54,735 nucleotides of DNA from Rhodobacteraceae bacterium REDSEA-S34_B6 (GTDB taxonomy: Bacteria > Pseudomonadota > Alphaproteobacteria > Rhodobacterales > Rhodobacteraceae), in the NCBI GenBank assembly GCA_001627925.1, contig LUQC01000110.1, forward strand, positions 1 through 54,735. The letters are read 5' to 3'. How positions within the stretch are numbered: position 1 is the stretch's first letter; the number at the start of each line of letters is the position of its first letter. The notes under the pieces were generated by a model. That model saw only the letters and a program-made list of their open reading frames with translations, was not told the DNA's origin and searched no databases. Made by a program: the position numbers and the translations under genes. Below, one piece after another: positions 1 through 54,735 of the stretch.

Positions 1-147
1 GAGGGTGGTTTTTCTGACATTGAGAGAAATCACCTTTTAGCACTAGAATTTACCCATAGAATAAGTCTTGGACCAAGAATTTTGCGGGCGGATACAGCAG
101 CTGTTACTGCAATTTCATTGTGGCAAAATTATCTTGGCGACTGGTAA
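1..147 (+). CDS. rsmE: RsmE, 16S rRNA (uracil1498-N3)-methyltransferase, C-terminal end only
   Basis: The window opens inside this gene. The readable tail (48 residues in frame 1) begins [10 protein letters not shown] and continues with [13 protein letters not shown] before a TAA stop. This is the SAM-binding trefoil-knot end of RsmE, whose family signature is GPEGGFS followed by LGPRILRTETA. RsmE methylates N3 of U1498 in 16S rRNA in the assembled 30S subunit. The rsmE-gshA neighbourhood is common in Rhodobacterales, which supports the call. The stop overlaps the start of the next gene (TAATG), suggesting translational coupling. The 5' end lies outside the window. Confidence 0.88.
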
Positions 148-635
148 TGAAACAAAATTCTTTGTTACATATTTTGCTTATTTGGCGAGAAACTATTATT
201 GCAATAATCTTTGCTGGCTTGGGTTTGAACTGGATATTAAATTCATTCGGTACGCTTCATACAATTGGATATGGGGTTTTACTAACCGGAATGGTTTTGG
301 CATATGCAAGTTATCAACGTACAAGGTTCAAGAGAACGGAGACTGGGACCGGAATAGTCAAATTCATAGAAGGACAAATTAGTTACTTCGGTCCCGAAAC
401 CGGTGCTATATTTTCAATAAATGATATAAAACGCCTTATTCTGGATAAATCTAAATACTCTAGCAAATGGATAATAGAAAATACCGCAGGTTATCAAATA
501 GAAATACCAACAAATGTAGAGGGCCACGAGGTATTATTTGATGTTTTTAATAGCCTTGAAGGTTTTCCAATTCACAAAATGTTAGAAACATTATCTTCTA
601 AACAAAGCATTAGGACTGTTCTTTGGCAAAAATAA
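147..635 (+). CDS. Small membrane protein of unknown function between rsmE and gshA
   Basis: A 162-residue protein that I do not recognise. I chose the ATG whose A is the last base of the rsmE stop codon (TAATG), because an earlier in-frame start would lie deep inside rsmE. Residues about 10-55 form two hydrophobic segments (around IIAIIFAGLGLNWIL and YGVLLTGMVLAYA) followed by a basic stretch (YQRTRFKR), then a soluble domain of about 100 residues. The layout, two membrane helices plus a cytoplasmic beta-rich domain, resembles small PH-like or YcxB-like membrane proteins, but no motif settles it. Coupling to rsmE suggests they are co-transcribed. Confidence 0.7.
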   Translation: MKQNSLLHILLIWRETIIAIIFAGLGLNWILNSFGTLHTIGYGVLLTGMVLAYASYQRTRFKRTETGTGIVKFIEGQISYFGPETGAIFSINDIKRLILDKSKYSSKWIIENTAGYQIEIPTNVEGHEVLFDVFNSLEGFPIHKMLETLSSKQSIRTVLWQK

Positions 636-717
636 GACTATGATTGCGATGTTTAAGTTAATGTAACAAAAGCGTTAGATTACGTGTAAATTTTTAATAA
701 AGAATTAAGGTCAAATT

Positions 718-2088
718 ATGTCGATTCCCCAGTCTGGTGGCGGTCTTGTTGAGCACTACGATCAGTTAGTGCAATACCTGTCTGACGGATGCAAACCCAG
801 ATCTGACTGGAAAGTTGGAACCGAACATGAAAAATTTGGTTTCTTTAAAGATACGTTAAAGCCGATACCATATAATGGTAAAGTTTCGGTAAAATCATTA
901 TTAGTCGGTTTAAAAGATAATTATGGCTGGGAACCTGTATTTGAGGCAGGCAATATTATTGGCCTTACAAAGGATGGTGCCAACGTTTCACTTGAACCTG
1001 GTGGACAGCTTGAGCTCTCGGGGGCTCCCTTGGCCAGTATCCATGAAACTTGTGATGAGGTTAATACGCATTTAAGCCAGGTAAAGAATATTGCTGACAA
1101 GTTAGGTATAGGCTTTATTGGGCTAGGTACAGCTCCCACCTGGAAACATCACGAAATGCCTTTAATGCCCAAAGGTAGGTACCGACTTATGACAGACTAT
1201 ATGGATAAAGTTGGTACTATGGGTAAAACAATGATGTACCGAACATGCACCGTTCAAGTGAATTTAGACTTTGAGTCTGAGTCCGATATGGTCAAGAAAA
1301 TGAGAGTTGCAATAGCACTGCAACCTGTAAGTACTGCTCTATTTTCCAATTCGCCATTCTTTGAGGGAAAACTTACTAATTGCAAAAGTTGGAGAAGCCG
1401 CGTTTGGAGAGATCTTGATGCATCGCGCACTGGAACAATTCCTTTTATTTTCAAGCCAACGTTTGGATTTGAAAGATGGGTTGAATATGCCCTAGACGTT
1501 CCAATGTATTTCGTTTACCGCGATGGGAAATACATAAATGCATTGGGCCAGTCTTTTCGAGATTTTCTTAAGGGAAAACTACCTGCATTACCAAATGAGT
1601 TACCAACCTTAAATGACTGGGCTGATCATCTTACGACAATATTTCCTGAAGCCCGCTTAAAAAAATTTATAGAAATGCGTGGAGCGGATGGAGGACCATG
1701 GCGCAGCCTTTGTGCACTTCCCGCGCTGTGGGTTGGTTTGTGTTACAATCAGTCCTCGTTAGACGCAGCATGGGATCTTGTTAAAACATGGACAAGTCAG
1801 ACACGAGAAGAGCTTAGGGTAGAAGCCGCAAATAAAGGCCTGCATTGCAAAGTCGGTAAAATTAAAATGATCGAATTAGCTAGGGAAGTAATAGCCATTG
1901 CCAATGAAGGTCTAAAAGCTCGCTGTATTCCTAGTTCAAACTTAAAATTCCCAGATGAAACTCATTTTCTAGATGCGCTAAATGAAGTTGTTGAAAGTGA
2001 GCGTACGGCTGCCGATAAATTAATCGAACTTTACAGAAACAATTGGAACCAGGATGTTTCCAAAGTATTCGATCAGCATAGTTACTGA
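718..2088 (+). CDS. gshA: Glutamate-cysteine ligase, plant/alphaproteobacterial type
   Basis: Catalyses ATP-dependent joining of L-glutamate and L-cysteine, the first step of glutathione synthesis in the cytoplasm. The 456-residue length fits the GCS2-family (plant and alphaproteobacterial) enzyme rather than the enterobacterial type. Visible family features are GTEHEKFGF near residue 34, the glycine-rich GGQLELSGAPL near residue 99, the MYRTCTVQVNLDF segment near residue 170 and RGADGGPW near residue 320. The intact reading frame and an A-rich leader with AATTAAGGTC just upstream support the start. It converges on ubiB with only 12 bases between stops. Confidence 0.95.
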   Translation: MSIPQSGGGLVEHYDQLVQYLSDGCKPRSDWKVGTEHEKFGFFKDTLKPIPYNGKVSVKSLLVGLKDNYGWEPVFEAGNIIGLTKDGANVSLEPGGQLELSGAPLASIHETCDEVNTHLSQVKNIADKLGIGFIGLGTAPTWKHHEMPLMPKGRYRLMTDYMDKVGTMGKTMMYRTCTVQVNLDFESESDMVKKMRVAIALQPVSTALFSNSPFFEGKLTNCKSWRSRVWRDLDASRTGTIPFIFKPTFGFERWVEYALDVPMYFVYRDGKYINALGQSFRDFLKGKLPALPNELPTLNDWADHLTTIFPEARLKKFIEMRGADGGPWRSLCALPALWVGLCYNQSSLDAAWDLVKTWTSQTREELRVEAANKGLHCKVGKIKMIELAREVIAIANEGLKARCIPSSNLKFPDETHFLDALNEVVESERTAADKLIELYRNNWNQDVSKVFDQHSY

Positions 2089-2100
2089 TATTACGTGTGT

Positions 2101-3648
2101 TCAATTAAAGTTAATCGGTATGCACAGTAATAAAATTAGTATTGCTAAGCATGCGAATATAAATCCTAACCCAAATGGCTTTAAACTAACATTCCAGCTT
2201 CTTTTCACGATTTGAGGTTCTGGATTAGACTGTTTAATCAATGCCTGTTCTACCAGGCTAGGTAATCTAGGTCCGAAGCGAGCCAAAACTTTTAGTGTGG
2301 TTGTTAAATCATTCAGTACTGCAGCCGGGCCCAAGTTAGATTTAATATACCCCTCGACAATCGGACGGGCAACTTCCCAGATATTTATTTGAGGATTTAA
2401 AGATCTAGCTACGCCTTCAACGACTACCATTGTCCGCTGCAGTAATATAAGTTCTGTGCGCGTTTCCATGCCAAAACGCTCAGTAACCTCAAATAGATAG
2501 CTTAAAAGCCTACCCATTGATATATTGGATGCATCCATACCAAAAATTGGCTCCCCTACGGCACGCAGAGCGCGTGCAAACTCATCTACATCCTGATCTT
2601 GTGGAACATATCCCGCTTCAAAATGCACTTGCGCAACACGCTTGTAATCCCTTTTTATAAAGCCAAACAAGATTTCGGCGTAAACACGCCTGGTGTACTC
2701 ATCAATATGCCCCATGATTCCAAAATCGAAGGCCACAATATCTCCGCTACTAGACACTTTAAGATTTCCTTGATGCATGTCCGCGTGAAAGAAGCCATCG
2801 CGAAGAGCATGGTTCAAAAACATATGCAAGACCCTATCACCAAGCTCACTGAGGTTATGACCAGCTGCAGCTAGTGCATCTACATCTCCCATCGGCACCC
2901 CATCAGCCCAATCTAAAGTCATCACTCTACGACTAGACAAACTCCAGTTAACTGAGGGTACAGAAAAACCCTTGTCTTCTTTGATATTTGCTAAAAATTC
3001 GGATGCAGATGCACTCTCTAGTCGTAAATCCAGTTCTCCCCGAACAACACCATCAAAATGAGCTATCACGTCCATCGGTTTCAATCGGCGCGATTTGGGA
3101 GACACAAACTCAACTAACCTGGCAGCAAAATAAAAGGTATCAAGATCTTTTTGAAACGCTCGTTCTATTTCCGGCCTTAAAACTTTTATAGCAACACTCT
3201 GTCCAGTGTCTTTCAATTCGCCCCGGTGCACCTGAGCAATCGATGCTGCCGCAACGGGTTCTGAAAAATCGCTAAATACATCATCAGCATCAAGACCGAT
3301 CTCCGACTTAAAACTTTGCTTTGCAACATCAGTAGAGAAGGGAGGTAACCGATCTTGTAAAACACGTAGTTGTTCAGCGAGTTCTGGGCCCACAACATCT
3401 GGACGCGTAGACAATATTTGACCAAATTTAATGTAAGCGGGACCCATCGCTGTCAGGGCTCTAGGAGCTGGCGGTAAGGATTGATCTCCTCTTCGACCTA
3501 AAAACTGAAATGGCCAAACAATAAACCTTGCAGCAAACTTTAAGGTTCTAGGTGCATCTAGAGCATTTAGTATAACTGGCATAGCGCCGGTGCGCTCAAG
3601 GGTTGCACCAGTACGAATTAAGCGCAAAATATTATGAGGCCCACGCAT
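2101..3648 (-). CDS. ubiB: UbiB, ubiquinone biosynthesis ABC1-family kinase-like protein
   Basis: Atypical protein-kinase-like ATPase needed for ubiquinone synthesis, thought to act on or extract membrane-bound quinone intermediates. The 515 residues show the UbiB hallmarks: the KxGQ motif (YIKFGQILSTRP, about residue 108), the alanine-rich loop AAASIAQVHRG (about 166), VAIKVLRP with the catalytic lysine, HADMHQGN and FDFGIMG. A hydrophobic C-terminus (LGFIFACLAILILLLCI) forms the expected membrane anchor. Its ATG follows the ubiE stop directly (TAA then ATG), so the two are one operon. A second, more divergent ABC1-family gene lies at 27.7-29.0 kb. Confidence 0.95.
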   Translation of the reverse strand: MRGPHNILRLIRTGATLERTGAMPVILNALDAPRTLKFAARFIVWPFQFLGRRGDQSLPPAPRALTAMGPAYIKFGQILSTRPDVVGPELAEQLRVLQDRLPPFSTDVAKQSFKSEIGLDADDVFSDFSEPVAAASIAQVHRGELKDTGQSVAIKVLRPEIERAFQKDLDTFYFAARLVEFVSPKSRRLKPMDVIAHFDGVVRGELDLRLESASASEFLANIKEDKGFSVPSVNWSLSSRRVMTLDWADGVPMGDVDALAAAGHNLSELGDRVLHMFLNHALRDGFFHADMHQGNLKVSSSGDIVAFDFGIMGHIDEYTRRVYAEILFGFIKRDYKRVAQVHFEAGYVPQDQDVDEFARALRAVGEPIFGMDASNISMGRLLSYLFEVTERFGMETRTELILLQRTMVVVEGVARSLNPQINIWEVARPIVEGYIKSNLGPAAVLNDLTTTLKVLARFGPRLPSLVEQALIKQSNPEPQIVKRSWNVSLKPFGLGFIFACLAILILLLCIPINFN

Positions 3649-4401
3649 TTAAATTTTCCATCCAGAGTGCAAACAGGCGACTCCCATCGTTAAATTACGA
3701 TATTTTGTTTTCTCAAAACCAGCGCTGTTAACAAGTTTCATAAAATCTTCTTGATTTGGAAACTTCCTAATGCTTTCAACAAGATACTGATAACTACTTT
3801 TATCACCAGCGATTATTTGCCCTAATCTTGGTATCACGTTAAATGAATATTTATCATAGCCCCATTGCAATAAATCGTTTGGAATATGGGAAAACTCAAG
3901 AACCATAATTCTACCGCCTGGCTTCAAAACCCGATATGCCTCAGATAAAGCTATTTTTGGGTCGGTAACATTACGTATCCCAAAACTAATAGTGTAGACG
4001 TCGAAAGTGTCATCTTCGAAAGGAAGAGCCATAGCATCCCCAACAACCCACTCGAGCTGCCCAGACAGGCCAACCGTTTCGGCCCTTTTTCTTCCCTCTA
4101 CTAGCATTGGTTCAGTTAAATCCAAAACTGTAGCATTTGCAGTTCTAGCGCGTTTAAGAAAGCGAAATGAAATATCACCAGTGCCTCCTGCCACATCTAA
4201 CAAGGATTGAAACCCTCTAGGGGCTAACCAATCCATCATCGCATCCTTCCAAACCCTGTGTATTCCCAAAGACATCAAATCGTTCATGACATCATATTTT
4301 GATGCAACCGAACTAAAGACTCCTTGGACTTTTTCAGCTTTGTCTTTTTTTAATATGGTTTCAAAACCAAAATGAGTTGTATTTTCTTTTTTGTCTGACA
4401 T
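3649..4401 (-). CDS. ubiE: UbiE, demethylmenaquinone/2-methoxy-6-polyprenyl-1,4-benzoquinol C-methyltransferase
   Basis: SAM-dependent C-methyltransferase of ubiquinone biosynthesis. The 250-residue protein has the class I SAM-binding motif [15 protein letters not shown] (about residue 66), the UbiE signature [15 protein letters not shown], then [12 protein letters not shown] and [16 protein letters not shown]-terminal [29 protein letters not shown] is also typical. First gene of the ubiE-ubiB pair. It diverges from mutM across an 84-base gap that must hold both promoters. The ubiE-ubiB-mutM arrangement is conserved in many Alphaproteobacteria. Confidence 0.96.
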
Positions 4402-4485
4402 TGCTCCAAGCCGAAAACATTTTATGTTACTTATAGTTTAGTTACGGCGCGATACAATGCGCTCATGCATTTATGAGATAGATTT

Positions 4486-5337
4486 ATGCCTGAATTACCA
4501 GAAGTTGAAACCGTTTTACGGGGTATTTCTCCATTTATGGAAGGTAATGAAATTGAATATGCTGAAGTAAATAGGCCAGACCTTAGAAAACCATTTCCCA
4601 TTAATCTTGCGAAGCGCTTAAAAAATCGCAAGATAAATTTTTTGCACCGAAGGTCAAAATATATACTCATTGATTTATCAGACGGGGAAACTTTAATTAT
4701 GCACTTGGGGATGTCAGGTCGAATATTGATTTCTCAAAATGTTACGGGTAATTTCCACCATAATTCAAGTCACACCCAGAAGCATGACCACTTTATTTTG
4801 CATTTGAAGGATAACCACATGGTTACCTTTAATGATCCTAGGCGATTTGGCGTTATTGATTTACTTGAAACAAAGTCATTAGAAATAAGCAGCATGCTAA
4901 GCCACATTGGGCCAGAACCATTAAGCAATAGGTTCAATGAAGAATATTTTATAAATGTCATGAGGGGTAAAAAAACTAATATAAAATCAGCGCTACTGGA
5001 TCAGCGTCTTGTTGCTGGCCTTGGCAATATATATGCTTGCGAAGCATTATTCCGGGCCGGAATATCCCCAAAACGCCAAGCATTTAGTATATCACACAAG
5101 AGGCTCGGCTTTCTTGTGCCTATAATCAAGGAAATACTAACGGAAGCAATATCATCAGGCGGTTCCTCATTAAGGGATTTTCGTAATTCCGCCGGAGGCT
5201 TGGGCTATTTCCAGCATAAGTTTGAGGTCTATGGAAGAGAAAATCAAAATTGCTATAACACACAATGTACCAGAAAAATTAAACGTATTATTCAGGCAGG
5301 CCGATCAAGTTTTTATTGCGGTAATTGCCAAAGATAA
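4486..5337 (+). CDS. mutM: MutM (Fpg), formamidopyrimidine-DNA glycosylase
   Basis: Base-excision repair enzyme that removes 8-oxoguanine and other oxidised purines and cuts the abasic site. The N-terminus MPELPEVETV carries the catalytic Pro2 and Glu3. The core shows MHLGMSGR, FNDPRRFG, and the H2TH segment GLGNIYACEALFRAGISP. The C-terminal zinc finger has four cysteines (CYNTQC then CGNC, with the GRSSFYC loop). The 283-residue length is standard. It diverges from ubiE and is followed by the enoyl-CoA hydratase 62 bases on, so both may share a transcript. Confidence 0.96.
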   Translation: MPELPEVETVLRGISPFMEGNEIEYAEVNRPDLRKPFPINLAKRLKNRKINFLHRRSKYILIDLSDGETLIMHLGMSGRILISQNVTGNFHHNSSHTQKHDHFILHLKDNHMVTFNDPRRFGVIDLLETKSLEISSMLSHIGPEPLSNRFNEEYFINVMRGKKTNIKSALLDQRLVAGLGNIYACEALFRAGISPKRQAFSISHKRLGFLVPIIKEILTEAISSGGSSLRDFRNSAGGLGYFQHKFEVYGRENQNCYNTQCTRKIKRIIQAGRSSFYCGNCQR

Positions 5338-5399
5338 CTTGAGTCTTTTGACAGAAATGATAAAAAAACCTCTCATAAATGCTAAGAAGGGCAGAGCTT

Positions 5400-6176
5400 A
5401 TGGCTTACGAGACAATCATAGTTGATGTTGAGGACCACGTCTGTGTTATAACACTTAATCGCCCTGAGGCACTGAATGCACTTAGCAAAGAACTTCTTGA
5501 CGAACTTGCAGAAGCCTTAGAAGAAAGTCAGAAAAATGACAAAGTTCGGTGTATAGTAATCACAGGCTCAGAGAAAGCATTCGCAGCAGGTGCTGATATA
5601 AAAATGATGCAAGATAAGAACTTTTCTGAGGTGTTTTTAGAAGACCTGTTCACAAACCAAGCCGATAGGATTTCTAGAATTAGAAAACCAATAATTGCGG
5701 CTGTATCTGGCTATGCATTAGGCGGTGGATGTGAACTAGCAATGATGTGTGATTTCATAATTTGCTCTGATACGGCTAAATTTGGCCAACCTGAAATCAA
5801 TCTTGGGATCTCTGCTGGGTTAGGTGGTACACAAAGGTTAACGCGTTTTGTTGGCAAATCCAAAGCAATGGAAATGAACCTGACAGGAAGATTAATGGAA
5901 GCAGAGGAAGCCGAACGATGCGGATTAGTTAGCAGAGTTGTGCCAGCTAAAAAACTCCTCGAAGAAGCCATATCTGCCGCTCTGAAGATATCTGAAAAAT
6001 CATTGCTTACAACTATGGCAGTTAAAGAAATGGTAAATAGAGCCTACGAATTACCATTAGCAGAGGGATTACGGTTTGAGCGAAGAGTGTTTCATTCCTT
6101 GTTTTCAACAGAGGACCAAAAGGAAGGAATGGCCGCATTCAGTGAAAAACGGGATGCTCAGTTCCGCGATAGATAA
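5400..6176 (+). CDS. Enoyl-CoA hydratase, crotonase family
   Basis: Hydrates trans-2-enoyl-CoA to 3-hydroxyacyl-CoA in fatty-acid beta-oxidation. I chose the ATG at 5400 (protein MAYETIIVDVED, 258 residues, the usual family length) over an upstream start because AAGAAGGGCAG, a fair ribosome site, sits just before it. Crotonase features are visible: LNRPEALNALS, the oxyanion-hole segment GSEKAFAAGADIKMM, AVSGYALGGGCELAMMCD and QPEINLGISAGLGGTQRL with the catalytic glutamates. C-terminal SEKRDAQFRDR matches the short-chain FadB1-type hydratases found next to mutM and rpsT in Rhodobacterales. Confidence 0.93.
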   Translation: MAYETIIVDVEDHVCVITLNRPEALNALSKELLDELAEALEESQKNDKVRCIVITGSEKAFAAGADIKMMQDKNFSEVFLEDLFTNQADRISRIRKPIIAAVSGYALGGGCELAMMCDFIICSDTAKFGQPEINLGISAGLGGTQRLTRFVGKSKAMEMNLTGRLMEAEEAERCGLVSRVVPAKKLLEEAISAALKISEKSLLTTMAVKEMVNRAYELPLAEGLRFERRVFHSLFSTEDQKEGMAAFSEKRDAQFRDR

Positions 6177-6268
6177 TAAAAAAGCACCAATTTATCAGTA
6201 GACATGTTGACTCGAATACAAGAGACGCATAAAGAGCAACGAAATTTGTGAAATATAGGGATCGGTAA

Positions 6269-6532
6269 ATGGCAAATACGCCTCAGTCAAAAAAGCGTGC
6301 AAGACAAAACGAGCGAAAGCTAGAAGTTAACAAAGCGCGTCGATCAAGGATACGCACATTTCTAAAAAAAGTAGAGGAAGCTATATCGTCAGGTGATAAG
6401 AACGCCGCTAATACAGCGTTAAAATCCGCTCAGCCTGAGCTAATGCGTGGTGTTACTAAAGGTGTTTACAAAAAAAATACTGCCGCAAGGAAAATGTCAC
6501 GGCTTTCATCCAGAGTTAAAAGCCTAACTTGA
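6269..6532 (+). CDS. rpsT: Small ribosomal subunit protein S20 (bS20)
   Basis: The 87-residue, strongly basic protein begins [17 protein letters not shown] and contains the family's [33 protein letters not shown] segments. It binds the 5' domain of 16S rRNA in early 30S assembly. The ribosome site GGGATCGG lies just upstream. A textbook intrinsic terminator follows at once, so rpsT ends its transcript. Its position just before dnaA is conserved in many Alphaproteobacteria. Confidence 0.97.
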
Positions 6533-6886
6533 TAATTAGTGAGATGTAATTTTTGAAGGACGCGTTTCGCGTCCTTTTTATTTTGATGAATACTTTTTAC
6601 AACAATCAGAGATTCTCTTCATTTTTTTTTGAGTCAAGTCTTAAGTTCTGTTGAATGATTCAAAAAACACTTGTTAATGTCTTTATAGCGAGTCGTTCGC
6701 CTGGGGGGTTCAGTTGATTAGGAGTTGTATGCCACACTTCGCCTAAATTCTGGCCAATCTAAAATTTTGTAACATCGCTAGTGGAGTTTATCTTCGCCAA
6801 GCTTGATCTGTGTACATTCTTTAGCGGGTAGTAACGCCTCTTCAGGTTTTAAGCTGGGACACAACTGAAGTTTTGGGAATTAAAAA
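6533..6886. other. Intergenic region between rpsT and dnaA
   Basis: A 354-base stretch with no gene. It holds the rpsT terminator at its left end, then AT-rich sequence that must contain the dnaA promoter. This is a candidate place for the replication origin by analogy with other bacteria, but reading both strands I found no convincing DnaA box: the best partial matches to TTATCCACA share only about six of nine bases. No inverted repeat other than the terminator stands out. AATTAAAAA sits before the dnaA ATG without a strong ribosome site; GGGAATT at 6874 is the closest candidate. Confidence 0.5.
6556..6585 (+). terminator. Intrinsic terminator of rpsT
   Basis: A perfect 9-base stem AAGGACGCG / CGCGTCCTT with a TTT loop (6556-6576), followed by TTTATTTT. 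It lies 24 bases after the rpsT stop codon and isolates rpsT from dnaA. Confidence 0.9.
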
Positions 6887-7891
6887 ATGAACAAAGATTT
6901 ATGGGGACAAATTCAAGAGGAACTTCAGGAAACAATAGGAAAAAATAACTTCACTAATTGGATTTCACCACTAAAATTCTCAGAAGTAGTTGATGGTGTT
7001 GCAACATTTAAGGTACCAACAACTTTTTTAGGTAATTATGTTTCTCAAAATTTTGGTGATATAATTCTTTTCAAACTCAATAGCGTTGATAAAAGTGTAA
7101 CACGGATTTCCTTTAAAGTTAGTGACAGCGTTTTACCGAAGAAATCTGATGCAAAGAGTGAGGTAAAAGTTTCAAAGTCTGCCGTTAATCGGTCTGAAGT
7201 TATACCTGGAGCTCCTTTGGACCCAAGGTTTACTTTTGATAGTTTTATTGTTGGGAAACCAAATGAACTGGCACATGCTGCGGCAAGAAGAGTTGCGGAT
7301 GGCACTTCTGTGACTTTCAATCCACTATTTTTATACGGTGGCGTAGGATTAGGTAAAACACATTTAATGCACGCTATAGCGTGGGAATTGTCGAATAAAA
7401 GACCAGATTTAAATGTTTTATATCTATCGGCCGAACAATTTATGTACCGCTTTGTACAGTCATTGCGTGAACGAAAGATGATGGATTTCAAACAAATCTT
7501 CCGATCGGTAGATATACTGATGGTAGACGACGTTCAGTTTATTGCAGGGAAAGATAGCACTCAGGAAGAGTTTTTTCATACTTTCAACGCGCTGGTTGAT
7601 CAGGGAAAACAGATTATAATTTCAGCAGATAGGGCCCCTGGCGAAATAAAAGGCCTCGAAGAAAGGATTAAAAGCAGATTGCAGTGTGGTTTAGTTGTAG
7701 ATTTACACCCAACTAATTATGAGCTGCGACTTGGAATTCTCCAATCCAAAGTGGATATGTATAGCAAACAGTATCCAGATCTCAGTTTTGATCCGGAAGT
7801 TTTAGAGTTTTTAGCTCTTCGAATATCAACAAATGTTAGCGCGTCCCCGGCAAATTGCTATGTATTTATCCAAAAACCTTACGAGCCGTAG
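6887..7891 (+). CDS. dnaA: DnaA replication initiator, domains I-III, truncated by a frameshifting deletion
   Basis: DnaA binds oriC and opens it for replication. Residues 1-90 are domain I ([29 protein letters not shown]). The AAA+ core follows: [22 protein letters not shown], Walker [11 protein letters not shown], Walker [15 protein letters not shown], and [27 protein letters not shown] with the arginine finger region. The frame then reads LALRISTNV and leaves the family: 12 unrelated residues and a stop. In intact DnaA, NV is followed by RELEGALNR (sensor II arginine), the AAA+ lid and the start of domain IV. Those roughly 70 residues are absent here, and the remaining domain IV continues in another frame (7838-8033). 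As written, this product cannot bind DnaA boxes. Confidence 0.9.
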
Positions 7892-8033
7892 CCTGCCAGA
7901 AATAGGAAGAAGATTTGGAGGGCGAGATCATACAACTGTAATGCACGGTGTTAAACGAATTGAGGAACTCAAAATCCAAGATGGCCAGGTTGCAGAAGAC
8001 GTTGAAATCTTACGCCGCGCACTCGAAGCTTAA
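7833..8033 (+). pseudogene. dnaA: DnaA domain IV fragment, out of frame with the upstream dnaA part
   Basis: From 7838 this frame reads [19 protein letters not shown] and then [18 protein letters not shown], the helix-turn-helix signature that reads DnaA boxes, ending [26 protein letters not shown] at the normal DnaA C-terminus. It overlaps the end of the upstream dnaA reading frame in a different phase. An ATG exists at 7833 by chance, but no ribosome site precedes it, so this is best seen as the 3' part of a single broken dnaA spanning 6887-8033, not an independent gene. Confidence 0.88.
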
Positions 8034-8112
8034 GACTAGTTATTAAGTAAAGATAAATATCATAATTCTGGTCCATACTGCGAAATCTATTGAATGATAG
8101 AAAACACTTGAG

Positions 8113-8136
8113 CAGGTTATAAAATGGTTTAACCTG
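8113..8136. repeat. Inverted repeat in the dnaA-dnaN spacer
   Basis: CAGGTTA and TAACCTG form a perfect 7-base inverted repeat separated by 10 bases, 35 bases before the dnaN ATG. There is no clean T-run after it, so it is more likely a leader hairpin or a protein-binding site than a terminator. Its role is unknown. Confidence 0.45.
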
Positions 8137-8170
8137 GCATTCCGATTATTTTAACATAGGAGCAGAGGGA

Positions 8171-9289
8171 ATGAAATTAAGCATAGAGCGAAATACCCTT
8201 TTGAAAGCTGTGTCGCATGCTCAGTCGGTAGTTGAGCGTCGTAATACAATTCCTATTCTTGCCAATGTATTGATTGAAGCGGAGAACGATAAGGTTCAAT
8301 TTAGAGCCACAGATCTAGATGTGGAAGTAGTCGACCGAGTACAAGCTAAAGTTGATCGTACTGGCTCAACGACAGTTTCAGCTGTTTTGTTGCATGAAAT
8401 TGCTCGCAAACTGCCCGAAGGCGCACTGATCGAACTTACAGCCGATGCAGCGAATGGAAGGCTTACAGTGGAAGCAGGGCGATCAAATTTTTCTCTAGCT
8501 ACCCTGCCTAAAGAAGACTTTCCAGTAATGGCTTCATCAGAATACGCAGCAAATTTTTCCGCAAAATCTGGGGATCTTCGTCGATTATTTGATAAATCTA
8601 GGTTTGCTATTTCAACCGAGGAAACAAGATACTACTTAAATGGTGTTTACATGCATGCTGCTACCTTTGAAAATTCAAAAGTGCTAAGGTGCGTGGCTAC
8701 TGATGGGCATAGGCTTGCAAGGGTAGATGCCAGTTTGCCTAACGGAGCAGAAGAATTACCAGGTGTAATAATTCCTAGGAAAACTGTAGCAGAAATACGA
8801 AAATTCTTAGATGACGATGAAGTCCAAATTGCTGTTTCAGTTTCTGAAACAAAGGTTCGTTTTGCAACACCTGATATTACTTTAACATCGAAAGTAATTG
8901 AAGGAACATTTCCTGATTATACTCGCGTAATTCCCGCATCCAATGAAAAGAAGTTAGAAGTCGACGCCGACGAATTCGCAAAGGCCGTTGACAGAGTTTC
9001 TACTGTATCATCAGAAAGATCACGGGCTGTAAAACTTTGTTTAGAAGACGATCAGCTTACTTTGATTGTCAATTCTCCAGATAGTGGAGCAGCAGAAGAA
9101 CAGGTGGCAGTTGCTTATAACGACGAGCGTTTAGAAATAGGCTTCAACGCTAAATATTTGCTGGAAATATCTGGTCAAATTGACAAGGAAAATGCTATAT
9201 TTATGTTTAACTCGTCTGGCGATCCTGTTCTGATTAGAGAAGGCAGTGATTTATCAGCAGTATATGTCGTAATGCCAATGAGAGTTTAG
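8171..9289 (+). CDS. dnaN: DNA polymerase III sliding clamp, beta subunit
   Basis: Forms the ring-shaped dimer that tethers polymerase to DNA. The 372-residue length and the start MKLSIERNTLLKAVSHAQSVVERRNTIPILANVLIEA are standard for alphaproteobacterial DnaN, and the end VYVVMPMRV matches the conserved MPMRL tail that closes the clamp's partner-binding pocket. AGGAGCAGAGGG just before the ATG is a strong ribosome site. It lies 137 bases after dnaA and 27 before recF in the classic dnaA-dnaN-recF order. Confidence 0.97.
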   Translation: MKLSIERNTLLKAVSHAQSVVERRNTIPILANVLIEAENDKVQFRATDLDVEVVDRVQAKVDRTGSTTVSAVLLHEIARKLPEGALIELTADAANGRLTVEAGRSNFSLATLPKEDFPVMASSEYAANFSAKSGDLRRLFDKSRFAISTEETRYYLNGVYMHAATFENSKVLRCVATDGHRLARVDASLPNGAEELPGVIIPRKTVAEIRKFLDDDEVQIAVSVSETKVRFATPDITLTSKVIEGTFPDYTRVIPASNEKKLEVDADEFAKAVDRVSTVSSERSRAVKLCLEDDQLTLIVNSPDSGAAEEQVAVAYNDERLEIGFNAKYLLEISGQIDKENAIFMFNSSGDPVLIREGSDLSAVYVVMPMRV

Positions 9290-9316
9290 TGATTTACTTT
9301 TATATAAGGTTTTGAC

Positions 9317-10426
9317 TTGCATATTAGTCAGCTGACATTATCACATTTTCGATCTCACAAATATACACAGCTTCAAGTTGAAAGTGGTCCAGTAGCTTTA
9401 TTTGGAAGTAACGGCGCTGGAAAGACAAATTTAGTTGAAGCAATTTCGTTACTGTCTCCAGGGAAAGGTATCAGAAAAGCTAATACGGCTGATTTAAGCA
9501 GAAGTCCTGATAATATTGGGTGGAAGGTAAATGCAGAAGTAGTATCGGGTGTTAGTTCCAATTTGATCGAAACCTCTTGGGAGACTACCTCATCTCGAAT
9601 AGTCAAAATAAATGATAAAGTCGTCAAACAAAACGATTTAGCAAAAGTATTTAGAGTTGTTTGGCTATTACCGTCCATGGATCGCCTATGGCTAGAAGGA
9701 GCGGATGGTCGGCGCAAATTTCTTGACCGGCTCACTCTAAGCTTTTTTCCAAAACACGCAGATTGTGTACTGAACTATGAGAAAGCTATGCGCGAAAGGA
9801 ACCGTCTTCTTAAGGAGAAAATGACTGATGGTGTCTGGTACAAAGCATTAGAACGTCAAATGGCTCAAAATGGCCTTCTAATTCAATCAAACCGCAGTGC
9901 AACATTAAAAAAAATAAGTTCAGCACAAGAAAATTCAACTACTACGTTTCCTATAGCTGAACTATCTTTATCGAAAGCAAACGGTGATTTAACAACCGAT
10001 GAGGATGAATTTGTCAAAGCACTATCAGAAAACCGCCACCTTGACATAATGGCGGGCCGTACACTAATCGGGCCTCATCGCTCAGATATGGAAGCTACTT
10101 ACAAAGAAAAAGGTATTTCTGCAAAAGACAGTTCAACTGGAGAGCAAAAGGCGATGCTTATATCAATAGTATTAGCTAATGCCCGAGCTCTAAAATTAGA
10201 ACTTGGACATCCTCCAGTAATACTATTAGACGAGATATCTGCCCATTTAGACATAGACAGACGAGGTGCATTATATGAGGAAATAAATGCTCTCGGGGCT
10301 CAAGCGTGGATGACTGGTACAGACAGAAATCTATTTTCTGAATTTGGGTGTAAAGCGAAATATTTTCATGTGATTGAGAGCTCTGGAATTTCAGATATTA
10401 AAGAAATAGATTTCTCCGTTGATTAA
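9317..10426 (+). CDS. recF: RecF, recombination and gap-repair ATPase
   Basis: SMC-like ATPase that with RecO and RecR loads RecA at single-strand gaps. The start is TTG at 9317 (protein MHISQLTLSHFRSHKYTQL); no ATG gives the conserved N-terminus, so a TTG start is well supported. Walker A is GSNGAGKTNLVEA (residue 30 region), the signature is STGEQKAMLISIVLANA, and Walker B is PVILLDEISAHLD. The 369-residue length is normal. In many relatives gyrB follows, but here a LysE-type exporter does. Confidence 0.94.
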   Translation: MHISQLTLSHFRSHKYTQLQVESGPVALFGSNGAGKTNLVEAISLLSPGKGIRKANTADLSRSPDNIGWKVNAEVVSGVSSNLIETSWETTSSRIVKINDKVVKQNDLAKVFRVVWLLPSMDRLWLEGADGRRKFLDRLTLSFFPKHADCVLNYEKAMRERNRLLKEKMTDGVWYKALERQMAQNGLLIQSNRSATLKKISSAQENSTTTFPIAELSLSKANGDLTTDEDEFVKALSENRHLDIMAGRTLIGPHRSDMEATYKEKGISAKDSSTGEQKAMLISIVLANARALKLELGHPPVILLDEISAHLDIDRRGALYEEINALGAQAWMTGTDRNLFSEFGCKAKYFHVIESSGISDIKEIDFSVD

Positions 10427-10442
10427 ATAAATATATAATCAT

Positions 10443-11096
10443 ATGGGTCCTGACATGTCTATATCGATCAGTGAACTAACCTTTTACGCTTTTGGAATAT
10501 TTGTCCTTTTTCTTACACCGGGACCAGTTTGGATAGCAATAATCTCTAGGTCGATCTCGAGTGGTCTTCAGGGAGCAGCTCCACTAGCTGCTGGGGTCGC
10601 AATTGGCGATATAATATGGCCGTCTTTAGCAATTGCCGGAAGTGCTGCTTTGGCCGCTTCATATATCAATTTACTGTTATACCTTAAATATATAGCAGTA
10701 ATAATATTTGTGATATTGGGCATCAATTTAATAAAAAATCAAAAATCGAATATCAAACCTCAAGACATTAAGCTTCATAAAAAAAGCGAATTAGCTGGGT
10801 TTACTGCAGGACTACTAGTTATAATTGGAAATCCCAAAGCTGCTTTATTCTACCTTGGGATACTTCCCGGGTTTTTTAATCTTACTGAGTTTACACTAAT
10901 AGACTCTGCAGCAGTAGCATTGGTTTCAGCAGTAATACCATTTATCGGCAATCTCGTATTAGCAGCGATGATAGAAAAATCTCGAGCAATTTTAAGCTCT
11001 ACTTCTGCTATGAAAAAACTCAATATACTATCTGGGTGTTTATTGATTTTTGTTGGATTATTAATATTTTTTGGCGCCTATAAAAGCCATTTATAG
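10443..11096 (+). CDS. LysE/RhtB-family amino-acid exporter
   Basis: An inner-membrane exporter of about six helices. The signature FLTPGPVWIAIISRSISSGLQGAAPLAAGVAIGD in the first helix region is typical of LysE/RhtB proteins, which expel amino acids such as lysine, threonine or homoserine lactone. NPKAALFYLGILPGF in the middle is also a family hallmark. The substrate cannot be read from sequence. Start is uncertain between 10443 (ATG) and an in-frame ATG at 10455; neither has a strong ribosome site. It lies 16 bases after recF and its 3' end overlaps the convergent methyltransferase gene by six bases. Confidence 0.88.
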   Translation: MGPDMSISISELTFYAFGIFVLFLTPGPVWIAIISRSISSGLQGAAPLAAGVAIGDIIWPSLAIAGSAALAASYINLLLYLKYIAVIIFVILGINLIKNQKSNIKPQDIKLHKKSELAGFTAGLLVIIGNPKAALFYLGILPGFFNLTEFTLIDSAAVALVSAVIPFIGNLVLAAMIEKSRAILSSTSAMKKLNILSGCLLIFVGLLIFFGAYKSHL

Positions 11097-12155
11097 TTTG
11101 GCATAATAAAATCTTACTTTAAGTCCACCATGATTAATTGGCTCACTAACAAATGAAAACTTTATTTGAGTTGTCTGCGCCAGTGAACCATCCGCGGTAA
11201 TCAGTCCAACTCGCCAACCATTGAATTTGGATTTGAGCACCATTCCTATTTTAGCATATAACGCATATAATATTTTTTTATCACCTATTCTCCCTCCATA
11301 TGGAGGATTAAAAATTACCAGACCGCACTGGTTCGACAAAGGAGACAGATCGCTGATTGATTGGGATTCAAAATTTGTAATATGACTTACATTTGCTAAT
11401 TTTGCATTTTTTATTGAATTTTTTATCGCTCCATCATCACGATCATAGCCAAATAGATTTAGTTCAAGCCTGGGGATTAATTTTTGATCTTTTAAGATTG
11501 TCTTAAAAGCCTTGGGATCGAATGATTTTAACTTTTGAAAGCTAAAACCCCTTCTTCTGCCCGGTGCCCCGCCAATTGCAATCTCTGCAGCTTCAATCAC
11601 AAACGTACCAGAGCCACACATTGGATCAATTAAAGGCTGTGATGGGTCAAAGTCGCACATTTTTAAAAATGCAGATGCCAATGTTTCGCGCATTGGTGCT
11701 TTGCCAGTGAACGACTTATAGCCTCTTTTATGTAAGCCCTCACCGGTACTATCAATACTTATTTTCACCAAATTTTTTTCTATTCGCACCTTTATGCAAA
11801 TATCAGCATCCTTGGAAATTCTGTTACCTACTGAATGTACTATCGCATTTTCTATTCTTTCAGCAGCAGCACGTGCATGATATATTTTTGATTTTCGGGA
11901 TACTACTTCCACTCTCACTGGATGCTGTGCTTTAAGGTATTTTGGCCAAGGGAATTTACAGGCCCTCTTATCTAATTGCGCAAGATGTACAGCATAAAAT
12001 TCGCCCAATCTAACTAAAATACGAGTGGCGGTTCTTAAGAGAACATTCGCACGCCAAACTTGAAACCAATCACCACTAAATTCAACACCGCCTGTGATAG
12101 GCATGAGGTGTTGAAATTCCAGTTCTTGTAATTCTTTAGTGAGAACTTTCTCCAA
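11091..12155 (-). CDS. THUMP-domain class I SAM-dependent RNA methyltransferase (RlmL/YpsC type)
   Basis: Predicted to methylate a guanine N2 in 23S rRNA, like the RlmL part of E. coli RlmKL. The THUMP domain covers about residues 30-140; the catalytic domain carries PLIDPMCGSGTFVIEAAEIA and the motif IFNPPYGGR (NPPY) used by N-methyltransferases, with NLFGYDRDDGA between. The only standard start on this frame is TTG at 12155, yet the sequence upstream in frame reads ISNFQLLAVCSPG, which is the family's missing N-terminal strand. No ATG, GTG or TTG lies between that region and the preceding TGA stop, so the start is either a rare codon (ATA at 12194 or ATT at 12209) or damaged. Confidence 0.85.
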   Translation of the reverse strand: MEKVLTKELQELEFQHLMPITGGVEFSGDWFQVWRANVLLRTATRILVRLGEFYAVHLAQLDKRACKFPWPKYLKAQHPVRVEVVSRKSKIYHARAAAERIENAIVHSVGNRISKDADICIKVRIEKNLVKISIDSTGEGLHKRGYKSFTGKAPMRETLASAFLKMCDFDPSQPLIDPMCGSGTFVIEAAEIAIGGAPGRRRGFSFQKLKSFDPKAFKTILKDQKLIPRLELNLFGYDRDDGAIKNSIKNAKLANVSHITNFESQSISDLSPLSNQCGLVIFNPPYGGRIGDKKILYALYAKIGMVLKSKFNGWRVGLITADGSLAQTTQIKFSFVSEPINHGGLKVRFYYAKL

Positions 12156-12297
12156 ACCGGGGCTACAAACGGCTAGCAGTTGAAAATTACTTATCTCAGC
12201 TATAAAAATACTCCGAATATTAAAAGAAACTTCTTTGAAAAGTATTATTTTATAAGATCACTTGATCATACTTTGAAATATTGTGCATAAATAAGTT

Positions 12298-13065
12298 ATG
12301 ATCAAGTTAATAAAAGTATTATTATTTTCAACTTTAATAATTCCAAATTTGGCCATATGCGAAAAAGCGCAAGTACTTGTATTTGCCGCTGCCAGTACAA
12401 AAAATGCACTGGACGCCGTAATAAAAGACTACAATGCTCGCACAAAATCAGAAATTTTACCTGTATATGGAAGTTCCGCTACCCTGGCAAAACAAATAGA
12501 GTTCGGTGCGCCAGCTGATATTTTTCTAAGTGCTAACGTCCCTTGGGTCGACCATCTCGTAAAAAGGGATATAATTCAGCCTAGAAACACAAAAAAAATA
12601 TTAAAAAATAAATTAGTTTTGATAACAACTGACCGAACAATTCAAGAAATTGAAGACATGGCCTCTACTGATTTTTCTAAATTGCTTGGAAATGAAAAAA
12701 TAGCAATGGGCATGGTGTCTTCTGTCCCTGCCGGCATTTATAGTAAGCAAGCCCTAAAATACTTAAACCAATGGAATGCTATCTCATCACAGGTAATTCA
12801 GGCGGATAACGTACGGACCGCACTTCAATACCTTCTCTCAAGAAATGTAGTGTTTGCAATAGTATACGCGAGTGATGCAAAACTATTTCCCGAGTTAAAA
12901 GTTATTGGCATTTTTGACGATTTCACTCATGATCCAATAATATATCCTGCCTCACTTATAAATCTTGGATCAGAAGAAGCAGATCTATTCTTTAAATATC
13001 TTGTAGAGGCCAAAACACTTAAAGTGTTTGAAGAATATGGTTTTCTAATATCAGCACGCGACTAG
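12298..13065 (+). CDS. modA: ModA, molybdate ABC transporter periplasmic binding protein
   Basis: Captures molybdate in the periplasm. The 255-residue protein has a signal peptide (KLIKVLLFSTLIIPNLAIC) and the ModA core VLVFAAASTKNALDAVI, YGSSATLAKQIEFGAPADIFLSAN, and MGMVSSVPAGIYSKQAL. The family's next steps, the ModB permease and ModC ATPase, do not follow: the gene ends at a terminator and katG converges on it. A molybdenum-dependent CO dehydrogenase is encoded 5 kb away, so the cell does need molybdate; ModBC must be elsewhere. Confidence 0.93.
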   Translation: MIKLIKVLLFSTLIIPNLAICEKAQVLVFAAASTKNALDAVIKDYNARTKSEILPVYGSSATLAKQIEFGAPADIFLSANVPWVDHLVKRDIIQPRNTKKILKNKLVLITTDRTIQEIEDMASTDFSKLLGNEKIAMGMVSSVPAGIYSKQALKYLNQWNAISSQVIQADNVRTALQYLLSRNVVFAIVYASDAKLFPELKVIGIFDDFTHDPIIYPASLINLGSEEADLFFKYLVEAKTLKVFEEYGFLISARD

Positions 13066-13150
13066 AGAACTCCTTTATTTTCCAGCATTGCTAACGCTCT
13101 GATGCTAGCCCCTGCATAAACCTGAAGAAACTTCTCAGATTTATTCCTAG

Positions 13151-13196
13151 AAATCCTAACCCATAGATGATTACTCTAATGGGTTAGGATTTTTTT
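13151..13196 (+). terminator. Intrinsic terminator after modA, facing katG
   Basis: A perfect 14-base inverted repeat, AAATCCTAACCCAT (13151-13164) and ATGGGTTAGGATTT (13179-13192), with a 14-base loop. On the plus strand it runs into TTTTTTT and so ends modA. It also lies just past the katG stop on the other strand, where the T-run is weaker, so it may serve both genes. Confidence 0.85.
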
Positions 13197-13210
13197 AATT
13201 ACTTAGAACT

Positions 13211-15424
<2,214 letters not shown>

Positions 15425-15439
15425 TTAGAATAATTCTAA
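15425..15439. promoter_or_regulatory. Candidate OxyR operator between katG and oxyR
   Basis: A perfect palindrome TTAGAAT-A-ATTCTAA lies in the 159-base gap between the divergent katG and oxyR starts. Dyad-symmetric AT-rich sites are the usual targets of LysR-type regulators, and the position allows control of both genes. It does not match the full four-part E. coli OxyR consensus, so the assignment rests on position and symmetry. Confidence 0.5.
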
Positions 15440-15496
15440 CATTTCTTTATAATAAGGTTAACTTGATTTTTCTGATATTTTCCATAAGATTTTCTT

Positions 15497-16384
15497 ATGA
15501 CAAAAATCACTCTTAGGCAACTTAGATACTTTGAAGCTTTAGCCCAACATCGTCACTTTGGTATGGCCTCAAACGTCTGTGCAGTTACTCAGCCAGCTCT
15601 TTCAATGCAAATAAAAGAGTTCGAAGGAGCACTGGGCGTGAGCCTTTTTGAAAAAGGAACTCACCCAATTCAATTAACTCCTTTGGGTCGTATAATAGCA
15701 GCAAAAAGCAAAGCAATTATGCGAGATGTTGCTGAGTTAGAAGAGCTCGCCCGCGCTTCTGATAATCAACCCCTTGTTAACTTGAGGCTAGGTGTCATTC
15801 CTACTGTGGCACCTTATATATTCTCTAAGATAGCCAAAGATTTAACTATGCATTTTTCTGGCCTTAATCTTAAAATGCGCGAAGCTATCACGTCCAAATT
15901 AATTGCAGCCGTTATAGACGGCGAATTAGATGCAGCAATACTCGCCCTCCCAACATCTGAACCTAGACTTAGAGAGGTTGAACTATTTCGTGAAAACTTC
16001 CTATTGGTGAGACCTAAAACTGATGCTAACAAACCTGTTCCAAAACCAGAGATGTTAAAAGAAATGCGCCTTCTATTATTGGAAGAAGGTCATTGCTTTC
16101 GTGATCAAGCTATGAACTTTTGCAAAATGGGATCGCCAAATACTCAGGACATAATGGATGGCAATTCGTTAACAACACTTGTCCAAATGGTTGCCGCTGG
16201 TTTTGGTGTGACCCTGATCCCAGAAATGGCAGTTGAATTCGAAGGACGCTTTCCAAACATTAGCATCGCAAAATTTGACAAAATACCACCCCAACGAAAA
16301 ATTGGTATGGTTTGGCGTCGAAATTCTCCATTAAAAGATAAATATTATGAAATCGCACAAATTGTTAAATCTACGAAGTCTTAG
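15497..16384 (+). CDS. oxyR: OxyR, LysR-family hydrogen-peroxide sensor
   Basis: Peroxide-responsive regulator that switches by forming a disulfide. The LysR helix-turn-helix is at residues 1-62 (TLRQLRYFEALAQHRHFGMA, then TQPALSMQIKEFE). The sensing segment EEGHCFRDQAMNFC places Cys200 and Cys209 eight residues apart, exactly as Cys199 and Cys208 of E. coli OxyR. The 295-residue length is standard. It diverges from katG, its expected main target. The stop overlaps the end of the convergent EamA gene by 14 bases. Confidence 0.94.
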   Translation: MTKITLRQLRYFEALAQHRHFGMASNVCAVTQPALSMQIKEFEGALGVSLFEKGTHPIQLTPLGRIIAAKSKAIMRDVAELEELARASDNQPLVNLRLGVIPTVAPYIFSKIAKDLTMHFSGLNLKMREAITSKLIAAVIDGELDAAILALPTSEPRLREVELFRENFLLVRPKTDANKPVPKPEMLKEMRLLLLEEGHCFRDQAMNFCKMGSPNTQDIMDGNSLTTLVQMVAAGFGVTLIPEMAVEFEGRFPNISIAKFDKIPPQRKIGMVWRRNSPLKDKYYEIAQIVKSTKS

Positions 16385-17264
16385 AGTTTCTTTTATTTAT
16401 TAAGTAAAGCCCTATTGAAACAAGAATTAGTGCAAGAAAAATTGAAGATTCTATCGCTTCATTAAGGGTAATGTTAGCTAGTAAAACACTAAAAACTGGT
16501 GTTAAAAAAGCAAACGAAGCAACACCAGATGCAGAGTATTTTTTTACTAACCAGAACCACAATAAAAATCCAAATGCCGCAACACAAATTCCTTGATATG
16601 ACAAACTTATGAAATGGCTTAAATTTGGCTCTCTCAAGAAAGTTGGACTAAGGTTTGATAGAACTAATAAAATTGGTAACGAGATCGCAAGCTGAAAGAA
16701 CAATTGCGTTTCGGCTCTTTCATTTGCCAACGTTGATATGCGAACTGTTAAAGCGATCAAAGCCCACAAGAATGCGGCTAGCAAAGCAAGAATATCTCCC
16801 AAAAAATATTTTTCGGAAAGACCGGTATTTGGGCTTGATACAGTGATAAAAACTCCAGCAATTGCAAGTGCCAATCCTAAGATACGGTTTAAATTAAGTC
16901 GCTCATTTGGAAGAACAAAATGCGCAATTAAGGCTAACCAAACTGGCATTGAATAAAAAATAATACTAGCCCTTGCGACGCTAGTGTAGTCAAGCGATCT
17001 AAATAAACACCAAAACTCCATTGCAAAGAAAAATCCAAGAAAAAACCCTGGTATAAAATTAGTCTTCAATGGAAATACAAGCAGATTACGAAAATACATC
17101 CACACTAAAAGGGCCAATAAACCGATTAGTGATCTACCGGCCGCCATAAAAACTGGATCAAATCCTTGATTGCCGACCTTTATTGCAATTTGATTACTTG
17201 CCAATAACATCGACAAAAAAATCAAATAGCCTGAGCCTTTGAGATCAACTGGCAATTTTTGCAT
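16371..17264 (-). CDS. EamA-family (DMT superfamily) transporter
   Basis: A 297-residue membrane protein with about ten predicted helices in two EamA repeats, the fold of drug/metabolite exporters. Features include GRSLIGLLALLVWMYFRN early on, YTSVARASIIFYSMPVWLALIAHFVLPNERL at the end of the first repeat (the APVWVALLA-type element of EamA proteins), and FAFLTPVFSVLLANITLNEAI in the second. Substrate is unknown. A second EamA gene lies 32 bases upstream on the same strand, though the two are not close in sequence, so this is not a simple tandem duplicate. Confidence 0.9.
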   Translation of the reverse strand: MQKLPVDLKGSGYLIFLSMLLASNQIAIKVGNQGFDPVFMAAGRSLIGLLALLVWMYFRNLLVFPLKTNFIPGFFLGFFFAMEFWCLFRSLDYTSVARASIIFYSMPVWLALIAHFVLPNERLNLNRILGLALAIAGVFITVSSPNTGLSEKYFLGDILALLAAFLWALIALTVRISTLANERAETQLFFQLAISLPILLVLSNLSPTFLREPNLSHFISLSYQGICVAAFGFLLWFWLVKKYSASGVASFAFLTPVFSVLLANITLNEAIESSIFLALILVSIGLYLINKRNSKTS

Positions 17265-17296
17265 TCAATTATACCTTTGAATTTAAGCTTTGAGGA

Positions 17297-18196
17297 TTAT
17301 CCATGTAAATTTTTGTTCTGAGTTGGTGGGCCCAACAGAAACAAACCTGACCCGATAATAATTAACGAGCCAATAATTAACCAGATAGTTACAGCTTCAC
17401 CGAATAATAATACTCCAGCGCCCACACCAAATAATATGCGAGTATACCTAAAAGGTGTAACAAATGACACATCACCAATTCGCATTGCTTTCATTAACGC
17501 GAAATAAGAAAAGCAACCGACAAAAATCAATGACAGAATATATACGAGCGTTCCAATACTTAAAGGCACATAGGCAGCGCCCGCCCATCCCGAATATATC
17601 AATCCCGCTACGGTTACTGCAACGAAACCATAAAACCCTAGGTGGTTATCTGATATTATTGGAGAAGCAGCCCGACTTCCTAAATCTCTTCCGGCAAATC
17701 CAAGCATTCCCAATATGGCAAAGATGACATAGGGCGAGAAACTCTCACTCGTGGGCTGAATAATAAAAACCACACCCAATAATCCGGATAAAATTGCAAT
17801 CCACCTTAAGACCCCAACAGCTTCTTTAAAAAGAAATGCTGCACCAGTAACCACAAAAATTGGAGTTGCCTGCAGTACTAACGTGACCAAAGATATAGGC
17901 ATTAGTATTAAAGAAACTGAATAAAATAACCGACCAATAAGTTCGAAAAACATTCTTAAAACCATAGGCCTCGATATTACCTCTGCTAAAAACAGTTGTT
18001 GTTTTTTTAATTTACAAAGAAGGGCAAAAATTAAAGCTCCACCTAAGCCAAATAAAGACAAAACCTGACCAAAAGGTATAACCGATGAAATAATTCTGAT
18101 TAAACTATCCTCTATGGCAAATCCAAGCATTGCCAAAACCATCCATAAGCTTCCAGCTAAATTTTCACTGATTTTGGCTAGGCTCTTAAAAAACAA
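17297..18196 (-). CDS. EamA-family (DMT superfamily) transporter
   Basis: A 299-residue protein with about ten membrane segments and the two-repeat EamA layout. ISLVTLVLQATPIFVVTGAAFLFKEAVGVLRW in repeat one and VSFVTPFRYTRILFGVGAGVLLFGEAVTIW in repeat two are the typical segments. GRLFYSVSLILMPIS and the FRYTRI element resemble the RhaT/EamA group often seen in marine Rhodobacterales. Transported substrate is not apparent. It is downstream of coxG on the same strand, but a hairpin separates them. Confidence 0.9.
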   Translation of the reverse strand: MFFKSLAKISENLAGSLWMVLAMLGFAIEDSLIRIISSVIPFGQVLSLFGLGGALIFALLCKLKKQQLFLAEVISRPMVLRMFFELIGRLFYSVSLILMPISLVTLVLQATPIFVVTGAAFLFKEAVGVLRWIAILSGLLGVVFIIQPTSESFSPYVIFAILGMLGFAGRDLGSRAASPIISDNHLGFYGFVAVTVAGLIYSGWAGAAYVPLSIGTLVYILSLIFVGCFSYFALMKAMRIGDVSFVTPFRYTRILFGVGAGVLLFGEAVTIWLIIGSLIIIGSGLFLLGPPTQNKNLHG

Positions 18197-18252
18197 TTAG
18201 TAAACCCAATCTTAATAAACCTAACCAATCAGTTAGTATAAGGAACAGAAAT

Positions 18253-18297
18253 TTAAATCTAACTGAGATTTAAGTAACTAAAACTTTCGTAGTTTTT
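18253..18297 (-). terminator. Candidate terminator region after coxG
   Basis: Two small hairpins lie directly past the coxG stop: AAAACT/AGTTTT (18280-18296) and a perfect 8-base TTAAATCT/AGATTTAA with a five-base loop (18253-18273). Both are AT-rich. The T-run on the minus strand is short, so termination here may be partial; the position at the end of the cox cluster fits. Confidence 0.4.
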
Positions 18298-18298
18298 A

Positions 18299-18748
18299 TC
18301 ACGCCGTTTCTTCAACAACAACTTCTGAAAAAGATTTGAAAAATTTTGTAGCCAACTTCTTTGCAGTGCCTTGAATTAGACGACTGCCTAATTGAGCCAA
18401 TTTACCACCAATTTCTGCTTTAGCTTTATACGACAATACAGTGACGTTACCTTTTTTTGATAATGTAACATCTGCTCCACCTTTGGCAAAACCAGCGGCA
18501 CCACCGTTACCTTGTCCCGAGAGCGAAAATTTTTCTGGACCCCGTGAAGCATCAAGTGTGACCTGGCCGCTAAAGCGAGCTTTCACTGGCCCCACTTTCA
18601 AAACAACCTTCGCCTCAAGTTGATTATCAGATTTTCTAACTAGCTCCTCACAACCGGGAATGCATTTTTTTAAAATATCCACATTATTCAGTGCGTCATA
18701 TACAGTTTGCACCGGGACGCTGATTTCAATCTCATCTGACAATTCCAT
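18299..18748 (-). CDS. coxG: CoxG, SRPBCC-family accessory protein of CO dehydrogenase
   Basis: CoxG is thought to recruit CO dehydrogenase to the membrane or pass its electrons to quinone. The 149-residue protein is one SRPBCC (START-like) domain: VPVQTVYDALNNVDILKKCIPGCEEL near the start, then FSGQVTLD and GGADVTLSKKGNVTVLSYKAKAEIGGKLAQLGSRLIQG, all typical CoxG elements. It ends with a short amphipathic tail that could touch the membrane. It is the last gene of the cox cluster, 122 bases after xdhC. Confidence 0.92.
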   Translation of the reverse strand: MELSDEIEISVPVQTVYDALNNVDILKKCIPGCEELVRKSDNQLEAKVVLKVGPVKARFSGQVTLDASRGPEKFSLSGQGNGGAAGFAKGGADVTLSKKGNVTVLSYKAKAEIGGKLAQLGSRLIQGTAKKLATKFFKSFSEVVVEETA

Positions 18749-18870
18749 TGCTTATCCTTCCTCAACAACATGGAAATTTTATTTTTGCAATTAGTTCTGA
18801 GCCTTCGCTAGATAATTTCAAATCATCAAAATAATTTCGGCTCTTGATACAAAAAGCAAAAAAATATCTC

Positions 18871-19671
18871 CTAATTATTTTTATCATGGATGCCGTTCCT
18901 AAAATTTTTACGCACTTGTAAGAGCTCTGCCAGTATTGAAAGCGAAATTTCTTCCGGCGTAACTGCACCAATATCTAAACCTGCAGGTGCTTTTATTTTT
19001 CTAATATGTGAATCAGCCAAACCACTTTCAGCAAGCTTAGTTTTCAGAGAAGAAAATTTTCTTTTGCTACCAACAAATGAAACAAATGTAGGGTTTGAAT
19101 TTATTGCATCAGATAGTGCCTTTAGATCATTATTACCCTGGGTCGCGACCACAACGACAACTAATTTGTTCGATGTATTCGTCTCTTCTGGATCATCTTT
19201 GGCGATTCTAACCGACCAGCCGAATTGAGGTGCAAGTTTTTTGATAGCCTGTGCTACAGGTGCCTTACCATATATTACTAGTTGAGGCGCTGGAGTATGA
19301 GGTTCGATGAAAATATCTACCGTTCCTTCCGATGGGCACCCATTTTTTGAAATCTTTTTACCCTCATACTCCTCGCCAACGCTGGCTCCAAGTTCTTCGA
19401 TCGCATCTTGAGGCATCACTGAAATTAGTTGAGGGGATCCCATTTCTATCGCAGTGATGGTTGCCTTCGCCACAGATGAACGGATGCAGCCCCCGCCTAT
19501 CCATCCTTTTATAATTTGCCCATCCGAGGATATTATTGCCTTTGCGCCAGGTTTAGCAGAGGTAGCACCCGCTGTTCTTATTACAGTTGCGTAGGCAAAT
19601 GCCTGTCCAGAAGATGCCAATCCCTGAGCTAAATCCAAAATACTTTTATCTTCATTTTCAACTTTATTCAT
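18871..19671 (-). CDS. XdhC/CoxF-CoxI family maturation protein for molybdenum hydroxylases
   Basis: XdhC-type proteins carry and sulfurate the molybdenum cofactor before it enters xanthine-dehydrogenase-family enzymes; in cox clusters this role is played by CoxF/CoxI. The N-terminal XdhC domain has ATVIRTAGATSAKPGAKAIISSDG and GWIGGGCIRSSV; the C-terminal Rossmann-like domain has LVIYGKAPVAQAIKKL, FVGSKRKFSSLK and PAGLDIGAVTPEEISLSILAELL. The start overlaps the coxE stop (ATGA), so translation is coupled. I cannot tell CoxF from CoxI. Confidence 0.9.
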   Translation of the reverse strand: MNKVENEDKSILDLAQGLASSGQAFAYATVIRTAGATSAKPGAKAIISSDGQIIKGWIGGGCIRSSVAKATITAIEMGSPQLISVMPQDAIEELGASVGEEYEGKKISKNGCPSEGTVDIFIEPHTPAPQLVIYGKAPVAQAIKKLAPQFGWSVRIAKDDPEETNTSNKLVVVVVATQGNNDLKALSDAINSNPTFVSFVGSKRKFSSLKTKLAESGLADSHIRKIKAPAGLDIGAVTPEEISLSILAELLQVRKNFRNGIHDKNN

Positions 19672-20870
19672 AGCTTCGCCAACTCCTCGTCTAGAGCAGC
19701 CAAATCATTCAAAGTATTGGCCGCAGAGAATAAATCAAGGTAAGGAAGGGACGCCGCCATCGAAGCAGTAACAGGTGCATAATCTTTCCAGCCTTTTAGA
19801 GGATTTAGCCAGATTATTTTACAGCCCCGCTTTTTTAAATTTACTAGCGCTTCTACCAAATCATTAACGTTATTTGAGTCGTAACCATCTGACAAAATGA
19901 TGACTACACTTCTGCTGTTTACAAACCGACGCGCATAGGTTCTTGAAAATTTTTTTATACTATAACCTATCCTTGAGCCACCACCAAAACCGTTCGCAAG
20001 AAGAGATAGTTTTTCCATTGACCGGCCGGTATTTTCGTCTTTTAGTGCATCGGTAACCCGTACAAGCTCCGTATGGAATAGATAAGCGTCTGTATTTTGA
20101 TCATTTCGCATCAATGCCGAAAGAAAAGCTAAAAATATTTTTGAATAAACATTCATAGACCCAGAAACATCACATAATGCCACTATTCTTTTAGGCCGAT
20201 CTGGCTTGGATTTATTAATCAACTTAAAAGGATCTCCCCCTGTCGAGAGGCTCCGACGAATAGTTTTACGAAAGTCCAACACCTGACCTTTCCTTGAGCT
20301 AATTAGCCTTCTTGACCGCTTGTCACACAGAGCTTTACCAATCCTTATTGCAACTTCCATTGCATCATCAATTTCTTGATTAGTAACAAATTCACGTAAA
20401 TCTTTTTGCATCTTTGAAGCTTTTTCTACCGCAACAAGCTCACCTTCTCTTTGATCGTTCAAAATAGCTGTGTCTTCATCAGGCTCACTTGGTGCACCCG
20501 AAGAGCTATCCGACTTGTCTATAGCTTTATCATCAGCCTCTGAATCACCAGCCTCTGAAACCATTTCTTTTTCATTGGGAACGTTACCGTTTGGAATTAC
20601 TTTTTGCTTTACACGTCCAGAATCCATCCAATAACTATCGAACAAATCTTCAAAGCGGCGAGATTCATCAAGATTTCCAACGCATAGTGGTTTTAATGAG
20701 CGTCTCACTTCAAATGGATCACTCATATTTATTCGGTCTAGGATGGTAAGTGCAGTTTCAACTTCTGAAACACCTAATTTTAGATTATTAAATCTTAAAT
20801 GAGAAAAGAAACCAACTATCCGAGCAGATGGCCCAGTATCTCGAGCAGCAAATTTACTAATACGACTCAT
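19668..20870 (-). CDS. coxE: CoxE, VWA-domain CO dehydrogenase maturation protein
   Basis: CoxE works with the AAA+ protein CoxD to build the Cu-S-Mo active site of CO dehydrogenase. I place the start at the ATG at 20870 (MSRISKFAARDTGPSARIVGF), which overlaps the coxD stop as ATGA; the frame extends further upstream but only into coxD. The von Willebrand A domain has the MIDAS motif DVSGSM (region PKRIVALCDVSGSMNVYSK) and later IILSDGYDSN. The linker near residues 125-160 is rich in Asp, Glu and Ser. About 400 residues, as expected. Confidence 0.93.
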   Translation of the reverse strand: MSRISKFAARDTGPSARIVGFFSHLRFNNLKLGVSEVETALTILDRINMSDPFEVRRSLKPLCVGNLDESRRFEDLFDSYWMDSGRVKQKVIPNGNVPNEKEMVSEAGDSEADDKAIDKSDSSSGAPSEPDEDTAILNDQREGELVAVEKASKMQKDLREFVTNQEIDDAMEVAIRIGKALCDKRSRRLISSRKGQVLDFRKTIRRSLSTGGDPFKLINKSKPDRPKRIVALCDVSGSMNVYSKIFLAFLSALMRNDQNTDAYLFHTELVRVTDALKDENTGRSMEKLSLLANGFGGGSRIGYSIKKFSRTYARRFVNSRSVVIILSDGYDSNNVNDLVEALVNLKKRGCKIIWLNPLKGWKDYAPVTASMAASLPYLDLFSAANTLNDLAALDEELAKL

Positions 20871-21622
20871 GCAGCTTGTCCTGCTATGCGCTGTGCAACC
20901 TCTGTCGTGATATTCCACTGGTCCGTCTTTGTTTTAAGCAATGTGGTCATGGCTGACTGAAGTATTTCAGGATCATGAGATAAATCGTTAACACCTAGGC
21001 CTATTAAAGCGGCAGAAAAATCTAACATTTCAGCGATACCGGGCGTTTTTTCCAAATCCTCCTTACGTAATTTCTGCACAAAATCTATAATCTGGCTTGC
21101 AAGTAAGAAGTCAATATTAGGCTGTCTAGCTTTTAAAATTTCTATCTCAGTAGTACGATCAGGATATTCCACATAACTATATAGACACCTCCGTCTTAAA
21201 GCATCAGACAGGTCCCTAGTACCGTTTGAGGTAAGGATGACAATTGGCTTGGTCACGGAGTTTATCGTGCCTAACTCAGGAATTGAGACCTGATAATCAG
21301 ATAAAATTTCTAGTAAAAATGCTTCAAATTCTTCATCTGCCCTATCGATTTCGTCAATTAAAAGAATCGGGGACTTATCTTGCGTTATTGACATTAGAAG
21401 TGGACGGGCTGAGTCTAGACCTTCATAACATTGCAATCTGATTAGTTTGGTTGATCGGGCTTGAGAAAGTGCTCTTGCAAGCTCTGTCTTTCCAACTCCC
21501 GCAGAACCTTCTAACAACAGTGGGCGTTCCAATGATAAGGCAAGCTGAATTGCAACTACTAATTCGTCCGACGCAATATAACTTTGCTCAGCCAGTGCTG
21601 CTTGAAGTTTTTTCCATTCCAT
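20867..21622 (-). CDS. coxD: CoxD, MoxR-type AAA+ ATPase for CO dehydrogenase maturation
   Basis: AAA+ chaperone needed to insert sulfur and copper into the CO dehydrogenase centre. Walker A is GSAGVGKTEL, Walker B is PILLIDEIDRADEEFEAFLLEIL, and the MoxR features VILTSNGTRDLSDALRRRCLYSYVEYPD are clear. I chose the ATG at 21622 (MEWKKLQAALAEQ); a TTG 12 bases earlier is possible but lies only three bases past a strong hairpin. About 251 residues. It begins 49 bases after coxL and overlaps coxE. Confidence 0.93.
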   Translation of the reverse strand: MEWKKLQAALAEQSYIASDELVVAIQLALSLERPLLLEGSAGVGKTELARALSQARSTKLIRLQCYEGLDSARPLLMSITQDKSPILLIDEIDRADEEFEAFLLEILSDYQVSIPELGTINSVTKPIVILTSNGTRDLSDALRRRCLYSYVEYPDRTTEIEILKARQPNIDFLLASQIIDFVQKLRKEDLEKTPGIAEMLDFSAALIGLGVNDLSHDPEILQSAMTTLLKTKTDQWNITTEVAQRIAGQAA

Positions 21623-21637
21623 TACGCAGTCCAATCT

Positions 21638-21663
21638 AGTGAGGGCTCTTCTGAGCCCTCACT
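21638..21663 (-). repeat. Strong hairpin between coxL and coxD
   Basis: A perfect 11-base inverted repeat AGTGAGGGCTC / GAGCCCTCACT with a four-base loop, filling most of the gap between the coxL stop and the coxD start. On the transcribed minus strand it is followed by AGATTGGACTG rather than T-residues, so it is not a standard terminator. It is well placed to stabilise the upstream coxMSL message or reduce read-through into coxDE. Confidence 0.8.
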
Positions 21664-21671
21664 ATATCTTA

Positions 21672-24089
21672 TTAGCCATGCAATCCAAGATCATTAGCTG
21701 TTTTCCAGATACGCCAATGATCGTGCGGCATATGCACTTGACGAAGGCCAAATGCTCTAAAAGCATCATGCACCGCATTTGAAAATGCTGGAACACCACC
21801 AACATTTGGACTTTCGCCAACACCCTTCGCACCGATTGGATGGTGAGGACTTGGAGTTGTTGTATGGTCAGTTGTGTAATTCGGCGTTTCCCATGCTGTG
21901 GGTAAAAAGAAATCCATAAGGGTCCCGGTCTTAACATTACCCATATTATCATATGCTATTTCTTGTCCCATGGCTATTGCCAGGGCTTCTGTAAGACCAC
22001 CATGAACCTGACCTTCAATGATCATTGGATTAATACGGGTACCGCAGTCATCTAAAGCATAAAACTGACGAATTTCGTGTTCACCTGTGTCAACATCAAT
22101 TTCCATTACACAGATATACGCTCCAAAAGGATAGGTCATATTCGGCGGATCATAATAGCTCACTGCTTCAAGACCCGGTTCAATGCCTGGAATTGCCTGA
22201 TTATAAGCAGCAAAAGCTATCTCCTTCATAGTTTTGAAACGCTCGGGCGCCCCTTTAACAACAAAGCGATCTACATCGAACTCAACGTCATCATCATGTA
22301 CCTCAAGCATATACGCTGCAATCATCTGTGCCTTAGCACGAATTTTCCTGCCCGCCATAGCTGTTGCCGCACCCGCTACTGGTGTTGAACGAGATCCATA
22401 CGTGCCTAAACCATAAGGCGCCGTATCGGTATCTCCTTCTTCGATAGTAATGGAGTCAGCGGGCAATCCAATTTCTGAAGCCAAAATCTGCGCAAATGTA
22501 GTCGCATGGCCCTGACCTTGGCTAATTGTGCCGAGGCGCGCAATCGCTGAGCCAGTTGGGTGAATACGAATTTCACAACTGTCAAACATTCCTAAACCCA
22601 GAATATCACAATTCTTTACTGGCCCCGCACCAACGATTTCAGTAAAATGTGTCAAGCCAATACCTAAAAGTTTTCGGGTCTTGCCTGCTTTGAAATCTTC
22701 AACACGCTGTGCTTGTTCTTTTCTAAGATCATCATATCCAACAGCCACCAACGCCTTGTCCCATGCTGTATGATAATCACCACTATCGTATTCCCAGCCT
22801 AGAGCTGAGGTGTATGGGAATTGATCCTGCTTTATGAAATTAATGCGTCTCAATTCGGCAGCATCCATATTAAGCTCTATGGCTAAGACTTCGATCATCC
22901 TTTCGATAAAATAAGCAGCCTCTGTAACTCTAAATGAGCATCGATACGCAACGCCACCTGGTGCCTTGTTGGTGTAGACACCATCAACAGCCAAATATGC
23001 TGTAGGAATATCGTAGGAACCAGTACAGATGTTCATGAAACCAGCAGGAAACTTAGTTGGATCAGCACAAGCATCGAACCCACCGTGGTCCGCTGTTGTG
23101 TGGCACCAGAGACCAGTGATTTTGCCTTCTTTCGTTGCACTTATCTTACCCTTCATCCAGTAGTCTCTGGCGAAAGCCGTAGTCATCAAGTTCTCCATAC
23201 GGTCTTCCACCCATTTGACTGGTAATCCAGTAACTATGGATGCAACTACCGAACATACGTAACCTGGATAAGCTCCAACCTTGTTACCAAAACCACCGCC
23301 AATATCAGGAGAAATTACTCTGATATTATGCTCTTCAAGACCTGAAATCAAACTGACAACCGTCCTTATAGCGTGAGGTGCTTGAAAAGTCCCGTACAGC
23401 GTTAACTTTCCGTTAACTTTATCCATAGACGCTACGCACCCGCATGTTTCAAGGGGACAAGGGTGAGTTCGATGATAATAAACCATCTCTTCAGCAACTA
23501 CATCTGATGAATCAAGAACTTGCTCAGTTGCTTCCTTTTCACCTACTTCCCAGGTAAAAATATGATTATGGTGCTTTCTAGGCCCATGAGCCCCATCGGC
23601 TTTTGGATCCAAATCTTCACGCAAAACTACGTCAGATTTAAGTGCTTCAAACGGATCAACCAGAACAGGAAGCTCTTCATATTCAACCTCCACTAACTCT
23701 GCCCCATCGGCTGCGATATAGCGATCCTTTGCAACTACATAAGCAACTTCTTGGCCCTGAAACAGTACTTTTCCATCAGCAAGAACCATTTGCTTGTCAC
23801 CAGCCAAAGTTGGCATCCAATGTAGACCAAGAGGCTCTAAATCTTTTGCGGTCAATACCGCAAGAACGCCATCAAGAGCCATTGCCGCATCTGTATTAAT
23901 CGACTTGATACGAGCATGCGCATACGGCGATCGTACGAAATCCCCATGCAGCATTCCTTCCAATTTTATATCGTCTACATAGTTGCCTTTACCTTGTGTA
24001 AAACGCAAATCCTCAACACGTTTTCTTGAGGATCCCAACCCTTTGAGATTAGCCTGCCGTTCATTTCTATCGGGCGTCATATCATTCAT
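21672..24089 (-). CDS. coxL: CoxL, form I aerobic carbon monoxide dehydrogenase large subunit
   Basis: Molybdenum-copper subunit that oxidises CO to CO2. The active-site loop reads AYRCSFR, with the copper-binding cysteine at residue 384; this is the form I (true CO dehydrogenase) signature AYXCSFR, as opposed to AYRGAGR in form II. The 805-residue length and the motifs [47 protein letters not shown] and [12 protein letters not shown] are typical of the molybdopterin-binding domains. The ATG overlaps the coxS stop (ATGA). It should form a (LMS)2 complex on the cytoplasmic side of the membrane. Confidence 0.97.
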
Positions 24090-24580
24090 TGCGCTGCCTC
24101 CTTAGCACTATTCATTTCACTGGCTGCCGCCATTATTGATTTAACGATATTCTGATAACCTGTGCAGCGACAGAGATTTCCTGCCATACCAAACCGCACC
24201 TGTTCTTCAGTTGGATTTGGAATTTCTTCAAGTAACTTCGCAGCTCTCATGATCATCCCTGGTGTACAATAACCGCATTGTAAACCGTGATGTTCGCGAA
24301 AAGCTTCCTGCAAGACGTGCAGGTTATCGGGGCTTCCCATGCCTTCGACAGTGGTCAGCTCAGCGCCATCTGCTTGTGCAACAAACATCGTACAAGACTT
24401 AACCGATTTCCCATTCAAGGTAACTGTGCAAACGCCACAATGCCCAGTCTCACAACCTACATGAGAGCCCGTCAAATTTAGCCGTTCTCGTAATGCGTGA
24501 ACCAATAATTCTCTAGGCTCAGCCAAGAACTCATGATCTTCACCATTTACTTTCAATTTTATTTGCATTTTTCCTGACAT
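24086..24580 (-). CDS. coxS: CoxS, CO dehydrogenase iron-sulfur small subunit
   Basis: Carries two [2Fe-2S] clusters that pass electrons from the Mo-Cu centre to FAD. The N-terminal plant-ferredoxin-like domain has [14 protein letters not shown] and a later SVKSC; the C-terminal domain has [12 protein letters not shown] and [11 protein letters not shown], giving the expected eight cysteines. I chose the ATG at 24580 ([13 protein letters not shown], 164 residues) because AGGGAGA lies eight bases before it; an upstream in-frame GTG would overlap coxM and has no such site. Confidence 0.95.
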
Positions 24581-24591
24581 CAAATTTCTCC

Positions 24592-25443
24592 CTAAGCTCG
24601 TTGCCACGCACGCTCAATAGCACGTGAGAGCACTACAGCTGCGGCATGTTTTTTGAATTCGACTGGACCCCTGTTATCCTCAGCAGGATCTATCGCATCA
24701 ATCATAGAATTAACTGCGTTTTTAATATCCTCCGCTGACACTGAAGTTCCGATGAGGCTGTCAGACGCAGCGGCACAAAAAACTGGTGTATCGCTTAAAT
24801 TAGTCATTGCGATCGAAGCTTCTTTACACGTCGAACCGTCCTTGGAAATTATGACTGCGGCGGCTGCAGTGGCATAGTCACCAATTTTTCTCTTCTGTTT
24901 TTCGTAAGCATAACCACCTTTCGGAGCGTCAAATGTGACTGCAACCATTACTTCATCATCTTCTCTCTCAGTCATGTAAGCCGCGTGATAGAAATCTCGC
25001 GCTTTCACTTCTCGCTCCCCATTTGGACCACGTAGAATAAACGTAGCATCTAGGCACTGCATCAATCCGGGCATATCATTTCCCGGGTCACCGTTTGCCA
25101 CATTCCCACCAACAGTACCCATGTAACGTACCTGCGGGTCAGCAATTTGCAGCGAGGCTTCCTTCAGTATAGGCGCAGAAGAAGCCAGGGACGCGTTGTC
25201 TATGATGTCTGCCTGGGTAGTCATTGCTCCAATACGAATAGTTGAGCCACTATCAATACCCGTAAGTTCACTAATACTTTGAAGATCAATTAAATGTGGA
25301 ACCTCTGCCATTCTCAACTTCATGAGTGGTATTAAACTGTGGCCACCTGCTATTACCCGGGCGTCGTCTCCGTGCTCCTGCAATAACGATATAACGCCGT
25401 TCAAATCATTTGGTCTGTGGTAGTCAAAAGCTGCTGGAATCAT
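24592..25443 (-). CDS. coxM: CoxM, CO dehydrogenase FAD-binding medium subunit
   Basis: Binds FAD and hands electrons from CO oxidation to the respiratory chain. FAD motifs of the family are both present: [14 protein letters not shown] (about residue 32) and [14 protein letters not shown] (about residue 111). The start is set at the ATG at 25443 ([21 protein letters not shown], 283 residues), preceded by AGGGGAGA; an upstream in-frame TTG would add 14 residues not expected in the family. It is followed by coxS after 11 bases. Confidence 0.95.
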
Positions 25444-25546
25444 TTTTTTTATTCTCCCCTGAACCCAATTGGGGGACCGTCTCAAAACTTCAGATAGATT
25501 TCTTCAAATAATGAATAGTTACCGAATTTTTTGCACGAAATGCGCC

Positions 25547-26674
25547 TTATTTCGCGCCAATGGTACCTGGAGTGGTAATTATTGCTTCTTGAGCAGCTTT
25601 AAGCTTTGATCTGCTTACAGGTATTCTGGGTGCCATTGGAGTCCCGAATACACAGTACCCTTTGTCCTTTAACCGCTCAAAGCGATCCACGCGTGCTGAA
25701 TTTACAATATAGCTCCGATGAACCTTGATGAACCCAAAGCTCTCTAGCCTGCGGTCTACTTCTGTAATTGGCCATACGCAGAAATATTTTTCTTTTTCAG
25801 TATAGACTTGGGAGTAATGTCCATCCGCTCTAATTGCCAATACATCTCTTAAAGGGATAAAAACCTTCGCACCATCACGTTCACAAGGAATATGTTGAGG
25901 GCCTGAGTTAATTCCTGCATCTGGCCGTTTGTTATCTCCAACACTTTTAACATTTGTGACATTTGGGGACAAAAAGGTTGAACTGACCCATAAAAATAAA
26001 CATAAAATAATAAAGCTCGATATCACTACAATAACTGCCAAAGCTTCATTGCTTATTAAGGGGCCAAATTCTGTCATTGCTGAAACCTCTACGAACTTTG
26101 TATTTAAAATTGCGAGAAAATGAACAGATACCACCGCAATGCCAAAGCAAATCGTAGCTAAAAATATATTACGATTATTGCGCTCTTTGTAGGCTACCCA
26201 AAAGGCGAGTCCACAAGAAAAAAATGCTACAGAAGAGGAGAGTGCTAATCCCTGCACCGAGTAAACTGGTTTACACAACTGCAAACCAGCCATTCCAATA
26301 TAATGCATAAGAAGTATTCCAGCGCCTACAATACATCCGGCCAGAATTATAGTGAAAGAAGTTCTTACAAAGAAATGTAAGATCATAAGCGCCACTGCTA
26401 CAACCAATATTGCTATTAATGCAGATGCCAGGGTTATTGCAGCGTCATAAAACACCGACACTGGAAGGCTTAGACCCAACATAGCTACAAAATGCATAGA
26501 CCAGATGCCACCGCCAAGTGCTACGGCAGCCATGGAAACAGAAATTTTTCGTTGCACTATGGTTTTTGCTGATAGATTTTGTGTTAGAGTGAATCCGGTA
26601 AATCCCGATACAACGGCTAAAACGAGAGATAGTGCAACCAGCGTGTGGTCATGTGAATAAGACAAATAATCCAT
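25547..26674 (-). CDS. coxC: CoxC-like membrane sensor: MHYT domain fused to LytTR DNA-binding domain
   Basis: A membrane-anchored transcription factor. Residues about 1-235 form seven hydrophobic helices with MHYT motifs: MHFVAM (60-65), MHYIGM (123-128) and a degenerate VHFLAI (184-189). MHYT domains are proposed to bind a metal and sense diatomic gases such as CO or O2. Residues about 265-370 are a LytTR domain (RDVLAIRADGHYSQVYTEKE, then FIKVHRSYIVNSARVDRFERL). CoxC of Oligotropha has the same two-part design. First gene of the cox cluster, 103 bases before coxM, so it is likely the local CO-responsive regulator. Confidence 0.88.
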   Translation of the reverse strand: MDYLSYSHDHTLVALSLVLAVVSGFTGFTLTQNLSAKTIVQRKISVSMAAVALGGGIWSMHFVAMLGLSLPVSVFYDAAITLASALIAILVVAVALMILHFFVRTSFTIILAGCIVGAGILLMHYIGMAGLQLCKPVYSVQGLALSSSVAFFSCGLAFWVAYKERNNRNIFLATICFGIAVVSVHFLAILNTKFVEVSAMTEFGPLISNEALAVIVVISSFIILCLFLWVSSTFLSPNVTNVKSVGDNKRPDAGINSGPQHIPCERDGAKVFIPLRDVLAIRADGHYSQVYTEKEKYFCVWPITEVDRRLESFGFIKVHRSYIVNSARVDRFERLKDKGYCVFGTPMAPRIPVSRSKLKAAQEAIITTPGTIGAK

Positions 26675-26735
26675 GCGTCATTCTTTAAGCTAGCAAAATC
26701 AGCTGGCACTACAGTATTCCCACGAAAGGGAAACA

Positions 26736-26760
26736 TGCCTTAGTCCCATAAAATAAGGCA
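26736..26760. promoter_or_regulatory. Palindrome in the control region upstream of the cox cluster
   Basis: TGCCTTA (26736-26742) and TAAGGCA (26754-26760) form a perfect 7-base inverted repeat with an 11-base spacer, 62 bases upstream of the coxC start in the 166-base gap to the divergent ICMT-like gene. The spacing puts the two half-sites on about the same helix face, as for a dimeric regulator. The LytTR protein encoded next door is the obvious candidate binder. Confidence 0.45.
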
Positions 26761-26840
26761 ACCTGCCTGAAGAGCAACTTATTTTAAAAATTATTGGTAA
26801 GGGATATTTAAATTTTTATATTAAAATCTAGTTCCCTGAG

Positions 26841-27647
26841 ATGGAGAAAAGTAGAACAAAAAAAATTCGATCTTTCATTGAATTGATCCTCAGCGCGCTT
26901 TCGCCTAAGGCGAGAGGGATAAATCTAGCCTATGCATATCTTTATGGGATAACTTGCCACTTCATGTTTACCATTGCAGTGATCGCGATGATTTATCATA
27001 TGTTCTACGGCATGCAAGAAAGCTATGGAAATCTTGAGGGCGCGTTAGCAATAATGGCTAATGGAGCACTAATTTTGCAGTTCCCACTAGCACATTCTTT
27101 TTTATTATCCCAGCGCGGTCAAAAGATACTGAGCTTACTTGGCCCTAAGGACTTAGCCATAAGCTTGTCTACAACAAGCTTTACTATTGTAGCCTCGATA
27201 CAGTTGTTCGCATTATTTATGTTGTGGTCACCGAGCAAAATTGTCTTCGAACTACCCTTCGAGTTTTTAATATACATCTTACCTATTCTTTATTGTCTGT
27301 CTTGGTTTTTATTAATTGTTGCAACCATAGATGCTGGTTTGGAAGTTCAATCTGGGGCACTCGGATGGATCTCGGTTTTGGCTAGAAAGAAGCCCAAATT
27401 TCCCGAACTCCCCACAACTGGCCTATATAGAGTAATCAGGCATCCAATTTATGCGTCTTTTTTTCTTGCTGTACTAACTGTCCCAACTTGGTCTGCAGAC
27501 CAATTCGTCGTTTCACTGATATTAGGTGCATACTGTATTTTTGCCCCAATCTTAAAAGACCGTAGGTTGATTGATCGCCACGGTGAAAAATATTTGAGAT
27601 ACAAAAATACCACTCCATATATGCTTCCTAGCAAAAGAATTAAGTAG
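26841..27647 (+). CDS. ICMT/PEMT-like integral membrane methyltransferase-family protein
   Basis: A 268-residue protein with five to six hydrophobic helices. The C-terminal part matches the isoprenylcysteine-methyltransferase/phospholipid-methyltransferase pattern: TTGLYRVIRHPIYASFF, then LKDRRLIDRHGEKYLRYKNTTPYMLP, where the RHP and the E...Y..Y elements bind SAM in the family. Substrate unknown; bacterial members act on lipids, thiols or small molecules, or have no known activity. It diverges from coxC and converges with the ABC1-family kinase gene, separated by two bases. Confidence 0.75.
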   Translation: MEKSRTKKIRSFIELILSALSPKARGINLAYAYLYGITCHFMFTIAVIAMIYHMFYGMQESYGNLEGALAIMANGALILQFPLAHSFLLSQRGQKILSLLGPKDLAISLSTTSFTIVASIQLFALFMLWSPSKIVFELPFEFLIYILPILYCLSWFLLIVATIDAGLEVQSGALGWISVLARKKPKFPELPTTGLYRVIRHPIYASFFLAVLTVPTWSADQFVVSLILGAYCIFAPILKDRRLIDRHGEKYLRYKNTTPYMLPSKRIK

Positions 27648-27649
27648 AG

Positions 27650-28987
27650 TTAAAGATCCAATAATTTGGAGTATTTAATTAAAATTTTAAGCAGAGGAAC
27701 TCTTGCACCAATGACGCGAAAAAATAAAATCAAACCGAGTATTTTTCTTTGAATAAAGATAAAGTCTGAACCAAGGACGGAACTTGGTATAAGTTCAAAA
27801 TACAAATTAAGATTTTCTTCTGTTATTAACTCAAAAATTTTCGATTTTTGAAAATCAAATACTTCATGCCGAGTTATTTCTTCAGTAGCTGTAGCAACTA
27901 TCTTATCAATAAATTTAGTTCCTTCGGCAGATGCATCTCTGGGTACAAAATTATTTTCCTGTAAGAAAAGCTTTACCTTTTCTACATCTAAGGTCAAAGA
28001 AACCTTTAATAAACCTTTATACAACTTATATGTTTCGTCAGAAACCCGACAGCATGCTCCAAAATCTAAAACTGAAATTGAATTGTCATCCTTACTAACT
28101 AAAAAGTTAGCTAGGTTTGGATCAGTTTGTACGAATTTAAAATTAAAAATTTCATTAAATAGAAGCTCAATCAAACTTAACGAAATTTTATCTTTTTTCG
28201 ACTGATTGAAGTTTACAACAGAGGATAACTCTTGGCCCTCCAAGAACGACATCGTGATAGTTTGATCGGTTGTTAATTCACCGTACACTTTTGGTACTTT
28301 AAGAGAAGAAAAATTTTCTAGGAACTTTGAAAAATTATTTATATTTGCAGCCTCTAACTCATAGTCAGTTTCTTGCCTTAATAGTTCTCCGCATTGCGAA
28401 ATATAATACTCAAGCGGAAAGTTAGCCGGTAACATTCCTGAATTTTTCATTATAAATTTAAGAGTATTCAAATCATTATCGATTGACTTTTTCACCCCAG
28501 GGAATTGTACCTTAATCGCAACGGTCTCGCCAGACGCTAATATAGCTTTGTGTACTTGACCAATCGAGGCTGCTGCAAATGGCCTGACCTCGAAATTTTT
28601 GAATTTTTTTAACCAGCCTTCTCCCCAATTCTCATTAAGCACTTTTTTCAACTGACTCGGTGTCATGGAATATCCAGACGACCTCAGTTGAGCAAATATG
28701 GACGATAACTCTGGCGTAAAAATTATTGAGTCGTCTAATGATACCAACTGGCCAAACTTCATTGCTGCACCGCGCAAGTTTTTTAACGTGTTAACAGTGG
28801 CAGCCACATTTTTTTTTGATACCAACGCTGATCTCAGATCTGGTTTTTTTACCGACATAATATCCGATAAAAGACTTTGGGATGTATTGAGACCAAGGCG
28901 AAATAGTAACCCAGTAGAGAGAGTGGTTCGCGCTAAAGAGCTTACTGGCAAACGCTTTGCATTATTTTGTTCGATAATGTTCTTCAT
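27650..28987 (-). CDS. ABC1/UbiB-family (AarF/ADCK-like) kinase-like protein
   Basis: A second UbiB-superfamily protein, 445 residues, more like eukaryotic COQ8/ADCK than the true UbiB at 2.1-3.6 kb. Visible motifs: KFGQLVSLDDSIIF (KxGQ), the alanine-rich loop PFAAASIGQVHKA, VAIKVQFPG with the conserved lysine, QTDPNLANFLV in the catalytic loop and VLDFGACC (DFG). Members of this branch are linked to quinone or lipid metabolism, but the exact role is unknown. No C-terminal membrane anchor like that of UbiB is evident. It diverges from htpG. Confidence 0.87.
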   Translation of the reverse strand: MKNIIEQNNAKRLPVSSLARTTLSTGLLFRLGLNTSQSLLSDIMSVKKPDLRSALVSKKNVAATVNTLKNLRGAAMKFGQLVSLDDSIIFTPELSSIFAQLRSSGYSMTPSQLKKVLNENWGEGWLKKFKNFEVRPFAAASIGQVHKAILASGETVAIKVQFPGVKKSIDNDLNTLKFIMKNSGMLPANFPLEYYISQCGELLRQETDYELEAANINNFSKFLENFSSLKVPKVYGELTTDQTITMSFLEGQELSSVVNFNQSKKDKISLSLIELLFNEIFNFKFVQTDPNLANFLVSKDDNSISVLDFGACCRVSDETYKLYKGLLKVSLTLDVEKVKLFLQENNFVPRDASAEGTKFIDKIVATATEEITRHEVFDFQKSKIFELITEENLNLYFELIPSSVLGSDFIFIQRKILGLILFFRVIGARVPLLKILIKYSKLLDL

Positions 28988-29115
28988 TTCTTAGATCTAC
29001 GGCGGAACGCTCCCCTGTCGATTACTATTTAGCTGCAAAAGCTGAAAGTCGAGCGCTGTTCGGGCAATTACGAAAAAACTAATGATAAAACTGTTAAGTC
29101 AGATGACTCTTGGCT

Positions 29116-29140
29116 CTTGAAAATAACAAAAGAATGCATA
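29116..29140 (+). promoter_or_regulatory. Candidate heat-shock (sigma-32) promoter of htpG
   Basis: CTTGAA (29116-29121), a full match to the sigma-32 -35 element, is followed after 13 bases by TGCATA, a partial match to the -10 element. The predicted start site would lie about 20 bases before the htpG ATG. htpG is a classic heat-shock gene, which supports the reading, but the -10 half is weak. Confidence 0.4.
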
Positions 29141-29167
29141 GCTCAAGCAAATGATCAGGAGACTATA

Positions 29168-31015
29168 ATGAATACTTACACGCAAACATTTGAGGCTGAT
29201 ACAGGCAAGATTTTGAATATTGTTATTAATTCGCTGTATTCAGATCGAGATATTTTTTTAAGAGAACTGTTATCAAATGCGTCAGATGCGATTCAAAAAA
29301 GAAAGTTTTTGGGTCAAACAAATCAATCTCTTCTGAATAACGACGCGGACAGTATTGAAATAATTATAAATACAAAAAAGAAAATAGTTGAAATTGTTGA
29401 TACAGGTATTGGACTTACCGAAAACGAGCTCGCTGAAACATTAGGAACAATTGCGAAATCAGGAACTTCAGCCTTTTTACAAGAAATGGAAGGAGAGGAA
29501 AACTCAAAGGATGCCGCAAAGACCTTAATCGGTCAATTCGGTGTCGGCTTTTACTCCGCTTTCATGGTGGCAGATAAGGTAAAAGTTTTAAGTAGAAAAG
29601 CAGGAACCAAACAGGTTAACTCATGGGAAAGTGATGGGCAGAGTGGATTCTCAATCGGTAAATCTGACGAGAAACAAGCCGTCGGAACAAAAATAAAATT
29701 ATTTCTAAAAAAAGACGCTAAGGAATTTGCTGCTCCTGATAAAATCAAAGCCTTGATAAAGAAATATTCTGATCACATTAGTTTTCCTATTAATATTAAA
29801 GAAGCAGATGGAGAAATTGAACAGGTAAACTCTGCGACAGCTATATGGACAAAGTCAGCCTCTCAGATTTCAAAAGAAGAATATAAGGATTTTTACAATT
29901 CAACCTTTGGGACTTTTGACGAACCGTTTGCAACATTGCACAATAAATCAGAGGGCACTTTAGAGTTTACAAATCTACTATATATTCCCAAAACAGCCCC
30001 GTTCGACCTTTTTGATCCAGAAAGGAAAACAAAGATCAACCTTTATATAAATAGGGTTTTCATCAGCAACGATTTAGACGGCGTTATCCCTACTTGGTTA
30101 AGGTTCATCAAGGGTATTCTCGATACCACAAGTTTAGATTTAAATGTCAGCCGAGAAATGGTCCAAAACAACCCCGTACTGAAGAAAATCTCAAAATCAC
30201 TTACAAAACGCGTTCTTTCAGAATTAAAGAAAAGATTAAAGAAGGATGATGAAGCCTACGATGCCTTCTGGGGACAATTTGGTAAAGTCCTCAAGGAAGG
30301 CCTATACGAAGACATAGAAAACAAAGACAAAATAGCAGAAATTATAAAGGTACATTCGTTTAAAGAGGACAAATTAATAACACTTCAAAGCTACGTCGAG
30401 TCGATGGTGGATGGGCAGGATAAAATATTTATCCTAACTGCTGATACATTAGCACAAGCTAAATCCAGTCCACATCTTGAGGGCTTCAAAGCGAAGGGCA
30501 TTGATGTTTTATTAATGACGGATCCAATCGATGCTTTCTGGACTTCTCAAATGAAGACTTTTCAAGAAAAAGACTTCGTCTCTATTTCCAGAGAAAAATA
30601 TGACATTGCAAAACTAGGTGATGTTAAAGATGAAGACGTTGAGGCAGCCCAAAGTAACGATGAAACTTATACACCAATTATAAAAGAAAGCCTTGGTGAT
30701 TTAGTCGAAGATGTAAAAACATCCAAGAACCTTGTAGACAGCCCTGTGCGCTTAGTAGCCGGTGAGGGTGGATTAGACTTTAATTTGGAAAGAATTCTCA
30801 AAGCTCAAAATCCTGATTTTGAGGGCAGTAAAAAAATATTAGAAATCAACAGCAACCATGAATTGATAAAAAAGCTGCCAGCGCTTACATCCGAACTCCA
30901 GAAGTCTCTATGTCGCGTATTATTTGAGCAAGCAAGAATTCTTGATGGTGAAATGCCATCTGATAGCCAGCAATTTTCCAAGGATTTGATAGCTATCGGT
31001 TTGAAACTTGGGTAA
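29168..31015 (+). CDS. htpG: HtpG, bacterial Hsp90 chaperone
   Basis: ATP-dependent chaperone that remodels client proteins with DnaK. I set the start at the ATG at 29168 (MNTYTQTFEADTGKILNIVINSLYSDRDIFLRELLSNASDA, 615 residues) because AGGAGA lies six bases before it; a TTG 51 bases upstream is unlikely. The GHKL ATPase domain has LRELLSNASDAI, VDTGIGLTENEL and GQFGVGFYSAFMVADKV; the middle domain has LYINRVFISND and the catalytic LNVSREMVQNN. Length matches the family. Confidence 0.96.
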   Translation: MNTYTQTFEADTGKILNIVINSLYSDRDIFLRELLSNASDAIQKRKFLGQTNQSLLNNDADSIEIIINTKKKIVEIVDTGIGLTENELAETLGTIAKSGTSAFLQEMEGEENSKDAAKTLIGQFGVGFYSAFMVADKVKVLSRKAGTKQVNSWESDGQSGFSIGKSDEKQAVGTKIKLFLKKDAKEFAAPDKIKALIKKYSDHISFPINIKEADGEIEQVNSATAIWTKSASQISKEEYKDFYNSTFGTFDEPFATLHNKSEGTLEFTNLLYIPKTAPFDLFDPERKTKINLYINRVFISNDLDGVIPTWLRFIKGILDTTSLDLNVSREMVQNNPVLKKISKSLTKRVLSELKKRLKKDDEAYDAFWGQFGKVLKEGLYEDIENKDKIAEIIKVHSFKEDKLITLQSYVESMVDGQDKIFILTADTLAQAKSSPHLEGFKAKGIDVLLMTDPIDAFWTSQMKTFQEKDFVSISREKYDIAKLGDVKDEDVEAAQSNDETYTPIIKESLGDLVEDVKTSKNLVDSPVRLVAGEGGLDFNLERILKAQNPDFEGSKKILEINSNHELIKKLPALTSELQKSLCRVLFEQARILDGEMPSDSQQFSKDLIAIGLKLG

Positions 31016-31061
31016 CGATGCAGAAATTAAACAGTAACCAGCCGAGATAGTTTTTATTAAA

Positions 31062-31763
31062 TTAAGAAGCAATTGCTAATTTTGGAATAGAGGCAAATTT
31101 ACTACTTCCAAACCAGCTCTCAAAGGTCTCTATTAATTTTTGTGACCCCTCTAGTTGAAAAGAATTAGCCTCAGATTCACTTGTGTGAGAGCCTTCTCCC
31201 AGCCATACCTTTGTAAGGGATGAAAGATTTGTTTCTATATAAAGATCTACATCTAAACTAGGATCAAGATACCCAACATCTGGTCGCTCTTTACCGTTGA
31301 AAACAAACCACCAATTTGACGTTTTCTTAGGTGCATCTGTAATATAAATTTGCAAAACAGCCTCGTTCATTGGAAAGTTTTCTATCCTCAAGTTGCGCCG
31401 GATATCCCAAATCAGTAAGTTTTCTTCAGCTCTATCAAGATGGTGCCTCATATCTATCCATCTCTTACCCCAGCTGCCAATCGCATGGATGACTTCAAAA
31501 AGTTCATCCCCGGCCTCCGTAAGAACGTACTCAGTTTTCCGGGATCCTCTGGGACTCTCTACCCGGTTGAGAATACCATGCCACTCAAGCTCTTTTAACC
31601 TCTTTGAAAGAAGCGTCGGCGACATTTTAGGCACGCCTTTGCGAATATCGTTGAAATGCTTCGATCCTAAGCACAACTCTCGGACAATGAGTAAAGTCCA
31701 TCGAGACTCTAAAACTTCTGCGGCCATCGCTACCGGACAAAACTGCCTGTAAGACGCACTCAT
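31062..31763 (-). CDS. HxlR-type winged-helix regulator with extra C-terminal domain
   Basis: Residues 1-100 are an HxlR DNA-binding domain: FCPVAMAAEVLESRWTLLIVRELCLGSKHFNDIRKGVPKMSPTLLSKRLKELEWHGIL, with YVLTEAGDELFEVIHAIGSWGKRW. The remaining 130 residues, with VDLYIETNLSSLTKVWLGE, look like an SCP2-like small-ligand domain found in some two-domain HxlR regulators; that is inference from pattern only. It diverges from the M20-ALDH-dioxygenase operon, and HxlR regulators often control the adjacent gene, so it probably senses that pathway's substrate. Confidence 0.85.
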   Translation of the reverse strand: MSASYRQFCPVAMAAEVLESRWTLLIVRELCLGSKHFNDIRKGVPKMSPTLLSKRLKELEWHGILNRVESPRGSRKTEYVLTEAGDELFEVIHAIGSWGKRWIDMRHHLDRAEENLLIWDIRRNLRIENFPMNEAVLQIYITDAPKKTSNWWFVFNGKERPDVGYLDPSLDVDLYIETNLSSLTKVWLGEGSHTSESEANSFQLEGSQKLIETFESWFGSSKFASIPKLAIAS

Positions 31764-32054
31764 TACCGATCTCCCTCAGGTTAAATTTCGATGATTAGTG
31801 GTTAATAGTAAAAGTTTAATGAATTGCTTCTCCGTACGAAGTAAAAAACTGGTCCAAGCTTCAATTACGTTGGGTTATTTAAATAGTGCCTAAATTTTAA
31901 TCGGTAAGAATATAATTTTTGCGTGCACGACTAACTAACAATTGCCCATACCGAACACGGTACATTATCAAAAATGTTTTTTGGGGCAATTTTTATAAAC
32001 AACGTCAATGATATGCTATACTACAAAAGTAGCTACAGCTTAAGGATATTTTTG
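31764..32054. promoter_or_regulatory. Divergent control region between the HxlR regulator and the M20 operon
   Basis: A 291-base gap holding promoters for both directions. CTACAAAAGTAG at 32021-32032 is a small dyad next to the -10-like TATACT at 32018-32023, 23 bases before the AAGGA ribosome site of the M20 gene. It could be the regulator's operator, but the half-sites are only four bases. I see nothing else of note in the gap. Confidence 0.3.
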
Positions 32055-33305
32055 ATGTCAGGAAAAATTGAAATCCTAAACTTGATAGAAAACGAAAAGC
32101 AAGAAATCATATCATTCTTCCAAGAGTTTGTTCAAGCAGCGAGCCCTAACCCACCCGGAGACACAAGAATAGCAGCCAGTGTTATAAGCAAACTTCTAGA
32201 GAAGCACAAAATGCCATTTCGTTGGGTTGCACCGCAAAAGACAATGCCCAATATTGTTGGTTCAATTAAGGGAAGTAAACCAGGTCGTCATTTAGTACTA
32301 AACGGCCATATAGACGTATTTCCCGTCTCAGATAACTTCTTAGAGGAAGGGTGGATTACGCCGCCTTGGAGTGGTGAAATTATTGAAGATAAAATATACG
32401 GCCGCGGTTCGACGGATATGAAGTGTGGGACGAGTGCAAGCATTTGGACCTATATTATTTTGAACAAGTTCAGAACAAAATTTTCAGGAAAATTAACTTT
32501 GACCTGTGTATCTGATGAAGAAACTTTTGGACCGTGGGGAAGCCGGTGGCTTATTGAGAACGAACCTGAAGTACTTGGTGATTGTTGCCTGAACGGAGAA
32601 CCCTCAAGTCCATATACGATTAGATATGGCGAAAAAGGACTATTATGGCTAACCTTTAAAGTCCAAACTAACGGTTCACATGGCGCTTATACCCATTTAT
32701 CAAAATCTGCTACCTTAGTAGCCACTAATCTAATTCAGGAATTGAAATCTTTAGAGACTCTAGATGCGGAAATTCCATCCGAACTGCTTAAAGCACAGCA
32801 CAATTCTGCAGCCGCTTTTGATCAAGGTATGGGAGCTGGTGCTGCCAGTATAGCACCAAAGGTGACCCTTAATATTGGTAAAATTTCTGGTGGCTTGAAG
32901 AATAATATGGTCCCGTCTGAGTGTTCCTTTGAGGCAGATATTAGACTTCCAGTGGGCTGCAATTTAGATAAAATTTTAAATTCTATCGACGAAATAAGTA
33001 AAAAATTTCCAGAAGCTTCAATGGAACAAAATATGCTTAACCCACCGTCGCATTGTAATCCAGATGGAGATATGATGCAGATTTTGAAAAGTAATGTACA
33101 AGATTTGAGAGGTTTTCAGCCAGAGCCAGTAGTCAGTCTCGGTGGTACCGATGCAAGACTTTGGCGATACAAAAATATTCCCGCATATGTATACGGCCCA
33201 ACACCAACTGGTATGGGCTCTACTAATGAAAATGTCCCAATTGATGATTATCTACATCTAGTAAAAACACACGCATTATCAGCCTATGATTATTTAGCCA
33301 ACTGA
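32055..33305 (+). CDS. M20-family metallo-amidohydrolase (ArgE/DapE-like)
   Basis: A two-zinc hydrolase that cuts N-acyl or peptide-like amide bonds; the exact substrate is not readable. The start is the ATG at 32055 (MSGKIEILNLIENEK, 416 residues), with AAGGA nine bases upstream; a longer reading frame begins 81 bases earlier but has no ribosome site. Motifs: NGHIDVFP (zinc His and Asp), GRGSTDMKCG (bridging Asp), SDEETFG (catalytic Glu and zinc Glu) and a dimerisation lid domain from about residue 190. It opens a four-gene operon. Confidence 0.88.
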   Translation: MSGKIEILNLIENEKQEIISFFQEFVQAASPNPPGDTRIAASVISKLLEKHKMPFRWVAPQKTMPNIVGSIKGSKPGRHLVLNGHIDVFPVSDNFLEEGWITPPWSGEIIEDKIYGRGSTDMKCGTSASIWTYIILNKFRTKFSGKLTLTCVSDEETFGPWGSRWLIENEPEVLGDCCLNGEPSSPYTIRYGEKGLLWLTFKVQTNGSHGAYTHLSKSATLVATNLIQELKSLETLDAEIPSELLKAQHNSAAAFDQGMGAGAASIAPKVTLNIGKISGGLKNNMVPSECSFEADIRLPVGCNLDKILNSIDEISKKFPEASMEQNMLNPPSHCNPDGDMMQILKSNVQDLRGFQPEPVVSLGGTDARLWRYKNIPAYVYGPTPTGMGSTNENVPIDDYLHLVKTHALSAYDYLAN

Positions 33306-33424
33306 TTCGAAATGACTCCGATTATTTCGGCAAAGCACCATGGCAATTTGAACTTGCAACTGGCAATAGAAAGAATAAATGTGTTTACAAAATATACACC
33401 AGCAGAATTCTGAAGGAACTCTTT

Positions 33425-34843
33425 ATGGAAAAACTAGACTTCTACATTAATGGAGCTTGGGTAAAACCATCCAGAAGTAAAACCCTTGACGTGATTAACC
33501 CAGCGACTGAAGAAGCTGTTGCGAAAATTTCATTAGGCTCTGAAGTCGATGTTAATTTGGCAGTGAATGCTGCCAAATCCGCTTTCGACGGTTATTCACA
33601 GACACCGGTTGCACAACGCATCGAACTACTCACGACAATCAGAGAAATTTACAAACGGCGAATTGCTGATGTGGCAGATGCAATTCAGACCGAGATGGGT
33701 GCTCCGACAAGTTTGGCAAGGGGTGCCCAAGCAATGGTAGGTCTTGGGCATTTAAAAGCTGCAATACGATCTCTTAGTAATCATGAATTCGAATTTAAAC
33801 ATGGCGAATTTTTGATAAGGCATGAACCAATTGGAGTATGCGGCTTGATTACTCCGTGGAATTGGCCGGTTAACCAAGTTGTGTCTAAACTTGCACCCTG
33901 TATTGCAGCGGGATGCACTGCCATTCTAAAACCATCAGAAATTGCACCGCTTTCATCTATGGTTATTGCAGAAATCCTACATGAAGCTAAAGTTCCTGCA
34001 GGGGTATTTAATCTAGTAAATGGGCTAGGTCCTGAGGTGGGCGAAGCAATGTCCTCTCACCCTGGCATCGATATGATGTCATTCACGGGTTCGACACGAG
34101 GTGGAGTTGCAGTAGCTAAAGCATCAGCAGATAGTGTCAAAAGGGTTAGCCAAGAGCTGGGTGGTAAATCTGCCAATATAATTCTTGATGACAATCATTT
34201 TGAGAAATCAGTAGAAACTGGTGTCGAGTTTTGCATGAATAATACAGGTCAATCATGCAATGCGCCAACGCGTATGTTAATTCCGGAGAAGCGAAAAAAA
34301 GAAGCATTCGCGATAGCAATTAAAAAAGCGGAAAACACTATAGTGGGCGACCCAAAGGGCGATAACACCACTATAGGTCCCCTGGTAAGCGATATTCAGT
34401 TCGAAAAAGTACAAACGCTGATTAATACCGGAATTAGCGAAGGTGCCACACTTCTAGTTGGCGGTACTGGAAAACCTGAAGGTCTGAATAAAGGCTATTA
34501 CGTTAAGCCCACGGTTTTTGGGGATGTAACTAATGATATGACAATTGCACGCGAAGAAATTTTTGGACCAGTTCTGTCAATCATCACATACTCCGATATT
34601 GACGAAGCAATATCCATAGCAAATGACTCTGAATATGGCTTAGCTGCTTATGTTGCCGGGGAAAATAAAGAAGATTTAACAGCTATTGCCAGAAGATTAA
34701 GAGCGGGCCAAATTCATATTAACTACGGCTCTGGCGGCGCAGATGCGCCGTTTGGTGGATACAAACAGTCTGGAAACGGCCGAGAGAAAGCCGAATGGGG
34801 ATTTGAAGAATTTCTTGAAGTGAAAGCAATCATGGGTGGGTAA
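33425..34843 (+). CDS. NAD(P)-dependent aldehyde dehydrogenase
   Basis: Oxidises an aldehyde to its acid. The 472-residue protein has VCGLITPWNWPVNQV with the N that holds the oxyanion, ILKPSEIAPLSS for cofactor binding, SFTGSTRGG, the catalytic glutamate in SQELGGKSANIIL, the catalytic cysteine in NNTGQSCNAPTR, and EEIFGPVLSI. It is of the broad-range class; substrate unknown. It sits between an M20 hydrolase and a dioxygenase and probably oxidises an aldehyde formed by a neighbour. GAAGGAAC precedes the ATG. Confidence 0.92.
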   Translation: MEKLDFYINGAWVKPSRSKTLDVINPATEEAVAKISLGSEVDVNLAVNAAKSAFDGYSQTPVAQRIELLTTIREIYKRRIADVADAIQTEMGAPTSLARGAQAMVGLGHLKAAIRSLSNHEFEFKHGEFLIRHEPIGVCGLITPWNWPVNQVVSKLAPCIAAGCTAILKPSEIAPLSSMVIAEILHEAKVPAGVFNLVNGLGPEVGEAMSSHPGIDMMSFTGSTRGGVAVAKASADSVKRVSQELGGKSANIILDDNHFEKSVETGVEFCMNNTGQSCNAPTRMLIPEKRKKEAFAIAIKKAENTIVGDPKGDNTTIGPLVSDIQFEKVQTLINTGISEGATLLVGGTGKPEGLNKGYYVKPTVFGDVTNDMTIAREEIFGPVLSIITYSDIDEAISIANDSEYGLAAYVAGENKEDLTAIARRLRAGQIHINYGSGGADAPFGGYKQSGNGREKAEWGFEEFLEVKAIMGG

Positions 34844-34897
34844 ATTTTCTAAAACTTAATTTTCTTTTTCACCCATAGAAAAATAATAGGGACAAAT

Positions 34898-35839
34898 ATG
34901 TTTACGCTTCCAGTATTCAATCTCGGAGAATTTGAGAATTCGAAAGGGGCCTTAAGGGAAAACTACTGTAAAAAATTGGATAAGTTTTGTAGTGAGATTG
35001 GTTTTTTGTTAATAGAAAATCATGGTGTACCCGCTAAAATTATTGAGTCCCAATGGAGTGCTGTTAAACAATTTTTTTCTCAGGAAACAAGTGAAAAGAT
35101 GAAGGTAAGCGTTCCTTACCCTGGTTATCCATATGGCTGGATAGGACCAAATCAGGAAGCATTAGCAGCCTCGAAGGGAGAAAAAACACCACCAGATCTG
35201 AAAGAGAGTTTTAATGGTGGACCATTACAGACCCCTACAAAAAAAATCAAAGATGAACGAGCTTATGAATTCTGTTATCAACCTACGATTTGGCCAGAAA
35301 TTGCGGATTTTAAAGAGTCATGGACTAACTATTATCTCGAGATGGAAAAACTAGCCGCCAGAATTATGTCTGCATTTGCCGAAGCACTAAACCTTGAGAC
35401 TAATTTTTTTGACAAATATTTAAAATGCCCAATTTCAGCACTCCGAGCTCTAAATTACCCTGAAACAACTCATGTGCCAGAATACGGCCAACAAAGAGCG
35501 GGTGCGCATACAGACTATGGGTCATTGACAATTCTCCTCCCACAACCAGACACCTCAGGGTTACAATTAAAATTAAATGGTAAATGGATAGACGTGCCGA
35601 CAATTAAGGATACTTTTGTCATCAACATCGGAGACCTAATGGAGCTTTGGACAGGTGGGAGGTGGACATCTACTTTACATCGCGTTGTAGCAAAACCAAA
35701 CCAATCAGAGCGAAAAAGCCTCGCATTTTTTCACCAGCCGGATTGGGAGGCAAAGATTTATCCTATAACTTCAGTGAAAAATGAGCCAGTGATTTCTGGT
35801 CCTTATCTAATGGGAAAGTTTTTAAGCACAGGCACTTAA
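34898..35839 (+). CDS. Isopenicillin-N-synthase-family Fe(II)/2-oxoglutarate-dependent dioxygenase
   Basis: A 313-residue non-heme iron oxygenase. The N-terminal DIOX_N-type domain (IGFLLIENHGVP) is followed by the jelly-roll core with the iron ligands His204 and Asp206 (AGAHTDYGSL) and His261 (TLHRVV), and the 2-oxoglutarate RxS motif Arg272-Ser274 (ERKSLAFF). Relatives hydroxylate small molecules including pyrimidines; the substrate here cannot be assigned. Its place between an aldehyde dehydrogenase and an amidohydrolase suggests it makes an unstable hydroxylated intermediate. Confidence 0.88.
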   Translation: MFTLPVFNLGEFENSKGALRENYCKKLDKFCSEIGFLLIENHGVPAKIIESQWSAVKQFFSQETSEKMKVSVPYPGYPYGWIGPNQEALAASKGEKTPPDLKESFNGGPLQTPTKKIKDERAYEFCYQPTIWPEIADFKESWTNYYLEMEKLAARIMSAFAEALNLETNFFDKYLKCPISALRALNYPETTHVPEYGQQRAGAHTDYGSLTILLPQPDTSGLQLKLNGKWIDVPTIKDTFVINIGDLMELWTGGRWTSTLHRVVAKPNQSERKSLAFFHQPDWEAKIYPITSVKNEPVISGPYLMGKFLSTGT

Positions 35840-35874
35840 AATTCCAAAAAGCGAATTATCATTAGGTTTACAAA

Positions 35875-37065
35875 ATGAATATGAACTCGAAAAGATTTCT
35901 ATCTGACCTTCATGAGCTTAGAACTATTGGTGCGGCAGGTGTCGGAAAGGGAGTGATAAGACCCGCTTACTCGAAAGCTGACATAACAGCAAGACACTGG
36001 CTAGCAGATAAATTTGCCCAAGCGGGTTTAACGCCACACTATGATCCAGTAGGCAATCTTTTCGGACTAGCACAAGAAAGTTCAATTTTAATCGGATCAC
36101 ATTCAGATACCCAGCCTCAAGGAGGATGGTTAGACGGTGCACTTGGAGTTATCTGCGGTTTAGAGTTGGCACGGCTATCACGCGAAAATAATGGACCAGC
36201 AATTTCCGTCGTCAGCTTTCAAGATGAGGAAGGCCGCTTTGGTGTAACCACTGGCAGTGCTATATGGGCAGATATCCTATCACTGAAAGAAGCCGATAAC
36301 TTGATTGACAAAGATGGCTTCCAGTTTTCTAACGAAAGAAAAAAAATTGCCAAAAATCCTCTAGAGTTTGTTAATCCAAACCGCTTCACCGGTTTTATAG
36401 AATGTCATATTGAACAAGGACCTTGGTTATACGAAGCGAAGCATACCGTCGGCATAGTAACAGATATTGTTGGTATTAGAGACATGCGCATCACCTTCAA
36501 TGGACAACAAAACCATGCTGGCACTACTCCGATGCATAGACGCATCGATGCCTATCAGTTAATGTTAAGCTTCAGCCAGTTGATCAATGACCGCTTCAGA
36601 AATGTTGTGACCCCTTCAACTGTATGGACGACTGGCCATGTCAAAATAGAACCAGATGCTCACTCAATAGTGCCAGGGAAATGTACTTTTTCCATGCAAT
36701 GGCGCGATGGCCACGACCAGCGCTTAGACAAAATGGAAAATATAATACGAAGCACAGCACTTGAAGTGGCTGACAGAGATGGCGCCTCAGTCGATTTTAG
36801 TAAAATGCACGGACTAAAGCCAGTACAGATGGACCAATCTTTGCAAGACATTCTTCGTAATGCTGCTGAAAATGCTTGCCCAAACCGGTGGAGAAATATC
36901 CAATCTGGAGCTTTACATGATGCAGCTAATGTAGCGAAACTAATGCCAGCAGCAATGCTGTTTGTACCATCCATAGAGGGTATCAGTCACGATTTTTCAG
37001 AGGACACAAATGAGCAGGATTTAATAGATGGGTTAACCGTTCTAGCAAAAGCCTTTTTAAATTGA
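35875..37065 (+). CDS. M20-family Zn-dependent amidohydrolase of the HyuC/allantoate amidohydrolase group
   Basis: Cuts N-carbamoyl amino acids, allantoate or ureidoglycolate-like compounds in characterised relatives. The 396 residues show the group's motifs: [27 protein letters not shown] (zinc His and Asp), [14 protein letters not shown] (catalytic and zinc Glu), [15 protein letters not shown], and [10 protein letters not shown] in the dimerisation domain, with [23 protein letters not shown] near the end. With the dioxygenase and dehydrogenase upstream, a role in breaking down a cyclic ureide or similar nitrogen compound is plausible but unproven. Last gene of the operon. Confidence 0.9.
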
Positions 37066-37208
37066 TTTAAGTTCTGAAAAAAAGAAATCCATCAATTAGG
37101 ATTAAAAACTCAATTTATCGTGAGAAACGACTTTATCAGTCGCAAATATATCTGAAAGTTTAGGAAAGAGTTTCTATCGTACGACTATAGTCTTTTTGAG
37201 GTAAACCG

Positions 37209-38357
37209 ATGTCTCGTGTTACTGTTGAAACTGGCGGCACAGTTGTCAAATTATGCCTAGGCAAAGAAACAATGCGATTTCATTCAATTTGGCTTCGCGA
37301 TAATGCACAAGACGATGAAACTCGCGATCAAATAAATGGCCAACGACTTATAGCTTTAAATCAAATTCCACGTGAAACTTGGGTTTCTGATGCTCGAGTA
37401 GATGCTGATAGTCTAGTAATAACATTTAAACCAGAAAACAAAGTAATACGTTACGATTTTGAATGGCTTATGGAAAATAATTATGACGAGGTAAAAAACT
37501 TAAAGAGAGGTTGGATACCGCAGGATTATGAAACGTGGGACTCTGATCTAAAGTTTGTACCTAGCTGTGATTTTGATAAGCTAATTAAAAAAAATATATT
37601 AGCATTCAACTGGTTGGCCGATGTACGAAAGTATGGTTTTGGTAAAATAATTAATGGGCCAATTACTGAAGGTGCATTATTCAAAGTCATTGAACTTTTC
37701 GGCTACGTTAGAGAAACCAATTATGGAAAACATTTCGAAGTTAGAACCGAAGTAAATCCTAGCAATCTTGCTTTCACAGGTCTTGCCTTACAGGCGCACA
37801 CTGATAACCCCTACAGAGATCCAGTTCCAACTCTTCAGCTACTTTATTGTCTAGAAAGTTCTGCAGCAGGTGGTGAAAATATGCTGGTTGATGGGTTTAA
37901 AGCCATAACGCGATTACGCGAAGAGAATAAAGAGTATTTTGATCTATTAGCAAACTATTCTGCCCGTTTTGAATATAAAAATAATAAAGACGTACACCTT
38001 AAATCAAGACGGCCGATCATAGAACTATCTTCAGATGGAGAACTAATTGCAATTCGTTTTAATAATCGCTCAATGTCAGCTGTAAGTGATGTACCATTCG
38101 ATAAAATGGAAAAATGGTACGCTGCATACAGGCGACTTGGTGAGATAATCGACGATCCCAATATGGAAATTACTTTTCGATTAAATCCTGGAGAAGCTTT
38201 CATCGTCGATAATACTAGAGTTCTTCACGCACGTAAGGGTTATTCTGGCACTGGGAAAAGATGGCTGCAAGGATGCTATTCCGATAAAGATGGTTTAAAT
38301 TCTGCATTCTATAGTCTTGAAAAAGCTTTAGCTGAAGAAAGTTCACATGAAGCGTAG
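37209..38357 (+). CDS. tmpA: TmpA-like Fe(II)/2-oxoglutarate dioxygenase (gamma-butyrobetaine-hydroxylase family), probable 2-(trimethylamino)ethylphosphonate hydroxylase
   Basis: The 382-residue protein has the two-part gamma-butyrobetaine-hydroxylase architecture: an N-terminal DUF971-like domain (about 1-95, with FHSIWLRDNAQDDETRD) and a TauD-type core. Iron ligands are His197 and Asp199 (LQAHTDNPYRDPVP) and His340 (NTRVLHARKGY); Arg351 is the likely 2-oxoglutarate anchor. The next gene is a PhnZ-like HD oxygenase overlapping by 11 bases. That pairing is the known arrangement of TmpA-TmpB, in which TmpA hydroxylates 2-(trimethylamino)ethylphosphonate at C1. The alternative, a true butyrobetaine hydroxylase, would not explain the HD partner. 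GAGGTAAACCG precedes the ATG. Confidence 0.75.
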   Translation: MSRVTVETGGTVVKLCLGKETMRFHSIWLRDNAQDDETRDQINGQRLIALNQIPRETWVSDARVDADSLVITFKPENKVIRYDFEWLMENNYDEVKNLKRGWIPQDYETWDSDLKFVPSCDFDKLIKKNILAFNWLADVRKYGFGKIINGPITEGALFKVIELFGYVRETNYGKHFEVRTEVNPSNLAFTGLALQAHTDNPYRDPVPTLQLLYCLESSAAGGENMLVDGFKAITRLREENKEYFDLLANYSARFEYKNNKDVHLKSRRPIIELSSDGELIAIRFNNRSMSAVSDVPFDKMEKWYAAYRRLGEIIDDPNMEITFRLNPGEAFIVDNTRVLHARKGYSGTGKRWLQGCYSDKDGLNSAFYSLEKALAEESSHEA

Positions 38358-38940
38358 TGTTACAAACCTTAATGCCAAAAATATTGTCGATTTTATTGGT
38401 TCAATATTTGAAAAACGTGGGGATGAAGAGTACCTGGGTGAACCGGTAACAATGGGTCAACATATGTTGCAGGGGGCAACTATGGCCGAACAACGTAGAG
38501 AACCCGATGAAATTATAATTGGCACCCTTCTTCACGACATTGGCCACTTCACTAGTGAATTTGGGACTTTTTCGATGGAGGATACAGAAGACCGTTACCA
38601 TGAAGATGCAGGAGCAGCAGTGCTTGAGCAATTTTTCCCAAAGGTCATTACTGATTGTTGCCGACATCACGTTGCAGCTAAACGCTATCTGTGTGCTACG
38701 GATCCAGAATATTTCCAAAAGCTTTCAATAGCCTCTATTCACTCTCTTAATCTTCAAGGCGGACCAATGTGCGAGGCAGAAATAAAAGATTTTGAAAAAA
38801 ATCCAAACCTCAAAAAAATACTCAAGGTTCGACTGTATGATGATGCTGGTAAAATTCCAGACATGGTTACCCCATCATTTTGGCATTTTGCTCCTCTGGT
38901 CCAAAAGATGGTTGATAGTCATTGTTCAAAAGAAAAATAA
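38347..38940 (+). CDS. tmpB: TmpB/PhnZ-like HD-domain mixed-valence diiron oxygenase
   Basis: Predicted to split the C-P bond of the TmpA product, giving glycine betaine and phosphate. The 197 residues keep the PhnZ-family pattern: the Tyr29-x-x-Glu32 gate (YLGEPV), His39, the HD pair His63-Asp64 (LLHDIGHF), His85 (YHEDAGA), His107/108 (CRHHVAAKRYL) and an Asp at 165-166 (RLYDDAGK). Spacing of the first five positions matches PhnZ exactly (+5). Only oxygenase-type HD proteins carry the Tyr/Glu lid, which argues against a phosphohydrolase. Overlap with tmpA implies coupled translation. Confidence 0.78.
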   Translation: MKRSVTNLNAKNIVDFIGSIFEKRGDEEYLGEPVTMGQHMLQGATMAEQRREPDEIIIGTLLHDIGHFTSEFGTFSMEDTEDRYHEDAGAAVLEQFFPKVITDCCRHHVAAKRYLCATDPEYFQKLSIASIHSLNLQGGPMCEAEIKDFEKNPNLKKILKVRLYDDAGKIPDMVTPSFWHFAPLVQKMVDSHCSKEK

Positions 38941-38941
38941 T

Positions 38942-38963
38942 AAAGATTTTAAACATCTTTTTT
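38942..38963. terminator. Weak bidirectional terminator between tmpB and the EamA gene
   Basis: AAAGAT / ATCTTT with a seven-base spacer and TTTT on the plus side; T-rich on the minus side as well. It lies directly after the tmpB stop and over the stop of the convergent EamA gene. The stem is short and has no GC pairs beyond two, so confidence is low. Confidence 0.35.
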
Positions 38964-39932
38964 GTTCTGGACCATACCTGCCGAACCTGGCATCGGGACG
39001 CTTGAGGTTGTCTCAACCTGATTAATCCGTTCTCTATAAATTACATAAATTCCACTGGAAATTATTAGCGACATACCTATCCACGCTGTAGAAGATGGAT
39101 AATCACCCCAAATTAAGATCCCCCATACAACGCTGACAGGGATCGCAACATATTCAAAAGGAGCAATCAATGAGGCCTCGACATTTCTGTAAGCAAAAGA
39201 TGACGTTAAGGATAAGAACAATACAGCGCCAGCACAGATTGCAATGTATATGATTTCAATAAATGTGGGCGAAACGGTGGCACGCAATAAGAAATCAAGA
39301 GACATACTACCGGTAGAGCTTAGGCCACCACTCCAATTAAATGCAAGAAGAGGTAATGCAGAAAAGAAATAACACAGATGTTGGATTGTTATTAAAGCCG
39401 GCAAATTGCCATCTGATTTAAGACTGCGTGTAAAAATTTGAAAAATTGCATAGCTTATTGCAGATCCTAGAGCGAGCAACATTTCCGGCTGAAATTCATT
39501 CGTTCCTGGCTTCATTACAAACATAACACCAATTAACGCGACAATAACGGACGTGATTCTATGAATACCAATCTTCTCTTTAAGTACTATTGAAGATAAA
39601 AAAGTAATCAAAAGCGGTGATAGAAAAAATATAGAAACTACGGTGGATAAAGGTAAACTTGCTAATGCGACAAAGAAAAAGTACATGGCGATTACCAAAC
39701 ACATACCTCTAATAGCAAACAAGATTACTGTACGCCGTGGAAGTAGTAAAACTTTTTTAGCACCCTTTCCTATTATTGAAATTACCAAAATACAGAATAA
39801 AGCACGGATAACCACTATTTGAGCAAGTGGATAACGTGAACTCAAAAGCTTGATTAGTGAGTCATTTAACGGAATCAGCGCCATTCCTAACATTAAAAGT
39901 AGGATAGACAGTTTGGTGAGCCGATCGTTCAT
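38949..39932 (-). CDS. EamA-family (DMT superfamily) transporter
   Basis: A 327-residue membrane protein with ten predicted helices and two EamA repeats: GMALIPLNDSLIKLLSSRYPLAQIVVIRALFCILV, LPLSTVVSIFFLSPLLITFLSSIVLKEKIG in repeat one and YRNVEASLIAPFEYVAIPVSVVWGILIWGDYPS in repeat two. It ends with a hydrophilic tail of about 25 residues. Substrate unknown. It is the last gene of the minus-strand cluster running from 48.0 kb, 163 bases after the DMGDH-like gene, so it may act on a pathway intermediate. Confidence 0.9.
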   Translation of the reverse strand: MNDRLTKLSILLLMLGMALIPLNDSLIKLLSSRYPLAQIVVIRALFCILVISIIGKGAKKVLLLPRRTVILFAIRGMCLVIAMYFFFVALASLPLSTVVSIFFLSPLLITFLSSIVLKEKIGIHRITSVIVALIGVMFVMKPGTNEFQPEMLLALGSAISYAIFQIFTRSLKSDGNLPALITIQHLCYFFSALPLLAFNWSGGLSSTGSMSLDFLLRATVSPTFIEIIYIAICAGAVLFLSLTSSFAYRNVEASLIAPFEYVAIPVSVVWGILIWGDYPSSTAWIGMSLIISSGIYVIYRERINQVETTSSVPMPGSAGMVQNKKDV

Positions 39933-40095
39933 TTTAAATCCAACTAAAAAAAATATCTCAAACTAAATTAGCCTAAGTATTTACAGTACCAAGCATAGAT
40001 GTATTGGCGCGCTCAATAACGCCATTCAAATTGTCGTAAATGGATCTAAAGCTTGCTGAAAAATCAATTGGTTAAGTATTTTTAGCTTAATGAAC

Positions 40096-41616
40096 TTATG
40101 TTTTAACCTTTTCCAATTTAGGATCATAAAGCGGTTTTAGGCAAACATTTGCTCTTACTCTTTTCGTCGCCACCTCAAGTTCATAATCACCAGATAATAC
40201 GAAATCGTGATCGATGTACCGGTCACTACGGACATATCCCATTCCTATAAATTTTCCTATGGTGTGACCGAAACCGGCAGAACTTAACCAACCACAACGC
40301 TCGCCATTACGATAAATTGTTTCTCGACCTGATAGAATAACATTACTATCAGTCGTGAATGTAGCCATTATCTTTTTAATGCCCTCAGCTCTCTGTTTCG
40401 TTATTGCATCGCGCCCTTTAAACGAAATATTAGATTTCATTTTCACTGCCCAACCTAAACCTGCTTCATCTGGAGTATGATCGGGACCAATATCTGACGA
40501 CCAGGCACGATAACCTTTTTCAAGTCTAAGAGTTTCAATTGCCCGATATCCAGCATTTCGTAAACCCAATGGCGATCCAGCTTCAATTAATTTATTGTAA
40601 ACGGTTTGTGCATAATCAACGGGCAAATGCAGTTCCCAACCAAGTTCTCCAACATACGTAATGCGCATAGCTAGAACTTGGCATCCCGCTATACTTATTT
40701 GCCTTGCCGATCCAAACGGATGACCATTATCTGAGACATCGTTTACAGTTACTAACTGTAAAATATCCCGTGCGTTAGGCCCAAAAAGAGATAAAACCGC
40801 ATTAGATGACGTTACATCAATCAATTGAGCATTTAGCTCAGATGGGATATTTCTGCTAATCCAATTAAAATCGTGAGTAGCATAACCAGTACCCGTAGTT
40901 ATATAGTACTCGTTAAACTTTGTACGAACACAGATTAAATCGCACTCAATTCCACCATTATCATTGAGCATTTGAGTGTAAATTATAGACCCAACTGGCT
41001 TATCAACACGATTGGAAGCAATCCATTGAAGTGCCTGTTCTGCATCTGGGCCAGTTAATATATATTTTGCAAATGAGGTCTGATCGAACAAAACAGCTGC
41101 TTCTCTTGCTGCTTTGTGTTCACGAGCTACTGCACTATGCCAGTTAGGCAGTCCGAACGTATATATATCACGCGGTTCCTCACCAGTGTCGGCAAACCAA
41201 TTCGCTCTTTCCCACCCAAGTTTTTCACCAAACACTGCACCGGATGATTTCAAAGTATCATATAATGGCGATCGACGACATGGTCTCCCAGTTCTGTGTT
41301 CCTCAGATGGCCAAGCCATCGTATAATGTTTTCCGTAAGCCTCTAGAGTACGCGACCTTACCCAATTTGTATCCTGATGTGGGCGCCCAAACCGGCGGAT
41401 ATCAACTGGCCAGAGATCAAATGGTGGCGCTCCATTGGCAACCCACTCAGCCAAAGCCATTCCTGCGCCACCACCAGCTGCAATCCCATAGGCATTAAAG
41501 CCTGCGCCTATGTAAATATTTTTTAATTCCGGGGCTTCTCCTAATATAAAATTGCCATCAGGCGTGAAACTCTCTGGTCCGTTCAATAATTGCTTCACAC
41601 CCACGAGGCAAAGCAA
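40096..41616 (-). pseudogene. DMGDH-like oxidoreductase, C-terminal part (FAO_M and GcvT-type folate domains)
   Basis: Continues the FAD oxidoreductase encoded at 41558-42508 but in a different frame. From 41601 it reads GVKQLLNGPESFTPDGNFILGEAPELKNIYIGAGFNAYGIAAGGGAGMALAEWV, the C-terminal end of the DAO domain, then a FAO_M linker and a GcvT-like tetrahydrofolate-binding domain (FDQTSFAKYILTGPDAEQALQWI to LRLEKGYRAWSSDIGPDHTPDEAGLGWAVK), closing with the barrel domain. Dimethylglycine and sarcosine dehydrogenases share this plan: they oxidise an N-methyl group and pass it to folate. The start shown is a chance TTG. The frame is broken by a small deletion, so the full protein cannot be made as written. 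Confidence 0.85.
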
Positions 41617-42508
41617 GCTCCATCAATTGCTCAAAATGATCGTATCGCGACTCTAGTAATTGGAAATCAAAAGGTTCTGGAATACCGTCAACGGCCCAAG
41701 GTATCCCATTTGGTTCATAACCTCCCCAAACCAACCCCCCAACCTCCTCCTTATAATATGTAAGTCTGTCAGGGTCCCTAAGGGTTGGTAAGTCCGATGG
41801 AACACCAAATTCTTCGGTTATCATATATTGATGTTCAACTGAAACGAGTGGAACGTTTACCCCTACAGTTGCCGCAAGATCACGGGTCCACTGACCGCAG
41901 CAGAGGACAAGTTTTTCGCAGGAAATGCTACCAAGTTTTGTTTTAACTCCAACCAAATTATCATTTTCTGTTGTGATCTCGGTTACTGCACAGTTTTCTA
42001 TTATTTTAGCTCCAGATGTCCGCGCTCCTCGGGCTAACGCTTGAGTTATATCAGACGGTGAGGCCTGTCCGTCCGTTGGCAAAAAAGCGGCGCCCACAAC
42101 ATCACTAATGTCCATAAGTGGCCACAAGTCTTGTGCTTCCTTAGGTGTTAACAATTGCATTTCTAGCCCAAATGAACGCGCTGTAGTGGCTTGACGTTTG
42201 ACCTCAGTCCAGCGCTCGTTATTACATGCTAATCTCAAGCCACCATTCATTTTCCAGCCAGTTGCAAGACCTGTTTCAGGCTCCAACTGGTCATAAAGAT
42301 TTATTGAGTGCCCTAACAGCTGAGTAATATTTGCATTTGAACGTAGTTGCCCAACCAAACCCGCCGCATGCCATGTAGAACCTGAAGTTAGTGATGCTTT
42401 TTCCAACAATAAAACTTCATGCCCTATTTTAGCGAGATGATAAGCAGTAGAGCAACCGACAATACCACCTCCTACAATTATAACTTTTGATGAAGTCGGT
42501 AGACTCAT
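41558..42508 (-). CDS. DMGDH-like FAD oxidoreductase, N-terminal (DAO) part, frameshifted
   Basis: The N-terminal 302 residues belong to a dimethylglycine/sarcosine-dehydrogenase-like flavoprotein: the FAD motif VIIVGGGIVGCSTAYHLAKIGHEVLLLEK, the SGSTWHAAGL segment whose histidine is the covalent FAD site in DMGDH, then GGLRLA and YYKEEVGGLVWGGYEP. It leaves the family after ELALPR and runs 14 unrelated residues to a stop. The partner half (40096-41616) follows in another frame; about 20 bases (seven codons) are missing at the junction. The ATG lies nine bases after the phosphotransferase stop. Substrate is inferred to be an N-methylated amine, not proven. Confidence 0.87.
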   Translation of the reverse strand: MSLPTSSKVIIVGGGIVGCSTAYHLAKIGHEVLLLEKASLTSGSTWHAAGLVGQLRSNANITQLLGHSINLYDQLEPETGLATGWKMNGGLRLACNNERWTEVKRQATTARSFGLEMQLLTPKEAQDLWPLMDISDVVGAAFLPTDGQASPSDITQALARGARTSGAKIIENCAVTEITTENDNLVGVKTKLGSISCEKLVLCCGQWTRDLAATVGVNVPLVSVEHQYMITEEFGVPSDLPTLRDPDRLTYYKEEVGGLVWGGYEPNGIPWAVDGIPEPFDFQLLESRYDHFEQLMELALPRGCEAIIERTREFHA

Positions 42509-42517
42509 TCAACACCC

Positions 42518-43390
42518 CTAGGTATGTTTGAAATCTGACATTGCCACATTAAATCGACTTAAATTCTCTGCGGTGTATGCCGCATAATCAAAGTCGATTT
42601 CAGAATATATTTCAGAAACCATAGACCATAAGGTTTCTCGCATTAGAGAGGCGCATTTCATCGCATTATAAGGGCGCCAATAGTTCTGCCAATCTTGCTT
42701 AAAATATTGCCCTAACATTTCCTGTTCCTGAACAACAGATAAACCATTATTTCCTGCAAGACCTGCTAAATCAAAAAGTGGGGTATTAAAGCCACCATAT
42801 TCCCAGTCAATCAACCAAAGTTGACCTCCATCATCCAATATATTTGCAGCCAAAAGATCATTATGCCCAACGACTAATTCTACTGGCCCCGTAGCTATTT
42901 CTAGTACCTCAAGTTGGCGTTTCATATCCACAAGTTTTGAAACATGGGGTGAACCATCTTTTTCTAATCGGGACATATAAGTTTGATTAATTTGAAATGG
43001 CCAAAAAGTAAGAATTGGAGAATGCAAACATTTTCCAATTCCTCGGTGTGTCTTCGCCACAAGGTTTATGATTCGTTTTAAATTTCCCGGCTCACGAACG
43101 GCTGCTTCGTTAAGAGTTTGTGCATCAATAAACTCAAGAACTAAAACACCTGTCTTATGATAAATGACTTTAGGGGAAATACCCAACTGATACGCTGCTT
43201 GACTGAGTGCTAGTTCATTCCAACGCATTACACCATGCTCTGCAATATCACTCCCAATACGAACGACATATTTACAATCTTCGTCTTCAACAGTCACATT
43301 GGTATTGGTAATTCCACCACCTAATGGGGTGATATTTGATGGGGCTTTGAAACATGGTAAGCCCGTAATAAGTTCTGTTAGATCACTCAT
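42518..43390 (-). CDS. Choline-kinase/aminoglycoside-phosphotransferase-family protein
   Basis: A 290-residue small-molecule kinase. GGGITNTNVTVEDEDCKYVVRIG is the nucleotide loop, VLVLEFIDAQTL the hinge, VVGHNDLLAANILDDGGQLWLIDWEYGGFNTPLFDLA the catalytic HxDxxxxN and metal DxE/DWE region of choline/ethanolamine kinases (here H-N-D-L-L-A-A-N). I start at the ATG at 43390 (MSDLTELITGL), not the in-frame TTG 12 bases earlier. Tightly followed by the DMGDH-like gene, it may phosphorylate an amino-alcohol in the same pathway; the substrate is unproven. Confidence 0.85.
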   Translation of the reverse strand: MSDLTELITGLPCFKAPSNITPLGGGITNTNVTVEDEDCKYVVRIGSDIAEHGVMRWNELALSQAAYQLGISPKVIYHKTGVLVLEFIDAQTLNEAAVREPGNLKRIINLVAKTHRGIGKCLHSPILTFWPFQINQTYMSRLEKDGSPHVSKLVDMKRQLEVLEIATGPVELVVGHNDLLAANILDDGGQLWLIDWEYGGFNTPLFDLAGLAGNNGLSVVQEQEMLGQYFKQDWQNYWRPYNAMKCASLMRETLWSMVSEIYSEIDFDYAAYTAENLSRFNVAMSDFKHT

Positions 43391-43484
43391 AATTAACGAC
43401 AAACCCTACGTGCCTGACAATAATATACAAGTAATTTTTTATAAAAGAAGTGGAACTTCCAGTATTTTAATTTGTAAAACGCCC

Positions 43485-43524
43485 GAGGCCACCTTAATGG
43501 TCTGTTACTAAATAAGATGGCCTC
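43485..43524 (-). terminator. Intrinsic terminator after the small membrane protein
   Basis: A 12-base stem GAGGCCATCTTA / TAAGGTGGCCTC with one G-T pair, a 16-base loop, then GGGCGTTTTA on the minus strand. It sits 11 bases after the stop at 43535 and so separates the 44-48 kb genes from the phosphotransferase-DMGDH pair, which must have its own promoter or rely on read-through. Confidence 0.7.
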
Positions 43525-43534
43525 AAATTTAAGC

Positions 43535-43960
43535 TTAGCTGGCAACTTCCGTCACATACAAAATTTCCTGCATGTTGAATAAAAGGAAACCATAAAGAAC
43601 TGTGAATACCAAAGGAGCAATCCAAAATTCATTGGTCATTTTTACTCCCTCGACCTGTGCCCATTCACTGCTGAGGATTCTAAAACCAAATATAATTCCT
43701 AAAACTGATTGAACGAAACTATATGTTAAAAATGCCCATGCGTATTGAGGGCCAGAAATTAAAATTACAATCCCCATTATGAAACCAGCACCGGTGAAGG
43801 TTCCAATTAACACTAATGGGAAAGCTGCTCCGTCGCCAGCACCATATTGATCTATCATCCCTCTGGTTCCAAAGAGGCATCGATATGAATAATACCCAGC
43901 GCCAAGTGTCGCAATAATCCATATAATTAAATTTAAAGAACCACCAAAATTTTCTACCAT
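43535..43960 (-). CDS. Small integral membrane protein of unknown function
   Basis: I do not recognise this protein. It starts at the ATG at 43960 (MVENFGGSLN, 141 residues), preceded by AAGGGAG, a strong ribosome site; a longer frame upstream lacks one. Four hydrophobic segments are visible: LIIWIIATLGAGYYSYRCLF, FPLVLIGTFTGAGFIMGIVILI, YAWAFLTYSFVQSVLGIIFGF and WIAPLVFTVLYGFLLFNM. The YDQYGAG-like loop (MIDQYGAGDGAAFPL) lies between the first two. It has its own terminator, suggesting regulated or high-level expression. It could be a small transporter subunit or a membrane anchor for a cluster enzyme; neither is shown. Confidence 0.75.
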   Translation of the reverse strand: MVENFGGSLNLIIWIIATLGAGYYSYRCLFGTRGMIDQYGAGDGAAFPLVLIGTFTGAGFIMGIVILISGPQYAWAFLTYSFVQSVLGIIFGFRILSSEWAQVEGVKMTNEFWIAPLVFTVLYGFLLFNMQEILYVTEVAS

Positions 43961-44066
43961 TTTTTTCTCCCTTATTAGCTGGAAGTAAAGTATCACATCA
44001 ATTCTTACAGGTGGAGCGAAATATAAATTTAGTTTTAAGTTGTAGTATTTTTATTCTTATCTCTAT

Positions 44067-45035
44067 TTATTCACGATTAAAAATTGGAGATAATGTTTCT
44101 TTATCAAAATTTGCCCCACATAGAACTACTGCGCTTATCTTATTTTTGTTGTTCGAAGCATCTTCTTGCCAAGCCGCATAGGCCAAACCAGCAGACCCCT
44201 CTACTAGCATTTTTTCATTCCAAGCAATCTGCTGTAAACCTACCTCTATTTGGCCTTCAGAACAGTCAATCAAATCATCAATAACTTCTGAGCCCAAACC
44301 AAGAGTTATAGTATCATTATCAACACCGCCAGCACATCCGTCCGCCAAAGTCTCAAAATGATCTACTTTTACCATCTTACCAGCCCTGATACTGGCAGCT
44401 AACTCAGCAGAGTTCTTTGCACTGACACCAACGACCCTTGTTCTTGGTGAAAAGGCTTTTAGCACACACCCAATACCCGAAATCAAACCTCCTCCTCCAA
44501 TAGATACATACACTACATCTAGCCTAGGAAGTTGATCCAATAACTCAATTGCTAATGTTCCTTGACCTGCAATAATCTGTGGGTCGTTGTAAGGTGAGAC
44601 GTATATTTTCCCCTGTTCTTTGGCTAGTTTTTGCGCATGCTGTTCAGCAACGCCGGAGTCATTTGAGTGCAATATGGTTTTAACGCCAAGGGCCTTAATT
44701 TTCTCCAACTTCTCCCGCGCTACTGTTTCAGGTAAAACGACAGTCAAATTATGACCTGTTAATTTTGCAGCAGTTGAAAGACCCAAACCATGGTTTCCAG
44801 ATGAGGCAGTGATTGCTGGGACGTCGGTTGAAAGTGAAGTCAATTTCGATAGGGCTCCCCTAAATTTGAAGGAACCAGTTTTTTGGAAATTGTCCGCCTT
44901 GTAATAAAGTTCAGTTTTTTCTTCAAACGCCTGTCGTGACGGAATGCATGGTGTTGGGCTAAGCCAAGGCTTAATTCGACTATATGCTGATACTGATAGA
45001 GCGGCTTGTTGAAGCACTGCCGAAGATGCACTCAT
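44067..45035 (-). CDS. Threonine-dehydratase-like PLP enzyme (EutB/BhcB-type candidate)
   Basis: A fold-type II PLP enzyme of 322 residues. The PLP lysine is in NFQKTGSFKFRGALSKL, the substrate-binding loop is ASSGNHGLGLS and the phosphate-binding glycine loop is VSIGGGGLISG. Family members include threonine/serine dehydratase, hydroxyectoine-pathway EutB and beta-hydroxyaspartate dehydratase BhcB. The next gene upstream encodes an ornithine-cyclodeaminase-like reductase, the partner pairing seen for EutB-EutC and BhcB-BhcD, where the dehydratase makes an imine/enamine that the partner reduces. Twelve bases separate them. Confidence 0.85.
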   Translation of the reverse strand: MSASSAVLQQAALSVSAYSRIKPWLSPTPCIPSRQAFEEKTELYYKADNFQKTGSFKFRGALSKLTSLSTDVPAITASSGNHGLGLSTAAKLTGHNLTVVLPETVAREKLEKIKALGVKTILHSNDSGVAEQHAQKLAKEQGKIYVSPYNDPQIIAGQGTLAIELLDQLPRLDVVYVSIGGGGLISGIGCVLKAFSPRTRVVGVSAKNSAELAASIRAGKMVKVDHFETLADGCAGGVDNDTITLGLGSEVIDDLIDCSEGQIEVGLQQIAWNEKMLVEGSAGLAYAAWQEDASNNKNKISAVVLCGANFDKETLSPIFNRE

Positions 45036-45047
45036 AAATAATATTCC

Positions 45048-46007
45048 TTAATTCTTTTTTCCTAAAGCCGCAGCATCAATAATTCCTTTTGTAATTGCAA
45101 TATCTTGAGCAGCTATACCGGTAAGATCTACAATAGTAATATCATTATCAGAGGTTCGACCCACACAACTATTAGACAGAATGTTTCCCAATTCTAGTAC
45201 CTTTTTAGATAGATTAGTATCATTAATGGCCTGAAACTCACCATGGTTGAGTGACTGTGAGACCATATCACAAACTAACAGCGAGGCGCTTTCGAGTAGA
45301 CTTGTTGGTAGCTCTTGTTTACCGTGAGTATCAGCTCCAATAGCTGTAACATGGGTCCCAGGCCGGACCAAATTGTCTCCAAACAAAGCAGATGTCGCAG
45401 GAGTTGTGGTAATTATAATATCTGATAAGGAAATTTGTTGATTTAAATCTAAAGCAAGATCTACATTTAAATTGTGACCTCGAAGCTCTTCCACAAGAGT
45501 CGCAGCAGCATTTTTATTTCTTCCCCAAATAAAAAAATTAAATGACTTTTCAGGCATCAAAGCCGCGAGGCAATTAGCTTGAAATCGCGCCTGTATACCA
45601 GACCCAATTATTAAAACTCTCTCTGCATTTCTAGACGCCAAAGCCTTTGTGGCTATTGCACCGCCAATACCAGTTCGCATATCTGTGAGCCAACCCTCAT
45701 CCCTTAAAATTGCAACTAGTTCTCCGGTAGTGGCAGAAAAAGCTAACATTATGCCGTTTGAAGATGGAAGTCCATTTGACGGATTATCGTAAAAACCAGA
45801 TGCAATTTTTACAACATATGTATCTGTATGACGAATATGACCTGATTTGATATGGCAATCCCCATTCGATTCAGGAAAACGTAAGTGGACGACATCACCG
45901 GTCTGAACATGTCCAATAGAGGATGCGACATATGCATCGCTTATAACTCTTGTCGCAGTGTCAAAGTGAAAAAGCTCCATAATCTCAGACTTATTTAGAT
46001 CATACAT
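45048..46007 (-). CDS. Ornithine-cyclodeaminase/mu-crystallin-family reductase (EutC/BhcD-type candidate)
   Basis: An NAD(P)-dependent imine reductase or cyclodeaminase of 319 residues. Features of the family: VVKIASGFYDNPSNGLPSSNGIMLAFSATTGELVAILRDEGWLTDMRTGIGGAIATKAL, then the Rossmann motif VLIIGSGIQARFQANCL and IITTTPATSALFGDNLVRPGTHVTAIGAD. EutC (ectoine utilisation) and BhcD (iminosuccinate reductase) fit the context best because a dehydratase follows. Without the remaining eut or bhc genes in the window, the exact substrate is open. Confidence 0.86.
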   Translation of the reverse strand: MYDLNKSEIMELFHFDTATRVISDAYVASSIGHVQTGDVVHLRFPESNGDCHIKSGHIRHTDTYVVKIASGFYDNPSNGLPSSNGIMLAFSATTGELVAILRDEGWLTDMRTGIGGAIATKALASRNAERVLIIGSGIQARFQANCLAALMPEKSFNFFIWGRNKNAAATLVEELRGHNLNVDLALDLNQQISLSDIIITTTPATSALFGDNLVRPGTHVTAIGADTHGKQELPTSLLESASLLVCDMVSQSLNHGEFQAINDTNLSKKVLELGNILSNSCVGRTSDNDITIVDLTGIAAQDIAITKGIIDAAALGKKN

Positions 46008-46071
46008 AAAACCTTAAGTCCTTCTCTTGGTGTATATCCGAAACAAAACCTGATTTAACTCGTTAAACAAT

Positions 46072-47190
46072 TTAGATATTTTTTAGATACTCTGACACTC
46101 GGCTCAAACCAATTTTTAATACCTCTGGATTATTCGCATAACCAACTCGGATGAAACCTTCCATTCCCATAGCCGCTCCTGGTGTAAACATTACCCCCGT
46201 ATTCTGAAGTAACTTTACACAAAAATCATAAGATTTGATTGGTAACTCAATTTTTATCAAAGCAGTTGTGCCAGAATTTGGCTTGACCCACGAAAGTTTT
46301 TTTTCACCATCTACCCAAGAAGCCAGATAGCTCAAGTTCCCACGGGTAATTTCATGTGAACGCTCTAATAGTCGATCAACACCCTCTAATGCGATCGTAG
46401 CAAGATAATCATCAATCATGCCAACACTGATTGTATCATAATCACGATGGATCATCACATCCTCAATAAGACTGGTGGGAGCCGTCACCCAACCAAGCCG
46501 TAGTCCGGCCAAACTATAAGCCTTAGACATTCCTGCCGTGCTTATTCCTTTTTCATATATATCAGCAATTGAGGCAGTCATGCCACTTCCGTGCTGGTCA
46601 GTGCCACGATAAACTTCATCACACAGTATCCAAGAAGCTGCAGTATTTGCTATGTCGGCAATTTCTTTCAGCATTACCTTGTCAATTAATGAACCTGTTG
46701 GGTTGTTAGGATTTGTTAACGCAATTAGTTTTGTTTCGGGAATAACGAGCCGTTTGAGCTCATCCAGATCAGGCAACCAATTATTCTCTTCCCGTAACTG
46801 CAAAAAGTGCACATCGGCACCTATACTTTTTGGAATTGAAAAATGTTGTTGGTATGTTGGTACAATCGAAACCACACGATCACCATTATCCACCAGTGTT
46901 TTATGAACTAACATATTAGCGCCTATCGTACCGTGAGTAACAAGCACATTTTCAAGAGACTGTTTCTCATACAAAGCAGCTATTGCTTTTCTGAGCCGAT
47001 CAGAACCTTTAATCTCACCGTAAGTCATTTTAAGGCTCAGTATTTCAGATAAATCTTTTTTATTTTTGCCTGTAATTTGGAACAGCTGATCAATTGTCAA
47101 ACTTTCTACACACGTTTCAGCCAGATTATAATCACATTTGGTTTCCCATTCATTCATCCACATTTCAACGCCAAAAGTGTCTATTTTCAT
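46072..47190 (-). CDS. Class I/II fold-type I aminotransferase
   Basis: A 372-residue PLP enzyme. The N-terminus ends in MTYGEIKGSDRLRKAIAALY, VTHGTIGANMLVHKTLV binds PLP, LIALTNPNNPTGSLID and WILCDEVYRGTD carry the cofactor Asn and Asp, and STAGMSKAYSLAGLRLGW holds the PLP lysine. It resembles class I/II aminotransferases of the capreomycidine-synthase-like group, which act on modified amino acids; the substrate cannot be set. The stop is 64 bases from the OCD-family gene and the start nine bases from the methyltransferase stop, so all are in one transcript. Confidence 0.87.
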   Translation of the reverse strand: MKIDTFGVEMWMNEWETKCDYNLAETCVESLTIDQLFQITGKNKKDLSEILSLKMTYGEIKGSDRLRKAIAALYEKQSLENVLVTHGTIGANMLVHKTLVDNGDRVVSIVPTYQQHFSIPKSIGADVHFLQLREENNWLPDLDELKRLVIPETKLIALTNPNNPTGSLIDKVMLKEIADIANTAASWILCDEVYRGTDQHGSGMTASIADIYEKGISTAGMSKAYSLAGLRLGWVTAPTSLIEDVMIHRDYDTISVGMIDDYLATIALEGVDRLLERSHEITRGNLSYLASWVDGEKKLSWVKPNSGTTALIKIELPIKSYDFCVKLLQNTGVMFTPGAAMGMEGFIRVGYANNPEVLKIGLSRVSEYLKNI

Positions 47191-47199
47191 CTGCTACCT

Positions 47200-47982
47200 C
47201 TAAAATGGCTTTCTTGCGCGAATATGATGTGGGCAATGTTCGCCACTGCTTAAAACAGGAACCATTTTTGACCAAGCATTGATTTGATGATTAATGAATT
47301 CTTTTCCATACTTTTCTATAAGCTTATTCTTTTTATTTCCTAACAACCACTCAAGCTCTGCTCGCGCCACCTCTGCGTACCAAGAATTCCTGTTAACGAG
47401 CTCAACTTCCACAAATCCAGCAGTCTTAATCGCTTTTTCATATCTAGCTGGTGATGCCATAGCAAAATCAAGACCTTCAGCTTCAAGATACTCAGCCATT
47501 TCAGGTGAAGGCTTGTGGTCATGACTGATTAACCAATCTGATGCTAAAAAATAGCCTCCCGGCTTGAGAACACGGTAAACCTCAAAAGCTAACGTTTCTT
47601 TATCCGGTATATGTATTATGGAGTCCTTTGAAAAAACTATATCAATATCTTCATTACCAAACGGTAAAGGCCCAGGTTCAACTAATCTAATCGTTACCTT
47701 TTCAGAGGCTCCATCTACTTGTACTCGATCTACTGCAGCATCGCATACGGGCTTTTCGACATCGATGCCTACCACGCTTTTAGCACCATATTCTTTCGCT
47801 AGTAGTACTGCACAAGCCCCCGAACCACAGCCAATATCAATCACTGTCTTACCTTTAATGGAAACCCCTTTTAAGATACGATGCACCTCGTCAACTCCGC
47901 CTGGCGATAAAAAACCATCACCCCAAAGTTCTTCTAAAAATGCTATGACTTGTTGATCATAGAGCGCTTCATCAGACAACAA
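47200..47982 (-). CDS. Class I SAM-dependent methyltransferase resembling phosphoethanolamine N-methyltransferase
   Basis: A 260-residue protein with SAM motif VIDIGCGSGACAVLLAKEYGAKSVVGID. The pattern WGDGFLSPGGVDEVHRIL before it, DIDIVFSKDSIIHIPDKE and [17 protein letters not shown] after it, follow the plan of phosphoethanolamine N-methyltransferases (IFGEGYISSGG, then YSRDAILHLSLE), which make phosphocholine. That likeness is from memory of the family and not an alignment. It is the first gene of the minus-strand cluster and diverges from dctP. It could methylate an amine in this pathway. Confidence 0.78.
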   Translation of the reverse strand: MLSDEALYDQQVIAFLEELWGDGFLSPGGVDEVHRILKGVSIKGKTVIDIGCGSGACAVLLAKEYGAKSVVGIDVEKPVCDAAVDRVQVDGASEKVTIRLVEPGPLPFGNEDIDIVFSKDSIIHIPDKETLAFEVYRVLKPGGYFLASDWLISHDHKPSPEMAEYLEAEGLDFAMASPARYEKAIKTAGFVEVELVNRNSWYAEVARAELEWLLGNKKNKLIEKYGKEFINHQINAWSKMVPVLSSGEHCPHHIRARKPF

Positions 47983-48148
47983 CCATTCCTCTTATTTTAA
48001 GAAAAAAATTAAAGCTACCTTAATGTATATACTGTGGTGAAACAACTTAAAGCACCAGCATTTTTGCAAATAACTGACGAAATCTATATTTACAAAGTCA
48101 GCGATCGTGTTATCTGTTTTTTTTTGAGAAAAAACCGGAGAAAACCAC

Positions 48149-49150
48149 ATGAAAATAATACTTGCCGCTACGGCGGCTTTAGGCATCGCAATATCAGGCA
48201 ATGTGCTGATGGCCGCATGCGACGACGGTGAAATGGTGATTAAATTATCCCACGTCACCAATACCGACAAGCACCCAAAGGGTATTGCAGCGTCACTACT
48301 TCAACAGCGTGTAAATGACGAAATGAACGGTAAAGCTTGTATGGAAGTTTACCCAAACTCAACACTATATAATGATAATCAGGTTTTGGAAGCAATGCTA
48401 CAAGGTGACGTACAAATGGCTGCACCATCGCTCTCAAAGTTTGAGCAGTTCACGAAAGTTTTTCGTATTTTTGACCTTCCATTCATGTTCAAAAACATCA
48501 ATGCAGTTGATGAATTTCAAAATTCTGAAACTGGCCAAGCAATGAAAGAAAGTATGACACGTCGCGGATTACTGGGGCTTGCATTTTGGCATAATGGAAT
48601 GAAGCAAATGTCAGCTAACAAACCACTTGAAATGCCAACAGATGCGAATGGTTTGAAATTTCGTGTTCAAAACTCTGAAGTTCTAAAAGCACAAATGGCT
48701 GCTCTTGGAGGCTCACCTCAGCCAATGGCGTTTTCTGAAGTGTACGGCGCATTACAAACTGGCGTTGTGGATGGCCAAGAGAATACTTGGTCAAACATAT
48801 ATGGCAAAAAATTCTTCGAAGTTCAGGATGGAGTCACTGAAACAAATCACGGTATCATTGACTACATGCTAGTTACATCAACAGATTGGTGGGATAGCTT
48901 GGATGCGGGAATGCGTGATCAGCTTTCTAAAATAGTTGATGAAGTCACTGAAGCTCGTAACTCGGAGTCCACTGCTGTTAATGAATCAGCAAAGCAAGAG
49001 ATCATTAGTTCAGGTGGTGTAGTTCGCCAATTAACTTCGGCACAGAGAGATGCATGGGTCGCTGCCATGATGCCAGTATGGGATCAATTTAAAGATGATG
49101 TTGGAGAAGAAAATATTGCTGCTGCGCAAGCAATAAACGCTAATCATTAA
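48149..49150 (+). CDS. dctP: DctP, TRAP transporter periplasmic C4-dicarboxylate-binding protein
   Basis: High-affinity periplasmic receptor. A signal peptide (MKIILAATAALGIAISGNVLMAA, cut near residue 23) precedes the DctP core: IKLSHVTNTDKHPKG, EVYPNSTLYNDNQVLEAMLQGDVQMAAPSLSKFEQF, FDLPFMF, AFWHNGMKQMSANKPL, LKFRVQNSEVLKAQMAALGGSPQPMAFSEVYGALQTGVVDGQENTWSNIY. The LKFRVQ arginine binds the carboxylate in the family. This branch favours succinate, malate and fumarate. GGAGAAAACCAC precedes the ATG. A strong hairpin separates it from dctQ. Confidence 0.93.
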   Translation: MKIILAATAALGIAISGNVLMAACDDGEMVIKLSHVTNTDKHPKGIAASLLQQRVNDEMNGKACMEVYPNSTLYNDNQVLEAMLQGDVQMAAPSLSKFEQFTKVFRIFDLPFMFKNINAVDEFQNSETGQAMKESMTRRGLLGLAFWHNGMKQMSANKPLEMPTDANGLKFRVQNSEVLKAQMAALGGSPQPMAFSEVYGALQTGVVDGQENTWSNIYGKKFFEVQDGVTETNHGIIDYMLVTSTDWWDSLDAGMRDQLSKIVDEVTEARNSESTAVNESAKQEIISSGGVVRQLTSAQRDAWVAAMMPVWDQFKDDVGEENIAAAQAINANH

Positions 49151-49167
49151 ATCGATGCAAATAAATG

Positions 49168-49190
49168 CCGGCCATTCGTAAAATGGCCGG
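49168..49190 (+). repeat. Intercistronic hairpin between dctP and dctQ
   Basis: CCGGCCATT / AATGGCCGG, a perfect 9-base GC-rich stem with a CGTAA loop, 17 bases after the dctP stop. No T-run follows (TCATAAAATC), so most transcripts should not end here. Such hairpins after a binding-protein gene usually protect its message and lower expression of the membrane subunits downstream. Confidence 0.75.
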
Positions 49191-49231
49191 TCATAAAATC
49201 TTATAATTAACCATCAATAATATATTTTAAA

Positions 49232-49810
49232 ATGCCGGATACAGAACATCATCACGGAAAGTCGAGAGTTTCACGCTTTATAGACGAAATTGAGGAAACT
49301 ATTATTGCCATCATTTTGGCACTAATGGTGACAATTACATTTATAAATGTCGTATTACGCTACGGGTTTAATTCAGGTTTGATCTGGGGTCTGGAAATGG
49401 TCACCTTCCTTTTTGCTTGGTTAGTATTACTTGGAATTAGTTACGCGGTGAAGAAAAAATTACACCTTGGTGTAGATGCTCTGTTAAACATTTGTTCAGC
49501 CCCAAGTAAGCGTATTTTGGCCTTAACAGCAGTAATTTTATGTATTTTGTACGCTTTATTATTATTTAAAGGTTCTTGGGATTACTGGGCAAATTTTGCA
49601 AACTTACCGCAGACTACTGGACGATGGTTTCCAACAGGGTTTGAAGAGATGAAAAGAACTTCGTACCGTTCGTGGTATGAGGTTATTGATATTCATATGC
49701 CAGACTGGTTGCAAGTAATGTTTAAAATAATTGAAGGCAAACAAGATTCACTAATAGTAAGTCATGAGGCAGAAGATAGAGTTGAAAAAATAAGCGAACC
49801 GGAAGTTTAG
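49232..49810 (+). CDS. dctQ: DctQ, TRAP transporter small membrane subunit
   Basis: The 192-residue protein has four predicted helices, beginning IIAIILALMVTITFINVVLRYGFNSGLIWGLEMVTFLFAWLVLLGISYAVKKKLHLGVDALL, the conserved DctQ core with the RY and WxxE elements. It bridges the receptor and the DctM channel. A soluble tail of about 60 residues follows the last helix and is longer than usual. It is followed by dctM after 10 bases (GAGGCAAATTA is the ribosome site). Confidence 0.92.
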   Translation: MPDTEHHHGKSRVSRFIDEIEETIIAIILALMVTITFINVVLRYGFNSGLIWGLEMVTFLFAWLVLLGISYAVKKKLHLGVDALLNICSAPSKRILALTAVILCILYALLLFKGSWDYWANFANLPQTTGRWFPTGFEEMKRTSYRSWYEVIDIHMPDWLQVMFKIIEGKQDSLIVSHEAEDRVEKISEPEV

Positions 49811-49820
49811 AGGCAAATTA

Positions 49821-51140
49821 ATGGAAGTCGCTATTTTATTCCTATTAGTAATTGCAATGCTAATGATAGGCGTTCCTATTGCAATATCTCTTGGTCTATC
49901 CTCCATTTTTTTTCTTTTAACATTAAGTGATACTTCACTCGCCTCCATCGCCCAATCCTTTTTCCAAGCGATGGCTGGACATTACACACTATTGGCCATT
50001 CCATTTTTTATTCTTGCATCATCATTCATGTCCACTGGGGGTGTTGCCAAAAGAATTATTCGCTTCTCAATTGCGGTTGTAGGACATTTCCCTGGGGGGC
50101 TTGCAATAGCGGGCGTTTTTGCTTGCATGCTATTTGCTGCTTTGTCCGGATCGTCACCAGCTACCGTTGTGGCTATCGGTACAATCGTTATTGCGGGAAT
50201 GAGGCAGGTTGGGTATTCGAAAGAGTTTGCAGCAGGCGTAATTGCAAACGCAGGCACATTAGGAATATTAATACCACCATCTATTGTAATGGTAGTATAC
50301 GCGTCCGCTACAGATGTGTCAGTAGGCAGAATGTTCCTTGCAGGGGTGATACCCGGTTTGTTGGCTGGTATCATGTTAATGGGGAATGAGATTTTTGCTT
50401 CTGCAAGAGAAGCAGTTTGGGGGCTTTTTCTCATAGTTATCATTCTAGGCGGTATATATGGTGGAATTTTTACCCCTACAGAGGCCGCCGCAGTTGCATC
50501 CGTTTATGCATTTTTCATTGCAGTTTTCGTTTACCGCGATATGGGACCACTTGCAGCGAGGGAAGGCAAACCGCGACAAAACTTAATACAAAACCCATCA
50601 GCATTAATAACGGCTTTTTTCCATAAAGACACTAGAGATACTTTATTCGAAGCTGGAAAACTGACAGTTACATTGATGTTTATAATCGCCAACGCTCTTA
50701 TCCTTAAGCATGTTTTAACTGACGAACAAATACCGCAACAGATTGCTAGTGCAATGCTTTCTGCAGGGTTCGGCGCTATTATGTTTTTAGTGATCGTAAA
50801 TATAATTTTACTGATTGGTGGTCAGTTCATGGAACCATCAGGATTAATAGTAATTGTAGCACCATTAGTATTTCCAATTGCAATCGAACTAGGGATTGAC
50901 CCTATACATCTTGGAATTATCATGGTTGTAAACATGGAGATAGGTATGATTACGCCACCTGTTGGCTTAAACCTATTTGTTACATCTGGTGTAGCCAGAA
51001 TGCCAATGATGTCAGTTGTAAGAGCGGCTCTACCATTTTTGGGTGTCTTATTTATATTCTTAATTTTGATAACTTACGTTCCAATAATCTCTACATTTTT
51101 GCCAACGTATTTCATGGGGCCTGAAATTATCACCAAGTGA
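49821..51140 (+). CDS. dctM: DctM, TRAP transporter large membrane subunit
   Basis: Sodium-driven transport channel of the TRAP system, 439 residues with about 12 helices. Typical elements: FLLVIAMLMIGVPIAISLGLSSIFF at the start, YTLLAIPFFILASSFMSTGGVAKRII, LFAALSGSSPATVVAIGTIVI, ANAGTLGILIPPSIVMVVYASATDVSVGRMFLAGVIPGL and later MITPPVGLNLFVTSGVA. It completes the dctPQM operon and converges on the zinc alcohol dehydrogenase gene with two bases between stops. Confidence 0.94.
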   Translation: MEVAILFLLVIAMLMIGVPIAISLGLSSIFFLLTLSDTSLASIAQSFFQAMAGHYTLLAIPFFILASSFMSTGGVAKRIIRFSIAVVGHFPGGLAIAGVFACMLFAALSGSSPATVVAIGTIVIAGMRQVGYSKEFAAGVIANAGTLGILIPPSIVMVVYASATDVSVGRMFLAGVIPGLLAGIMLMGNEIFASAREAVWGLFLIVIILGGIYGGIFTPTEAAAVASVYAFFIAVFVYRDMGPLAAREGKPRQNLIQNPSALITAFFHKDTRDTLFEAGKLTVTLMFIIANALILKHVLTDEQIPQQIASAMLSAGFGAIMFLVIVNIILLIGGQFMEPSGLIVIVAPLVFPIAIELGIDPIHLGIIMVVNMEIGMITPPVGLNLFVTSGVARMPMMSVVRAALPFLGVLFIFLILITYVPIISTFLPTYFMGPEIITK

Positions 51141-51142
51141 AA

Positions 51143-52123
51143 TTATTGCCACGGCTTAAGAACTATTTTCGGCGCTGCAACGTTATTCCTACGAAGATCT
51201 TGAAAGGAACTTTCACCTTCCGAAAGTGGGCGCTTCTCGATCCAATCTAATGTACCTAGACGCCCAGCAAATAATGCTTCTGCAGTATCTTTAAAATCTT
51301 GTGCAGTATAAGTGAAGGTCCCGATAAAGGTTATTTCCTGAAGGGTTATACGCCTAACATCAAGACCATTAGTGTTGTCTCCTAAACCCACGTGTGCAAT
51401 GACCCCGCCGGGGGATACAAGTTGTGATGCCACAGCACGAGTTGAGCCAAAGCCCACTGCGTCAATAACGATTGAAAATGAACTCTCAGTTTTTTCCACA
51501 ACTTTGGCATCTATATGTTCCAGCAAATATTGTCTACGCAACGGATTAAATTCTGATATTGTCAGTTCAGAAATACCCATAGCCTTGAGAGCCAATGCAG
51601 TCGCCAGACCAATTGCACCACCACCAATTACTAGAGCTTTTTTTTCCATATTAGCGTCAATTGCATTGGCAGCTAATTTGGCAGTATGCCAACCAACAGC
51701 CAAAGGCTCAACTAAGGCTGCTTTATCAAGAGAATACTTAGTTGGTACATTAACCAGATTTCTTTCAGGAATAGTTACATATTGCGCAAATGCACCCTCT
51801 CTTGGAGGCATGGAAATAATTTGCCTGTCAGGACAGATGTTTTCTCTTCCACTTCCACAAGCCGAACACTTACCGCATGAAACAAGAGGGTTTATTGTAA
51901 CCCGTTCACCATCTCGAGCACCCTCACAAATAATTCCAGCTGCTTCATGACCCAAGATCAATGGAGCTGGACGCCTTTCATCGTGGCCTAAATAGGCATG
52001 CATATCAGAACCGCAAATTCCTACCGCTTTAATCATTATAAGGAAGTGGTCTTGTCTCGGGTTTGGATCAGGGACTTCACGGTAAGAAATAGCTTTGGGA
52101 CCATCGTAAACAAGTGCCTTCAT
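51143..52123 (-). CDS. Zinc-dependent medium-chain alcohol/polyol dehydrogenase
   Basis: An MDR-family NAD(P) dehydrogenase of 326 residues, similar to threonine-, sorbitol- and galactitol-1-phosphate dehydrogenases. Catalytic zinc ligands: Cys in VGICGSDMHAYLG and His-Glu in LILGHEAAGIICEGA. The structural zinc lobe has four cysteines in CGKCSACGSGRENICPD. The Rossmann motif is VIGGGAIGLATALALKAMG. The substrate is an alcohol or polyol that cannot be specified. It is monocistronic on the minus strand, upstream of a gap of 290 bases with no recognisable feature beyond a weak hairpin. Confidence 0.88.
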   Translation of the reverse strand: MKALVYDGPKAISYREVPDPNPRQDHFLIMIKAVGICGSDMHAYLGHDERRPAPLILGHEAAGIICEGARDGERVTINPLVSCGKCSACGSGRENICPDRQIISMPPREGAFAQYVTIPERNLVNVPTKYSLDKAALVEPLAVGWHTAKLAANAIDANMEKKALVIGGGAIGLATALALKAMGISELTISEFNPLRRQYLLEHIDAKVVEKTESSFSIVIDAVGFGSTRAVASQLVSPGGVIAHVGLGDNTNGLDVRRITLQEITFIGTFTYTAQDFKDTAEALFAGRLGTLDWIEKRPLSEGESSFQDLRRNNVAAPKIVLKPWQ

Positions 52124-52413
52124 TTTCCAGTATACCTATTCCTTTTTCATCACCATCTTATTCTAACTCACTTTAAATATCCTGCACAATTTTCCGAGTT
52201 TTAATACCGCTATTGTGTGATTGGCGAGGTTCTTTTCTTAAATATATTTTAGTCATTTTTGGTATGATAAAGCTGATCTAGTCATACACGGAACCTGCAA
52301 ATCATTTTGTCGGGGCATCAGCATATCATGGCCCCAGCAAATGAAGTTCAATTAAAATTTAGTTCCAAGCAAAAGTAGTATTGCGTGCTTTTAGAAAGTT
52401 ACGCGAGCATTTT

Positions 52414-53082
52414 TTAAACTTCTACTCTGAGTGCTGCCTCATTAAATTCTCTCACTGCCTTTATAGTAAAATCGTCATTCATTAGTTCCTCCGCAATACT
52501 CGGTGAAATTGTAAAGTATACATGCCCTTGTGCTGCAAGTGTCATCATTTGTTCAAGAGAACGAATGGAAGCTACAAGTATTTTACACTGGTTGGTAGAA
52601 TGTTTTTCCAAATCTTTCATTAAAGACATATGATCATAAGCGTCCAACCCAGCTTCTTCCATTCGACCAAAGTATGGTGCTATATAATCGGCCTCTATGG
52701 CATCTGCCGTAATGTATTGTTTAGAATGATAACATGCTGTCATCAAGATAGAGAGCCCAAGCCTTTTCATTTCTGGCACTAATTTTACACCTTCTTTAGT
52801 CAAAGGTACTTTAACTACAAAGTTAAAATTAAAATTTTGTGCTTCTTCATTTCGCTGCGCTGCGAAACTAATTGCCGTTTCATCGCAACTTGGCACCTGT
52901 ATATGGAACTCTTTTACGTTGAGTTTATCAGCCGAGGCCATTTTGGATGGCCAATTTATACTCGAATAAAATAAACCAGCTCGTTGTGCCAAAATAGGAT
53001 TTGTTGTAATACCATAGAAAAGACCAGAAGGCATCCATTCCTGCCATGATTTAACATCAAAAGAGTCCAAGTATAATTTCAC
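52414..53082 (-). CDS. Transaldolase-family protein (TalC/fructose-6-phosphate aldolase type)
   Basis: A 222-residue TIM-barrel protein of the short transaldolase group. The start MKLYLDSFDVKSWQEWMPSGLFYGITTNPILAQRAG matches the usual LYLDTAD and GVTTNPSL elements; FVVKVPLTKEGVKLVPEMK carries the Schiff-base lysine; LILMTACYHSKQYITADAIEADYIAPYFGRMEEAG resembles the catalytic-face AQAxLAAxAGAxYVSPFVGR segment. Substitutions relative to typical FSA (for example ACYHSKQ for the conserved FSxxQA) suggest a different substrate. Monocistronic. Confidence 0.85.
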   Translation of the reverse strand: MKLYLDSFDVKSWQEWMPSGLFYGITTNPILAQRAGLFYSSINWPSKMASADKLNVKEFHIQVPSCDETAISFAAQRNEEAQNFNFNFVVKVPLTKEGVKLVPEMKRLGLSILMTACYHSKQYITADAIEADYIAPYFGRMEEAGLDAYDHMSLMKDLEKHSTNQCKILVASIRSLEQMMTLAAQGHVYFTISPSIAEELMNDDFTIKAVREFNEAALRVEV

Positions 53083-53305
53083 GTAAAAAATTCCAAAAAA
53101 TATCTAAGTCTATAAACTTTACCGAATTACGATAATTAATTTAGTCATGTTTCTCAAGCACCTGAGAGGAGCAATCTATCAAGTCGATCTTGAACCTTCT
53201 CAATGCAATTTTATATCGGTGATAAGGAAATAGGCGTAAAAGTTTATTGCGACTTATTAAGCGCCTTTAAATTGCAATTTTTATTATCATGTTTCTGATT
53301 TTAAG

Positions 53306-54022
53306 ATGAAAACAAACTGGTATTCTATTTACTCACAAATACTGCAAACTCTTCTGTTGCCTGTTCTCTTGTTTCAGGGGTGGAAGTTAAGGAAAAATAT
53401 AATTGAACTTCCAGAAGCAACTGGAGACCGGCGTGGAACTATTGGAAAAGGGAATAATCTCAGATTGATCTTTTTAGGGGACTCCTCTGCATGTGGCGTT
53501 GGTGTTTCTCATTTAGACCAGGCACTATCTGGTAAACTCCTTAATATTTTAAGTCAGAAATATTCGTGTGTTTGGCAAGTTTTTGGCAGAAGTAAATTAA
53601 TGACTTCAGAGCTCACTACGTTAATTTCGAAGGAAGAAAAAAGAAAGTTCGACATAGCAATATTATGCATTGGCATGAACGACATTACGGATGGGAAAAG
53701 TGTCGAAACCTGGATGCGTGATATTTTAAAATTACGCGAAATGATAATAAAAAAATATGATATTTCACAGATAATATTCTCTGGAATTCCACCTGTTCGC
53801 AAATTAACCCAAGTACCCCACCCGCTATTACATGTATTAAGTCTTAAAGCATATATTTTTGAAAAAGCTCTAAGGGACTTTTGTAAAAAAAATGAAGAAT
53901 GCTGCTTTATTGATATTGATTTGCCAGTATCGAGCCAAACAATGGCTATTGATGGCTTTCACCCTAACGAAGTTTTCTACAGTGCTTGGGCGCAACGCAT
54001 TAGTAAGTCTATAGCTAAATAA
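53306..54022 (+). CDS. SGNH/GDSL-family hydrolase
   Basis: A 238-residue esterase or lipase. Block I is LIFLGDSSACGVGVSH with the catalytic serine in GDS; block III is CIGMNDITDG with the GxND Asn and Asp; block V is DGFHPNEVFY with the catalytic Asp and His. An N-terminal hydrophobic stretch (ILQTLLLPVLLFQGW) may anchor or export it. The adjacent partial ABC-transporter ATPase is often paired with an arylesterase (TesA), but the two are on the same strand here, so the link is only suggestive. Confidence 0.87.
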   Translation: MKTNWYSIYSQILQTLLLPVLLFQGWKLRKNIIELPEATGDRRGTIGKGNNLRLIFLGDSSACGVGVSHLDQALSGKLLNILSQKYSCVWQVFGRSKLMTSELTTLISKEEKRKFDIAILCIGMNDITDGKSVETWMRDILKLREMIIKKYDISQIIFSGIPPVRKLTQVPHPLLHVLSLKAYIFEKALRDFCKKNEECCFIDIDLPVSSQTMAIDGFHPNEVFYSAWAQRISKSIAK

Positions 54023-54162
54023 ACTTAAACCATGTTCAGATTAGTAATTTAAAAGACTACCGAGATTTTTTATAGTAGTAGATCCATTATCAGCAAGTCA
54101 AAGCTTATGCAGACTTTCAAAGTTACATTACTGCTCTATTTTGCATTTATGCGAGGGAAGCA

Positions 54163-54735
54163 ATGGTTCTTAACTTAAACTCTATACGAAAATCATACCG
54201 CACTAACGAAGGCAACGTGTCAGTTCTAAATGATGTAAGCTTAAATCTTCTCGCAGGTGAAACACTCGCTCTGAGCGGTGAATCCGGTAGTGGGAAAAGT
54301 ACCCTTTTGCACATTGCCGGCGCATTAGAGTTGCCCGACGAAGGCAGCGTAGAAATAGGCGGCAAAGAGTTATCCAAAATGGATGATACGGGAAGAGCAG
54401 CCGTCAGGCGGAAAGACATCGGAATAATATTCCAACACTTTAATCTAATTCCATCATTGAATGTTGCCGCAAACATCAATTTCCAAGCAAATTTGTCAGG
54501 GCCAGTAGACAAAATTAAATTAGAAAAAATTGTGTCTTCTCTTGGTTTATCCGACCAGATGAGAAAATACCCGGAGGCCCTGTCTGGCGGACAACAACAA
54601 AGAGTTGCGATTGCTCGAGCATTAGTAACAGAGCCTAAACTTTTATTGGCCGATGAACCAACTGGAAACTTAGACGAACAAAGCGCAGAATCTGTGCTTG
54701 AGCAAATGCTAACTTTGGTAGCAGAAACTAACACT
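54163..54735 (+). CDS. ABC transporter ATP-binding protein (LolD/YbbA/MacB type), cut by the window edge
   Basis: The first 191 residues of an ATPase read from the ATG at 54163 (MVLNLNSIRKSYRTNEG), with GAGGGAAGC as ribosome site; no stop is reached before the edge. Walker A is ALSGESGSGKSTLLH, the Q-loop is IIFQHFNLIPSLNVAANI, the signature is LSGGQQQR and Walker B is LLLADEPTGNLD. LNVA after the Q-loop and the GALELPDEGSVEI insert point to the lipoprotein-release/MacB subgroup. A permease should follow past the window. Confidence 0.93.
   Translation, partial: MVLNLNSIRKSYRTNEGNVSVLNDVSLNLLAGETLALSGESGSGKSTLLHIAGALELPDEGSVEIGGKELSKMDDTGRAAVRRKDIGIIFQHFNLIPSLNVAANINFQANLSGPVDKIKLEKIVSSLGLSDQMRKYPEALSGGQQQRVAIARALVTEPKLLLADEPTGNLDEQSAESVLEQMLTLVAETNT

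Follow-up and report, generated by a model that had tools for sequence, protein, structure and literature searches.

The dnaA gene of Rhodobacteraceae bacterium REDSEA-S34_B6 lacks 209 bases, almost certainly through an artefact of its draft genome

The window analysed here is a stretch of 54,735 nucleotides, bases 1-54735 of contig C14, in the draft genome of REDSEA-S34_B6, an assembly of 2,413,873 bases in 111 contigs with a completeness of 95.52 and a contamination of 3.1. Profile matches identify dnaA followed by dnaN, with rpsT before and recF after them, both named by eye. No RNA family above its gathering score and no tRNA was found in the window. The pattern TTATNCACA, which we take to be the DnaA box, has four exact matches in the window where 2.84 are expected and therefore gives no DnaA-box signal. 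The dnaA locus is organized as follows.

6887..7837, plus strand: dnaA 5' part, codons 1-317, in frame
7838..7840, plus strand: joint at which 209 bases are absent relative to G006, G010 and G012, with at most one common base (G)
7838..7891, plus strand: dnaA read-through past the joint, out of frame, its stop ending at 7891
7839..8033, plus strand: dnaA 3' part in another frame, the last 64 codons plus stop, translation ending LEA
8171..9289, plus strand: dnaN, the intact neighbour of dnaA

From its start at 6887, the gene encodes a normal DnaA as far as V317, whose codon ends at 7837. Pfam recognizes DnaA_N, Bac_DnaA and the second part of Bac_DnaA_C in the two pieces, the 3' part corresponding to positions 29-69 of the 69 in Bac_DnaA_C (PF08299). 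Against TIGR00362 (NCBIfam), the pieces cover positions 1-305 and 376-437 of 437 and sit in different frames, so that no single frame gives full coverage and 70 positions are absent. The 5' part alone, although truncated, passes the cut-off of 343.9 with 354.5 bits. We take the absent positions, 306-375, to hold the beginning of domain IV as well as sensor II and the lid. Both pieces are thus unmistakable DnaA by TIGR00362, PF00308 and PF08299, and adjoin dnaN, but the drafted sequence lacks 70 model positions and has lost its frame.

The nearest relative compared, G006, belongs to the same genus and shares 95% protein identity over the 5' part of dnaA. Window positions 1-7839 align with 595-8423 of this relative and positions 7839-13153 with 8632-13946, a step of exactly 209 bases. 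The initial annotation, which had estimated from the sequence that about 209 bases or 70 codons were gone from dnaA and the frame lost, was therefore correct. Its proposed comparison with the dnaA of the closest relatives gives the same answer three times over, the gene being 209 bases longer in G006, G010 and G012. Since G010 and G012 share the longer state of G006, the loss lies on the REDSEA-S34_B6 side.

The same picture holds more broadly. Of 60 relatives searched, 55 have a dnaA match, each with an open frame 434-615 residues long; in the 29 best of these 55 (L002-L030), the dnaA frame is uninterrupted throughout. The five relatives with no dnaA match comprise three genomes that are 53-70% complete and two that are 91-93% complete. 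A search of named relatives, covering the best 80 of 592 matching stretches (best identity 73%), reveals at 74 of the 80 loci both motifs within an open dnaA frame that is at least 400 residues long. The other six consist of four intact genes with a variant motif, one gene truncated where its contig stops (L109) and one with a broken frame (L093). We note that at L093, positions 3001-4250 of the Asaia platycodi JCM 25414 draft, the C-terminal motif and the start of dnaA lie in different frames.

Three readings of the broken gene had been offered at the outset: a wrong sequence, a decayed copy beside a second dnaA, or a different way of starting replication. The genome-wide search for a second dnaA, also proposed there, covered the 2.41-Mb assembly with N-terminal, C-terminal and PF00308 queries and found none. 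In fact, the N-terminal and the C-terminal query each returned only the one dnaA, and PF00308 returned dnaA and one weak match on contig C18 (21.7 bits, or 24.1 with neighbours, against a cut-off of 23; model positions 37-145). The missing stretch is not displaced within the assembly either, as a 241-base query from G006 gave only chance matches to the organism's own genome (best E 0.145). Of the three readings, only the first, a wrong sequence, is strongly supported by the results below; the second copy was not found, and nothing speaks positively for another mode of initiation. That replication starts without full-length DnaA, or by means of split DnaA fragments, would agree with the failure of the assembly search to return a second full dnaA. 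The absence of TIGR00362 positions 306-375, with the presumed sensor II, lid and first part of domain IV, argues against such a start, as do a 3' piece holding only positions 29-69 of PF08299 and the open dnaA frame in every matching relative, and we consider this explanation extremely improbable.

The letters at the joint bear on how the bases were lost. The initial annotation had suggested a deletion between short direct repeats, citing GTTAG-like bases. The comparison does not support this, the relative having AATGTTAGGGTCC at the left edge and GAACTTATGCACG at the right edge; the GTTAG repeat is absent at the joint, and at most one base is common to both sides. A search for direct repeats across window positions 7650-8050 yields four short pairs, none of them at the joint, and in the intact relative the two ends of the lost stretch do not share a direct repeat of several bases. 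The single shared base is read from the sequence comparison and not from the automatic breakpoint count, which returned -1 (the tied breakpoints not being contiguous) and then 0 at the tied breakpoint. A real deletion by repeat slippage, considered as one origin of the gap, is consequently not supported with at most one base in common.

A real deletion of another kind could have occurred very recently in the sampled cells, as a dying or minority genotype, or in a lineage that is shedding many genes. The dnaA joint is clean and its flanks are otherwise normal, and at most one shared base is also compatible with a real blunt deletion. Over window positions 1-20186, the alignment to G006 contains, besides the gaps at dnaA and at 13153, only five gaps of 1-9 bases, all intergenic; the base-level quality of this stretch is otherwise good, which counts against an artefact. 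The 3' piece of dnaA differs from G006 in 10 codons, of which 10 are synonymous and 0 nonsynonymous; in the 5' part, 22 codons differ synonymously and 17 nonsynonymously, with 16 of the latter among the first 100 codons. A bias toward synonymous change is expected to fade in a gene that has long been broken; with 10 synonymous and no amino-acid changes in its 3' piece, dnaA therefore appears to have been under selection until very recently.

Further losses relative to G006 in the window are as follows.

13068..13160, minus strand: what is left of a KDO-transferase-like gene (PF04413 in G006), with about 1.3 kb absent relative to G006, G010 and G012
21404..21407: joint with an in-frame loss of 120 bases, within an AAA+ ATPase gene (minus strand, 20867-21634); the longer state is common to G006 and G012
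41601..41602: joint at which 20 bases are absent, out of frame, in an 810-residue G006 gene, a putative FAD-type oxidoreductase by eye

The KDO-transferase-like gene is almost wholly removed, and a 28%-identical relative of it lies on C25. Because the joint at 13068-13160 shows some common bases together with divergence, this loss of about 1.3 kb may be real, and its cause is uncertain. The AAA+ ATPase gene with the 120-base loss adjoins a gene for a molybdopterin-binding dehydrogenase large subunit (21672-24089). In the other direction, window positions 37505-38815 hold about 1.3 kb that is extra relative to G006 and includes the greater part of both a TauD-family dioxygenase gene and an HD-domain gene.

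To place these gaps in the context of the genome, we compared a sample of 624,311 bases of REDSEA-S34_B6 with 1,510,225 bases of G006, of which 455,050 aligned at a mean identity of 95.6%. The event search used alignments of at least 200 bases and at least 88% identity, accepted same-strand joins only, and set aside two two-sided gaps before one-sided gaps were counted. Losses are strongly one-sided: among one-sided gaps of at least 10 bases, 29 are losses in REDSEA-S34_B6 and 6 run in the opposite direction (p 1.2e-4 in a sign test that treats the events as independent). A run of N accounts for one of those 6, and a stretch of adapter plus N for another. At three sites, all in the window, a third genome was used to check which side had lost the bases. 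Seventeen of the 29 losses fall wholly inside a G006 gene; the 12 not counted as such are mostly intergenic, at a gene end or spanning several kb, and two of them fall in open stretches, 120 and 135 codons long, that were not taken as genes. As a control, G010 and G012 show two one-sided gaps in 75,415 aligned bases at 93.4% identity. This points in the right direction but is weak, since 2 gaps were observed where about 5-6 would be expected at the REDSEA-S34_B6 rate.

Gene integrity shows the same asymmetry, similar joints being many in this assembly and not in the relative. Of 1,138 sampled G006 open reading frames of at least 150 residues, 357 could be paired with an ortholog in the sampled part of REDSEA-S34_B6, and these orthologs are intact for 339, split for 11 and partial for 7. 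Conversely, 359 of 470 REDSEA-S34_B6 frames have an ortholog in the G006 sample, with 350 intact, 1 split and 8 partial, and the single split case is REDSEA-S34_B6's own broken pntA fragment. The cut genes include sucA, gatB, uvrA, pntA, rnc, a relative of cytochrome oxidase III and dnaA, all but rnc being among the 11 split. NCBIfam models identify cut genes above cut-off as 2-oxoglutarate dehydrogenase E1, dihydrolipoyl dehydrogenase, RNase III, UvrA, transhydrogenase alpha, GatB and ribosomal protein L25, and below cut-off as relatives of cytochrome oxidase subunit III and of a glycosidase; one of ten genes scanned has no match. In-gene losses also hit DnaA, an AAA+ ATPase and genes with no search-based name. 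In the whole assembly, GatB is present as two pieces only, and SucA as three pieces only, plus a weak match of 19 bits. The gatB and sucA joints are at C5:107778 and C11:110655, respectively. We note that sucA (L254, L256; about 108400 on contig C11 of G000) changes frame once more around codon 890, in addition to its 49-base loss.

Leaving out the four in-gene losses with N, adapter or extra bases, 13 of the 17 joints could be analysed for their letters. Nine share 0 bases and four share 1, and none shares 2 or more; the mean, scored on the letters of G006 and not on the lost letters themselves, is 0.31 against 0.71 for 20,000 random joins, with a chance of 0.07 for a mean so low. The reading frame is lost at 11 of the 13, which is no improvement on the two thirds expected by chance. 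An unmarked gap would carry no repeat at the joint and ignore the reading frame, and this is what is seen, with 0-1 shared bases in 13 of 13 and 11 of 13 out of frame.

Several sister joints bear marks of the assembly process.

C17:59661: CTGTCTCTTATA remnant, 15 bases replacing 162
C25:33064: CTGTCTCTTATA remnant in a 22-base extra stretch beside an N
C18:13364: a single N replacing 161 bases
C18:42166: 11 N where the sequence is 30 bases short

The sequence CTGTCTCTTATA is the start of the Nextera sequences given for trimming in PMC3906532. It occurs twice in the whole assembly, both times at gaps relative to G006, and its reversed control has 0 matches. The short N runs we take to be the assembly's own, and the G006 sample contains no N and no CTGTCTCTTATA remnant. 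On the other side, the dnaA joint itself carries neither N nor adapter.

A real deletion in the sampled cells would have to account for dnaA, gatB, sucA, uvrA, rnc and pntA all lost in one genome. The frame distribution of the joints, no better than random, and the adapter or N marks at sister sites speak against it as well, and we regard a real deletion as very unlikely. Comparably clean cuts, some next to adapter or N, interrupt several other vital genes of this draft, so the gap in dnaA is almost certainly an error of the draft, whichever technical source produced it and amplification chimeras included. The data show the gap, its size of 209 bases and its nearly blunt joint, and place it among many such gaps in the sampled quarter of the assembly. 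We infer that the dnaA joint shares its cause with the joints marked by N or adapter, and likewise what the exact cause and the responsible pipeline step would be at dnaA.

A collapsed or unmarked gap at a contig join is a kind of assembly error in short-read drafts. The likeliest step would be the joining of two contig ends, or of two stretches of low coverage, over a gap that had not been sequenced and that received too few Ns or none. Such joining would leave blunt joints, arbitrary in size and frame, at many sites in the genome. This fits the nearly blunt, one-sided and frame-blind losses and the marks. The likeness to a collapsed gap extends to the arbitrary sizes and to the N or adapter at sister joints; the dnaA joint differs in carrying no N.

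Alternatively, the DNA may have been amplified from one or a few cells, and the amplified molecule may truly have carried the deletion, which would still make the gap an artefact of the draft. The Nextera-type remnants indicate a tagmentation library, and such libraries are often used after amplification. Chimeras of multiple displacement amplification (MDA) would also yield false joints, but, in PMC1855051, directly joined segments less than 10 kb apart had complementary bases (2 or more) in 90.9%, whereas 0 of 13 joints here do. The same paper gives 85% of chimeras as inverted, and our event search took same-strand joins only. MDA chimeras thus fit the joints less well than joining over unsequenced gaps, and we consider amplification an unlikely source, accounting for a minor share of the artefact reading.

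In sum, the broken dnaA is almost certainly an ordinary artefact and not a real feature: the observation is correct, but the draft it describes is at fault. Eleven of the 357 genes tested, or about 3%, are split in this draft (completeness 95.5%, contamination 3.1%), and false joints are very probably the cause; gene absences and pseudogenes called from the REDSEA-S34_B6 draft are therefore untrustworthy without the reads. It is hardly conceivable that this is an alphaproteobacterium whose sampled cells truly have no working DnaA and begin chromosome replication in some other way; the organism very probably has an ordinary dnaA.
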